Part shown: in pieces, positions 1-43,676 of the stretch
Layout: every line of letters starts with the position of its first letter
Numbering within the stretch: position 1 is the stretch's first letter
Assembly: GCF_019802345.1 (NCBI RefSeq)
Contig: NZ_JAINDZ010000039.1
Coordinates: 1-43,676, forward strand
Source of the DNA: Methylosinus sp. Sm6
GTDB taxonomy: Bacteria > Pseudomonadota > Alphaproteobacteria > Rhizobiales > Beijerinckiaceae
Length of the DNA stretch: 43,676 nt
Direction of reading: 5' to 3'
Notes under the pieces: model-generated
Seen by the model: only the letters and a program-made list of their open reading frames with translations
Told to the model about the DNA's origin: nothing
The model's database searches: none
Position numbers and translations under genes: made by a program

Positions 1-269
1 TACGAGATAATACTATGCCTATCTTGAACCGGACAGCCGTGCGACAAGCGCGGGCATGACGCGGTTGCACGGAATTTGTTAACCTGGATTCGAAGCCCTG
101 CCGCGGTCCCAAGGGGACATCTGGACCGCGAGACTTCAGGCTCGCCCTTCGCGGCCCGCCAATTCGACCGACGCGCAAGTCGCGCCCCTTCCCACCCCGC
201 TATTCGCCGGTGTATTCAATCCTCCGCTCCAAGGCCCGCCGCCCGGCGGCGCCCACTCCGGGTTTCCCC
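1..269. other. 5' edge, no gene recognised
   Basis: I see no convincing coding region in this stretch before nadK. The short open frames crossing it lack recognisable protein features and continue as out-of-frame shadows of nadK. It contains a copy of a palindromic-repeat arm at 122-145 that matches the right arm of the hairpin at 18321-18379 in 23 of 24 positions. An 8-bp stem (CGCGGTCC at 102-109 with GGACCGCG at 123-130) can form here. The nadK promoter probably lies in this stretch, but no clear -35/-10 pair stands out. Confidence 0.5.
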
Positions 270-1058
270 ATGTCGGACGTCGGCGAAGCGCCGAATAGTT
301 TCAAGCGGCTCGCCTTCCTCTCCTCGGGCACGCCGGAGGCCGAAGAGGCGCGGGTGCGGCTCGTCGGCAAATATGGCGATGTCCCGCCCGAGGACGCCGA
401 TTGCATCGTCGCGCTCGGCGGCGACGGCCTGATGCTGCGCACGCTGCATCGCTTCATGGGCGCCGGCAAGCCGATCTACGGCATGAACCGCGGCTCGGTC
501 GGCTTTTTGATGAACGAATATCGCGAGGGCAATCTGCGCAAGCGCATCGCCGGCGCCAAGCCCTCGATCGTCCATCCGCTGCTGCTGCGCGCCATCAACA
601 CCCATGGCGACGAATTCACCGCCCACGCGATCAATGAAGTCTCGCTGCTGCGGCAGAGCTCGCAGATCGCCAAGATCCGAATTCTGGTCAATGGCCAGGA
701 GCGCATGCCGGAGCTCGTCACCGACGGCGTGCTGGTGGCGACGCCGGCGGGCTCCACCGCCTATAATCTCTCCGCCAATGGCCCGATCCTGCCGCTCGAC
801 GCGCCGCTGATGGCGCTGACCCCCATCTCCGCCTTTCGCCCGCGGCGCTGGCGCGGCGCGCTTCTGCCCGACCTCGCCAAGGTGCGGCTGGAAGTGCTGG
901 AGGCGGAGAAGCGCCCGGTCTCGGTGGTCGCCGACCATGACGAGTTTCGCGACGCGCTTCACGTCGAGGTGGAGATGGACCACGCGACGGACCTCGTCCT
1001 GCTGCACGATCCCGGCCATTCGCTGGAGGAGCGCATTCTGCGTGAGCAGTTCGGGTGA
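270..1058 (+). CDS. nadK: NAD kinase
   Basis: Phosphorylates NAD to NADP with ATP in the cytoplasm and is the sole route to NADP in most bacteria. The 262-residue protein shows the family hallmarks in order: the GGDG nucleotide motif at residues 50-53 inside [17 protein letters not shown], a [10 protein letters not shown] segment at 71-80, the NE pair at 122-123, and the glycine/threonine-rich [15 protein letters not shown] block at 152-166. Length fits the short rhizobial form of about 255-260 residues. I chose the ATG at 270 because the family normally begins only a few residues before the first strand (KRLAFLSSG). The upstream start at 210 would add 20 residues with no family counterpart. 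It is followed after 26 bases by an unrelated secreted protein. Confidence 0.95.
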
Positions 1059-1084
1059 GCGCGTTTTGCATGAGAGGCGCCGAA

Positions 1085-1648
1085 ATGAGTCGACGAAGTT
1101 CTGGCCTTGCCCTCGCCATTGTGGCGGTCTCCGCCGGCGCGCTCGCGCAGCAGCGGCCGCATGGGGGCTTTCACGGCGGCGCCGGCCGCGGTCCCGCCCC
1201 CGAGGGGGAGGACGCCATTCTCGCCACGGCGAGCGAATGGGGCGGGGCGCAAGGCGTCTACACCTGCGAGCAATGGCGGCAATATCTACAGCGCATGTAT
1301 AATGTCGCCGACAAGCGCCATCGCGGCTTCTTCGACGCGCAGGATTTCGAGGCCGTGCGCCGCATCAGCCCGGTTTTTCGCGGCGCGAGCTTCGAATATT
1401 TCGACATGGCCGGGAAGGGCAGGGTGACGAAAGCGGAGTTCCTCGCTTTTCCGAGCCCCTTCTTTCAGCGCTACGACAAGAGGGGGAGCTGCCGCGTCCT
1501 GCAGGAGGAGATCGCGCGGGCGCGGCCCTCCGGCTCCGGCGCGCAGCGGCCGTCCGACGGCGCGGCGGGCTTTCCGGGCCGCTCGCCCGGCGGGGGATTC
1601 GGCGGCGGCTATGGCGGCGGCTTCGGCGGCGGCGGCTTCGGCCGCTGA
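1085..1648 (+). CDS. Secreted EF-hand-like protein with glycine-rich tail
   Basis: A 187-residue protein of unknown role. Residues 1-23 form a plausible Sec signal peptide (MSRRSSGLALAIVAVSAGALAQ), so it is probably periplasmic or secreted. The middle holds two degenerate EF-hand-like loops: one around DKRHRGFFDAQDFEAV and a better one around FDMAGKGRVTKAEFLAF, which has the D-x-x-G-x-G-x-V/I-T-x-x-E-F spacing of a calcium-binding hand. The last 25 or so residues are almost entirely Gly, Phe and Tyr repeats ending in GGGFGR. The start at 1085 places the signal peptide at the N-terminus; the upstream in-frame start at 1055 overlaps the end of nadK and would bury it. Calcium binding is inferred, not shown. 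Confidence 0.75.
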   Translation: MSRRSSGLALAIVAVSAGALAQQRPHGGFHGGAGRGPAPEGEDAILATASEWGGAQGVYTCEQWRQYLQRMYNVADKRHRGFFDAQDFEAVRRISPVFRGASFEYFDMAGKGRVTKAEFLAFPSPFFQRYDKRGSCRVLQEEIARARPSGSGAQRPSDGAAGFPGRSPGGGFGGGYGGGFGGGGFGR

Positions 1649-1650
1649 CG

Positions 1651-1720
1651 CTAGAAGCGCTTTCCGATCGAACGGAATCGTTCGATCGATTAGAATTCGC
1701 TCAAACGAAAGCTCTAGCGC
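1651..1720. repeat. Palindromic intergenic repeat, family A, copy 1
   Basis: Starts two bases after the stop codon of the EF-hand-like gene. The core has a perfect 10-bp inverted repeat, CGATCGAACG (1665-1674) and CGTTCGATCG (1679-1688), around a GAAT loop. Outer ends also match as imperfect inverted repeats (CTAGA...CTTTC near 1651, GAAAGCTCTAG near 1708-1718). Bases 1656-1690 are identical to 23124-23158 and a diverged copy lies at 31176-31235. It separates converging genes and may also help terminate transcription. Confidence 0.8.
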
Positions 1721-2601
1721 GGATCGGCGCGCCATTGCGGCGCGTCGGGCGTGGTGAAATCGAAGGTCCACAGCAGCGGCCGCAGCGCGTTGACGCCGAG
1801 AATGAGCGGCGCGTCGCGCCCGAGCGCGCGGCGCAGCGGCCCGAAATCATAGGCGATCACATAGAGGTCGCGCAGAACGCGCCCTTGGCCGAGATCGATC
1901 TCCGCGACCTTGTAGAGCTTGGCGGAGATCGCCGCGCCGCTTGCGTCGCTCGCATGCGCCTTCTCCCGCGCCGGCTTGAACAGCGATCTGTGCCGTTCCA
2001 GGAAGCGCCGGTCGACGGCGGAGAGCTCCGCCCCGCTGTCGACGAGGCCGATCGCCTCGGTGCGGCCGAGCCGCGTCCCGACGCCGACGAGCCGCCCGTC
2101 CGGCCCGAGACGGCGCAGTGGCGCGAGCGGTCCGGCGGCGCCGGGAAACATCATCCGCCGTCCGTCGAGATCGAGCGTGAAACGGGCGTTGCGGAAGAAA
2201 TCGAGCCCGAGCAGATCGTCGCCGCCGCTCTCCTCGCAGCGCGTCACGACATATTTGCCGCGGCCGATGTTATTGCCCTCCTCGGCGACGAGCTGGACGT
2301 TCTGCGCTTCGACGTCCTCGCAGCGCGTCGTCCGGCCCGAGGCGGATTCCGACTCGCTGCGGCCGACCGGCGGAAGCTCCGCATTCCAGGGCGCCGCGCG
2401 CAGCCGCGTGCTCGACGCGCCCGTGTCGAGGCGCATCGTCCCCAGCACATTGCCGAAGCGCGCCGCGACATGGATGCGTCCGCCGCCGTGCTCGCCGTCG
2501 GTCACGGCGAGAGCGACGACCGAGCTTTCGGCGGCGAGAGCCGGCCGGCTCGGCGCGGCGAGGCAGGCGAGAGCGGCGATGAGGGAGCGAAGGCGAATCA
2601 T
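1714..2601 (-). CDS. Retropepsin-like aspartyl protease, exported
   Basis: A 295-residue protein predicted to act outside the cytoplasm. Residues 1-24 form a signal peptide (MIRLRSLIAALACLAAPSRPALAA). Two catalytic-type aspartate motifs are present in one chain: DTGA at 59-62 (in MRLDTGASSTRL) and DSGA at 188-191 (in GLVDSGAELSAVD). The first lobe ends with a GLDFF segment and the second with LILGVNALRPLLWTFDF, both usual flap/strand elements after retropepsin-like active sites. The chain is therefore a bilobed, pepsin-like arrangement of two retropepsin-like halves. The start at 2601 directly precedes the signal peptide; the longer frame to 2682 would add 27 residues in front. It is divergent from the small secreted gene at 2757. 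The substrate is unknown. Confidence 0.82.
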   Translation of the reverse strand: MIRLRSLIAALACLAAPSRPALAAESSVVALAVTDGEHGGGRIHVAARFGNVLGTMRLDTGASSTRLRAAPWNAELPPVGRSESESASGRTTRCEDVEAQNVQLVAEEGNNIGRGKYVVTRCEESGGDDLLGLDFFRNARFTLDLDGRRMMFPGAAGPLAPLRRLGPDGRLVGVGTRLGRTEAIGLVDSGAELSAVDRRFLERHRSLFKPAREKAHASDASGAAISAKLYKVAEIDLGQGRVLRDLYVIAYDFGPLRRALGRDAPLILGVNALRPLLWTFDFTTPDAPQWRADPR

Positions 2602-2756
2602 GACGGCGATCCTGGACGCGGCGGCGCGACAGATTCCGTCATTTCGCCATGTCTGCAAACGCGGAAATCCGCCCATGGTCACGTTTTCGCCGCCGATTTC
2701 CGGTTGAGATGACGGACGCCGCGCCGCCTGCGGCCGGGACGATCACGGAGACTGTC

Positions 2757-3083
2757 ATGACCAACACAACGCCGAGAACATTCGCGGGCGCCTTCGTCGC
2801 GCTCGCCATCGGGGCCGCGACGCTCGCGACGGCCACCCCTGCCGCGGCCGGCGACCCGGGCGCGGCCATTGCAGCCGGCATCGGCGGCTTCGCGCTCGGC
2901 GCGCTCGCCGGCAGCTCCGCCCGCCCGGCGCCGCCGCCGCCGCCCTATTACGGCGCGCCGGCCTATTACCCGGCCCCGGTCTATGAGGCGCCGCCGCCCT
3001 ATCGCTGCTGGCGCGAGCGTCGCCCCGTCTTCGACGAATATGGCGACGTCGTCGGCTATCGCCGGGCTCGCGTGTGCGAATAA
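2757..3083 (+). CDS. Small secreted Pro/Tyr-rich protein
   Basis: A 108-residue protein of unknown function. The N-terminus has a signal peptide ending near ATATPAAAG. A short glycine/alanine hydrophobic stretch (AAIAAGIGGFALGALAG) follows, then a linker rich in Pro and Tyr. The C-terminus, RCWRERRPVFDEYGDVVGYRRARVCE, has two cysteines and resembles the basic tail seen in many small rhizobial envelope proteins. I chose the ATG at 2757 because it begins the signal peptide; the frame opens earlier at 2649 with unrelated sequence. It is probably a membrane-associated or periplasmic protein. It is transcribed away from the aspartyl protease and stands alone before the lexA region. Confidence 0.7.
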   Translation: MTNTTPRTFAGAFVALAIGAATLATATPAAAGDPGAAIAAGIGGFALGALAGSSARPAPPPPPYYGAPAYYPAPVYEAPPPYRCWRERRPVFDEYGDVVGYRRARVCE

Positions 3084-3157
3084 GCGCGCGGGTCGCGGCG
3101 GCGCCCTGCCGAGGCTCGCTTCGAAGCGTCGACAAGCCGAGCCGAAGGGCTCGCAGT

Positions 3158-3191
3158 CCGAAGGCGCGCCGTCTGGACCGCGCGCCTTCGG
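3158..3191 (+). terminator. Probable intrinsic terminator hairpin
   Basis: A perfect 12-bp stem, CCGAAGGCGCGC (3158-3169) with GCGCGCCTTCGG (3180-3191), closes a 10-base loop. It is followed within a few bases by a short T-run (CCCGCTTTTCC). It lies 75 bases after the stop of the small secreted protein and before the lexA operators, so it would insulate lexA. The loop and right arm (TGGACCGCGCGCC...) resemble the arm of the hairpin at 18321-18379, so it may be a member of that repeat family. Confidence 0.6.
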
Positions 3192-3261
3192 CCCGCTTTT
3201 CCCGCGCCACATCAGTCATTCCCACAAGCAACCATCGAGTGAAGCTCTCCTACGCCTTGCG

Positions 3262-3276
3262 GAACGCACCGCGAAC
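3262..3276 (-). promoter_or_regulatory. LexA operator (SOS box) 1
   Basis: GAAC-N7-GAAC on the plus strand, which reads GTTC-N7-GTTC on the minus strand, an exact match to the alphaproteobacterial SOS box. It lies about 90 bases before the lexA start. The location implies LexA autoregulation. Confidence 0.8.
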
Positions 3277-3288
3277 GCATAGAGTTGC

Positions 3289-3303
3289 GTTCATGATTTG
3301 TTT
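3289..3303 (+). promoter_or_regulatory. LexA operator (SOS box) 2
   Basis: GTTCATGATTTGTTT on the plus strand matches GTTC-N7-GTTC with only the last base different. It is 12 bases after box 1 and about 60 bases before the lexA start, where it would cover the promoter. The two boxes point in opposite directions. Confidence 0.75.
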
Positions 3304-3362
3304 ATGAACGCTCGTCACTATGCTTCGCGCCGGCGGTTCGGCGCCACCGGGGGCTGCTCGCA

Positions 3363-4067
3363 ATGCTGACCAAGAAACAAAGCGACCTGCTGCGCTTCAT
3401 CCATGAGCGCTTGAAGGAGACCGGCGTGCCGCCCTCCTTCGACGAGATGAAGGACGCGCTGGATCTGCGCTCGAAGTCCGGCATTCATCGGCTGATCCTC
3501 GCTCTCGAGGAGCGCGGCTTCATCCGCCGCCTGCCGAACCGCGCCCGCGCGCTCGAGGTGCTGCGCCTGCCGGAATCGGCGACGCCCCGCGTCGCCCGCG
3601 GCGGCAAATTCTCTCCTTCCGTCATCGAGGGCGCGCTCGGCCGCGTCCGCCCGATGGCCGAGCGCGCCGAGAGCGATGTCGACCAGCAGGTCGCCGTTCC
3701 CGTCATGGGCCGCATCGCCGCCGGCACGCCGATCTCCGCGCTGCAGAACCGCAGCCACACCATCTCCCTGCCGCCCGACCTGCTCGGCGCTGGCGAGCAT
3801 TTCGCGCTCGAGGTGCGCGGCGATTCGATGATAGACGCCGGCATTCTCGACGGCGACATCGTCGTCGTGAAAAAACAGGACAGCGCCGACACCGGCGACA
3901 TCGTCGTCGCCCTCATCGACGATGAGGAAGCGACGCTGAAGCGGCTGCGCAAGCGCGGCGCGTCGATCGCGCTGGAGGCGGCCAATCCCGCCTATGAGAC
4001 GCGCATCTTCGGGCCCGACCGCGTCCGCATTCAGGGCCGGCTCGTCAGCCTGCTGCGCAAATACTGA
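3363..4067 (+). CDS. lexA: LexA repressor
   Basis: Transcriptional repressor of the SOS response that cleaves itself when RecA filaments form. The 234-residue protein has the N-terminal winged helix ([28 protein letters not shown]...[17 protein letters not shown], residues 2-55). The C-terminal S24 peptidase domain follows. The self-cleavage bond is Ala120-Gly121 in GRIAAGTPI; the catalytic serine is S155 in [14 protein letters not shown] and the lysine is K193 in ATLKRL. Length and the long linker between domains fit the alphaproteobacterial form. Two SOS boxes sit in front of it, which predicts autoregulation. The next gene downstream is an unrelated AsmA-family gene 136 bases away. Confidence 0.97.
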
Positions 4068-4203
4068 CGCGGCCGCCGCAGCGGCGCCGCCACGATCTCG
4101 CCGCCCTTTGTCGTCATCGTCCGCGCACCCGGGCCGGCGCGGCCCGCGCTCTGGCGCGGCGGCGCGACGCCGTCCGCGGCCGCCCCGTCAGCAGGACCAA
4201 CCC

Positions 4204-6126
4204 ATGTCGAATTCGACCGGCCTTTCGCGCGAGCTCGACCGCCTGAGGACGGGCATGCGCCAGGGGCGCGCCGTCATGCGGGGGCTGTCGCGCGGCTGGA
4301 TCGCGGCGATGCTCGCCGTCGCCGCGATCGGCCTCGCCGCGGCCGTCGCGCCCTGGACCTTCTCGACGGGCGCCATGCTCGAGGAGATCGCCGGACAGAT
4401 CGAGGCCTCCTGCGGCCTCCGCGCGGCCGCCAAGGGGCGCTCGACTTTCTCTCTGTTGCCGCGTCCGCATATTACGATCGAGGACGTCGCCTTCGCCGAT
4501 CCGTCCTTCGCCTTGACCATCGAGTCGGAGCGGCTGCGCGGCAATGTCCGGGTGCCGCCTCTGCTCGCAGGCCGCCTCGAGCTCTCCGACGTGGAGCTGC
4601 TGCGTCCCCGCCTGTCGATCGCCCTCGATCGCAAGCCGATGAGCGCGAGCGGCGCGGCGGCGCGCGCCGCCGCCGCCCGGCCGTCCACGCCGGAGGCCGA
4701 GAGGGCCGACCGCGCGCCGCTCGGCTCCGTCGCCATCGTCTCGGGCGAGGTCCGCGTCCTTTCCGGCGACGGCGCCCGCGAGGAGAGGATCGAGAATGTC
4801 GACGCGACGCTCGATTGGACCTCGGTCGGCGCCCCGGCGATGTTCGACGCCGCCTTCTCCTGGCGCGGCGAGCGGCCGCGGGCGATGCTGTGGGTGCAAA
4901 AGCCCGGCGCGCTGCTGCGCGGCGAGACCTCGCCGATGATGATGCGAATCGATTCCGACAATCTGCGCCTCGAGGCGGATGGCGTCGCCCAGAGCGGGCC
5001 GAAGCCGCGCTTCAACGGCCGGCTTTCCGCCTCCTCGCCGTCCCTGCGCAATGCGCTGCGCCTCGCCGATGTGTTTGCGCCGCTTCCGGGGCCTTTCGAG
5101 AATGTGCAGCTCACCGCCAAGGCCAGCGTCGGCCTGCGCGACTTCCAGCTCACGGAGCTGCATTTTTCGGCGGACGAGAACGACTTCGAGGGCGTTTTCG
5201 GACTGCGCCACGACGGCGACCGGCCGATCCTGCACGGCACGCTCGCCAGCAGCTTCGTCTCCTTGAAGCCGATGACCGCCGACGCGCCCGCGCTCATCGG
5301 GCCGGACGGCCAGTGGAGCCGCGAGACTTTCGTCCTTCCCGCTATCGACGGCGCCGACGTCGACCTGCGGCTCTCGGCGGCGCGGGCGCGCATTCTGCGG
5401 CTCAACCTCGAAGACGCCGCTCTGTCTCTGATGCTGCGCGGCGGCCGTCTCGAGGTCGCGCTGGCCGAGGCGCAAGCCTACAAGGGGTCGGTCAAGGGCC
5501 GCGTCACGCTCGCGGCCAACGCCTCCGGCGCGATCGAGCTGCACGCCAATGCGCAGACGCAGGCGGTCGACGCCGGAGCGCTCGCCTGGGACCTCGCCGC
5601 GCGGCCGGATCTCGGCGGCAATCTCGACTCCAGCATCGTGCTCGACGCAGCCGGCGAAAGTCCGGCGGAAATGATGCGCGAGCTCGATGGGCGCGCGAGC
5701 CTCGTCCTGAGCGAGGGCGAGGTCGGCGGCATCGATCTCGAGCGCGCGCTGAGGCGCGCCGATAAGCGCCCATTGTCCAGCGCGCTGGACATTCGCTCCG
5801 GCCATACTCTGATCGACCGCGCCGCCGCGACGATCAAGATCGCCAAGGGGGCGGCCGCGATCGTGGACGGCGAGGCGCGCGGACCGGGCTTCTCCCTGGC
5901 CTTCGCCGGGTCGGCCCGCATCCCCGAGCGCAGCCTCGCGATCAAGGCGCAGGCGCGCGAGGCCGATGCCGCCGGCTCGCCGCGCGACAATGGCGTGCAG
6001 ATCGCGTTCGATGTCGTGGGCGGCTGGGATGAACCGTCTTTCGCTCTGGACGCGGCCGCGCTGATCAAGCGCTCCGGCGCCGCGGCGCCTCTGCTGCCGC
6101 GCATCGAGCCCGGGACGGACCGCTGA
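4204..6126 (+). CDS. AsmA family protein
   Basis: A 640-residue envelope protein anchored by one N-terminal membrane segment (about residues 31-51, GWIAAMLAVAAIGLAAAVAPW) with the bulk in the periplasm. The part after the anchor has the AsmA N-terminal signature, including LLPRPHITIEDVAFADPSF and LLAGRLELSDVELLRPRLSI. The C-terminal third carries the second AsmA block (GEVGGIDLERALRRADKRP...IDRAAATIKIAKGAA). AsmA-like proteins resemble bridge-type lipid transporters and influence outer-membrane composition; the role here is inferred from the family. I chose the ATG at 4204 because AGGA lies 7-8 bases upstream and because residues added by the frame opening at 3994 overlap lexA and are low-complexity. 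Confidence 0.85.
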   Translation: MSNSTGLSRELDRLRTGMRQGRAVMRGLSRGWIAAMLAVAAIGLAAAVAPWTFSTGAMLEEIAGQIEASCGLRAAAKGRSTFSLLPRPHITIEDVAFADPSFALTIESERLRGNVRVPPLLAGRLELSDVELLRPRLSIALDRKPMSASGAAARAAAARPSTPEAERADRAPLGSVAIVSGEVRVLSGDGAREERIENVDATLDWTSVGAPAMFDAAFSWRGERPRAMLWVQKPGALLRGETSPMMMRIDSDNLRLEADGVAQSGPKPRFNGRLSASSPSLRNALRLADVFAPLPGPFENVQLTAKASVGLRDFQLTELHFSADENDFEGVFGLRHDGDRPILHGTLASSFVSLKPMTADAPALIGPDGQWSRETFVLPAIDGADVDLRLSAARARILRLNLEDAALSLMLRGGRLEVALAEAQAYKGSVKGRVTLAANASGAIELHANAQTQAVDAGALAWDLAARPDLGGNLDSSIVLDAAGESPAEMMRELDGRASLVLSEGEVGGIDLERALRRADKRPLSSALDIRSGHTLIDRAAATIKIAKGAAAIVDGEARGPGFSLAFAGSARIPERSLAIKAQAREADAAGSPRDNGVQIAFDVVGGWDEPSFALDAAALIKRSGAAAPLLPRIEPGTDR

Positions 6127-6146
6127 GTTTCGGCTGTTCGGTTGCG

Positions 6147-6166
6147 GCCGGCGGCGGAACGCCGGC
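6147..6166. other. Short hairpin after the AsmA gene
   Basis: A 7-bp perfect stem, GCCGGCG with CGCCGGC, lies 20 bases after the AsmA stop, around a 6-base loop, and is followed by an A-rich rather than T-rich sequence. It could be a weak terminator or transcript-stabilising hairpin. In such GC-rich DNA it could also be chance. Confidence 0.3.
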
Positions 6167-6247
6167 GGCAAAACAGTCGCCTCCGGCGCGCGGCTCCTGT
6201 ATAGATCGGCTGGCGGGCGCCGCGACGCCGCGCGGGAGTAACGAGCC

Positions 6248-7627
6248 GTGGACCATTGGACGCCGGGAAGTTGGCGGGACAAGCCGATCGAGCAGACGCC
6301 CGTCTATGCGGATCAGGCCGCGCTCGCCGACGTCGAGCGCCAGCTCGCCGGATTTCCGCCGCTCGTCTTCGCGGGCGAAGCCCGCAGCCTCAGGCGCTCG
6401 CTCGCCGAGGTCGCGGGCGGGCGCGCCTTCCTGCTGCAGGGCGGCGACTGCGCCGAGAGCTTCAGCGAGCATTCGGCCGACAACATCCGCGATTTCTTTC
6501 GCGTCTTCCTGCAGATGGCGGTGGTCCTCACCTATGCGGCGGCGTCGCCCGTCGTGAAGGTCGGGCGCATCGCCGGCCAATTCGCCAAGCCGCGCTCCGC
6601 GCCGTTCGAGACGCAGGGCGACGTGGAGCTGCCGAGCTATCGCGGCGACATCATCAACGATATCGAGTTCAGCGTGAACGTCCGACGGCCGGATCCGCAG
6701 CGCCAGCTGATGGCCTATCGCCAGTCGGCGGCGACGCTGAACCTCATCCGCGCCTTCGCCACCGGCGGCTACGCCAATCTCGAGAATGCGCGTCGCTGGA
6801 TGCTGGGCTTCGTGCGCAACAGCCCGCTCTCCGCCCGCTACTCGCAGCTCGCCGACCATATCAGCGAGACGCTGGGCTTCATGCGCGCCATCGGGCTCGA
6901 TCCAGAGCATCATCCGGAGCTGCGCCAGACGGATTTCTACACCTCGCACGAAGCGCTGCTGCTCGGCTATGAGCAGGCGCTGACCCGCGTCGACTCGCTC
7001 GAGGGCGGCTATTTCGCGACCTCCGGCCATTTTCTCTGGATCGGCGACCGCACGCGCCAGCCGGACGGCGCCCATATCGAATATGTGCGCGGCATCCAAA
7101 ATCCCATCGGCCTCAAATGCGGCCCGAGCCTGAAGCCCGATGCGCTGCTGCGGCTGATCGACGCCCTCGATCCGCAGAATGAGCCCGGCCGGCTCACGCT
7201 CATCTGCCGCTTCGGCGCGGAGAAGGCCGCCGAGGCGCTGCCGACGCTGCTGCGCGCCGTCTCGCGCGAGGGCCGCAATGTGGTGTGGTGCTGCGATCCG
7301 ATGCACGGCAACACGATCAGCGCCGGCGGCCGCAAGACGCGGCCCTTCGATCGGGTGATGTCGGAAATTCGCACCTTCTTCGAGGCCCATCGCGCCGAAG
7401 GGACCTATGCCGGCGGCATCCATCTCGAGATGACCGGGCAGGACGTCACCGAATGCATCGGCGGCGCCCGCGACATTTCCGAGCGCGAGCTGCATATGCG
7501 TTACGACACGACCTGCGACCCGCGCCTCAACGCCGAGCAGGCGATCGAGGTCGCATTCCTCGTCGCCGAGCTGCTGAAGGCCGAGCGCCTCGCGCGCGGC
7601 GGCCACGACAAGGAGGCGGCGGAGTAG
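6248..7627 (+). CDS. aroG: 3-deoxy-D-arabino-heptulosonate 7-phosphate synthase, class II
   Basis: Joins phosphoenolpyruvate and erythrose 4-phosphate in the first step of the shikimate pathway to aromatic amino acids. The 459-residue protein is of the plant/mycobacterial class II type. Visible hallmarks are [12 protein letters not shown] with the metal-ligand cysteine at 68, [16 protein letters not shown], the DPMHGNT block with the metal histidine near 353, [12 protein letters not shown] with a glutamate near 394, and [10 protein letters not shown] near 419-428. It begins with GTG at 6248, supported by GGGAGT nine bases upstream and by the conserved opening (W..GSWR). It is transcribed towards ihfA on the other strand. 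Length is normal for the class. Confidence 0.96.
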
Positions 7628-7662
7628 CGCGCGGTTCCGATACGCGGCCCGAGCCCTCGCGT

Positions 7663-7680
7663 GTCGTCCTTTTGGACGAC
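7663..7680. terminator. Hairpin between convergent genes
   Basis: Perfect 7-bp stem, GTCGTCC and GGACGAC, around a TTTT loop, centred between the converging ends of the DAHP synthase gene and ihfA. No T-run follows on either side, so it may act as a bidirectional block only weakly. Confidence 0.4.
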
Positions 7681-7705
7681 GCCGAGCCGCGAGCGCAGCC
7701 GCGCG

Positions 7706-8044
7706 TTAGTCCGCCTCCTCCAGATGGGCGGTCGCCAGCCCGTTGACCTGCGCGATCAGCACCGGCGAGGCCTTGAAGGTCAGAACCTTGCGCGAGCAGA
7801 TCGGAGCCTCGACGCCGGTCTTTGGATTGCGGCCGACGCGCTCGCGCTTGGCGCGCACGTTGAAGCTGCCGAAAGAGCGCAGCTTCACCGGCTCGCCGCG
7901 GACCAGCGCGTCGCTGATCTCCTCGAAAGTCGCGTCGAGGATCTGGCGGGCCTCGGCCCGCGACAGCGTCGGGCAACAGCTATAGACGGCCTCTCGCAGC
8001 GCGGCCCGCGTCAAAGTGCGCCCTGGCTCGATTTTCTTGGTCAT
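7706..8044 (-). CDS. ihfA: Integration host factor subunit alpha
   Basis: DNA-bending nucleoid protein that normally pairs with IHF beta and shapes promoters, replication origins and recombination sites. The 112-residue sequence has the HU/IHF fold: an N-terminal helical body (LTRAALREAVYSC...LSRAEARQILDATFEEISDAL), the strand KLRSFGSFNVRAKRERVGRNPKTG, and the minor-groove-inserting arm with RNPKTG at 72-77 carrying the intercalating proline. The alpha rather than HU assignment rests on the VGRNPKTGVEAPICSRKVLTFK arm and the length. The final residues after LTFKASPVLIAQVNG are slightly longer than in E. coli. It is transcribed towards the DAHP synthase gene. Confidence 0.92.
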   Translation of the reverse strand: MTKKIEPGRTLTRAALREAVYSCCPTLSRAEARQILDATFEEISDALVRGEPVKLRSFGSFNVRAKRERVGRNPKTGVEAPICSRKVLTFKASPVLIAQVNGLATAHLEEAD

Positions 8045-8260
8045 GCTAAAGGTGCGGGCGCAAGCCTGCCCGCCTCGCGATTCTTCGAACGCGATTTCAT
8101 GGTTTTTGCTCCCCCCTGCCGGCGCGCGTTTTCGGCGCCCATCCTGTTTCGGATTGTAAGCAGAACAATATTGTAGCCATACTTTCCCGACGGGCGCAAG
8201 TGCGCGCGGAATTTCCGCTGGCGGGCCCGCCAGTTAGCGACTTCTGGGGAGGGGGTCGCA

Positions 8261-9085
8261 TCAGGCCGGCAACGCGACCTTGTGGCTCGCGACCGGGATC
8301 ATCGCTCGCACCTTGCGGATGCGCTCGGGCTCGATTCGCGTCGACACGAGGCCGACGCCATCCGACGCGCGGGCGACGACATGGCCCCAAGGATCGGCGA
8401 CCAGCGAATGGCCATAGCTGACGCGCGTCTCGTGGCCGGCCTTGTGGGCGCCGGTCTGGTCCGGCGCGACGAGATAGGTCTGGCTCTCGATCGCGCGGGC
8501 GCGCAGCAGCACCTCCCAATGATCCTTGCCGGTGACCATGGTGAAGGCGGACGGCAGAGCGATCATGTCGGCGCCCTTTTCTGCAAGTTTTTGAAAAAGA
8601 TATGGAAAGCGTAGATCGTAGCAGATGGCGCAGCCGATGGTGAGTCCGTCGCAATCATAAGTGACGACGGCGTCGCCCGGCTTGAACGCGGCGCTCTCGC
8701 GATATTGGGCCCCGTCCGGGGCGGTGATGTCGAACATATGGATCTTGCGGTAGCGCGCGACCTCCTCGCCGCAGCGGTCGAAGGCGACGGTCGTGTTGTG
8801 GAGGCGCTCCTCGCCCGGGGCTTTCTCGAGAATAGAGCCGGCGTGGATGAAGACGCCATGGCGGCGAGCGAGCTCGCTGCACAGCGAGTAGGCGGGGCCG
8901 CCCGGCAGGGCCTCGGCGGCGGCGGCCTTGTCGGCGCGGGCGCCGCCGATGAAGTCGAACACTTCCGGCAGGCAGATCCAGTCGGGGCGCTCCTCGCGGA
9001 CGGCCTGCTCGATCAGCGCGCTCGCGGCGGCGAGATTGGCGGCCTTGTCGCTGACGGAGTTCATCTGGATCAAGGTGATTTTCAT
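8261..9085 (-). CDS. Carbon-nitrogen hydrolase (nitrilase superfamily)
   Basis: A 274-residue cytoplasmic amidohydrolase. The catalytic triad of the superfamily is complete: E41 in WICLPEVFDF, K114 in RYRKIHMFD and C155 in GCAICYDLRFPYLF. The HMFDI and CYDLRFP contexts resemble the Nit1/Nit2-like branch, which hydrolyses deaminated glutathione or omega-amides of 2-oxo acids. The exact substrate cannot be fixed from sequence alone. I chose the start at 9085 because MKITLIQMNS is the usual opening strand of the fold; the longer frame to 9247 adds 54 residues without family counterpart. It runs away from tRNA-His, 200 bases apart. No partner gene adjoins it. Confidence 0.9.
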   Translation of the reverse strand: MKITLIQMNSVSDKAANLAAASALIEQAVREERPDWICLPEVFDFIGGARADKAAAAEALPGGPAYSLCSELARRHGVFIHAGSILEKAPGEERLHNTTVAFDRCGEEVARYRKIHMFDITAPDGAQYRESAAFKPGDAVVTYDCDGLTIGCAICYDLRFPYLFQKLAEKGADMIALPSAFTMVTGKDHWEVLLRARAIESQTYLVAPDQTGAHKAGHETRVSYGHSLVADPWGHVVARASDGVGLVSTRIEPERIRKVRAMIPVASHKVALPA

Positions 9086-9285
9086 CGGCGGGCGGTCCTC
9101 GCGGGGCCGCGGGCGAGAGGCGCGCGGCGCCCCCATGTTAAGCAGAGATTCGGGCGCCGGCCAATGGCGAGGCGAATCCGCAAGGACTCTGCCGGCCAGA
9201 GGCCGCCGGAAGGATTTTGCGCGTCCAGGCCGATATTCGCGTTGCAAAGAAGCGTCGATGCTTCTAATTTCCGCCCCGCTGACGG

Positions 9286-9362
9286 GCCGCCATAGCTCAG
9301 TTGGTTAGAGCACCAGATTGTGGATCTGGGGGTCCCCCGTTCAAGTCGGGGTGGCGGTACCA
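9286..9362 (+). tRNA. tRNA-His (GTG)
   Basis: A 77-base cloverleaf with encoded CCA. The acceptor stem is GCCGCCA with TGGCGGT, the D-arm TAGCTCAGTTGGTTAGAGC, the anticodon stem CCAGA/TCTGG around loop TTGTGGA with anticodon GTG, and the T-arm contains GTTCAAG. The discriminator base is A73 and the first pair is G1:U72. Ordinary bacterial tRNA-His has C73 paired to an extra G-1. A73 with G1:U72 is the known alphaproteobacterial variant read by a divergent HisRS. Confidence 0.95.
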
Positions 9363-10001
9363 TAAATCGATCGCAGCTCGATCGCGCTCGCAAATCGATC
9401 ATTCGGACATCGGCCGCTCGATAATGGCTGCCTCGCGGCGACCGTCGAGAGGGGCGCCGCGTCTTCGCCGTGGAGCGAGCGCCTGCGAGCGCCGCGCCAT
9501 CGCTGCCGGAGGCGGCCGCGACGACGGTCGAGTCGCCGGGCGCGCCGCGCCGGATCGGCGAGCGCGCCAAAATCGCGATCTCTAACGCGGCGGCGCGCAT
9601 CGCCGGTCGGCGTCCTTCGGGCGAAATCGGCGCGCGACCGAGCTGCGCCTGCATCGAACGCGACCGTGCCCCGCCGCTCGCTTCGCCGGCAGCGATCGCG
9701 CGAAGCCGCAGACGAGGAAATCGGTCGGCCAAACGGGTAATTTGGTCAGGCTTTCGTGGATGCGCCGCAAACTACGGAACTCGCCGGATAGATGCGCCGC
9801 TGCAGAGCAGGCTATGTGCAGGAGACGCGCTCACGCGGTGTAGTCGGGGACGAGTTCGACTCCCCCCTAGTGCGGTAGCTTTGTCGCCGCCGCGATCCCT
9901 CTGCGGCCGCAGCCATGTGTCTCCGACCGCCGCCGACGCTCGCGCGCGTCACGGGCCAGCCCGCTACCGCACTCCGCGCCGTTTCAGAGGAACATGTTTC
10001 G
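9363..10001. other. Long noncoding stretch before the polysaccharide locus
   Basis: Some 640 bases without a gene I can support. Open frames here have arginine-rich translations with no domain, as expected from shadow frames in GC-rich DNA. It must hold the promoter for the phosphoglycosyl transferase and probably its control sites. A GGGGA/TCCCC inverted repeat surrounds 9846-9865. No clear sigma-70 or sigma-54 promoter stands out by eye. Confidence 0.5.
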
Positions 10002-11564
10002 ATGAACTTGCACGCGTTGGATCTGCGACGAGCCGCGTTGACGCGAGAACAACAGGAGTCGGACCCATTCGATAATTCGGCGTCGCCGGCGACGCCGGCG
10101 CGCCTCGCCTCGGTCGAGCGAGAGGCGCTCGCCGATAGATCGCCGAAAGCGGAACAGGACCGCGTGCTGACAAATGCAGAAGCGCGCTCCTGGATCGTCG
10201 CCTCGGCCGGATTTCTGGCGTTGATCGCCGCCAGCGGCTTCAGCGCGGCGCTCTATGGCCGTCCCGCATTCGGCTCGCCCGACAGCATCTGCGAATTTCT
10301 CGGGGTCGGAATGACTGCGGGATTGCTCGATTGGGGCGCGAGCAATGTGCTCGGCGCCGACAATCCACGCGCCATCTCGAAACTCGAAAAGCGCGTCCGC
10401 CTGGCGCTGTCGTCATGGGCCGCCGCCTGCGCGATGCTGCTGCTGATGATCTTCGTCCTGAAGGTCAGCGACCATTTCTCCAGAGCGACGATGCTGACGT
10501 TCTTCGTGACCGGCCTTCTCGCCGTGACGGCGGTTCGCGGCGTGCTCGCTCCGGCGCTCGTGCGAGCGACGCGGCGCGCCGCCTTGCGACGGCGCGGCGC
10601 GCTCGTCATCGCCGATGCGTGCAATCCGGCATTGCTCGCGGTCGTTCGAGCGCTTCGCGACGTCGGCTATGATTCGCCCATCGCCGTGACGATCGACGTC
10701 TCGCGTTCGCAGGAGCATTGGCCGGAACAGCGCCGCCGCGTGCTCGATCACATCGCCTTCTGTGCGAAGACCATGAAAGCCGGCGAAATCTTTCTCTGCG
10801 GCTCGGGCATTCCAATCGATCGCCTGAAAAGCCTCGAGACCGGTCTCAGCCTCATTCCGCGTTCCTTGTTCTATGTGCCCGACGACGCCGTTTCCCGAGT
10901 TCTCCGAGGCCGGCAGATCAGCGAGCTCGGAGAGCATGTGACCGTCGAAATTCAGCGAGAGCCGCTGTCGCGTTTCGAGCGAGCGGTGAAGCGGATGATC
11001 GATCTCGCCGGCGCGACCGTGCTCTTGATCGCGCTGCTGCCCGTCCTCGCCATCGTCGCGATCGCGATAGGCGTCGATAGTCCTGGACCGATCCTGTTTC
11101 GTCAAACGCGATTGGGACTGGGCGGACGTCCTTTCGACATATTGAAGTTTCGAACCATGCATGTCACCGAAAACGGATCGCATGTTCGGCAAGCGCGACG
11201 AAACGATGCGCGCGTCACCAAGGTCGGCCGCGTGCTGCGACGCACGAGCCTCGACGAGCTGCCTCAGCTGATCAATGTCATCAAGGGCGAGATGTCGCTC
11301 GTCGGCCCACGGCCGCATGCGATCGCGCACGACGAGGAGTTTGCCAAGATCATCGAAAACTACGAAATTCGCCAGCATGTGAAGCCGGGCGTCACGGGAT
11401 GGGCGCAAGTCACGGGTCTGCGTGGAGAGACCCCTTCTCCGGATGTCATGGCGAAGCGAATCGACGCCGATCTCTGGTACGCCGCCAATGCGAGCATCTG
11501 GCTCGATGTGCGGATCATTCTGCGAACCGCCATGATCATATTGACCGAACGCGACGCATATTGA
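10002..11564 (+). CDS. Undecaprenyl-phosphate sugar phosphotransferase (WcaJ/PssA-type)
   Basis: Starts polysaccharide synthesis by moving a sugar-1-phosphate, usually glucose or galactose, from UDP-sugar to undecaprenyl phosphate in the inner membrane. The 520-residue protein has several N-terminal membrane segments (about 65-85, 97-115, 135-155, 163-187), a cytoplasmic nucleotide-fold-like middle, and the C-terminal bacterial sugar transferase domain from about 325. The last holds the re-entrant helix DLAGATVLLIALLPVLAIVAI, SPGPILFRQTRLG, the KFRTM motif at 382-386, RRTSLDELPQLINVIKGEMSLVGPRP and KPGVTGWAQV. I chose the ATG at 10002 because residues before it, to 9915, are unlike the family. 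It heads the polysaccharide locus; the sugar is not predictable from sequence. Confidence 0.92.
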   Translation: MNLHALDLRRAALTREQQESDPFDNSASPATPARLASVEREALADRSPKAEQDRVLTNAEARSWIVASAGFLALIAASGFSAALYGRPAFGSPDSICEFLGVGMTAGLLDWGASNVLGADNPRAISKLEKRVRLALSSWAAACAMLLLMIFVLKVSDHFSRATMLTFFVTGLLAVTAVRGVLAPALVRATRRAALRRRGALVIADACNPALLAVVRALRDVGYDSPIAVTIDVSRSQEHWPEQRRRVLDHIAFCAKTMKAGEIFLCGSGIPIDRLKSLETGLSLIPRSLFYVPDDAVSRVLRGRQISELGEHVTVEIQREPLSRFERAVKRMIDLAGATVLLIALLPVLAIVAIAIGVDSPGPILFRQTRLGLGGRPFDILKFRTMHVTENGSHVRQARRNDARVTKVGRVLRRTSLDELPQLINVIKGEMSLVGPRPHAIAHDEEFAKIIENYEIRQHVKPGVTGWAQVTGLRGETPSPDVMAKRIDADLWYAANASIWLDVRIILRTAMIILTERDAY

Positions 11565-11682
11565 GGTCGGGCCAGACGGGAGCATCCGCGTCGTTCCGAT
11601 GCCGGCGCTCATTTTCGATGTGGCTCTTTCGGAGCCTCTCGCCAGGAGTATCGATCGTATGATTTTCGACGAAGGCTCGCCG

Positions 11683-12411
11683 ATGATGAGGCGGGCGTGG
11701 CGCTCTCTGCTCGCGTTGCTGACGCTGGAGTGCTCGATCCTTCTGAGCGGCTGCTCGACCACAGAGGCGAGCTTCGATCAGGCCGCCACGAACTCGATCG
11801 GATCGTCCGCTTTGCCGGCCGCGGACAGCGTGCAAGCGGGCGCCGATTTCACGAGCGCCGAATATCGTCTCTCCGCGCAGGACATCGTGCAGATCGAGGT
11901 GTTCGGATTTCCGAGCTTGAGTCGGACCGTGCAGATCGACGGCTCCGGCCGCGTGTCATTCCCGCTGATCGGCGCTGTGACGGCCGCCGGGCGCACGACG
12001 AGCGAATTCGAGAGGGAGCTCGCGGCCAGGCTGGGGACGCGATTTCTCCGCTCGCCGCAAGTGACCGTTCTCATCAAGGAGTCGGTCGGGTCTCGCGTCA
12101 CTGTGGAGGGCGCGGTCAGGAGGCCCGGCGTCTATCAGCTGAAGGGGAAGACGAGGCTGGTGCAAGCGCTGGCGTTGGCGGAGGGCATCAATGACGTCGG
12201 CGACTACACCGTTTCATTGATCCGGGTGTCCGGACAGCGGCGCTTCACCGCGAAATATGACGTGTCCGCTATTCGATCCGGAAAGGCCGAAGATCCATTG
12301 GTGTATGGAGGCGACACGATCGTCGTCGAGGAATCCGCGGCGCGCATGGGCGTGCAGGTCTTGAAGAGCACTGTTCCCACGCTCGTGAACGTCGGAGCGC
12401 GACCGTGGTGA
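11683..12411 (+). CDS. Polysaccharide export outer-membrane lipoprotein (Wza-like)
   Basis: Forms the outer-membrane secretion channel for the polysaccharide. The 242-residue protein begins with a lipoprotein signal (RRAWRSLLALLTLECSILLSGC) with the lipobox LLSGC, giving an acylated cysteine. A Poly_export domain follows (AEYRLSAQDIVQIEVFGFPSLSRTVQIDGSGRVSFPLIGAV) and then a SLBB-like segment (SRVTVEGAVRRPGVYQLKGKTRLVQALALAEGI). It is shorter than E. coli Wza (379 residues), as is common in rhizobial homologues. Two starts are possible: 11683, with GAAGG 7 bases upstream, and 11659, with AGGAG 10 bases upstream; I prefer the former. It lies directly before its kinase partner. Confidence 0.9.
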   Translation: MMRRAWRSLLALLTLECSILLSGCSTTEASFDQAATNSIGSSALPAADSVQAGADFTSAEYRLSAQDIVQIEVFGFPSLSRTVQIDGSGRVSFPLIGAVTAAGRTTSEFERELAARLGTRFLRSPQVTVLIKESVGSRVTVEGAVRRPGVYQLKGKTRLVQALALAEGINDVGDYTVSLIRVSGQRRFTAKYDVSAIRSGKAEDPLVYGGDTIVVEESAARMGVQVLKSTVPTLVNVGARPW

Positions 12412-12454
12412 TCGCGTCGATCACGGATCGTCTTGTCGAGAGAAGGCTCATCGG

Positions 12455-14746
12455 ATGAATCGAGAGCGGAGAATGGGCGGGGATGTTCCCGCCGTGATCC
12501 TGGACGAGACGTCCCGCGAGCGAAACCTGGCGGCGGCGGGTGCGCCGCTTTCGGGCTTTCGCGACGACGGCTATGGGGGAGCTCCCGACGACATCGAAGC
12601 GCTCCAATTCCTGAAGCTATACGACATCATTCTGAAATACAAAAAGCGGATCGCGATGATCTGCGCCGCGTTCTCGATCGTCGGCTTCGTGGTCACGTTT
12701 CTCATGCCGAGAATCTACACGGCGACGACGACGATACAGATCGACCGAGAAGCAGCGAAGGTGTTGCGTCTTCATGATGCGATCGTCGAGAATTCGTCCG
12801 ATCCGCAATTCTATGAAACGCAATATGAGCTGTTGAGGAGCAGAGCGCTCGCCGAGCGAGTCGTGTCGTCCCTGTCGCTCGCCGACAGGAGAGGATTCGG
12901 GGAGGGCGAGAGCTGGTCGCTTTCGAGCGCGATCAGAAAGCTCTTCTCGCAAAAGCGCGAAAGCGCGCCGGATGTCGAGCGCCTGCGGGAGCGCGCCGTC
13001 GAGTTGGTGATGAACGGATTGACGGTGCAGCCGGTGGCGAAATCCCGCATCGTGAAAGTGGGGTTCAGCTCTCGGGATCCCGCCATCGCGCAAGAGGTGA
13101 GCTCGGCGATCGGACAGAACTTCGTGGCGATGACATTGGATCGTCGCTATGGAGCCTCCGCCTATGCGCGCCAGTTTCTCGAGGACAAGCTTCAGCAGGT
13201 GAAGGTCAAGCTCGAGGACTCCGAGAAGCTGGTCGTCGACTACGCGCAGAGGGAGGGAATCGTCAATGTCGACGACAAGATCTCGACCTCGGGCGCAAAT
13301 CTGAAGACGCTCAACGACTCGCTCGCCGTCTCGACGGCCGAGCGGATCAAGAGCGAGCGGCTATGGGCCCAGGCGCAGGCAGGCAATGGCGTCGGGCTTC
13401 CGCAAGTGCTCGAGGATCGCAACATTCAGTCCGCGCGCGATCGGCGAGCGCAACTGATGGCCGAGTTCCAGGACAAGCTCAGCGTCATGAAGCCGGACTT
13501 TCCGGAGATGCGCCAGCTGCGCGGGCAGATCGCCGAATATGATCGCCAGATCAGCGCGCAGGTTTCGCTGATAAAGCAGGCCATAAAGGCTCGCTATGAG
13601 GCGGCACGAGACCAGGAGATCTCTTTCCGCGAGCAGATCGAGAGGTTGAAGGCGGACGTTCTCGATCTTCGTGGCAGAAGCATTCAATATAACATTTTGC
13701 AACGAGAGCTCGACACCAACAGGTCTCTCTACGACGGTCTCCTGCAGCAATACAAGGAGGTCGGCATCACCGGCGCGATCGGAACCAGCAATGTGTCGAT
13801 CATCGACAGGGCCGAGCTGCCGAAGGGCCCGTCCAGCCCGAAGCTGCTGTTCAATCTCGGCCTGGCGCTGGCGCTCGGCGTGCTGGCGTCGGCCGGCGCC
13901 ATCATCGTCGGCGAAATCCGCGACGATACGCTGAAAGTTCCGGAAGACGTCGAGGAGACGCTGGGGCTGGCCGTGCTCGGAGTCATCCCAGTGGGGGAAA
14001 AGGACGGCGAGAGCCGCGCGATGGCGCGCATGGTCATCGAGACTCCGCTTTCCGCCGCCGCCGAAGCGTTTCGCAGCCTCAGCACGTCACTCCAGTTCAC
14101 GACGGAGACGGGGCTTCCGAGAACATTGCTCGTCACCAGCGCGCAGGCCGCCGAGGGAAAATCCACGACATCCGTTTGCGTGGCGAGCAACTTCGCGCAG
14201 CTCGGCATGCGTGTTCTGTTGATCGACAGCGATCTGCGCAATCCTTCCCTGCACAAGATATTTGGTCTCGATAACGACGCCGGCCTGTCCAACGTTCTGA
14301 TCGGAACCGCGCAGGCCGAGGAGGTCGCGATCGAGACCTGCCTGTCTGGAGCGACCGTGCTCCTGTCGGGGCCGGCGCCGCCGTATCCCGCCGAGCTGCT
14401 GGCGGGGGCGGGCATGGGATTGCTTCTGGCGAGGACGCGGGAGAAATTCGACATCGTCATCGTCGACGGTCCGCCGGTCGTCGGTCTGGCGGACGCGCCG
14501 CTGATCGGCCATCTGGTGGACGGAACAATTCTCGTCGTCAGCTCGCGCGAGACGCGAAAGCGAGTGGTTCGGGCCGCGCTGAAGCGATTGTATTTCTCGC
14601 GGACCCGGCTGCTCGGCGCAGTGATGAACAGATTTGACGCCAAGAAAGCCGGCCATTCCTACGGCTACGGCTTCGGATACGCCTACGACGCCTATGGCTT
14701 GCACGATTATCGATATGGAAGGCTGACGGACGATGCTCGAAAATGA
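12455..14746 (+). CDS. Polysaccharide co-polymerase fused to bacterial tyrosine kinase (Wzc-like)
   Basis: Controls polymer length and drives export together with the Wza-like channel. The 763-residue inner-membrane protein has an N-terminal Wzz domain with a first membrane helix near residues 66-88 (IAMICAAFSIVGFVVTFLMP), a long periplasmic coiled-coil region and a second helix near 465-487 (LLFNLGLALALGVLASAGAIIV). A C-terminal BY-kinase domain follows. Its Walker A is at about 559-568 (SAQAAEGKST), the A' motif at 588-593 (LLIDSD) and Walker B at about 668-674 (IVIVDGP). The extreme C-terminus, after AKKAGHS, carries seven tyrosines in about 20 residues, the usual autophosphorylation cluster. 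AAGG lies 8 bases before the ATG. Its stop overlaps the next start in ATGA. No matching Wzb phosphatase is nearby. Confidence 0.95.
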   Translation: MNRERRMGGDVPAVILDETSRERNLAAAGAPLSGFRDDGYGGAPDDIEALQFLKLYDIILKYKKRIAMICAAFSIVGFVVTFLMPRIYTATTTIQIDREAAKVLRLHDAIVENSSDPQFYETQYELLRSRALAERVVSSLSLADRRGFGEGESWSLSSAIRKLFSQKRESAPDVERLRERAVELVMNGLTVQPVAKSRIVKVGFSSRDPAIAQEVSSAIGQNFVAMTLDRRYGASAYARQFLEDKLQQVKVKLEDSEKLVVDYAQREGIVNVDDKISTSGANLKTLNDSLAVSTAERIKSERLWAQAQAGNGVGLPQVLEDRNIQSARDRRAQLMAEFQDKLSVMKPDFPEMRQLRGQIAEYDRQISAQVSLIKQAIKARYEAARDQEISFREQIERLKADVLDLRGRSIQYNILQRELDTNRSLYDGLLQQYKEVGITGAIGTSNVSIIDRAELPKGPSSPKLLFNLGLALALGVLASAGAIIVGEIRDDTLKVPEDVEETLGLAVLGVIPVGEKDGESRAMARMVIETPLSAAAEAFRSLSTSLQFTTETGLPRTLLVTSAQAAEGKSTTSVCVASNFAQLGMRVLLIDSDLRNPSLHKIFGLDNDAGLSNVLIGTAQAEEVAIETCLSGATVLLSGPAPPYPAELLAGAGMGLLLARTREKFDIVIVDGPPVVGLADAPLIGHLVDGTILVVSSRETRKRVVRAALKRLYFSRTRLLGAVMNRFDAKKAGHSYGYGFGYAYDAYGLHDYRYGRLTDDARK

Positions 14747-15030
14747 GCGGGAGCCTTTCGTCTCTGCGAGGATTCGACGTGCGGCGGGATAGGGCGCTCA
14801 TGCAGGCGTTCGAGCTCGCGGCAGCTGCGAGGCTCGCCGCAGCGGTGCGCAGGCTTCCCTTGCCGGACGGCGTTCCTGCCGGATCGTTCACATCGCGCCT
14901 AGGCGTCGGCCCGACGGCGACCTTCCGTTCGTTCGATACGATGGATCGCGGCCGCTTCGCGCCGTCTCATTGGGACGATTGCGAGCAGACGCAAGTCGAC
15001 TCGCTGATTGCGGGACGTCCGAAAGGATGA
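14743..15030 (+). CDS. Small ORF translationally coupled on both sides
   Basis: A 95-residue protein that I do not recognise. Its ATG overlaps the kinase stop in ATGA, and its TGA stop at 15028-15030 overlaps the start codons of the next gene. Third codon positions are mostly G or C, as in neighbouring genes. The N-terminal half is helical and alanine-rich (RRDRALMQAFELAAAARLAAAVRRL). The second half is polar (FDTMDRGRFAPSHWDDCEQTQVDSLI). There is no signal peptide or membrane segment, so it is probably cytoplasmic. The position between the export kinase and a membrane-anchored unknown suggests a role in assembly or control of the export complex, but that is inference only. Confidence 0.55.
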   Translation: MSGSLSSLRGFDVRRDRALMQAFELAAAARLAAAVRRLPLPDGVPAGSFTSRLGVGPTATFRSFDTMDRGRFAPSHWDDCEQTQVDSLIAGRPKG

Positions 15031-16274
15031 TGCGGAATCGGCTCGCGGGCGCCGATTCGAGCGTGAGACTCGGCGTGATTGCGGTTCTGCTGGCGCTGGG
15101 CTGGCGGATGGTGCGCCACGCGGCCGCGGATTTCCTTTTCGACGATCCGCCAGCTGCTCTCTCTTGGGTCGCGGACGATCCACGCGCGCTCTCGACCCTC
15201 GTGCGAATGGAGCTCGGTGAGGCCGGAGAAAGCGGCGATCCGATCGAGAGCGCGGCGCGGCTCCTCTCGGTCGATCCTCTCGCCTTCGAGGGGCTCTCCT
15301 TGTACGGCGTGGCGCTGTCGCGCGCCGGCGACACGGCGCGCGCGGACGACATCTTCCGAACAGCGGCGGAGCATGCGCCGCTCGATCTCATCGCACATGG
15401 CGAATTGTTCCTGCGATCGGCCGAGGCCCGCGATCATCGGACCGCCATCCGCGAGCTGGACATTCTGCTGCGAGGCCGCCCGCATCGCGCGTCCCTCTAC
15501 CAATCCGCGAATGTGTTGATCCGCACGAATGTCGAGGCCGCGGCGGAGCTCGGACGTTCACTGGCCACGCAACCTCCCTGGCGCGTCCGAATGTTCGTGC
15601 ATTTGTGCGAGACGCTCGAGAAAACAGACGTCCTGATAGCGCTGTTCCAGCAATTGAGCGCATCGGGCGCGCCGCCATCCCTAGAGGAAAGGCGCGCGTT
15701 TCTCGATCGGCTCGTTCGGGATGGACGAGTGGACGAGGCCTATTTCTTCTGGCTCGCGCAAGTGCCGCAGAGCAGGTGGAAGGAGCTCGGCTATCTGTAC
15801 AACGGCCGCTTCCGGCACGCGGTCTCGAATCTCGCGTTCGATTGGCGCTTCCTTCCGGCTCGCGGCGCCAAGATCGACGTTGTTCCGGACGGAAACGCGA
15901 GCGCGCTCAGAGTGCGGTTTTTCGGAACGCGCGTGCTTTTCGCGCATGTGATGCATCTCTTGGCGCTTCCGGCGGGAACCTACGCCTTTTCCGGATCTGC
16001 GAAATTGGATCATGTCGAGAGCGAGCGGGGCCTTCGCTGGAGGCTCTATTGTCACCAGACGAAAGCGACGCTGGGCGCGACCGATCTGCTCGTCGGAACG
16101 ACGCCATGGACGCCATTTCGTTCGACATTCGTGGTCGCCCCCACCGACTGCCCGGCGCAATGGCTCGTGCTCGAAATCCCGGCGCGCGCCGTTCTCGAAA
16201 CGCAGGTCAGCGGCGAAGCGCGCTACAAGGCTCTGCAGATCGAGCGCCTCGACAGTGAAGCCGATCGGCTATAG
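15027..16274 (+). CDS. Membrane-anchored helical-repeat protein of unknown function
   Basis: A 415-residue protein. A single membrane segment lies near the N-terminus (about 14-30, VRLGVIAVLLALGW), so the rest should be periplasmic. The middle has TPR-like helical hairpins (DPLAFEGLSLYGVALSRAGDTARADDIFRTAAEHAPLD and the following RTAIRELDILLRG...). From about residue 260 the sequence turns into a beta-rich domain of unfamiliar type (NGRFRHAVSNLAFDWRFLP...ALRVRFFGTR...AGTYAFSGSAKLDHV). Its pattern is reminiscent of a carbohydrate-binding jelly roll, which is a guess. The start overlaps the preceding small ORF; ATG at 15027 or 15030 is possible and the frame opens earlier at 14970. The position suggests a scaffold for polymer export. 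Confidence 0.7.
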   Translation: MMRNRLAGADSSVRLGVIAVLLALGWRMVRHAAADFLFDDPPAALSWVADDPRALSTLVRMELGEAGESGDPIESAARLLSVDPLAFEGLSLYGVALSRAGDTARADDIFRTAAEHAPLDLIAHGELFLRSAEARDHRTAIRELDILLRGRPHRASLYQSANVLIRTNVEAAAELGRSLATQPPWRVRMFVHLCETLEKTDVLIALFQQLSASGAPPSLEERRAFLDRLVRDGRVDEAYFFWLAQVPQSRWKELGYLYNGRFRHAVSNLAFDWRFLPARGAKIDVVPDGNASALRVRFFGTRVLFAHVMHLLALPAGTYAFSGSAKLDHVESERGLRWRLYCHQTKATLGATDLLVGTTPWTPFRSTFVVAPTDCPAQWLVLEIPARAVLETQVSGEARYKALQIERLDSEADRL

Positions 16275-16331
16275 GCTCGTCGTGTTTCGAGCAATCTGTT
16301 CTGCGCTTTCATCTTTGAAGGGACGTCTCCC

Positions 16332-16850
16332 ATGAGAAAGACAGTCGCGGCGATCGTCGTCTTGAACGCTCTGGCGCTCGCATCCGCGTCCGCCGAAGAG
16401 CGCGACCAGCGCGTCGAATCGAAGGGGCCCGGCAAGGTCTGCGCCGCGGGTCCAGCGTGGTTGAAAGCGGTGAAGGGCGCCGTGCTGGTCTCCCGCGGCG
16501 GGTCGTTCACGCAAGCGTCCGAAGGCATGCGGCTGGCGGCTGGCGACCACGTCATCGCCCGGGACGGATTCGCAAATGTCGTGATGGGCGGCGCGATCGT
16601 GGCGCGCGTGAGCGACGGCGTGATGATCACGATCGGCGAGAAGGACGGCGCTGTCTGCATTGCTCGCGTATCCGCGAGCCCGTCGGCTGTCGGTCAGGCG
16701 GAGCAGGGTGGGGGCCTCGACGCGCAGGGGCTGCTCCTGGCCGGCGGCGCTCTCGGCGCCCTGGGCGTGGGATTGGGCGTCGGCATTTCCAGCGTGAACA
16801 GCAGCAACAATAATCCCAACGATAATTTGCCGCTGACTCTCAGTCCGTGA
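16332..16850 (+). CDS. Secreted FecR-like domain protein
   Basis: A 172-residue protein with a signal peptide (MRKTVAAIVVLNALALASASA, cleavage before EERD). Residues about 45-110 look like a FecR-type beta domain: KAVKGAVLVSRGGSFTQASEGMRLAAGDHVIARDGFANVVMGGAIVARV, the usual series of short strands with a G-D turn. Two cysteines (near 37 and 113) could form a disulfide. A glycine-rich hydrophobic stretch (LLLAGGALGALGVGLGVGI) near 133-152 may anchor it, and the tail is Asn/Ser-rich. FecR-like domains are often found near export or surface-polymer genes, where they may bind the cell wall or sense. The stop overlaps the next start (GTGA). The role is inferred. Confidence 0.75.
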   Translation: MRKTVAAIVVLNALALASASAEERDQRVESKGPGKVCAAGPAWLKAVKGAVLVSRGGSFTQASEGMRLAAGDHVIARDGFANVVMGGAIVARVSDGVMITIGEKDGAVCIARVSASPSAVGQAEQGGGLDAQGLLLAGGALGALGVGLGVGISSVNSSNNNPNDNLPLTLSP

Positions 16851-18316
16851 TCGAGAGGGTCGGCGTGAGACGGATCGAAATTGCCAGCGGCCTCGCTATC
16901 GCCGCGTCGCTTCTGCTGGGGGGAGCGACCCAAAAAGGCGCGCTATCGGACGACAGTGTTCAGCTCCTTTGTCTCCCGCTGCTCGGCTGCATCATTCTCG
17001 AATATCGATCGTGTGGAGGCTCTTTCGCCTGGGTCCTTTTCGGCTCGGCGATCCTGGCGGCGGTTCCGATCATTCAAACGATCCCGCTTCCTCCTGCGGT
17101 TTGGACAGCGCTGCCGGGGCACGCGACGATCGCCGCGACATATCACAGCGCGGGGCTCGACGTTCCATGGTCGAGCATCTCCGTCAGCCGCTGGGCGACG
17201 ACACGGTCCGCATTCGCGCTCATACCGCCTGTCACGATCTTTCTCGGCGTGCGGATGTGTGGGCGCCGCGAGCGTCGACGTCTCGCCTTGCTCATTCTGG
17301 CGTTCGGCGTCGCGACCGTCGTCCTCGAGATCATGCAGCTGGTACAGGGTCAAGACAGCGCCTTGCGTTTCTATGCGCTGACGTTTCGCGATGTCGGGGT
17401 CGGGTTTTTCGCCAATCGGAATCACACGGCGGCGTTTCTCTACGCGACGATCCCGATCGCGGCGTTCGCCTCGGATCGGTTTATTCGACACGGGAACCAT
17501 GGCGTCGCGCTGTTGCTCGGCTATTTGCTGACGGCCTGGCTCGGACTCATGATGACAGCGTCACGTTCCGCGCTGCTGATGGGCTTTATCGCGACAGTTG
17601 GGGCCGCCGCTCTGCTGATGCGGGGGCGAATGGGCCTGTTGAAGCAGCTGCGGGTCGCCGACTATCTCATCGCCGGCGGCTTCCTGGCCGGCGCCGGCGG
17701 TCTTGCGACCTCGTTCGGATTGTCCGGCATTCTCGCTCGTCTCAGCGAGGAGAAGATTGCGGCCGATGCGCGCTGGTCGGTCGCGAAAGCGTCGTTTTCG
17801 GCCGCCGAGGCGTTTTTCCCGTTCGGTTCCGGTCTCGGCGCTTTCGATCGGGTGTATCCCGTGTTCGAGGGCGCCGCGGGCATCGTCCCGGCGTTCGTCA
17901 ATCATGCGCATAATGATGTGCTCGAGCTCGTGGTCGAGCTCGGTCTCGTCGGCCTCGTCGTCATCATCGGCGCGATCGTCTTTGCGGGGCTCTCGGCCTG
18001 GCGTTGCCTTCGCGAAGGCGACGCGACCGTCGCGACCGAACGATCGGCTGCGCTCCTCGTCGCGATATTGCTGTTCGTTCACTCGCTCTGGGATTATCCG
18101 TTGCGCACATCGGGAGTCGCCGCGGTATTTGCATTCTGTGGCGCCGTCTTGTGCGCCATTCCCAGAACCGAGCGTCGCGAAGCTGGCCGCGGCGGCGCGG
18201 ACAAGCGATCCGAACAGAGCCGCCGCCGAGCTTTCACCGATGCTTCTGGCGGCGTTCACGCGCCGTCGCCGGCTCTGCGATGGCGCATGAGCGCGCCGCG
18301 CCGAAGCGGGTCGTGA
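16847..18316 (+). CDS. O-antigen polymerase/ligase-like membrane protein (Wzy_C family), first copy
   Basis: A 489-residue inner-membrane protein with about ten membrane helices. Family motifs are GFFANRNHTAAFL at about 186-198 and the periplasmic loop FVNHAHNDVLELVVELGLVG at about 350-369, the H-x-x-N-D...E...G-L-x-G pattern of the O-antigen ligase family. Such proteins either polymerise lipid-linked repeat units or transfer the finished polymer to an acceptor. The GTG at 16847 overlaps the FecR-like stop. A GTG at 16865 with GAGAGGG five bases upstream is a good alternative. The C-terminal 45 residues after CAIPRTERRE are basic and disordered. A second member of the family lies at 28513, so the division of labour is open. 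Confidence 0.88.
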   Translation: MIERVGVRRIEIASGLAIAASLLLGGATQKGALSDDSVQLLCLPLLGCIILEYRSCGGSFAWVLFGSAILAAVPIIQTIPLPPAVWTALPGHATIAATYHSAGLDVPWSSISVSRWATTRSAFALIPPVTIFLGVRMCGRRERRRLALLILAFGVATVVLEIMQLVQGQDSALRFYALTFRDVGVGFFANRNHTAAFLYATIPIAAFASDRFIRHGNHGVALLLGYLLTAWLGLMMTASRSALLMGFIATVGAAALLMRGRMGLLKQLRVADYLIAGGFLAGAGGLATSFGLSGILARLSEEKIAADARWSVAKASFSAAEAFFPFGSGLGAFDRVYPVFEGAAGIVPAFVNHAHNDVLELVVELGLVGLVVIIGAIVFAGLSAWRCLREGDATVATERSAALLVAILLFVHSLWDYPLRTSGVAAVFAFCGAVLCAIPRTERREAGRGGADKRSEQSRRRAFTDASGGVHAPSPALRWRMSAPRRSGS

Positions 18317-18320
18317 CATT

Positions 18321-18379
18321 GCGAGCCTGAAGGCTCGCGGTCCAAGCGCGGCCCATGGACCGCGAGCCTTCAGGCTCGC
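18321..18379. repeat. Long perfect inverted repeat, family B
   Basis: A perfect 24-bp stem (18321-18344 with 18356-18379) closes an 11-base loop, five bases after the polymerase stop. The arms begin GCGAGCCTGAAGGCTCGCGG. The right arm matches 122-145 in 23 of 24 positions, and the hairpin at 3158-3191 is a diverged relative. No T-run follows, so it is an extragenic palindromic repeat that may also act as a terminator or RNA-stabilising element between two transcripts. Confidence 0.85.
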
Positions 18380-18560
18380 TCTCGAAGCCCATCAAATTCG
18401 ATGAAGCAGTTCACTAGAGCGTTTTCGACTAACCGTCTCTTCCGAAGCTCCAGCCAGCCGCGAGAACCGATTCTGTTCCGCTCGGCAGACCATCGAAACA
18501 GTCGTTTCATCGCACGGACGAACGGCGGCTGCATGGCCGAACGTCCTCCGATTTGCAGCG

Positions 18561-20834
18561 TTGCGGAAAGCGAGGCCTCTTTTGGACGATAGGTCGCGAA
18601 GCGCGGATCGGCTCACGCAAAAGATCCTCGTTCACGCCATTAATTTCGCGCCGGAGCTCATCGGGTGCGCGAAATGCACGACCGAGCTCGCGCAATATCT
18701 CGCGGCGCGGGGACATGAAGTCGAAGTCGTCACCGCGCCGCCGCATTATCCAGGATGGATCGTGCGTGCTCCCTATCGCGGCTCGGCCTATCGGCAAGAG
18801 ACGCTCGGCTCCATACGTCTGATCCGCTGCCCGATGGCCACGAAAGCGGGAGCGGCTGGTGTGTGGCGCCTGCTGGCGCCGCTCAGTTTCGCGGTGGCCG
18901 CCGCTCCGATCGTCGCCTGGCGCATTCTGCGGCGCCGGCCGGATGTCGTGCTGTGCGTGGAGCCGACCCTGTTCTCCGCGCCCGCGGCCCTGCTCGCCGC
19001 CAAGCTCGTCGGAGCGCGCAGCGTGCTGCATGTGCAGGACCTCGAAGTCGACGCCGCTTTCGAGCTCGGGCGGTTGCGCGGCGCCTCGGTCCGGAAGGCG
19101 GCGAATTTCCTCGAACGGCGTCTTCTCGGCGGGTTCGATTGCATCGTGACGATTTCAGACAAAATGAGGCGGGCGCTTTCCGCCAAAGGGCTCGAGCCTG
19201 CGAAGGTGGTCGTTCTCCGGAACTGGGTCGACCTCGACGCCATCCGGCCGCAACCGAAAAGCGCGTCGAATGCGTTTCGCCTGCAATTGGGTTTTGCGGA
19301 GGATGATTTCGTCGTCCTCTATGCAGGCCATATCGGCGCCAAGCAGGCGCTCGATGTGGTGTTCGAGGCGGCGCGCCGTCTCGCCGACCAACGCTCCATT
19401 CGCTTCGTTGTCGCCGGCGAAGGCCCTGCTCTCGAGGGGCTCCTGCAGACATACCGCGACGCCGCCAATGTCGCCTTCCTGCCGCTGCAGTCGGCAGTGA
19501 GAGTGAACGAATTGCTGGCGATGGCGGATCTTCACGTGCTGCCGCAGCATGTCGGCGCGGCGGATCTCGTCCTGCCGTCGAAGCTCGGCGGCATGCTCGC
19601 GAGCGGTCGGCCGATCGCCGCCACGGCGAAGCCAGGAACGGAAATCGCCGATCTTCTCGCGGATATCGCGCTGCTGTCGGCGCCGGGCGACGACGAGGCG
19701 CTGGCCACATCGATCCTGACGGCGAGATCCCGCGACTCGTCCGACAAAGTCGCGCGCGGGCTGGCCTTGGCCGAATCCTTCAGCGCCGCGCGGCTGCTGC
19801 CGGCTTTCGAGCAGCTGCTGGTGGAGCGCGAGGGCGTCCGTCGCCGCGAGGCGGGGTCGGCAGGCGCAGGCTCGCGATCGCGAGCGTTCGTGTCGAAGCG
19901 CCCCGGATATTCGATTGGCTTTGGCCTTCTCGCGGTCCTGGTCGCCGCGGAACTCACGGCGAGGGCGCTGGGCTTTGTCGATGTCCCGGTCTACCGACGC
20001 GAGCCGGGGACGGAATATCTCCCCGAAGCCGGGCAGTCCGGCCGCTTCATGAACGCCAACGACTGGTATTTCAACAACGAGAGCATGCCGCTCGCGCAGG
20101 ATTGGAAGCCAGGCGGCGCGATCGATGCGCTGCTGATCGGCAATTCGATCGTCATGGGCGGAAATCCTTACAAGCAGCCCGAAAAGCTGGTCGCGCAGAT
20201 CCAGAGTCGACTCGGCGCGCGATCGACGGTGTGGCCGATCGCCGTGGGCGGCTGGAATCAGCCCAATGAGGTCGCCTATCTCGATCGGCGCCCAGAGATC
20301 GTCCGCGCGGCGGGCTATGTCGCCTGGGAATATATGGCGGGAGGGCTCTCGTCCGCTTCGGCCTGGCGAGGCGAATATGTCTTTCCGACGCAAAGGCCGG
20401 TCTCGGCCGCCTGGTATGCGCTGCGTCGCTATGCAATTCCGTGGCTCGTTCCGGGAACGCTCGCCAGCGAATTGCCGCCGCGGGGCAACGCGGAGAATGC
20501 CCATGCGGCCGATTTCGATCGCATGCTGCATGATCTCGCGGCGAGCACGCGCAGCGATCGTCCCGGCTTCATTTGGCTGTACCCGTCTCAGGAACAGCTG
20601 CGCATGGCGAGGCGCGGCGAAGAATGGCTGCCCGAGCGCGCGCTGATCGAGACCATGGCGAGACGCAACGGGCTGAGGATCGTCGACGTCGCTGCAAAGA
20701 TCGAATGGAACGAGAGCCATTATCGCGACGGCTTGCATCCGAATGTGGAGGGAAACCGAATGCTCGGCTCCATTCTGGCGGCGGAGATCGCAGCGGACGT
20801 CGCCGATCGCATGATTTCGGCGGTGGGACAGTGA
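18561..20834 (+). CDS. Glycosyltransferase family 4 (WcaI-like) fused to an SGNH-hydrolase-like domain
   Basis: A 757-residue two-part protein. Residues about 20-420 form a GT4 glycosyltransferase like WcaI: KILVHAINFAPELIG, ARGHEVEVVTAPPHYPGW, VVLRNWVDL, VVLYAGHIGAKQALD, FVVAGEGPALEGLL, and the donor-site segment LPSKLGGMLASGRPIAATA. A hydrophobic helix follows (about 450-472, IGFGLLAVLVAAELTARALGF). The rest resembles an SGNH hydrolase: block I as LLIGNSIVMGG near 524-534 with GNS in place of GDS, and block V as DGLHPNVEGNRM with the D-x-x-H pair at about 723-726. The second part may attach or remove acyl groups. WcaI proteins are usually about 410 residues, so the fusion is unusual. The start is uncertain: TTG at 18561 or TTG at 18582 behind GCGAGG; no ATG fits. 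Confidence 0.85.
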   Translation: MRKARPLLDDRSRSADRLTQKILVHAINFAPELIGCAKCTTELAQYLAARGHEVEVVTAPPHYPGWIVRAPYRGSAYRQETLGSIRLIRCPMATKAGAAGVWRLLAPLSFAVAAAPIVAWRILRRRPDVVLCVEPTLFSAPAALLAAKLVGARSVLHVQDLEVDAAFELGRLRGASVRKAANFLERRLLGGFDCIVTISDKMRRALSAKGLEPAKVVVLRNWVDLDAIRPQPKSASNAFRLQLGFAEDDFVVLYAGHIGAKQALDVVFEAARRLADQRSIRFVVAGEGPALEGLLQTYRDAANVAFLPLQSAVRVNELLAMADLHVLPQHVGAADLVLPSKLGGMLASGRPIAATAKPGTEIADLLADIALLSAPGDDEALATSILTARSRDSSDKVARGLALAESFSAARLLPAFEQLLVEREGVRRREAGSAGAGSRSRAFVSKRPGYSIGFGLLAVLVAAELTARALGFVDVPVYRREPGTEYLPEAGQSGRFMNANDWYFNNESMPLAQDWKPGGAIDALLIGNSIVMGGNPYKQPEKLVAQIQSRLGARSTVWPIAVGGWNQPNEVAYLDRRPEIVRAAGYVAWEYMAGGLSSASAWRGEYVFPTQRPVSAAWYALRRYAIPWLVPGTLASELPPRGNAENAHAADFDRMLHDLAASTRSDRPGFIWLYPSQEQLRMARRGEEWLPERALIETMARRNGLRIVDVAAKIEWNESHYRDGLHPNVEGNRMLGSILAAEIAADVADRMISAVGQ

Positions 20835-20974
20835 CGAGCGCCGACATCTGGTCCGGCGCGACTTCGTTCGGCGAGCGGCGGTCGCGGCGCCGCGTTGCGG
20901 CGGCTTCCCCGACGACGGACGCCGCCGCTCCGAGCGCTCGCGCAGCCGTCGTCGGGGGGATGCTTCGCACGTGA
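20831..20974 (+). CDS. Possible small coupled ORF
   Basis: A 47-residue frame that starts with GTG overlapping the stop of the glycosyltransferase-SGNH gene (GTGA). It ends with a TGA overlapping the GTG start of the flippase (again GTGA). It exactly fills the 136-base gap. The product (MTSADIWSGATSFGERRSRR...) is short, basic and alanine-rich, with no recognised domain. It may serve only to couple translation across the gap, or be chance. Confidence 0.28.
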   Translation: MTSADIWSGATSFGERRSRRRVAAASPTTDAAAPSARAAVVGGMLRT

Positions 20975-22329
20975 CGATCAAGTCTTCGAGCGCGCTTTTT
21001 TCCAGCCTCGCGGCCAGCCAGGCATTTCGCGCGGTCGCGTCCAACAGCGCCTGGCTGCTGTTCGACCGCTTCGCGCGCATGGGGCTGGCTCTCGCCGTCG
21101 GAGTGTGGACGGCCCGCTATCTGGGACCGGAGCGATATGGCGAGCTCTATTTCGTTCTTGCCTTTCTCGCGCTGTTTCAGAGCGCCGCGCCTTTGGGGCT
21201 CGACGCCGTCGTCGTCCGCGATCTGGCGGTGGATCGAACCGAAGCCGGCGCAATTCTCGGCGCCACTTTCGCGGTTCGCCTCGCCGCCGGCGTCGCCTGC
21301 TTCGGGCTCGCGGTCGGCGGCCTGGCGCTGTGGCGCGGCCCCGGCAGCCGCGAGGTCATGCTCTGCGCCCTCGCCGCCGGAGGACTGATATTTCAAGCCT
21401 TCGACACCGTGGATTTATGGTTCCAGAGTCGGAGCCAGAGCCGGCGGACCATTGTTCCGAAGCTCGTCGCCTATCTCTGCGCGAGCGCATTCAAGGTGAT
21501 GGCGATCATTCAGGCGGCCCCGCTGTTAGTTTTCGCGCTGGTCCAGACGATGGACGGTCTCATCGCCGCTGTCGGCCTCTGTGTGGCCTACCGCCTTTTT
21601 CCCGCCGGGCAGCCGTTGAAGGCGACCTTGGAGCGCGCCGAGAAGCAGGTCCGCGAATCCTTTCCCTATATGCTCGGCGCCGTCGCCATCGTCGTCTATA
21701 TGAGGATAGACCAGCTGATGGTCGTCCATCTCCTCGGCTATGAGGCGTCGGGCGTCTATGCGGCGGTGGTCCCTCTATCGACGGTCTGGACGGTGATCCC
21801 GACGACGCTCGCCGTGAGCCTCGCCCCCTTCATCGCCCGGAAAAAAAACGAGAGCGAGGCCGCCTATTATGACTCGCTCACGCTGGTCTTCCGTGTGTTC
21901 GGGAGCTTTGGCCTCTTGTCGTCGATCGTCACGGCGGCCGCGGCGCCTTTGATCGTCGGCCTCTTGTTCGGCGAGCAATACAAAGGCGCGGACCAGCTGC
22001 TCGCCATTCACGCTTTCGGCAATTTCTTCGTCTTCCAGGGAGTTGCGCAAGGGCTCTGGGTGGTGAACGAAAGAGAGGGGCGCCTCGCCGTCTGGCGCGT
22101 GCTGATCGGGGCCTGTGTTTCCATTTGCGCCAATGTCGTCCTCCTGCCGATCATGGGCCTGCGAGGAGCGGCCGTGTCCTACATATTGTCGCAAGCTTGT
22201 GCTGCGATCTTTCTCAACCTCGTGTTCGCGCCGAACATTTTCATCATGCAATTTGGATTTTCACGACCGCGGCGACGCTTGTCCTTCGCGCCGAAGCGTG
22301 AGGCCGTCATGACACGAGAGGTCTCATGA
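20971..22329 (+). CDS. Polysaccharide flippase (Wzx-like)
   Basis: Moves the undecaprenyl-linked repeat unit across the inner membrane for polymerisation. The 452-residue protein has about 12-14 membrane helices and the usual openings of the family: NSAWLLFDRFARMGLALAVGVWTARYLGPERYGELYFVLAFLALF, then PLGLDAVVVRDLAVDR. The central RESFPYMLGAVAIVVYMRIDQLMVVHLLGYEASGVYAAVVPL is typical of polysaccharide_synt proteins. It starts with GTG at 20971, behind GGGGGG about ten bases upstream. Its stop overlaps the next start (ATGA), so it is coupled to the FkbM methyltransferase. It is the only flippase in the locus. Confidence 0.92.
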   Translation: MTIKSSSALFSSLAASQAFRAVASNSAWLLFDRFARMGLALAVGVWTARYLGPERYGELYFVLAFLALFQSAAPLGLDAVVVRDLAVDRTEAGAILGATFAVRLAAGVACFGLAVGGLALWRGPGSREVMLCALAAGGLIFQAFDTVDLWFQSRSQSRRTIVPKLVAYLCASAFKVMAIIQAAPLLVFALVQTMDGLIAAVGLCVAYRLFPAGQPLKATLERAEKQVRESFPYMLGAVAIVVYMRIDQLMVVHLLGYEASGVYAAVVPLSTVWTVIPTTLAVSLAPFIARKKNESEAAYYDSLTLVFRVFGSFGLLSSIVTAAAAPLIVGLLFGEQYKGADQLLAIHAFGNFFVFQGVAQGLWVVNEREGRLAVWRVLIGACVSICANVVLLPIMGLRGAAVSYILSQACAAIFLNLVFAPNIFIMQFGFSRPRRRLSFAPKREAVMTREVS

Positions 22330-23123
22330 GAAACATCGTCTCACATGCATATGTGAAAATATTTGCTCGCCCGATTTTCGCAAAATTCAACCGGTTCTTG
22401 TTCGTGCTCGCCGCCAAGGGCCTGGGGATACTCAATTATGAGACGCCGGAGGCGAGCGGAGAAGACGCCTTTGTCGCTCGCGTCCTGCCCGAGCTGGACG
22501 ATGGCCGCTCGATCGTCCTCGACGTCGGCGCCAATGAGGGAGATTTCGCGGATGTCGTCTTGACGTCGTCGAGATATATTCACGTCCTGTGCGTCGAGCC
22601 GCATCCAAAGACATTTTCCAGGCTGGCCGAGAGGTTCTCGAACTCGGAGCGCATCGAATTGCTGAACGTCGGCGCCGGGCCCGAGGATCGCGCCCACCGT
22701 TTGTTCGATTACGAAGCTCGGGACGGTTCCGGTCATGCGTCCTTCTATCGAGAAGCCATCGAAGACCTGCACAAAGGCGTTGCGACAGCAATCGACGTTC
22801 CCGTGAAGAAGCTCGATTCGATCATTTTGAACCAAGACAGGCGAGTGCAAATCATAAAGATAGACGTGGAAGGGTTCGAGAGGGACGTTCTGGTCGGCTT
22901 GGGCGAGACGATCCGGCGCCATTGTCCGCAGTATATCATTATGGAATTTAATGAGATGAATATTATCTCTCATTGCTTTCTTCGCGATATCACGAATATG
23001 CTCCCCGGATATGAGCCCTTCCGGATATTGCCGCAGGGAAGGCTGCTTCCGCTGACGCCCTACCGTCCGCTTTTCGCCGAGATATTCGCGTATCAGAATA
23101 TTGCTTTCGTGAAGGCTGATTAG
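22326..23123 (+). CDS. FkbM family methyltransferase 1
   Basis: A 265-residue SAM-dependent methyltransferase, probably O-methylating a sugar of the repeat unit. It has the FkbM order: SAM-binding motif I VLDVGANEGDFADVV (near 60-75), an acidic motif II VLCVEPHPKTFSRL, the post-motif VGAGPEDRAHRLFDYEA, and the late signature IIKIDVEGFERDVLVGLG followed by YIIMEFNEMN. GAGAGG lies 4-5 bases before the ATG, which overlaps the flippase stop. GC content falls in its 3' half (for example ...AATATTATCTCTCATTGC...), unlike the core genes. Its stop codon TAG is the first triplet of a family A repeat. Confidence 0.88.
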   Translation: MRNIVSHAYVKIFARPIFAKFNRFLFVLAAKGLGILNYETPEASGEDAFVARVLPELDDGRSIVLDVGANEGDFADVVLTSSRYIHVLCVEPHPKTFSRLAERFSNSERIELLNVGAGPEDRAHRLFDYEARDGSGHASFYREAIEDLHKGVATAIDVPVKKLDSIILNQDRRVQIIKIDVEGFERDVLVGLGETIRRHCPQYIIMEFNEMNIISHCFLRDITNMLPGYEPFRILPQGRLLPLTPYRPLFAEIFAYQNIAFVKAD

Positions 23124-23180
23124 AGCGCTTTCCGATCGAACGGAATCGTTCGATCGATCAGAATTTGTTCCAAATCAAAA
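23121..23180. repeat. Palindromic intergenic repeat, family A, copy 2
   Basis: Bases 23124-23158 are identical to 1656-1690, including the CGATCGAACG/CGTTCGATCG stem around GAAT. The repeat begins inside the stop codon of the FkbM gene: the TAG of the repeat is the stop. Confidence 0.8.
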
Positions 23181-23258
23181 CACGCTGGAGCAGCGCATAG
23201 GACGCGCTTTGCGCGCGGCCGCCGCACCTCTCGCCGTTGTCACGCGGAAAGGGTCGAC

Positions 23259-24218
23259 ATGACACGTCATCCGGTCTTGTTAATTGCGTTCAATCGACCT
23301 TCTAAAACCAGAATGGTGCTGGAAAAAATCCGCCTCGCCGCTCCGAAGCGACTCTATGTCGCCGTGGACGGCCCACGCCCCCATGCGCCGGACGATGATG
23401 CGCTCTGTGGCCAAGTACGGGATCTGATCTCCTTCGTCGATTGGCCATGTCGAATCGAGACATTGTTTCGGGAAGACAACCTCGGGTGCGGGCGAGGGGC
23501 TTCCGAAGCTATATCCTGGTTTTTCGCCAATGAGGACGCGGGAATTATCCTCGAGGACGACATCTTGCCGACGCGGAGCTTTTTTGCGTTCTGCGACGCC
23601 ATGCTCGACAAATATAAAGATAATGAGCAAATATCGATGATCGCGGGCAGCTGCTTTGCCCCGTCTCGTCTGTTCGAGGGATTCAGCTACAAATTTTCTG
23701 CCTTCCCCTTGATTTGGGGATGGGCGAGCTGGAAGCGAGCCTGGAGGCACTACGACTATGAAATGCGGACGTGGCCGAACTGGGACCGAGCCGCAGGACT
23801 GGCCAATTTGTCGAGGGGAGACAGGTTTTTTGAAAATCATTGGAGAGACGTTTTCGAGCGCATGTACCGCAGCCACAACAAGGTGACCTGGGACTACCAA
23901 TGGCTATTCAAGAATTTTGAATGCAACTTCAAGACGATTGTGCCTCGAAACTCGATCGTATCCAATATCGGCTTCGACATCGGCGCCACGCACGCGGGCA
24001 AGGCGCCCTGGTATGTCCGCAAGTATGGAGCGAGTGAACTACACTTTCCTGTAACTCATCCATCGGCATGTGAGGTAGATCCGCGTCTCGATCGATATAT
24101 GCACAGAAATATATTTAACGTCAGTTTTGCGCATAAAACGAAAATTTACTTAAAGACGGCCGCAAGCTTGGGATTTTTTCAGCATTCGCGTGTCGATGTC
24201 GAATCTTGTCATGAATAA
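23259..24218 (+). CDS. Glycosyltransferase, HlpA-like (GT2/GT-A fold)
   Basis: A 319-residue cytoplasmic glycosyltransferase. The opening HPVLLIAFNRPSKTRMVLEKIR, the YVAVDGPRPHAPDDDAL block, LFREDNLGCGRGASEAISWFF and the DXD-like IILEDDILPTRSFFAFCDAML (near 96-116) match a GT-A family annotated as hemolytic protein HlpA-like. The segment FPLIWGWASWKRAWRHYD is also typical of that family. AAAGGG lies 5 bases before the ATG. The 3' end drops in GC, leading into an AT-rich gap. It probably adds one residue to the repeat unit; sugar and linkage are unknown. Confidence 0.85.
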   Translation: MTRHPVLLIAFNRPSKTRMVLEKIRLAAPKRLYVAVDGPRPHAPDDDALCGQVRDLISFVDWPCRIETLFREDNLGCGRGASEAISWFFANEDAGIILEDDILPTRSFFAFCDAMLDKYKDNEQISMIAGSCFAPSRLFEGFSYKFSAFPLIWGWASWKRAWRHYDYEMRTWPNWDRAAGLANLSRGDRFFENHWRDVFERMYRSHNKVTWDYQWLFKNFECNFKTIVPRNSIVSNIGFDIGATHAGKAPWYVRKYGASELHFPVTHPSACEVDPRLDRYMHRNIFNVSFAHKTKIYLKTAASLGFFQHSRVDVESCHE

Positions 24219-24329
24219 TACACAGTAATATTATTAATTATGATGTGTATGTAATAAAAAACAAGGCTACAGGACGTAAGGTGTGAATGTGGTTTTGTTG
24301 ATATTGTATTTTCTAATAGAGAGATCGAA
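24219..24329. other. AT-rich spacer, possible promoter
   Basis: A 111-base stretch far richer in A and T than anything else in the window (for example TAATATTATTAATTATGATG near 24227). It may hold a promoter for the next gene or mark the boundary of a segment acquired from a lower-GC source. Confidence 0.45.
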
Positions 24330-25229
24330 ATGTCAGCGCGCATCGATTGGAGAGTAAGGCCGACGGGCTTCTTGTGGGAGACTGTCGTGAACAAGTTGCG
24401 CTATCCCAGCGATATTTCGCGGCGACAAGCCGAGTTTGGCGATGAGCGTGAGCGCCTCTTTTCCATAAGACGTCAGATCGCTGAAAGCATGCCGGACAAT
24501 CCGTGCGTGTTCGGTTACAAGGTATATTCTCAGGTCGACGAGGACGGGATCATTCAGAACATTCTCGGCCGAATTCCAAATCACAGCCGTACGTTCATCG
24601 AGATCGGTTGTGGAACTGGCGTCGAAAACAACACGCATTTTCTGGCTCTTCTCGGCTATGATGGGTGTTGGATCGACGGTTCTGCCGCAAACATCGCGCA
24701 AATCAAAAGACAGTTGGGACGGCTTCAATTCGACAGTCTCAATATAATAAATGCGTTCGTGAATAGAGATAATATAGGGGCTTTGATCGATGATTGCATG
24801 AAATTCATCGGCTCCGAGTCGCTCGGATTTCTCTCGTTGGACATCGATGGAAATGATCTCTATGTTCTCGGCGAGATCATGAAAATATCAAATCCAGAGG
24901 TTGTCTGCGTCGAGTATAATGCTAAATTTCCGCCGCCTGTCGCTATCTCGATCGCCTACAGCGAGGGTGTCCAATGGGCTGGCGATGATTATCACGGGGC
25001 GTCGTTGAGCGCATTTTGCGAGCTGCTTTCCGACTACGTTCTTGTTTGCTGCAACGCTTCAGGGGCCAATGCATTTTTTGTCAGAAAAGACAAGGCCTCT
25101 GGGTTTTCTGGGTATTCGATCTCGGATATTTACCAACCTGCGCGATTCGAGTTGATACGAGTTGCTGCGGGGCATCCGCCGACACTGAAGTTCTTACGCG
25201 ATTATCTCAATGCGCGTGCGCGTCATTGA
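24330..25229 (+). CDS. FkbM-like methyltransferase 2
   Basis: A 299-residue SAM-binding protein of the FkbM-like group. It has KVYSQVDEDGIIQNILGRIP before motif I FIEIGCGTGVENNTHFLALLGYDGCWIDGS (from about residue 89), and later LGFLSLDIDGNDLYVLGEIM and VVCVEYNAKFPPP, where the family's acidic strand and late signature lie. It probably modifies a sugar. GC content is clearly below that of the window, with codons such as AAT, ATA and TAT common, which suggests transfer. GAGAG lies 7 bases before the ATG. The next gene begins 39 bases after the stop. Confidence 0.8.
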   Translation: MSARIDWRVRPTGFLWETVVNKLRYPSDISRRQAEFGDERERLFSIRRQIAESMPDNPCVFGYKVYSQVDEDGIIQNILGRIPNHSRTFIEIGCGTGVENNTHFLALLGYDGCWIDGSAANIAQIKRQLGRLQFDSLNIINAFVNRDNIGALIDDCMKFIGSESLGFLSLDIDGNDLYVLGEIMKISNPEVVCVEYNAKFPPPVAISIAYSEGVQWAGDDYHGASLSAFCELLSDYVLVCCNASGANAFFVRKDKASGFSGYSISDIYQPARFELIRVAAGHPPTLKFLRDYLNARARH

Positions 25230-25267
25230 GTTCGGATTTTTGTGTCGACAACCAACGGAATCCGCAG

Positions 25268-26098
25268 ATGTCGCCAATGTCGATGACCGCGGAACAGGCG
25301 GTCATATACCTGCGCAATCAGCCTCATCTACGCCAGCTGGTCGAAGCCTGCGGATTCGACGACCCGCTGATCGACGCCGCCGAGCGCTTCCATTCTGGCG
25401 GCGAGTGGGCGGCGCTACAGGCATTTTTGCCGAAACGGCGCGGAAAGGTCCTCGATATCGGCGCAGGGCGAGGGATCGTCTCTTATTGTTTCGCCCGGAA
25501 TGGCTGGGATGTCACGGCCCTGGAGCCGGACCGAAGCGAGATCATCGGAGCCGGCGCAATTCATGAGCTCGCGCGGACCGGCAAGGTCCACATCGAGGTC
25601 GTCGAAACTTGCGGCGAGTCGCTGCCGTTTGCGAGCGAGGCTTTCGATTTGGTCTATTGCCGCGCGGTGCTGCATCACTCCCGCGACCTGTTTCAGATGT
25701 GCAGAGAAGCGGGGCGCGTCTTGTGTCCCGGCGGGATGTTCATTGCGGCGCGTGAGCATGTCATTTCGAAGGAGGCGGATTTGGACGCCTTTCTGGACAG
25801 TCATCCATTGCATCGGCTGCACCACGGCGAAAACGCCTATCTGCTGGCGCAATATCTGAATGCGATCCGCGGCGGGGAGATCGACGTGGTGAGAACGCTC
25901 AACCCCAAGGAGTCGGATATCAATCTCTATCCCGCCGCCATTGCCGATCTCAAACGACATGTCGCACGAAAATTGGCGTGGCCATTTCCCGCCGCCATTC
26001 CGCATCTGGCTCTCGAGCTCTATGGATGGTTGGACCGGACGCCGGGCCGGCTCTATAGCTTCATCGGCGTCAAGCGGCTCCGAGGTGAGCCGGCATGA
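25268..26098 (+). CDS. Class I SAM-dependent methyltransferase 3
   Basis: A 276-residue methyltransferase of the Methyltransf_11/25 type. Motif I is VLDIGAGRGIVSYCFARNGWDVTALEPD (about residues 60-87). Motif II/post-II is LPFASEAFDLVYCRAVLHHSRD, followed by GRVLCPGGMFIAAREHV. The rest is helical and ends RTPGRLYSFIGVKRL. The ATG at 25268 (MSPMSMTAEQ) is the best start. The frame opens earlier at 25016 but that part overlaps the preceding gene in another frame. The stop overlaps the next start (ATGA). The target, probably a sugar or nucleotide-sugar, is not known. Confidence 0.85.
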   Translation: MSPMSMTAEQAVIYLRNQPHLRQLVEACGFDDPLIDAAERFHSGGEWAALQAFLPKRRGKVLDIGAGRGIVSYCFARNGWDVTALEPDRSEIIGAGAIHELARTGKVHIEVVETCGESLPFASEAFDLVYCRAVLHHSRDLFQMCREAGRVLCPGGMFIAAREHVISKEADLDAFLDSHPLHRLHHGENAYLLAQYLNAIRGGEIDVVRTLNPKESDINLYPAAIADLKRHVARKLAWPFPAAIPHLALELYGWLDRTPGRLYSFIGVKRLRGEPA

Positions 26099-27321
26099 CA
26101 TCGATGAAGCTCGGCATTCTCTGCGGCGGCTACACCGGCTGGGGCGGTGGGCTCGATTTCGCCCGGCTGGTCATCGAATCGCTCGGCGGTCTCGACGATC
26201 GGCGCTTGGACCTGCACGTCATCATTCCAGATCGCGGCCCCGTGCTGCGCGCCAGAACATTCGCGTGGCGCGTCAGAGCCGTCGTCCGGGGCGCGCTTCT
26301 GGGCGACGTCTCGCCGAAGCCCGGCGGGATTTCATCCGAATTGGTGAAAGCGTCTCTGGGCGAGGGACAAATCGGCGCGCGATTTCATCACATAGATGAT
26401 TGGCGCGGCGCGCTCGCGGCGCTCGCCCGCAAAGAGCGTCTCGACGCCGTGCTGCCGGCGGGATTTCCGCTCGGCGCCAATTTTTCCATCCCATGGGCCG
26501 GCTTCATCGATGATTTTCAATACCGATATTTTCCGCAAAATTATGCGCCCGCATTTCGCGACAAGCGTGACCGGTTCCTCGCCCGCATGCTCACCGAGCC
26601 GCGCGCCGTCGTGATGCTGTCGCGCAACGCCGCCGCGGACGCGCGAAAATTCTATCCCGGCCTGACCGCGACGATGTTTCCCTTGCCCTTCGCCGCCGCT
26701 CCCGCTGAGGAGTGGCTGACGGACCAGCGCGATGTCGCGCGCCGATATGGGGTCGGCGAACGCTATTTTCTGATCAGCAATCAATTCTGGCTGAGCAAAC
26801 GTCATGACGTCGCATTTGCGGCTTTCGAAAAGCTCGCGCGCGATCACTCGGACGTGCAGCTCGTCTGCACGGGCAAGGCCGAGGAGCATCGGGATCCGCT
26901 ATATGTTCCGCGTCTTTTGCAATTCATCGAGGAGCGCCGGCTCGAGGGGCGGATCCGCATATTGGGATTCATTCCAAAGCTCGACCAGATCGCCTTGATG
27001 AAGCACTGCCTCGCCGTCATCCAGCCCACTGAATTCGAGGGCACGCCCGGGGGGCTGAGCGTCTATGATGCGATCTCCCTCGGCGTGCGCACGATCGTCT
27101 CCGACATTTCGGTCAATCGCGAGATCGAGGAATGGGTCACGGCCTATTTTCCGTCCAATGACGTCGACGCTCTGCATCAAAGCATGGAGTCGATGCTCGA
27201 CGCGCCTGCGGAGCGCATGCCGATCGAAGACTTGCGTCGACTGGGAAAGGCTCGCCGGCGTCGCTGCGCCGAGGTCCTGCTGTCCGCGGCCGAGTTCGCC
27301 GTCGCCTCGCGCCGGGCGTAG
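26095..27321 (+). CDS. Glycosyltransferase family 4/1 (GT-B)
   Basis: A 408-residue GT-B glycosyltransferase. The N-terminal half opens with KLGILCGGYTGWGGGLDFARL. The C-terminal donor half has YFLISNQFWLSKRHDVAFAAFEKLARDH, VQLVCTGKAEEH, RIRILGFIPKLDQIALMKHCLAVIQPTEFEGTPGGLSVYDAISLGVRTIVSDI. The E-F-E-G-T-P-G-G-L-S-V-Y-D segment is the usual E-x7-E-like nucleotide-sugar site. GAGGTGA lies 6 bases before the ATG, which overlaps the methyltransferase stop, so the two are translated together. Confidence 0.88.
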   Translation: MTSMKLGILCGGYTGWGGGLDFARLVIESLGGLDDRRLDLHVIIPDRGPVLRARTFAWRVRAVVRGALLGDVSPKPGGISSELVKASLGEGQIGARFHHIDDWRGALAALARKERLDAVLPAGFPLGANFSIPWAGFIDDFQYRYFPQNYAPAFRDKRDRFLARMLTEPRAVVMLSRNAAADARKFYPGLTATMFPLPFAAAPAEEWLTDQRDVARRYGVGERYFLISNQFWLSKRHDVAFAAFEKLARDHSDVQLVCTGKAEEHRDPLYVPRLLQFIEERRLEGRIRILGFIPKLDQIALMKHCLAVIQPTEFEGTPGGLSVYDAISLGVRTIVSDISVNREIEEWVTAYFPSNDVDALHQSMESMLDAPAERMPIEDLRRLGKARRRRCAEVLLSAAEFAVASRRA

Positions 27322-27406
27322 ACGCGATCCGAAGCTTCTGTGCGATGACGAATGAGGAGGAAGCTGCCGACATGCGACGAAGCGCCATCGAAGGCAGGCG
27401 GCCGGA

Positions 27407-28507
27407 ATGAGAGTCCATATCGACACGCCCGCATATTTCATTCGCCCGCGAACGAACACGGATTGGAGATATATGCGGGAGCTACGCCATATCTCCGAAT
27501 ATGAGAGCGTCGATTTTGTATATCCGCTCGATCCGTTCGACGTGCTCGGAGCAAATATCGGCTTCATTTCCAGCAAGCTCGGTCGGCTGCTGAAAGGGGG
27601 AGCCGCTCCCTTGCAAGGCGCGCCGCCGCGGCGCAGGGTGCGTGTCGGCCGTGATGTGGACGTCATCTATTCTCATCGCGCCGAGCTGCCGACGCCGCTT
27701 CGGGCGACCCCCTTCGTCTGGTTCCATTCCGTTGCCGATCCGGCGATGATGAAAGCCAATGGCGCCGGCGAGAAAGAAATCGAGGCCGACTATCAAAGGC
27801 AGGCCCATGGCTATCGCTCGGCGACAAAGGTGCAAATGACGTCGGACGCCGAGGTCGCCCGCCATCGCGAGAAATTCCCCGAGCTCGCCGATAAATTTGT
27901 ACGGGCGCCATGGTTTCGTCCGGGTCTTTCCGCGGCGTCGCTCGAATATGTTCGCGCAAAGCACGCCGATGATGGTCGGTTGCGGCTCGCTTTCGTCGGC
28001 CGGCAGGCGCGCCGCAAGGGCTTGGACATTGTTCTCGACGCTTTGAGAATGATGAGCGACGTCGAGCGCGAGGCAATGCGCTTCGACGTCGTCACGACCT
28101 TCGGCGACGGTCCGATCGATTGTTCGGCGAACATGGATCTGCGTGTTCATCGAGAGATCGACGATCGATCTCTCGACGACATTCTGAACAAGACGCATGT
28201 CTATGTGATGCCGTGCCGCTTCGAGACCTTCGGCCTCGTCTTCGTCGAAGCCATGTCCCACGGCTGCGCGGTGATCGCGCCGAACTGGGAAGTGCAGAGA
28301 GAAATCTTCGATAACGGGCGCGCCGGCGTCAATGTGGCGACGACGCCGGAGGCGGTTTGCGCCGCGCTGAGGTCTTTGCGCGGCGCTCGCGATCGGCTCA
28401 TGCTGGCGGAGGCCGCAATCGAGCGGTTCGAGACGAGATACGGTCCCGCCGCCGTCGCGCGCGCCTACCGCTCATTGTTCGAGCAGGCCGCAGACTCTGC
28501 GAGGTGA
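27407..28507 (+). CDS. Glycosyltransferase family 4 (GT-B)
   Basis: A 366-residue GT4 protein. The C-terminal donor domain shows LRLAFVGRQARRKGLDIVLDAL, DVVTTFGDGPID, and the E-x7-E site CRFETFGLVFVEAMSHGCAVIAPNWEVQREIFDNGRAGV. The N-terminal acceptor half is less conserved (MRVHIDTPAYFIRPRTNTDWRYMREL). The 85-base gap before it contains a 21-codon reading frame from 27345 whose TGA overlaps this start, preceded by GAGGAGGAA. This may be a coupling leader, or chance. The next start follows after five bases. Confidence 0.88.
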   Translation: MRVHIDTPAYFIRPRTNTDWRYMRELRHISEYESVDFVYPLDPFDVLGANIGFISSKLGRLLKGGAAPLQGAPPRRRVRVGRDVDVIYSHRAELPTPLRATPFVWFHSVADPAMMKANGAGEKEIEADYQRQAHGYRSATKVQMTSDAEVARHREKFPELADKFVRAPWFRPGLSAASLEYVRAKHADDGRLRLAFVGRQARRKGLDIVLDALRMMSDVEREAMRFDVVTTFGDGPIDCSANMDLRVHREIDDRSLDDILNKTHVYVMPCRFETFGLVFVEAMSHGCAVIAPNWEVQREIFDNGRAGVNVATTPEAVCAALRSLRGARDRLMLAEAAIERFETRYGPAAVARAYRSLFEQAADSAR

Positions 28508-28512
28508 TCGGC

Positions 28513-29937
28513 ATGTCCCGCGTGGATTTGTTCATCTTTTTCATCGGGGCGTCGAGCCGCATCAGTGTCAAGCTGATCGGAGACTTGTACATCTGTGAGA
28601 TCATATTGGCGGTCGTGGTCGCGGCCGGATGGCGGCGCATAGGCGGCATGTTTCGGAACCGGATGCTCAAATGGGCCTTCATTCTCGCCGGCTTGTGGCT
28701 GCTCGGCCAAATCCTCACAGATGTGTATAGGAACACGCCATTCGAGGATTGGTCTCGCGGTTGGGCGAAGATCATCTTTTTCATGATCGACCTCATGGGG
28801 CTGGCGCTGTCGACACGATTCAGGATGCGATCGGCGGTGCTGTTGTCATTGGGACTCGGCGTCGCCTTTCTATTGCAGTCGATCCTCTTTCCAAATCAGG
28901 CGCAGGCCGACGGCGATTTCGCGGACGGAATGTGGAAGTTCGGCGTGGGAGCGTTCTTCGGCGCCGCTGCGGCGGCGCTATGCGTGAGCGATCTGCTCTA
29001 TCGCATGATCGGCATGGCTGCGGAATATCTCCCCTTGTTGATTGCCGGAGTCGTCAATCTGGCTATGAACAGCAGGAGCGCTTTTGGAATTGCCGTAGCG
29101 GCGGCGGCTGCCGGCGCGGTCACGCAATTCGTCGCGCGGCGGCCAGCGCTCGGCCGACGGATCACATTGCCGCGCTTTGTGATTCTGTTGGCCTTCGCCG
29201 CTCTTTCGGGAAAGGGCCTCGTGGGGATTTACGAATATGCGGCCGTCAATCATCTGCTCGGCGAAGCCGCCCTCGAGAAATATCAGCGGCAGACGTCCGG
29301 CAGCCTCGGTCTGTTGCAGGCGGGACGGGTGGAATCGCTGGCATCGCTCGAAGCGATAGGAGACTCGCCCGTCATCGGGCACGGGTCGTGGGCAAAAGAC
29401 GAAAAATATGTGAGATCACTGTATATCGCTTTGGAAGACGCCGGCAATGCGAATTACGACGACATCTACCGCGTCGATGACTTCACCATACCGACGCATT
29501 CTCACATTCTCGGGTCGTGGGTGGACGCCGGAATTTTCGGCGGCGTGTTCTGGACCTATTGTCTGGCGTTGATATTTGCTGCGGCATATGTCGCGTTCAA
29601 AGGCGCGGCCACGGGCAAATCGCGGTCCACCAAATACTCGACATTCGTCTATTACAATCTGCTCGGTTTCGCCTGGGCGATTCCGTTCTCTCCTTTCGCG
29701 AACTCGTCGCGCGTATCCGACGCGGCCGTGCTGATCATGATCGCGGCGACCATCTCCTTGTATTCCGGCGCTGACGCCGCGCGAGCCGCGGCGCAGCCAT
29801 CTACGCGAAAGATTTCGAACATGCGCCTGGCGCGACGCTTCGCCTATGCGCCGAGAGCGCCGAAATGCAGCCGTCGCGCAGGTCTTCGGCCATCGACAGG
29901 CGCGCAGGCACCAGACAAATCCGCATCCCGGTCATGA
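28513..29937 (+). CDS. O-antigen polymerase-like membrane protein, second copy
   Basis: A 474-residue inner-membrane protein with about ten helices. A central periplasmic loop (about 265-345) has GSLGLLQAGRVESLASLEAIGDSPVIGHGSW and then DFTIPTHSHILGSWVDAGIFGGVFW. This fits the H-x-H...D/E-x-G-x-x-G pattern of the O-antigen ligase/polymerase family. It lies among the glycosyltransferases, so it is the better candidate for the repeat-unit polymerase than the one at 16847. The start at 28513 is chosen because GAGGTG ends six bases upstream; the SD overlaps the stop of the previous gene. The C-terminus after RAAAQPS is basic and disordered. Confidence 0.82.
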   Translation: MSRVDLFIFFIGASSRISVKLIGDLYICEIILAVVVAAGWRRIGGMFRNRMLKWAFILAGLWLLGQILTDVYRNTPFEDWSRGWAKIIFFMIDLMGLALSTRFRMRSAVLLSLGLGVAFLLQSILFPNQAQADGDFADGMWKFGVGAFFGAAAAALCVSDLLYRMIGMAAEYLPLLIAGVVNLAMNSRSAFGIAVAAAAAGAVTQFVARRPALGRRITLPRFVILLAFAALSGKGLVGIYEYAAVNHLLGEAALEKYQRQTSGSLGLLQAGRVESLASLEAIGDSPVIGHGSWAKDEKYVRSLYIALEDAGNANYDDIYRVDDFTIPTHSHILGSWVDAGIFGGVFWTYCLALIFAAAYVAFKGAATGKSRSTKYSTFVYYNLLGFAWAIPFSPFANSSRVSDAAVLIMIAATISLYSGADAARAAAQPSTRKISNMRLARRFAYAPRAPKCSRRAGLRPSTGAQAPDKSASRS

Positions 29938-30057
29938 CCGGGATGCGGTGGAACTGCCGAGGGGCGGAAAGCCCTTGGCCTCGCAGGTGAAAGGCAGTCG
30001 TGAGAAACGAGACCGCAAATCGCGTCTCCGGGTCGCCGCCAAATAGGGGTGCTTTGC

Positions 30058-31026
30058 ATGTGCCAAGCAAACAGTCGAGTGCGCGGCCACGAAAGTTCGG
30101 TCGAGTTGGAGTCCCAATTGCGCTTCCTGCTGAGGTCCGATGCGGAGATCGACTGGTCAGGCGCGATTCCAGTCGACGCCAAAATGCAATCGTCGGAAGG
30201 AATTGAAGCTCACCGGCGCTACTTCGGCAATCCGAATTGGACGAAGAGCTATTTCGATTACGTCCATCGTGAAGCGTCGTTCAGGGAGCGTTGGACAGCG
30301 CTTCTGGGAGACGTGACCGACAAGATTGTCATCGAGATCGGATGCGGCCCCGGCAACGTTTTTTCGACGCTTGGACTAAGGCCCAAGGTTCTGGTCGGCG
30401 TCGACGTCGCCGCGGGCGCTCTGGAGCAGGCGCGCACAACCGGTTACGAGGTGCTCTTGGCCGACGCTCATGACCTGCCGTTCGCGTCCGGAGTCGCCGA
30501 TATCGTCATTCTCAACGCGACGATCCACCATTGCGAGCACATGGCGCGCGTGATCGAAGAGGCCGGACGCCTCGTCGCTCCGGGCGGTCTCTTGGCGGCC
30601 GATCAGGACCCGCAAAAGAGCGCATGGGATTTCAAAGGTCTGGGCCTGTGGCTTTGGAACGCGCGGCTTTGGATCTATCACTGGATGAAAAGAGGCTTTC
30701 ATTCCACCAGCGAAGAGCAGGCCGCGGTTCTCGCTTCGGAACTACACCATAATCCGGGCGATGGAGTGACGCATGAGCTGTTCGCGGACGCGCTGCGGCC
30801 CTTGGGTTTCGATGTCGAGATTTTTCCACATAACCATCGCAATGGCGTCGCGGCGCTGAGTGGTCGGCAAGGACCGTCGGCGTTGAAGTTCCAGGTCGCG
30901 CAGATCCTATCCGGCATGAACCCTCATGCGCCCGAATCCGCTCTGTCCTTGCTGTGCCTCGCAAGATTGTCGCGAGCTGCCGAACGGCGTCTGGCGCGAG
31001 GAACGTCGCGCAACGACGCGAGCTGA
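30058..31026 (+). CDS. Class I SAM-dependent methyltransferase 4
   Basis: A 322-residue methyltransferase. Motif I is IVIEIGCGPGNVFSTLGL (near residue 90), motif II is VLVGVDVAAGALEQAR, and the post-motif is LPFASGVADIVILNATIHHCEHMARVIEEAGRLVAPGGLLAADQDP. The HH-C-E and PGG elements are typical of Methyltransf_11. The C-terminal third has a segment LGLWLWNARLWIYHWMKRGFH that may touch the membrane. I chose the ATG at 30058, with AGGGG about eight bases upstream; the frame opens at a GTG at 30049. A 120-base gap separates it from the polymerase. The substrate is unknown. Confidence 0.85.
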   Translation: MCQANSRVRGHESSVELESQLRFLLRSDAEIDWSGAIPVDAKMQSSEGIEAHRRYFGNPNWTKSYFDYVHREASFRERWTALLGDVTDKIVIEIGCGPGNVFSTLGLRPKVLVGVDVAAGALEQARTTGYEVLLADAHDLPFASGVADIVILNATIHHCEHMARVIEEAGRLVAPGGLLAADQDPQKSAWDFKGLGLWLWNARLWIYHWMKRGFHSTSEEQAAVLASELHHNPGDGVTHELFADALRPLGFDVEIFPHNHRNGVAALSGRQGPSALKFQVAQILSGMNPHAPESALSLLCLARLSRAAERRLARGTSRNDAS

Positions 31027-31095
31027 AGGGGCCGTCCCTTTTCGGGAGTGGGACGGCCGATGTGTCGAGAATTTCGATGACGCGCCGACTCTGCT

Positions 31096-31120
31096 CCCTC
31101 TCCCGCGCAGCGGGGGAGGG
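31096..31120. repeat. Palindromic intergenic repeat, family C, copy 1
   Basis: CCCTCTCCCGC with GCGGGGGAGGG around a 3-base loop, one G:U pair. The same CCCTTCTCCCGC...GCGGGAGAAGG type occurs at 39289-39314 and 43548-43578. Confidence 0.65.
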
Positions 31121-31137
31121 CCGGGGAGGGGGCCTCG

Positions 31138-31160
31138 AGCGAGCCTTCGGGCTCGCTTTT
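31138..31160 (+). terminator. Intrinsic terminator
   Basis: AGCGAGCC and GGCTCGCT form an 8-bp stem around the stable TTCG tetraloop, with the T-run TTTT at 31157-31160. It lies 112 bases after the methyltransferase stop and before the GT2 gene. It is the best-formed terminator in the window and implies that the locus is split into at least two transcripts here. Confidence 0.7.
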
Positions 31161-31175
31161 CCAACGCCGAGTCGG

Positions 31176-31235
31176 TAGAGCGCGTTCCGCTCGAGCGCGC
31201 TCGTTCGAGCGATCGGAATTCGCTTCGGACGAAAG
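31176..31235. repeat. Palindromic intergenic repeat, family A, copy 3
   Basis: A diverged copy of the repeat at 1651 and 23121. TAGAGCGCGTTCCG, a palindromic core with CGTTCGA, and GAATTCGCTTC occur in the same order. It ends a dozen bases before the start of the GT2 gene, so it lies in its 5' leader. Confidence 0.6.
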
Positions 31236-31246
31236 AGGGCGAGCGC

Positions 31247-32053
31247 ATGAAATTCTCGATCGTCACCATCTCGTATAATCAGGGAGCCTTCCTCGAGCGC
31301 GCCATTCTCTCCGTGCTCGAGCAAGAGGGAGTCGAGGTCGAGTATATCGTGGTCGACCCGGGCTCGACCGACGGCAGCCGTGACATCATCGCTCGTCACC
31401 AGAACCGGATTTCGCGCGTGATCCTCGAGCCGGATCGCGGGCCGGCGGACGGGCTGAACAAAGGGTTCGCCACTGCGACGGGAGAGATTTACGGCTATTT
31501 GAATTCCGACGATGTGTTCGAGCCCGGCGCGTTGAGACGAGTCGCGGATCACTTCGAGCGCCACGCCGAGGTGGATGTCGTCTGCGGTCACTGCTGGGTG
31601 ACCGACGGGCGCGACAATCGGCTGCGTAGAGGCTGGTCCGAACCCTTCACGCGATTGTCCTCTGCCTATGGCGCCGCTATTCAGATTCAACCTTCGACGT
31701 TTTTTCGCCGCGACGTCTTTCTGAAGACAGGAGGGTTCAATGTCGCGAACAGACGGTCCTGGGATGGCGAGCTGATGGCCGATCTGTTCCTCTGCGGCGC
31801 CAGGATCGAAGTGATCGACGCTTGCTTGAGCTCCTATCGCCTGCACGAAGTGAGCATCACCAATAGCGGCGCGATGTCCGATCAAATGGCGTTGTTTGCG
31901 CGCAAGCGTTTCGAGAAGCTCATGGGTCGCGACTGGCGTCCCTATGATGTGGCGATCGCGATCCTGCTGCGGCTCTGGAAGCATTTGCGCAATCCGCGCG
32001 GTTTTGTCGAGCGCCTCGCGAAAGGGCCGATCTATCTTCGCGGAGAAAAATGA
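31247..32053 (+). CDS. Glycosyltransferase family 2
   Basis: A 268-residue GT-A enzyme that uses a nucleotide sugar in the cytoplasm. It opens with the classic FSIVTISYNQGAFLERAILSVL and VEYIVVDPGSTDGSRDII. The metal-binding site appears as GYLNSDDVFEPGAL (around 85-98, SDD in place of DXD). The later IQPSTFFRRDVFLKTGGFN and ELMADLFLCGARI are also normal GT2 elements. The ATG at 31247 begins the fold; the frame opens earlier, at 30926, without meaning. The WcaF-like gene begins 13 bases after the stop. Confidence 0.92.
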   Translation: MKFSIVTISYNQGAFLERAILSVLEQEGVEVEYIVVDPGSTDGSRDIIARHQNRISRVILEPDRGPADGLNKGFATATGEIYGYLNSDDVFEPGALRRVADHFERHAEVDVVCGHCWVTDGRDNRLRRGWSEPFTRLSSAYGAAIQIQPSTFFRRDVFLKTGGFNVANRRSWDGELMADLFLCGARIEVIDACLSSYRLHEVSITNSGAMSDQMALFARKRFEKLMGRDWRPYDVAIAILLRLWKHLRNPRGFVERLAKGPIYLRGEK

Positions 32054-32066
32054 GAGAGCTCGCTTC

Positions 32067-32636
32067 ATGAATCCGCTCGACGCCGCCAAATACAAGCCGT
32101 GCGAAGGAGGGCCCAGCTTCGGTCTGGCCAATCGTATGTTTCGCGCAGTCTGGACTCTCACCTGGCTATCGACGGCCGCTTGGACGCCGCCTTTTATGAA
32201 CCGCTGGCGCTGCTTTCTCTTGAGGCTTTTCGGCGCGCAGCTCGCGGCGAGCTCGGCTGTGCGAGGGAGCGTCAAAATATGGTATCCGCCGAATCTGATC
32301 ATGGGCGAGAACGCTTCGCTCGGCCCCCGCGTCATATGCTACAATATGGCGAGCATTCGTGTGGAGAAGGGCGCGATCATATCGCAGGGGGCGCATCTTT
32401 GCGCCGGCACGCACGACCTCGACGATCCGAATTTTCAGCTCGTTGCAAAGCCGATCGTCATCGGCCCCTACGCATGGATCGCAGCGGAGGCCTTTGTCGG
32501 ACCCGGCGTCGCGATCGGAGAGGGCGCTGTTCTCGGCGCCAGGGCGGTCGCGATGCGGAACTTGGAACGCTGGAAAGTCTATGCAGGAAATCCGGCTCGA
32601 GAAAAGAGAGCTCGGACTCCTCGTTGCCGCGTCTGA
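32067..32636 (+). CDS. WcaF-like acetyltransferase (hexapeptide repeat)
   Basis: A 189-residue left-handed beta-helix acyltransferase, likely O-acetylating a sugar of the polymer using acetyl-CoA. The WcaF pattern is clear: NRWRCFLLRLFGAQLAASSAVRGSVKIWYPPNLIMGENASLGPRVICYNMASIRVEKGAIISQGAHLCAGTHD, followed by IVIGPYAWIAAEAFVGPGVAIGEGAVLGARAVAMRNL and the YAGNPAR end. The catalytic-type histidine lies in CAGTHD. The start is at 32067 with GAGAGAG about eight bases upstream; the frame opens at 31896 inside the GT2 gene. Length fits WcaF (about 180). Confidence 0.9.
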   Translation: MNPLDAAKYKPCEGGPSFGLANRMFRAVWTLTWLSTAAWTPPFMNRWRCFLLRLFGAQLAASSAVRGSVKIWYPPNLIMGENASLGPRVICYNMASIRVEKGAIISQGAHLCAGTHDLDDPNFQLVAKPIVIGPYAWIAAEAFVGPGVAIGEGAVLGARAVAMRNLERWKVYAGNPAREKRARTPRCRV

Positions 32637-32720
32637 TGTTGTGAGCAAGGGCCGGGCTGACGCAGGGCGGGCGCTGACGCCGGCTCGCGTCGAAAGGGGT
32701 TTCGACCGCTGGAGCGAGGA

Positions 32721-33743
32721 ATGAGCGCAAGCCGGTTTGAAAAAAAGTTGTCCTTCGAAAGAGCGCGATCGATGCGTGTCGAGAAGAGATCGAATTCGCA
32801 ACGGCGGGGACTTGGTCCGGCGGAGAGGGGCAGATACGTGCTCGGTCTGCTGTCGCTCTATATCAAGGGATACGGAGCGCGAAATTCGTTCGGCCAGCTA
32901 GGCAATGAAATCGATCTCATGACCGCCGCCATGAGCAGGTTCTCGACCAAACGCATAGACGAATCCAGGATATTGGAGCTCGGCTTCGGGCAGCGGCCGT
33001 TCAGGCTGTTCGCGTTGCAATCGCTGGGGTATGATGCGAGTGGAATAGATCTGGATGCGCCGATGTACAGGCCTATCATTCGGCAGGCGCAACAGATTTT
33101 TACAAAGAACGGTATCTACAGATGCGCAAAGACGGTTTTCAGATATATCGCGTTCGATCATCATCAATATAGATGGTTGGACCTGTTTCTGCGGTCTCGC
33201 GGCGCCACGCTCCGCCCTTCGCTCTCGCGCCTCCTCGTCGGCGATCTGGCGGATGATGAGGTTTGGCAAAGAGCGGGCGGAGTCTTCGATCTCCTCTATT
33301 CATTCGACGTCATGGAGCATATTCCGAGAAATGATCTCGATAGAGTGTTGTCTCATATGTTTAACCATATGAACCTCGACTCGGTTGCCTTTGTCGCGCC
33401 GGTGATATTCACCGGCATAACCGGAGGCCATGAGCTGGGCTGGTATCCACATCAGGTCGACCAGGGATATATAGAGCGAGGGCCGGCTTGGGGCCATTTG
33501 ACGGGGGAATCGAAAGGCGCGGATACGTTTTTGAACGAGATGACGGCCGCTGATTTCAGGGCGGCGTTTTCGAAATATTTCGATATCGTCGAAGAGCATT
33601 GCCTATATGGTCGACTGGGCGCGCAATATCTCACCGGCGACCGCCGCGCCGCGATACCGTCGCAATTTGATGACGACGAGCTGTTTTCCAACAGAATTGT
33701 TTTCGTCTTGAAGAAGAAGCCACTCGAGCGTTCCGACATGTGA
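32721..33743 (+). CDS. Methyltransferase-like protein 5
   Basis: A 340-residue protein of SAM methyltransferase type, less typical than its neighbours. A motif I-like segment is ILELGFGQRPFRLFALQSLGYDASGIDLD (near 85-113), followed by a long insertion. The post-motif is GVFDLLYSFDVMEHIPRNDLDRVLSHM, the F-D-V-x-E-H-I-P being a common signature of the fold. The C-terminal part has a GGHELGWYPHQ block. The N-terminus is basic (KKLSFERARSMRVEKRSNSQRR). The start could be the ATG at 32721 or an internal ATG at 32772. GC is below the average of the window. Confidence 0.72.
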   Translation: MSASRFEKKLSFERARSMRVEKRSNSQRRGLGPAERGRYVLGLLSLYIKGYGARNSFGQLGNEIDLMTAAMSRFSTKRIDESRILELGFGQRPFRLFALQSLGYDASGIDLDAPMYRPIIRQAQQIFTKNGIYRCAKTVFRYIAFDHHQYRWLDLFLRSRGATLRPSLSRLLVGDLADDEVWQRAGGVFDLLYSFDVMEHIPRNDLDRVLSHMFNHMNLDSVAFVAPVIFTGITGGHELGWYPHQVDQGYIERGPAWGHLTGESKGADTFLNEMTAADFRAAFSKYFDIVEEHCLYGRLGAQYLTGDRRAAIPSQFDDDELFSNRIVFVLKKKPLERSDM

Positions 33744-33893
33744 GCTTGCTTCGGCGCACTGTATTCGAGACGGCAATTCGAAAGCGCACCTTTTCGCGCG
33801 TCGCCGGCGGCGGCATGTCGGAAGCTTCCTGAGGGACACCGATGTTGAAAATGGCTGCTGCAGCGACTTCAGCCGAACCTGATCGAGGCCGCA

Positions 33894-34730
33894 ATGTACG
33901 GACGGAACAAGTTTTTTGACTATCTCGTTTATAGAATCATAATGCGCAATCCAAAGCTCAGAGGATGGATTCAGAAACTCGTGTATCCGGTCGGCGAAAA
34001 AAATGTGTCGCTGCTCGGTCAGGCATTCAAAATCGACTGTCAGTCCGAGGTCGGGTATTACAGGGCGTCTATTGCCAACAACTCGAATATTTTTTTCAGA
34101 GACGAGGTTCCACAATTCATTTCGTTTGTTGCGGCGCTCTCTCCGGGAATGATATTCGTCGATGCCGGCACCAATATCGGAACCTGGACCAAGCAGATTG
34201 CGAGCCTTGGACAGATCGTCGATGGTCTGAAGGTCGTGGCGTTCGAGCCGCATCCGCGGACCTTCCAAAGGCTGAGAGAAAATTGCTCGGAATTGAACAA
34301 TGTCCAGCTACACAACCTCGCGCTGTCGGATCGCAACGGTACGCTCGATTTTTTTGAATCGACCACGTCCGGGGTGTTCGGTGTCACGAAGAGCAATTTC
34401 AATGACGCCGATGAGAGCAAGCGCCTTCGGATTGCGGCCGTCACCTTGGACGATTGCCTCGGCGACGTCGGCAATATCGCTTTGAAGATCGACGTCGAGG
34501 GCCACGAGCTGGAGGTTTTGCGCGGGGCGAACGGCCTGCTCGCGCGCGGCGCGCTGCGGGTGGTTTTCTCGGATGGAATTGCAAACGAGTCCTATCGCGA
34601 GTTTCGAGGAATTCTCGTCGGCGCCGGCTTCAAAATATATAATGCGCGCACCCGCGGGCCGGAATCGGCAGACGAATCCTACCATGCCATAATTGCTGTT
34701 CGAAACGCGGATGGCGTGATTTCCCGTTGA
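33894..34730 (+). CDS. FkbM family methyltransferase 6
   Basis: A 278-residue FkbM methyltransferase, the third FkbM-type gene in the locus. Motif I is IFVDAGTNIGTWTKQIAS (around 85-100), motif II is VVAFEPHPRTFQRLRENC, the post-motif is LHNLALSDRNGTLDFFES, and the late signature is IALKIDVEGHELEVLRGANGLL. The E-P-H-P and D-V-E-G-H-E elements are classic. GAGG lies 5 bases before the ATG. It ends 53 bases before the minus-strand GT2 gene. AT-rich patches are seen in the first 250 bases. Confidence 0.9.
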   Translation: MYGRNKFFDYLVYRIIMRNPKLRGWIQKLVYPVGEKNVSLLGQAFKIDCQSEVGYYRASIANNSNIFFRDEVPQFISFVAALSPGMIFVDAGTNIGTWTKQIASLGQIVDGLKVVAFEPHPRTFQRLRENCSELNNVQLHNLALSDRNGTLDFFESTTSGVFGVTKSNFNDADESKRLRIAAVTLDDCLGDVGNIALKIDVEGHELEVLRGANGLLARGALRVVFSDGIANESYREFRGILVGAGFKIYNARTRGPESADESYHAIIAVRNADGVISR

Positions 34731-34783
34731 TTGCTGCGCTTCGAGGCAAGCTCGAGCCCCTCATCCTTCGAGGCGACACGCTC

Positions 34784-35650
34784 TCAAATCCCCTCGACGC
34801 GATCCGAGAGCACAGCGCTGCCGTGGCCCTGCGTCAGACGCTCTTCGTAGATTTTGGCGTCGACCAGGAAGCGGAACCAAAATGCCTGCAGGACATGAAA
34901 TATGAGGCCTTCGGCTCCGTCGAGAAAGCCGCCCCTCATGACATATCTATAGAAGAAATATCCAAAGGCGCGGAAAAACAACGGCAAAGCATAATAGGTC
35001 AATTTTGCGTAGCGTTTTCTCTCGATGACCGTGCCGATAAGCGATGGCGCAACGACGTCCTGGTCCAAGCGTCCCCCTCGCAAAAGTTCGTTCAATTCGA
35101 GGTCCGACCATCTGTTGTGACGTATCGTCCATTCGGATAGGGGTTGGTCCTGATGGTCGAGCACATAGCAATTGATTCGTCCGATTTTGCCGGGGCTGAT
35201 GAAGTGCTGATCGTACAGCCTGTTTTCGCATCTGGCTTTGCCGTTCGCGAACAGACGTAAATGCCAGGTCTTGTTCAGGACGCCGAACCTGAGCGTGCGT
35301 CCCATGAAGACCATCTTTCGTCCGATGATAAATCCGTCATATGGGCAACTCGACAAATCGATCGTGTTTATGGCGCGCGCCAGCTCCGCTTCGAGCTCTT
35401 CATCCGCATCCAAATGCAGCTGCCATGGATGCGCGAGCGGCAAATTGTCGATCGACCAATTGCGTTGGTCGGCATAGTTTTTGAAGGCGCGTTGAACGAC
35501 ATGGCAGCCGAGCGCGCGGCAGATGGCGACGGTGTCGTCATTGCTGTACGAATCGACGATGTGGATATCGTCCGATACGAGTTTCGCGGCTCGGATTGTT
35601 CTCGAAATCGATTTCGCCGAATTATAGGTCAGAACGATCACTGAAATCAT
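34784..35650 (-). CDS. Glycosyltransferase family 2 (WaaE/KdtX-like)
   Basis: A 288-residue GT-A enzyme. The opening ISVIVLTYNSAKSISRTIRAAK and HIVDSYSNDDTVAICRALGCHVVQRAFKNYADQRNWSIDN fit the WaaE/KdtX group. The metal-site block is LHLDADEELEAELARAIN (near 80-97). The later FIIGRKMVFMGRTLRFGV and RLFANGKARCENRLYDQHF are typical of that group. It is the second gene of a two-gene minus-strand operon and its start overlaps the upstream stop (ATGA). Members often add a sugar to a lipid-linked core or repeat unit. Confidence 0.9.
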   Translation of the reverse strand: MISVIVLTYNSAKSISRTIRAAKLVSDDIHIVDSYSNDDTVAICRALGCHVVQRAFKNYADQRNWSIDNLPLAHPWQLHLDADEELEAELARAINTIDLSSCPYDGFIIGRKMVFMGRTLRFGVLNKTWHLRLFANGKARCENRLYDQHFISPGKIGRINCYVLDHQDQPLSEWTIRHNRWSDLELNELLRGGRLDQDVVAPSLIGTVIERKRYAKLTYYALPLFFRAFGYFFYRYVMRGGFLDGAEGLIFHVLQAFWFRFLVDAKIYEERLTQGHGSAVLSDRVEGI

Positions 35651-36918
35651 GTGGCAATCCTTACCGAATCCTGCGCCGGAACGTGTTGTTCGTGCGCTCG
35701 CGCCACTTCAGAGACAGAGGCGTCGGCATTTCCGATCGAGCGGCGGATCTGCTCGAGCAAGTCGATCGCGTTCGCCTCGAGGTCAAAGCGCGCGAGAAAG
35801 CTCGCTCTCGCCTTCCGACCGATGGCCGCGCGATCTTCCGCCGATATCGCGCAAAGGCGGCGCAGGCCCTGGGCGATCGAATTCGCTTCATCGTCGACGA
35901 CGATTCCGGCGCCGTCTGCTTCGATCTCGCGCCAGATGTTCACCTTGTTCGTGATCAGAACGGGCACGCACAGCGCCATCGCATCGGTGACCACAATGCC
36001 GAAATTCTCCTGGTGCGACGGGAGCACGAAGAAGTCCGCGGCGCGATAAGCGCCCCATTTGAGGTCCCCCGACAACATTCCGCTCCACAGCACGCGATCG
36101 CCGATCGCGAGGCGGTCCGCCCGCGCTTCGAGACTCGCCTGCAAGCCGACTTGATCCGGACCGGCGATCACGAGATCGAAATCGGGAAAATCTGCCGCGA
36201 TCTGCGCAAAGGCGTCGAGCAGGAGGTCGACGCCCTTTTTTTTGTGAATTCGGCTGAGAAAAAGGATCAATCGGCGATTTTTCGTCGCCGGATAGCGTTC
36301 GAGGAAAGCGGCGCGTTGCGCGTCGCCGTCGCCGACGATGTCGCGCGATCCATAGCCGACGACGATCTCCTTCGCGCGATACGGAGCGAAAGAGGTTCGC
36401 GAGACGAGACGTTCTTCTTCTGACGTGAAAAACACGCCAGCGGCGTCACGCAGCACGCGATGCTCGAATAATCTCCAGAAGATCGACTTGAAGATGGTCT
36501 TCATCGGATAGGCGTGATTGAACCAGGGGTCGAGCGCGCCATGGGTGAAGACGAAATAGGGGACGTCGAGGCCCCGCAGCCCGCGCCAGCCGCCCAGTGA
36601 GGCATAGTTCCAAAGCCCATTGATGATCACGGCGTCGTATTCATGCACATGGGCCTTCAGCCAACTCGTGAGATGAGGAGAATAGCCGTAGCGAAGCCAC
36701 GGAAGCGCTCGGCGCGCAAACGCATAGAGGCGTCCTTTGAAGCCGATGGGAAAAACGAGAACCGGACAATCGGCGATGTGCGGCGCATCGGCTGCGTCGA
36801 GCGAGAGGATGTGCCGCACGTGACCGTGTCGGGACCAGACTTCCGCGCTCGACGTCACACCGGCGATCGGACCTCCGTGGCGAGGATCGACGGAAGCAAT
36901 GATGTGGAGAACTTTCAA
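35647..36918 (-). CDS. Glycosyltransferase family 4
   Basis: A 423-residue GT-B enzyme. N-terminal KVLHIIASVDPRHGGPIAGV is the usual acceptor-domain opening. The donor half shows RLILFLSRIHKKKGVDLLLDAFAQIAADF, FDLVIAGPDQVGL, VLWSGMLSGDLKWGAYRAADFFVLPSHQENFGIVVTDAMALCVPVLITNKVNIWREIE, with the E-x7-E-like site at ENFGIVVTD. It starts with TTG at 36918 and leads the minus-strand pair at the end of the locus. The last 15 residues (EHVPAQDSVRIAT) are an extension. It is transcribed away from the core genes that follow. Confidence 0.9.
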   Translation of the reverse strand: MKVLHIIASVDPRHGGPIAGVTSSAEVWSRHGHVRHILSLDAADAPHIADCPVLVFPIGFKGRLYAFARRALPWLRYGYSPHLTSWLKAHVHEYDAVIINGLWNYASLGGWRGLRGLDVPYFVFTHGALDPWFNHAYPMKTIFKSIFWRLFEHRVLRDAAGVFFTSEEERLVSRTSFAPYRAKEIVVGYGSRDIVGDGDAQRAAFLERYPATKNRRLILFLSRIHKKKGVDLLLDAFAQIAADFPDFDLVIAGPDQVGLQASLEARADRLAIGDRVLWSGMLSGDLKWGAYRAADFFVLPSHQENFGIVVTDAMALCVPVLITNKVNIWREIEADGAGIVVDDEANSIAQGLRRLCAISAEDRAAIGRKARASFLARFDLEANAIDLLEQIRRSIGNADASVSEVARAHEQHVPAQDSVRIAT

Positions 36919-37631
36919 GGCGCAATCCGATCGTTTTGGTGCAAGACGCTCGTCATTACGCTTTTTCCATCTGCGTTTGTCGCTGGCATGTCGAAGCCGA
37001 CTCGAAGGAAGAGCGCAGGCTTGCGCCTTTGCTCCACGTCCTCATATGCCCGCCGGACCGCTGTTTCCTCGTTTCTGATCGCGCCGGCCATCCGCCGAGG
37101 CGCCGGTGTCAAATTCTGTCGAATGCGACGTCGAACAATATACTGTTGATCGAAAGTAATTCATGCACGATCGAGGCCGCACGATCCGCCCCAGGTCGCC
37201 CTCGGGTCCATGCGCGGCGTTTCGTCTCGGAATTTAGCCTCGCCCGAGTCGTTGGCAAGCGCGTATTCGAACGTATGAGCCGCAAGAGAAAGCTCTCGCA
37301 GATTTTGTCGAGCAGGAACGTCGCGCTCGCTTCGGCACCGTCGTCTGCGACAAAAGTTAGATTTCGGCGAGGTCAGTCTCCGCCGCTTCGGGCAGACGGG
37401 TTCAGCGCTCGGCCGATAGCTCCCTCCCTCTGGCGATGCTGGCCTCCGCGTCGCACTCCTTCGCCCGGTCCGCGTCGATGTCGGCCAAGCGCGGCGAGGG
37501 TCCTGGTCGCGCTCCAATGCATTGTCGACTCCGCGATGCGCGTCTCGCGATAGCGCGCGAGCAAGCGGAGTTTTCCGCCCGCTCGTGAAAGTCAGCCGCC
37601 GCTCACGCCGCTGTGCGGCGGCGCCGAGCAA
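36919..37631. other. Long noncoding stretch between the polysaccharide locus and yjdM
   Basis: 713 bases with no gene I can support. Open frames on both strands (36936-37553 plus; 37161-37631 minus) encode arginine- and serine-rich products without domains. It must contain the promoter of the minus-strand glycosyltransferase pair. Composition is mixed, with an AT-rich part near 37125-37160. It could be the remnant of a decayed gene, but I cannot show that. Confidence 0.5.
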
Positions 37632-37982
37632 TCAAGCCTTTCTGACAAACTCGGACTTCAGATAGATCGCGCCGACGCCATCGATCTTGCAGGCGATATT
37701 ATGGCCATCGACAGCATCGGCGACCAAGCGGATATTCTTGACCTTGGCGCCGCTCTTGACGGTCGATGACGATCCCTTGACCTTCAAATCCTTTATCAGC
37801 GTCACCGTGTCGCCATCCGCCAGCGGGTTGCCATTGGCGTCATGCACGACCTCGTCTTGCGCTGGACTTTCGGGCGCGGCTTCCGTTTCGCTCCATTCAT
37901 GCGCGCATTCTGGACAGGTCCACAAGGCGCCGTCCTGATAGGCATATTCCGAACCGCATTTTGGGCACTTCATGCTATCCAT
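37632..37982 (-). CDS. yjdM: YjdM/PhnA family zinc-ribbon protein
   Basis: A 116-residue cytoplasmic protein of uncertain role, named for its old link to phosphonate genes. The N-terminal zinc ribbon has two CxxC knuckles (CPKC...CPEC). The C-terminal domain has [37 protein letters not shown] and [24 protein letters not shown], as in E. coli YjdM. The start at 37982 gives the same length before the first CxxC as in E. coli; AGAGGA is very close upstream, and 37973 is an alternative. A very long frame continuing across ribB on the same strand is a shadow. No phosphonate genes are nearby. Confidence 0.93.
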
Positions 37983-38175
37983 TTCCTCTGTCGTAAGGGG
38001 CGATCGGTCCTTTCCTACCCTATTGCGGCGAAAACGGAACCTGAAGTCTCTCTCGACGAGGCGCCGGCATGGACCGGCGAAGAAGCCGCCATTTGAATCC
38101 CATCGGCCCCGAGAGTAAACCACTCCCCACCGGCCCCGGCGCGCCTCCCGCGCCGCGCCCACATCGGAGCCACCC

Positions 38176-39255
38176 TTGTCCCATTCCGTCACCGAGGCCA
38201 TAGAGGCGATCGGGCGCGGCGAGATCGTCGTCGTCACCGATGACGACGACCGCGAGAACGAGGGCGACCTCATCGTCGCCGCCTCGCTCTGCACGCCCGA
38301 GAAAATGGCCTTCATCATCCGCCATTGCTGCGGCATCGTCTGCGCGCCCTTGACGCTCGAGGAGGCGCGGCGGCTGCATCTCGCGCCCATGGTCGCCGCC
38401 AATGACGCGCCGCTCGGCACCGCCTTCACCGTCTCTGTCGACGTCCGCCACGGGCTCACCACCGGGATATCGGCCGAGCAGCGCTGCAACACGGTCCGGG
38501 CGCTCGCCAATGGCAATATGGGCCCGCACGACTTCGTGCGGCCCGGCCATGTGTTCCCGCTCATCGCCAAGGAGGGCGGGGTGCTGATGCGCTCCGGCCA
38601 TACGGAGGCCGCCGTCGACCTCTGCCGCCTCGCCGGGCTGCCGCCGGTCGGCGTCATCTGCGAGCTGGCCAATGACGACGGCACGGTGATGGCCGGCAAG
38701 CAGATCGTCGAATTCGCCGCCGCCCATGGCCTGAAGCTGGTCTCGACCGCTGACCTGATCGCGTTTCGCCAGGCGCGCGAAAAGCTGGTCGAGCGGGTGG
38801 CGACCTTTCCGGTCAAGACTTTCGCCGGCGAGGCGACCTGCCACGCTTATGTCAGCGCTTTCGATCCAGTCCAGCATTTCGCCTTCGTCGTCGGCCAGAT
38901 CGGCGACGGCAAGGGCGTGCCGGCGCGGCTGCATCGCGCCGATATTCTCGCCGATGTGTTCGGCGGCGCCGACGCCATCCGCCGCACGCTGGAGCGGTTC
39001 GCGGCGGAAGGGCGCGGCGTGCTGGTCTATCTGCGCGACGGCGCGGCCGGCGTGCCGGTCAATCCGGCCGGCTCCGACAAGAGCTCGGAGGAGGCGCGCA
39101 CGGCGCAATGGCTGGACGTCGGCCTCGGCGCACAGATCTTGAAGGATCTCGGCGTCGGCTCGATCCGTCTGCGCACGTCGAAGCCCAAGCCGCGGACTTA
39201 TGTCGGGCTGTCCGGCTTCGGCATAGAGATCGTGGCGGTGGAGCCGCTGGAGTAG
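38176..39255 (+). CDS. ribB: RibBX-type 3,4-dihydroxy-2-butanone 4-phosphate synthase
   Basis: Makes the four-carbon unit of riboflavin from ribulose 5-phosphate. The 359-residue protein has a full DHBP synthase domain (1-205) with [10 protein letters not shown] at 22-31 and the RSGHTEA motif at 139-145. The second part (about 205-359) lines up with GTP cyclohydrolase II but has lost its zinc site. Where active enzymes have R-V-H-S-E-C...C-D-C-G, this one has [20 protein letters not shown] with no cysteine. This corresponds to the RibBX variant known in many Proteobacteria, in which GTP cyclohydrolase II activity is supplied elsewhere. I see no FMN riboswitch upstream. It is divergent from yjdM. 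Confidence 0.94.
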
Positions 39256-39288
39256 GGGGGTCTTCGCTCTCGCAAGAAGGGGCGTATC

Positions 39289-39314
39289 CCTTCTCCCGCG
39301 ATGGCGGGAGAAGG
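39289..39314. repeat. Palindromic intergenic repeat, family C, copy 2
   Basis: Perfect 11-bp stem CCTTCTCCCGC with GCGGGAGAAGG around a GATG loop, 34 bases after the ribB stop. It is the same type as 31096-31120 and 43548-43578. Confidence 0.7.
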
Positions 39315-39402
39315 AAGAGCCTCATCATCGTGGGCCCCCGCCTCCACAACATATCGCGTCGCCATTGTTGATTTCCCCGCTATTTTGTGGCGCTCTCGGT
39401 CC

Positions 39403-42400
39403 ATGAAATTCCAGCGGCTGCGACTCCTCGGCTTCAAGAGCTTCTGCGAATCGACCGATTTCCTGATCGAGCCGGGCCTCACCGGCGTCGTCGGGCCGAA
39501 TGGCTGCGGCAAATCCAATCTCGTCGAGGCCCTGCGCTGGGTCATGGGCGAGAATTCCTACAAGAATATGCGCGGCTCGGGGATGGACGACGTCATCTTC
39601 TCGGGCGGCGGCTCGCGGGCGGCGCGCAATGTCGCCGAGGTCGGCCTCGTTCTCGACAATAGCGACCGCGCCGCGCCGGCCGCCTTCAACGACGCCGAGA
39701 CGCTCGAGGTCACCCGCCGCATCGAGCGCGAATCGGGCTCCACCTATCGCGTCAACGGCCGTGAGGTGCGCGCCAAGGACGTGCAATTGCTGTTCGCCGA
39801 CGCCTCCACCGGCGCCCGCTCGCCGGCGCTGGTGCGCCAGGGCCAGATCGGCGAGATCATCTCGGCCAAGCCGCAGGCGCGTCGCCGCATATTGGAGGAG
39901 GCGGCCGGCGTCGCCGGCCTGCATTCGCGCCGCCACGAGGCCGAGCTGCGCCTCACCGCCGCGTCGGAAAATCTCACCCGGCTCGAGGATGTGCTGAAGC
40001 AGGTCGACGGCCAGACCGACAGCCTGCGCCGCCAGGCGCGGCAGGCGCAGCGCTATCGCGCCGTCGCTGCGCAGATCCGCCAGAACGAGGCTCTCATCGC
40101 TTTCATCGCGCATCGCCAGGCCAGCGAGCAGCTGGCGGGCGCCGAGCGGCGGCTCGAAGAGGATGTGAAGCTCGTCGCCGAGCGCACATTGCAGCAGGCG
40201 GAGACGGCGCGCGCGCAGGCGATCGCCGCCCATGAGCTGCCGAAGCTGCGCGACAAGGAGGCCGAGGCCGGAGCCGCGCTGCATCGGCTGATCGTCGCGC
40301 GAGACGCGCTGGACGGCGAGGAGAAGCGCGCCAAGGAGCGCATCGCCGAGCTCTCCCGCCATGCCGAGCAATTCGCCCGCGACCTCGCGCGCGAGCGCTC
40401 GCTGATCGACGACGCCGCCGAAGTGGCGCAGCGGCTCGAGGACGAGCGCGGCGAACTGGCCGAGCAGGACGAGATCGGCGCGATGCAGGAGGAGGAGGCG
40501 CGCGCGCGCCTCGCCGAGCTCGAGGCGGCGCTGGCGCAGACGGAGGCCGAGCTCTCCGACGCGCAGCAATCGCTCGCCGGCGTCAACGCCAAGCGGGCCG
40601 CGCTGGAGGCCTCGCTGCGCGACGAGACCCAGCGCGTCGCCCGTTTCGAGGCGGAGCAGACCCGCGTCGAGACCGAATTCGCGCTGATCGCCGGGCAGGG
40701 CGGCGCGATCGAGGAGGTCGAGCGCCTCGCCGAAGGGCTCGAGATCGCGATGGACGCCGCCCATGACGCCGACGAGGCGGCGCGCCGGGCCGAGGAGGCG
40801 ACCGCCGAGGCGCGTGCGGCGGAAGGCGCCTCGCGCGCGCCGCTCGCCGACGCCGAGAAGCGCGCCGGACGACTGGAGACCGAGTCGCGCACGCTGGAAA
40901 AGCTGCTCGAGGGCGGCGGCGGCGACCTCTGGGCGCCGGTGGTGGAGAGCGTCGAGGTCGAGAAGGGCTATGAGACGGCGCTGGGCGCCGCCCTCGGCGA
41001 CGATCTCGACGCCTCGATCGAGACCTCCGCCCCCGCCCATTGGGCGCTCACCGCCGCCGCCGGCGATCCGGCGCTGCCGCCCGGCGTGCGCCCGCTCGCC
41101 GAAATGGTGCGTGCGCCGCCGGCGCTGGCCCGCCGTCTCGCGCAGATCGGCGTCGTGCTGCGCGGCGAGGGCGCCTCGCTGCGCGCGCTGCTGAAGCCCG
41201 GCCAGCGCCTCGTCTCCAAGGAGGGCGATCTCTGGCGCTGGGACGGCTTCACCCAGGCGGCCGAGGCGCCGACGCCGGCCGCCCGCCGCCTCGCGGAGAA
41301 GAACCGCCTCGCCGATCTGCGCAGAGAGGCCGCCGCCGCGCGGGCCGTCGCCGACGCTCTCGCCGAAGAGGCGGAGGCGACCCAAGAGCAGGTGCGCGCC
41401 GCGGCGCTGATGGAGAGCGAGGCGCGCGAGGCGCAGCGCCGCGCCCGCGCCGATGTCGAGGAGGCGCGCGAGCGCCATGTCGTGGCCGAGCGTCGCCTCG
41501 GCCAGATCGCCCAGCGCCTCTCGGCGCTGCAGGAGGCCAAGAGCCAGATCGTCGCCAATCGCGACGAAGCCGTGCAGAAGCGCGAGATGGCCTCGCGGGC
41601 GCTGGACGAGCTGGACGAGCCCGCTTCGCTCGCCGGCGCTCTGGAGCATGTGCGCGCCCGCGCCGCGGCCGAGCGCGCCCAGGCCGGCGAAGCCCGCGCC
41701 ATGCTGACGTCGCTGCGCCATCAGGCCGAGACGCGCACTTCGCGCAAGGCGGCGATCATGCGCGAGAGCGCCTCCTGGATGGAGCGGCGCGACCGCTCCG
41801 GCGACCGCATCGCGGAGCTGGAGCAGCGGCTCGAGGATGCGCGCGAGGAGCAGCAGCGGCTCGCCGACGCGCCCGAGACTTTCGTGCTGCAGCGCCGCTC
41901 GCTGCTCTCCGGCATCGCCGAGGCCGAGGCCGCGCGCATCGCCGCGACCGAGGCGCGCGTCGCCGGCGAGGCGGCCCTGGCCGAGGCCGACCGCGCCGCC
42001 CGCGCCGCGCTCGAGGCGATGAGCGCCGCGCGCGAGGCCAAGGCGCGCAGCGAGGCCGAGCTCGACGCCGCCCGCCGCCGCGCCGCCGATGTCGAGCACA
42101 CCATCGCCATGGAGCTGGAGAGCGCGCCGCAGGCGCTCGCCGAACTCGCCGGCGTCGCTCCCGACGCGCCTCTGCCGGCCATCCCCGAGGTGGAGAAGCG
42201 GCTCGAGGGGCTGAAGGCCGATCGCGAGCGGCTCGGCGCGGTGAATCTGCGCGCCGAGGACGAGCTCGCCGAGGTCGAGGCGCAGCGCGACAAGATGATG
42301 GCCGAGCGCGAGGACTTGGCCGAAGCCATCAAGAAATTGCGCGGCGCCATAGCCAGCCTCAACAAGGAAGGCCGCGAGCGCCTTCTCGCGGCCTTCGACA

Positions 42401-42858
42401 AGGTGAACGCGCATTTCAAGGAGCTGTTCGCAATTCTGTTCGGCGGCGGCACGGCGGAATTGCAGCTCGTCGAAAGCGACGATCCGCTGGAGGCCGGGCT
42501 CGACATTCTGGCGCGTCCGCCGGGCAAAAAGCCGCAGACGATGACGCTGCTCTCCGGCGGCGAGCAGGCGCTGACCGCGATGTCGCTGATCTTCGCGGTG
42601 TTCCTCACCAATCCCTCGCCGATCTGCGTGCTCGACGAGGTCGACGCGCCGCTCGACGATTACAATGTCGAGCGCTTCTGCGATCTCTTGGACGACATGC
42701 GCAAGAAGACCGACACGCGCTTCATCGCCATCACGCACAATCCGATCACCATGGCGCGCATGGATCGCCTGTTCGGCGTGACCCAGGCCGAGCGCGGCAT
42801 TTCGCAGATCGTCTCGGTCGATCTCGAGCAGGCCGAGAAATTCGCGCAGGCGAGCTGA
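39403..42858 (+). CDS. smc: Chromosome segregation protein SMC
   Basis: ATPase that organises and segregates the chromosome together with ScpA and ScpB. The 1151-residue protein has Walker A GPNGCGKS at 31-38, a first long coiled coil, a hinge at about 510-625 ([34 protein letters not shown]...), a second coiled coil, and the head with [19 protein letters not shown] near 1049-1067 and Walker [20 protein letters not shown] near 1073-1091. The start at 39403 ([14 protein letters not shown]) is the canonical N-terminus; the frame opens earlier at 39301. The coiled coils are extremely rich in Ala, Glu and Arg. This explains the very long antisense open frame. Confidence 0.97.
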
Positions 42859-43129
42859 GGGCGTTTCCGGCCGATCGGCTCGGGAGCCCGGCCGTGTCGA
42901 GACAAACAATCCCCTCGCCCTGAGCCCGCGCAGCGAGCGTCTCGAAGGGGGCCGTTGCGCGCGCCGAACCATTCTTCGAGGCTTTTTGCATTCCACAGAA
43001 AGCTCCGATGAGAGGCGAGCGTCGCCCGCCTGCGGGCTCGCCGGATGGCGCGGGCGCGTTAATTCCTTTCGCGCAAGCGGTTGGAGCGAAAGCCGCAGCT
43101 CGGCCGCGTCGCTATTGAGGAACAGGGCC
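42859..43129. other. Spacer after smc
   Basis: 271 bases with no gene. It contains nested GC-rich inverted repeats, such as CCCGC...GCGGG within GCGAGC...GCTCGC near 43016-43041. GAGGAACAGG ends two bases before the ATG at 43130. Confidence 0.4.
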
Positions 43130-43519
43130 ATGAGAGATTTCGTAAAGCCGACTTGCCTCGCTGTTCTCGCCGCCCTCTGCGCGCAGATCGGCGCCGATCC
43201 AGCCTTCGCCAGGACGCGCGCGCGCCGCTGCGTCTGCCCTGAGAAGACGGTGGAGAAAACGGAGACCGAGCGGCCCTGCGAGACCCGCACGGTCTATCGC
43301 CGCGTGGTGGAGCGCCGCACCGTTTACGTCGAGCCGGCGGCGGTCGTCGCAGCGCCCGTATATGTCGCCTATCCCGCTTATTCCTACGCCTATCCGGCCT
43401 ATTCGGTCGGCTATTACGGCAGCTATGGCTATCCTTACGGCTATGCCTATGGAGGCTCGGGAATCATCGACGCCGGCTTCGGCGGTTATGCGATCGGCGC
43501 CGGCGGCTGGGGCTGGTGA
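43130..43519 (+). CDS. Small secreted tyrosine-rich protein
   Basis: A 129-residue protein of unknown function. Residues 1-27 form a signal peptide (MRDFVKPTCLAVLAALCAQIGADPAFA). The mature part begins with a basic, cysteine-containing segment (RTRARRCVCPEKTVEKTETERPCETRTVYRRVVERRTVYVEPAAVV) and ends in a long stretch made of Tyr, Ala, Gly and Pro repeats (AYPAYSYAYPAYSVGYYGSYGYPYGYAY...GGWGW). Such proteins are common and uncharacterised in rhizobial genomes and are presumed envelope components. GAGG lies about ten bases before the ATG. It ends before a family C hairpin that separates it from the next gene, which is on the minus strand. Confidence 0.78.
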   Translation: MRDFVKPTCLAVLAALCAQIGADPAFARTRARRCVCPEKTVEKTETERPCETRTVYRRVVERRTVYVEPAAVVAAPVYVAYPAYSYAYPAYSVGYYGSYGYPYGYAYGGSGIIDAGFGGYAIGAGGWGW

Positions 43520-43547
43520 CGACGCCATTTCCGAATTTCGACGCGCC

Positions 43548-43578
43548 GTCCCTTTCTCCCGCAAGCGGGAGAAGGGAC
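43548..43578. repeat. Palindromic intergenic repeat, family C, copy 3
   Basis: GTCCCTTTCTCCCGC with GCGGGAGAAGGGAC, a 14-bp stem with one bulged T and an AA loop. It lies between convergent genes, so it could terminate both transcripts. Confidence 0.7.
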
Positions 43579-43598
43579 GCGGCGGCGCGGTCTCGCAT

Positions 43599-43676
43599 CT
43601 ATTTCGCGGCTGTCGGGGTTTTCCAGGGATCGGAGAAGCGCGGGGCGGTCGCGAGGCGCTCGTCGGTGAGGGTTTT
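43599..43676 (-). CDS. 3' end of an unidentified gene
   Basis: The minus strand is open from the window edge to a TAG at 43599-43601, giving a 25-residue C-terminus (KTLTDERLATAPRFSDPW...). It is followed at once by a family C hairpin. Composition and the position of the stop before a hairpin suggest a real gene running in from the right, but there is too little to identify it. Confidence 0.45.
   Translation of the reverse strand, partial: KTLTDERLATAPRFSDPWKTPTAAK

Follow-up and report, generated by a model that had tools for sequence, protein, structure and literature searches.

The genome of Methylosinus sp. Sm6 contains a gene in which a glycosyltransferase and an SGNH-hydrolase-like domain occupy one reading frame. 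In the window, by which we mean the whole 43,676-nucleotide stretch analysed, a single uninterrupted frame on the forward strand (positions 18561-20834; TTG start, TGA stop) encodes 757 residues, comprising a WcaI-family GT4 domain, a predicted membrane helix, and a domain with a predicted SGNH fold. Our best explanation, to which we assign a probability of about 0.55, is a lineage-specific fusion within a Wzx/Wzy-type cluster that combines a cytoplasmic glycosyltransferase with a periplasmic, acyl-modifying SGNH domain; the topology, activity, and coupling of the halves are predictions.

If made as one chain, the protein would combine assembly inside the cell with modification outside; these two steps usually fall to different proteins on opposite sides of the flippase. 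A so far uncharacterised SGNH subfamily would also become linked to one particular glycosyltransferase, which would point to its substrate. Fusions of AT3 and SGNH domains are well described (PMC9558356); in the present protein the partner is a glycosyltransferase. A literature search covering titles and the starts of abstracts, with most subscription papers outside its reach, found no description of a glycosyltransferase-SGNH fusion.

The fused reading frame

The sequence-only reading had described one 757-residue frame joining a glycosyltransferase to an SGNH-like domain, and we found both the open frame and the two domains. The fused gene is present once in its own genome. Similarity to the glycosyltransferase frames of two genomes of the same genus (G005 and G009) continues up to a KAR segment beside the TTG codon, which makes this start plausible. 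The linker between the domains (residues 419-447; 19815-19901, forward strand) is Arg-rich and stop-free in every forward frame.

A sequencing error or frameshift that divides the frame into two genes, against which the sequence-only reading had cautioned, is opposed, as far as indels are concerned, by the data at the junction, which come from a single assembly; a stop codon lost to a substitution error keeps some probability. Since none of the three forward frames contains a stop over 19741-20000, no single indel there can hide a glycosyltransferase stop, and a frameshift concealed at the junction was rejected for this interval. Coding-bias scores, computed per frame in 120-bp steps along the ORF, were highest in the ORF frame among the three forward frames in each step from residue 21 onward. 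In the step that spans the junction (residues 421-460), the ORF frame scored 0.23, the other forward frames -0.07 and -0.28, and the best reverse frame 0.14; in the last step, one reverse frame was marginally above the ORF frame (0.09 vs 0.05). As an observation, the fused frame is confirmed.

A GTG codon at residue 444 (19890-19892, forward strand) coincides with the aligned start of stand-alone SGNH relatives and may be a relic or an internal start codon. The idea that the linker is the remnant of an intergenic element, based on a 16-bp palindrome at 19870-19885, was dropped because the palindrome is uninformative; four of the six other palindromes of at least 16 bp in the window also fall within called ORFs.

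The glycosyltransferase half

Residues 21-418 (18621-19814, forward strand) form a WcaI-family GT4 domain, as the sequence-only reading had proposed. The NF007640 profile was matched at positions 2-402 of 411, scoring 424.8 bits (cut-off 276; E 3.4e-127), and the Pfam GT4 matches (Glyco_trans_4_4 and Glycos_transf_1) cover residues 35-387. The cut-off of the WcaI equivalog for the colanic acid glycosyltransferase (TIGR04007) was missed by far (256 vs 800.45 bits), and the sugar transferred may therefore differ from the one used by colanic acid WcaI. The protein resembles the WcaI family (NF007640/PRK10307) over its N-terminal 420 residues, but has an additional helix and a 290-residue domain. 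The expectation that WcaI relatives end at about 410 residues agrees with the same-genus orthologs, which stop shortly past the glycosyltransferase domain.

The SGNH half: fold and active site

The Lipase_GDSL_2 score of the C-terminal half was below the Pfam gathering cut-off (24.8 vs 32.9 bits); seven of eight scanned relatives matched this family, all under the cut-off, and the eighth gave no match. Because Pfam alone would not settle the claim, our assignment of residues 470-757 (19968-20831, forward strand) to the SGNH fold rests on a structure model and its PDB matches, together with family alignments. The model of this half, built from nine sequences, had a mean pLDDT of 83.7 and a pTM of 0.82; a model of the whole protein that used no alignment was too poor for use (mean pLDDT 36.8).

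A Foldseek search of the PDB returned 22 matches at E <= 0.001, including EstL5 (E 2.3e-5), TesA (5.9e-5, with many entries), Est24 (1.3e-4), two chains of the crocagin biosynthetic protein CgnD, other GDSL-type esterases, and a designed GDSL-like scaffold. Est24 is a carbohydrate acetylesterase of Sinorhizobium. TM-scores by target length were 0.50-0.70 for EstL5, TesA, and Est24; those by query length were modest, at 0.34-0.48 over the 22 matches, with large rmsd values of 5.6-13.9 A, so the core agrees and the periphery differs. A sequence search of the PDB gave only weak matches, the best being a GDSL family lipase (E 0.0043). The predicted structure thus has the fold of the SGNH hydrolase superfamily, in agreement with the SGNH-like second half that had been proposed from the letters. 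One relative from the GDS clade (L056) has a sub-threshold AlgX match (23.3 vs 26.5 bits).

The Block I serine and the Block V Asp-x-x-His of the superfamily are present as S529, D723, and H726. Block I reads GNS (residues 527-529; 20139-20147), with the predicted nucleophile Ser529 conserved in 32 of 32 aligned rows, and Block V reads DGLH (residues 723-726; 20727-20738), both on the forward strand. The GNS and D-x-x-H blocks had been recognised beforehand; the serine had been placed at about residue 528, and it stands at position 529. Ser529, Asp723, and His726 are conserved among the relatives, except that L039 has Glu for Asp. A Block II-like GGW lies at residues 563-565 (20247-20255, forward strand), where the aligned Gly positions differ between rows.

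At the Block III position, WEYM (residues 589-592; 20325-20336, forward strand), no Asn was found within WEYMAGGL (589-596), an absence that the sequence-only reading had not foreseen. With the Block III column chosen by eye, column 592 holds Asn in 8 of 18 GDS rows and in none of the 14 GNS rows, and column 594 in one GDS row and again in no GNS row; L039 has an Asn at 593. A replacement of the Block III Asn by Glu590 was considered and dropped, since a later alignment set the Asn column at Met592; the claim is that there is no Asn there. According to PMC9487903, SASA enzymes without the Block III Asn rely on a Gln next to the nucleophile, and BcPatB1 relies on an Arg. By analogy, Asn528 beside Ser529 could serve the oxyanion hole. 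As described there, the SASA/CE6 esterases (NanS) resemble the present domain in two ways: the Block III Asn is missing, and the residue that immediately precedes the catalytic Ser is an amide, Gln in their case and Asn here. The likeness is one of analogy.

The membrane helix and predicted topology

The sequence-only reading had noted a hydrophobic helix between the domains near residues 450-472, and the structure model places one at residues 448-469 (19902-19967, forward strand). Hydropathy peaks at 1.80 over residues 452-470, while two stretches within the glycosyltransferase reach 1.74-1.78. Four Arg or Lys residues occur among the 15 residues that precede the hydrophobic core. Glu, Arg, and Gly directly after the helix are invariant in 11 aligned rows; in another alignment, one row has Gln for Arg.

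A hydrophobic stretch near the N-terminus is the usual site of a signal anchor, and each of eight stand-alone SGNH relatives has such a stretch there, as judged by eye. Because the helix of the fused protein matches this N-terminal stretch and is preceded by Arg and Lys, the protein is likely a single-pass N-in/C-out protein with the glycosyltransferase in the cytoplasm and the SGNH domain in the periplasm. This is the layout that had been proposed beforehand.

Relatives of the SGNH half

Residues 444-757 align over their full length with proteins that stand alone elsewhere and have their own N-terminal helix, and identity to any relative is at most 42%. Genome contigs were scanned with a three-row alignment on stretches carrying two peptide patterns, a design that relatives lacking the patterns would escape; 48 pattern-matching stretches yielded seven loci with eight stand-alone proteins of 305-335 aa. 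In a tree of 32 rows, the window falls in a 14-row GNS branch (support 98/98), with L040, L041, and L039 as the nearest rows. Repeated covariation of Blocks I and III was rejected as a reading of their joint change, since the GNS rows all fall on one side of this single branch and represent one event. The stand-alone proteins of the GNS clade (L039-L043 and genus g41) share with the C-terminal half the full length, the anchor helix, GNS, GxW..NE, and D/ExxH, but have no glycosyltransferase fusion in any case seen.

With the window's own genome counted, SGNH matches were found in 3 of 120 relatives and in 11 of 397 genomes of the family, including a split one. At class level, 5 of 385 genomes matched, and among these only G439 and the own genome did so over most of the model; at phylum level there were 6 among 398, including three partial matches. 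With the own genome excluded, there were matches in 5 of 300 genomes of the order of G839 (E <= 1e-8) and in 7 of 15 of genus g41, the latter being the same seven as in the family search. No plasmid matched the SGNH half; with the whole protein as query, 86 plasmid records matched, none of them covering more than 80% of it, and the best 20 of the 86 lie within the glycosyltransferase half.

Viral contigs gave three SGNH loci from 24 stretches. These IMG/VR loci (L109, L110, and L111) encode stand-alone GDS-clade relatives; the L110 protein is identical to a copy in genome G075, and a resolvase/recombinase gene lies near the relative in L109. Tandem SGNH gene pairs occur in Rubrivivax (L042:5873-7904) and in one g41 genome (L076:49-2223, the same as L057), and the SGNH gene of L060 (G603:C179) is split across two frames.

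Occurrence and origin of the fusion

Four of the nine other genomes of the genus (G004, G005, G006, and G009) encode a glycosyltransferase 67-75% identical to that of the window, which stops soon after the glycosyltransferase domain; the remaining five have glycosyltransferases of only about 30% identity. The SGNH domain was found in none of the nine. A search for the same fusion, which had been suggested as a check, detected it in no genome besides this one, and its partners are separate elsewhere. No second fusion was found in the genome, contig, and viral searches, of which the contig collections may omit the records closest to the window, such as a sister strain. Among the whole-genome matches listed outside the window, no open frame exceeded 459 aa between stops, and those of the genome and viral loci were 280-416 aa; such frames are too short for an SGNH domain plus a 400-aa glycosyltransferase. 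Since same-genus genomes have the glycosyltransferase without the SGNH domain, the fusion, known from one genome, is most simply explained as derived in this lineage.

Genomic context

Judged by its gene content, the window carries a Wzx/Wzy-type exopolysaccharide cluster. Genes for an initiating sugar transferase, a Wza-like exporter, and a Wzc-like co-polymerase (Bac_transf, Poly_export, and Wzz/GNVR/ParA-type ATPase) lie at 9915-14746, and the fused gene is flanked by genes for a Wzy/O-antigen-ligase-like protein (16847-18316; Wzy_C, E 2.2e-13) and a Wzx-like flippase (20971-22329; Polysacc_synt, E 4.3e-17), all on the forward strand. The cluster also encodes an FkbM methyltransferase, other methyltransferases, and glycosyltransferases. 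This contig gave no AT3 or MBOAT match; 16 AT3 and two MBOAT places exist elsewhere in the genome. An attempt to name an AT3 partner among them was abandoned, since the best matches of the L039, L042, and L043 AT3 proteins were only 29.6-32.3% identical. The host is taken to be a methanotroph on the basis of a particulate methane monooxygenase/ammonia monooxygenase subunit (PF02461, E 3.4e-108) encoded in its genome.

Separate genes for the two halves occur together in several loci. In Rhodoferax lacus (L039), a glycosyltransferase 43% identical to that of the window, an SGNH gene, and an AT3 gene lie within 8.3 kb, in the order glycosyltransferase (3261-4538), another GT4, a beta-helix protein, SGNH (7962-8879), GT2, a hexapeptide protein, and AT3 on the other strand; this species offers both genes separately for study. 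In a bog gammaproteobacterium (L040), the SGNH gene is 4 kb from a glycosyltransferase gene, also with 43% identity, and Wza- and Wzc-like genes are present. In Rubrivivax (L042) and a member of the Burkholderiales (L043), the SGNH gene begins 87 bp after the end of a GT4 gene and is abutted by an AT3 gene on the other strand. Three of five GNS-clade genome-contig loci thus have an AT3 gene near the SGNH gene, or two independent cases, as L042 and L043 are near relatives and were counted once. For L040 and L041, BLAST with three AT3 queries gave no relative, and a Pfam scan covered part of the ORFs.

In G591 the two genes lie on the same strand, 8.4 kb apart; in G839, whose SGNH protein is from a distant branch, they are 9.9 kb apart. 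In three g41 genomes (G627, G538, and G650), 0.35-1.1 Mb separate the SGNH gene and a gene like the window glycosyltransferase. In G628 and G1062 the two are on different contigs. The g41 SGNH neighbours that were scanned, a minority, encode a GyrI-like protein and DAP epimerase (L072) and a sulfate permease and periplasmic binding protein (L074), which are not polysaccharide genes.

Proposed mechanism and alternative explanations

In the mechanism that we propose, the WcaI-family GT4 domain would add a sugar to a lipid-linked repeat unit on the cytoplasmic side. The chain would then cross the inner membrane once, through what was formerly the N-terminal anchor of a second protein, and a periplasmic SGNH domain would meet the glycan only after flipping, when it would most likely transfer an acyl group to the same glycan or remove one. 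The predicted chemistry would use Ser529-His726-Asp723 with a non-canonical oxyanion hole. If so, sugar addition and acylation or deacylation might be coupled on the same repeat unit, as the sequence-only reading had suggested. As no AT3 or MBOAT match is on the contig, a donor would have to act in trans, unless the domain is a hydrolase. We lean towards acyl transfer, with the carrier supplied in trans, perhaps by one of the AT3 genes elsewhere in the genome, because AT3 genes are nearby in relatives; plain deacylation is the alternative. The probability given to the overall explanation is the same with two independent AT3 cases as with three, since it rests mainly on fold, context, and topology. 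The most specific version, in which one inner-membrane-spanning protein glycosylates the repeat unit inside and acylates or deacylates it outside with an oxyanion hole rebuilt around the Asn beside the nucleophile, is tentative, and the odds are clearly against its holding in full. In OafA, OafB, and OatA the SGNH domain likewise lies behind a membrane helix outside the cytoplasm, according to PMC9558356, but their partner is an AT3 domain and not a glycosyltransferase. The fused protein gave no PF01757 match and is thus not placed among the AT3-SGNH acyltransferases.

An appreciable minority chance goes to the explanation that two proteins are actually made, either because a point error of the assembly removed a stop codon or because the GTG at 19890 serves as a second start that yields the SGNH domain separately. 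The stand-alone relatives start at the helix, a GTG is present at the expected start, and the same-genus glycosyltransferases stop in the corresponding stretch; moreover, the searches made revealed no other fusion, and this one rests on one genome in a single assembly. However, a single indel is no explanation where all forward frames are open, coding bias runs on through the junction, and inspection by eye found no convincing ribosome-binding site before the GTG.

We consider it unlikely that the fusion is real and the SGNH half, no longer an esterase or transferase, serves as a membrane anchor for the glycosyltransferase or as a glycan binder. Its Ser, Asp, and His are kept despite the low identity to any relative, and the absence of the Block III Asn, which could be taken for loss of function along with the contig's lack of an AT3 or MBOAT match, is common to all 14 GNS rows; SASA and BcPatB1 function without this Asn, according to PMC9487903. 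A neutral fusion, in which the halves act on unrelated substrates and their physical link is functionless, seems highly improbable to us: the halves are separate in other genomes, in three of them by 0.35-1.1 Mb, and the fusion occurs in one genome only, but the separate genes share one polysaccharide cluster in L039 and L040.

Additional features of the window

The window encodes two multi-helix Wzy/ligase-like proteins, at 16847-18316 (Wzy_C, 50.7 bits) and at 28357-29937 (29.2 bits, under the cut-off of 31.7). Between the Wzc-like and Wzy-like genes, ORFs 14970-16274 and 16332-16850 gave no Pfam match at E 0.001 and contain one and three hydrophobic segments, respectively. The product of 24330-25229, also without a Pfam match, is 41.5% identical to that of L034:3044-3919 in a same-genus glycosyltransferase locus. 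Upstream of the fusion gene (18321-18379) lies a palindromic element, GCGAGCCTGAAGGCTCGC, with a partner; near copies are found elsewhere in the window, also at 128 and 31139.
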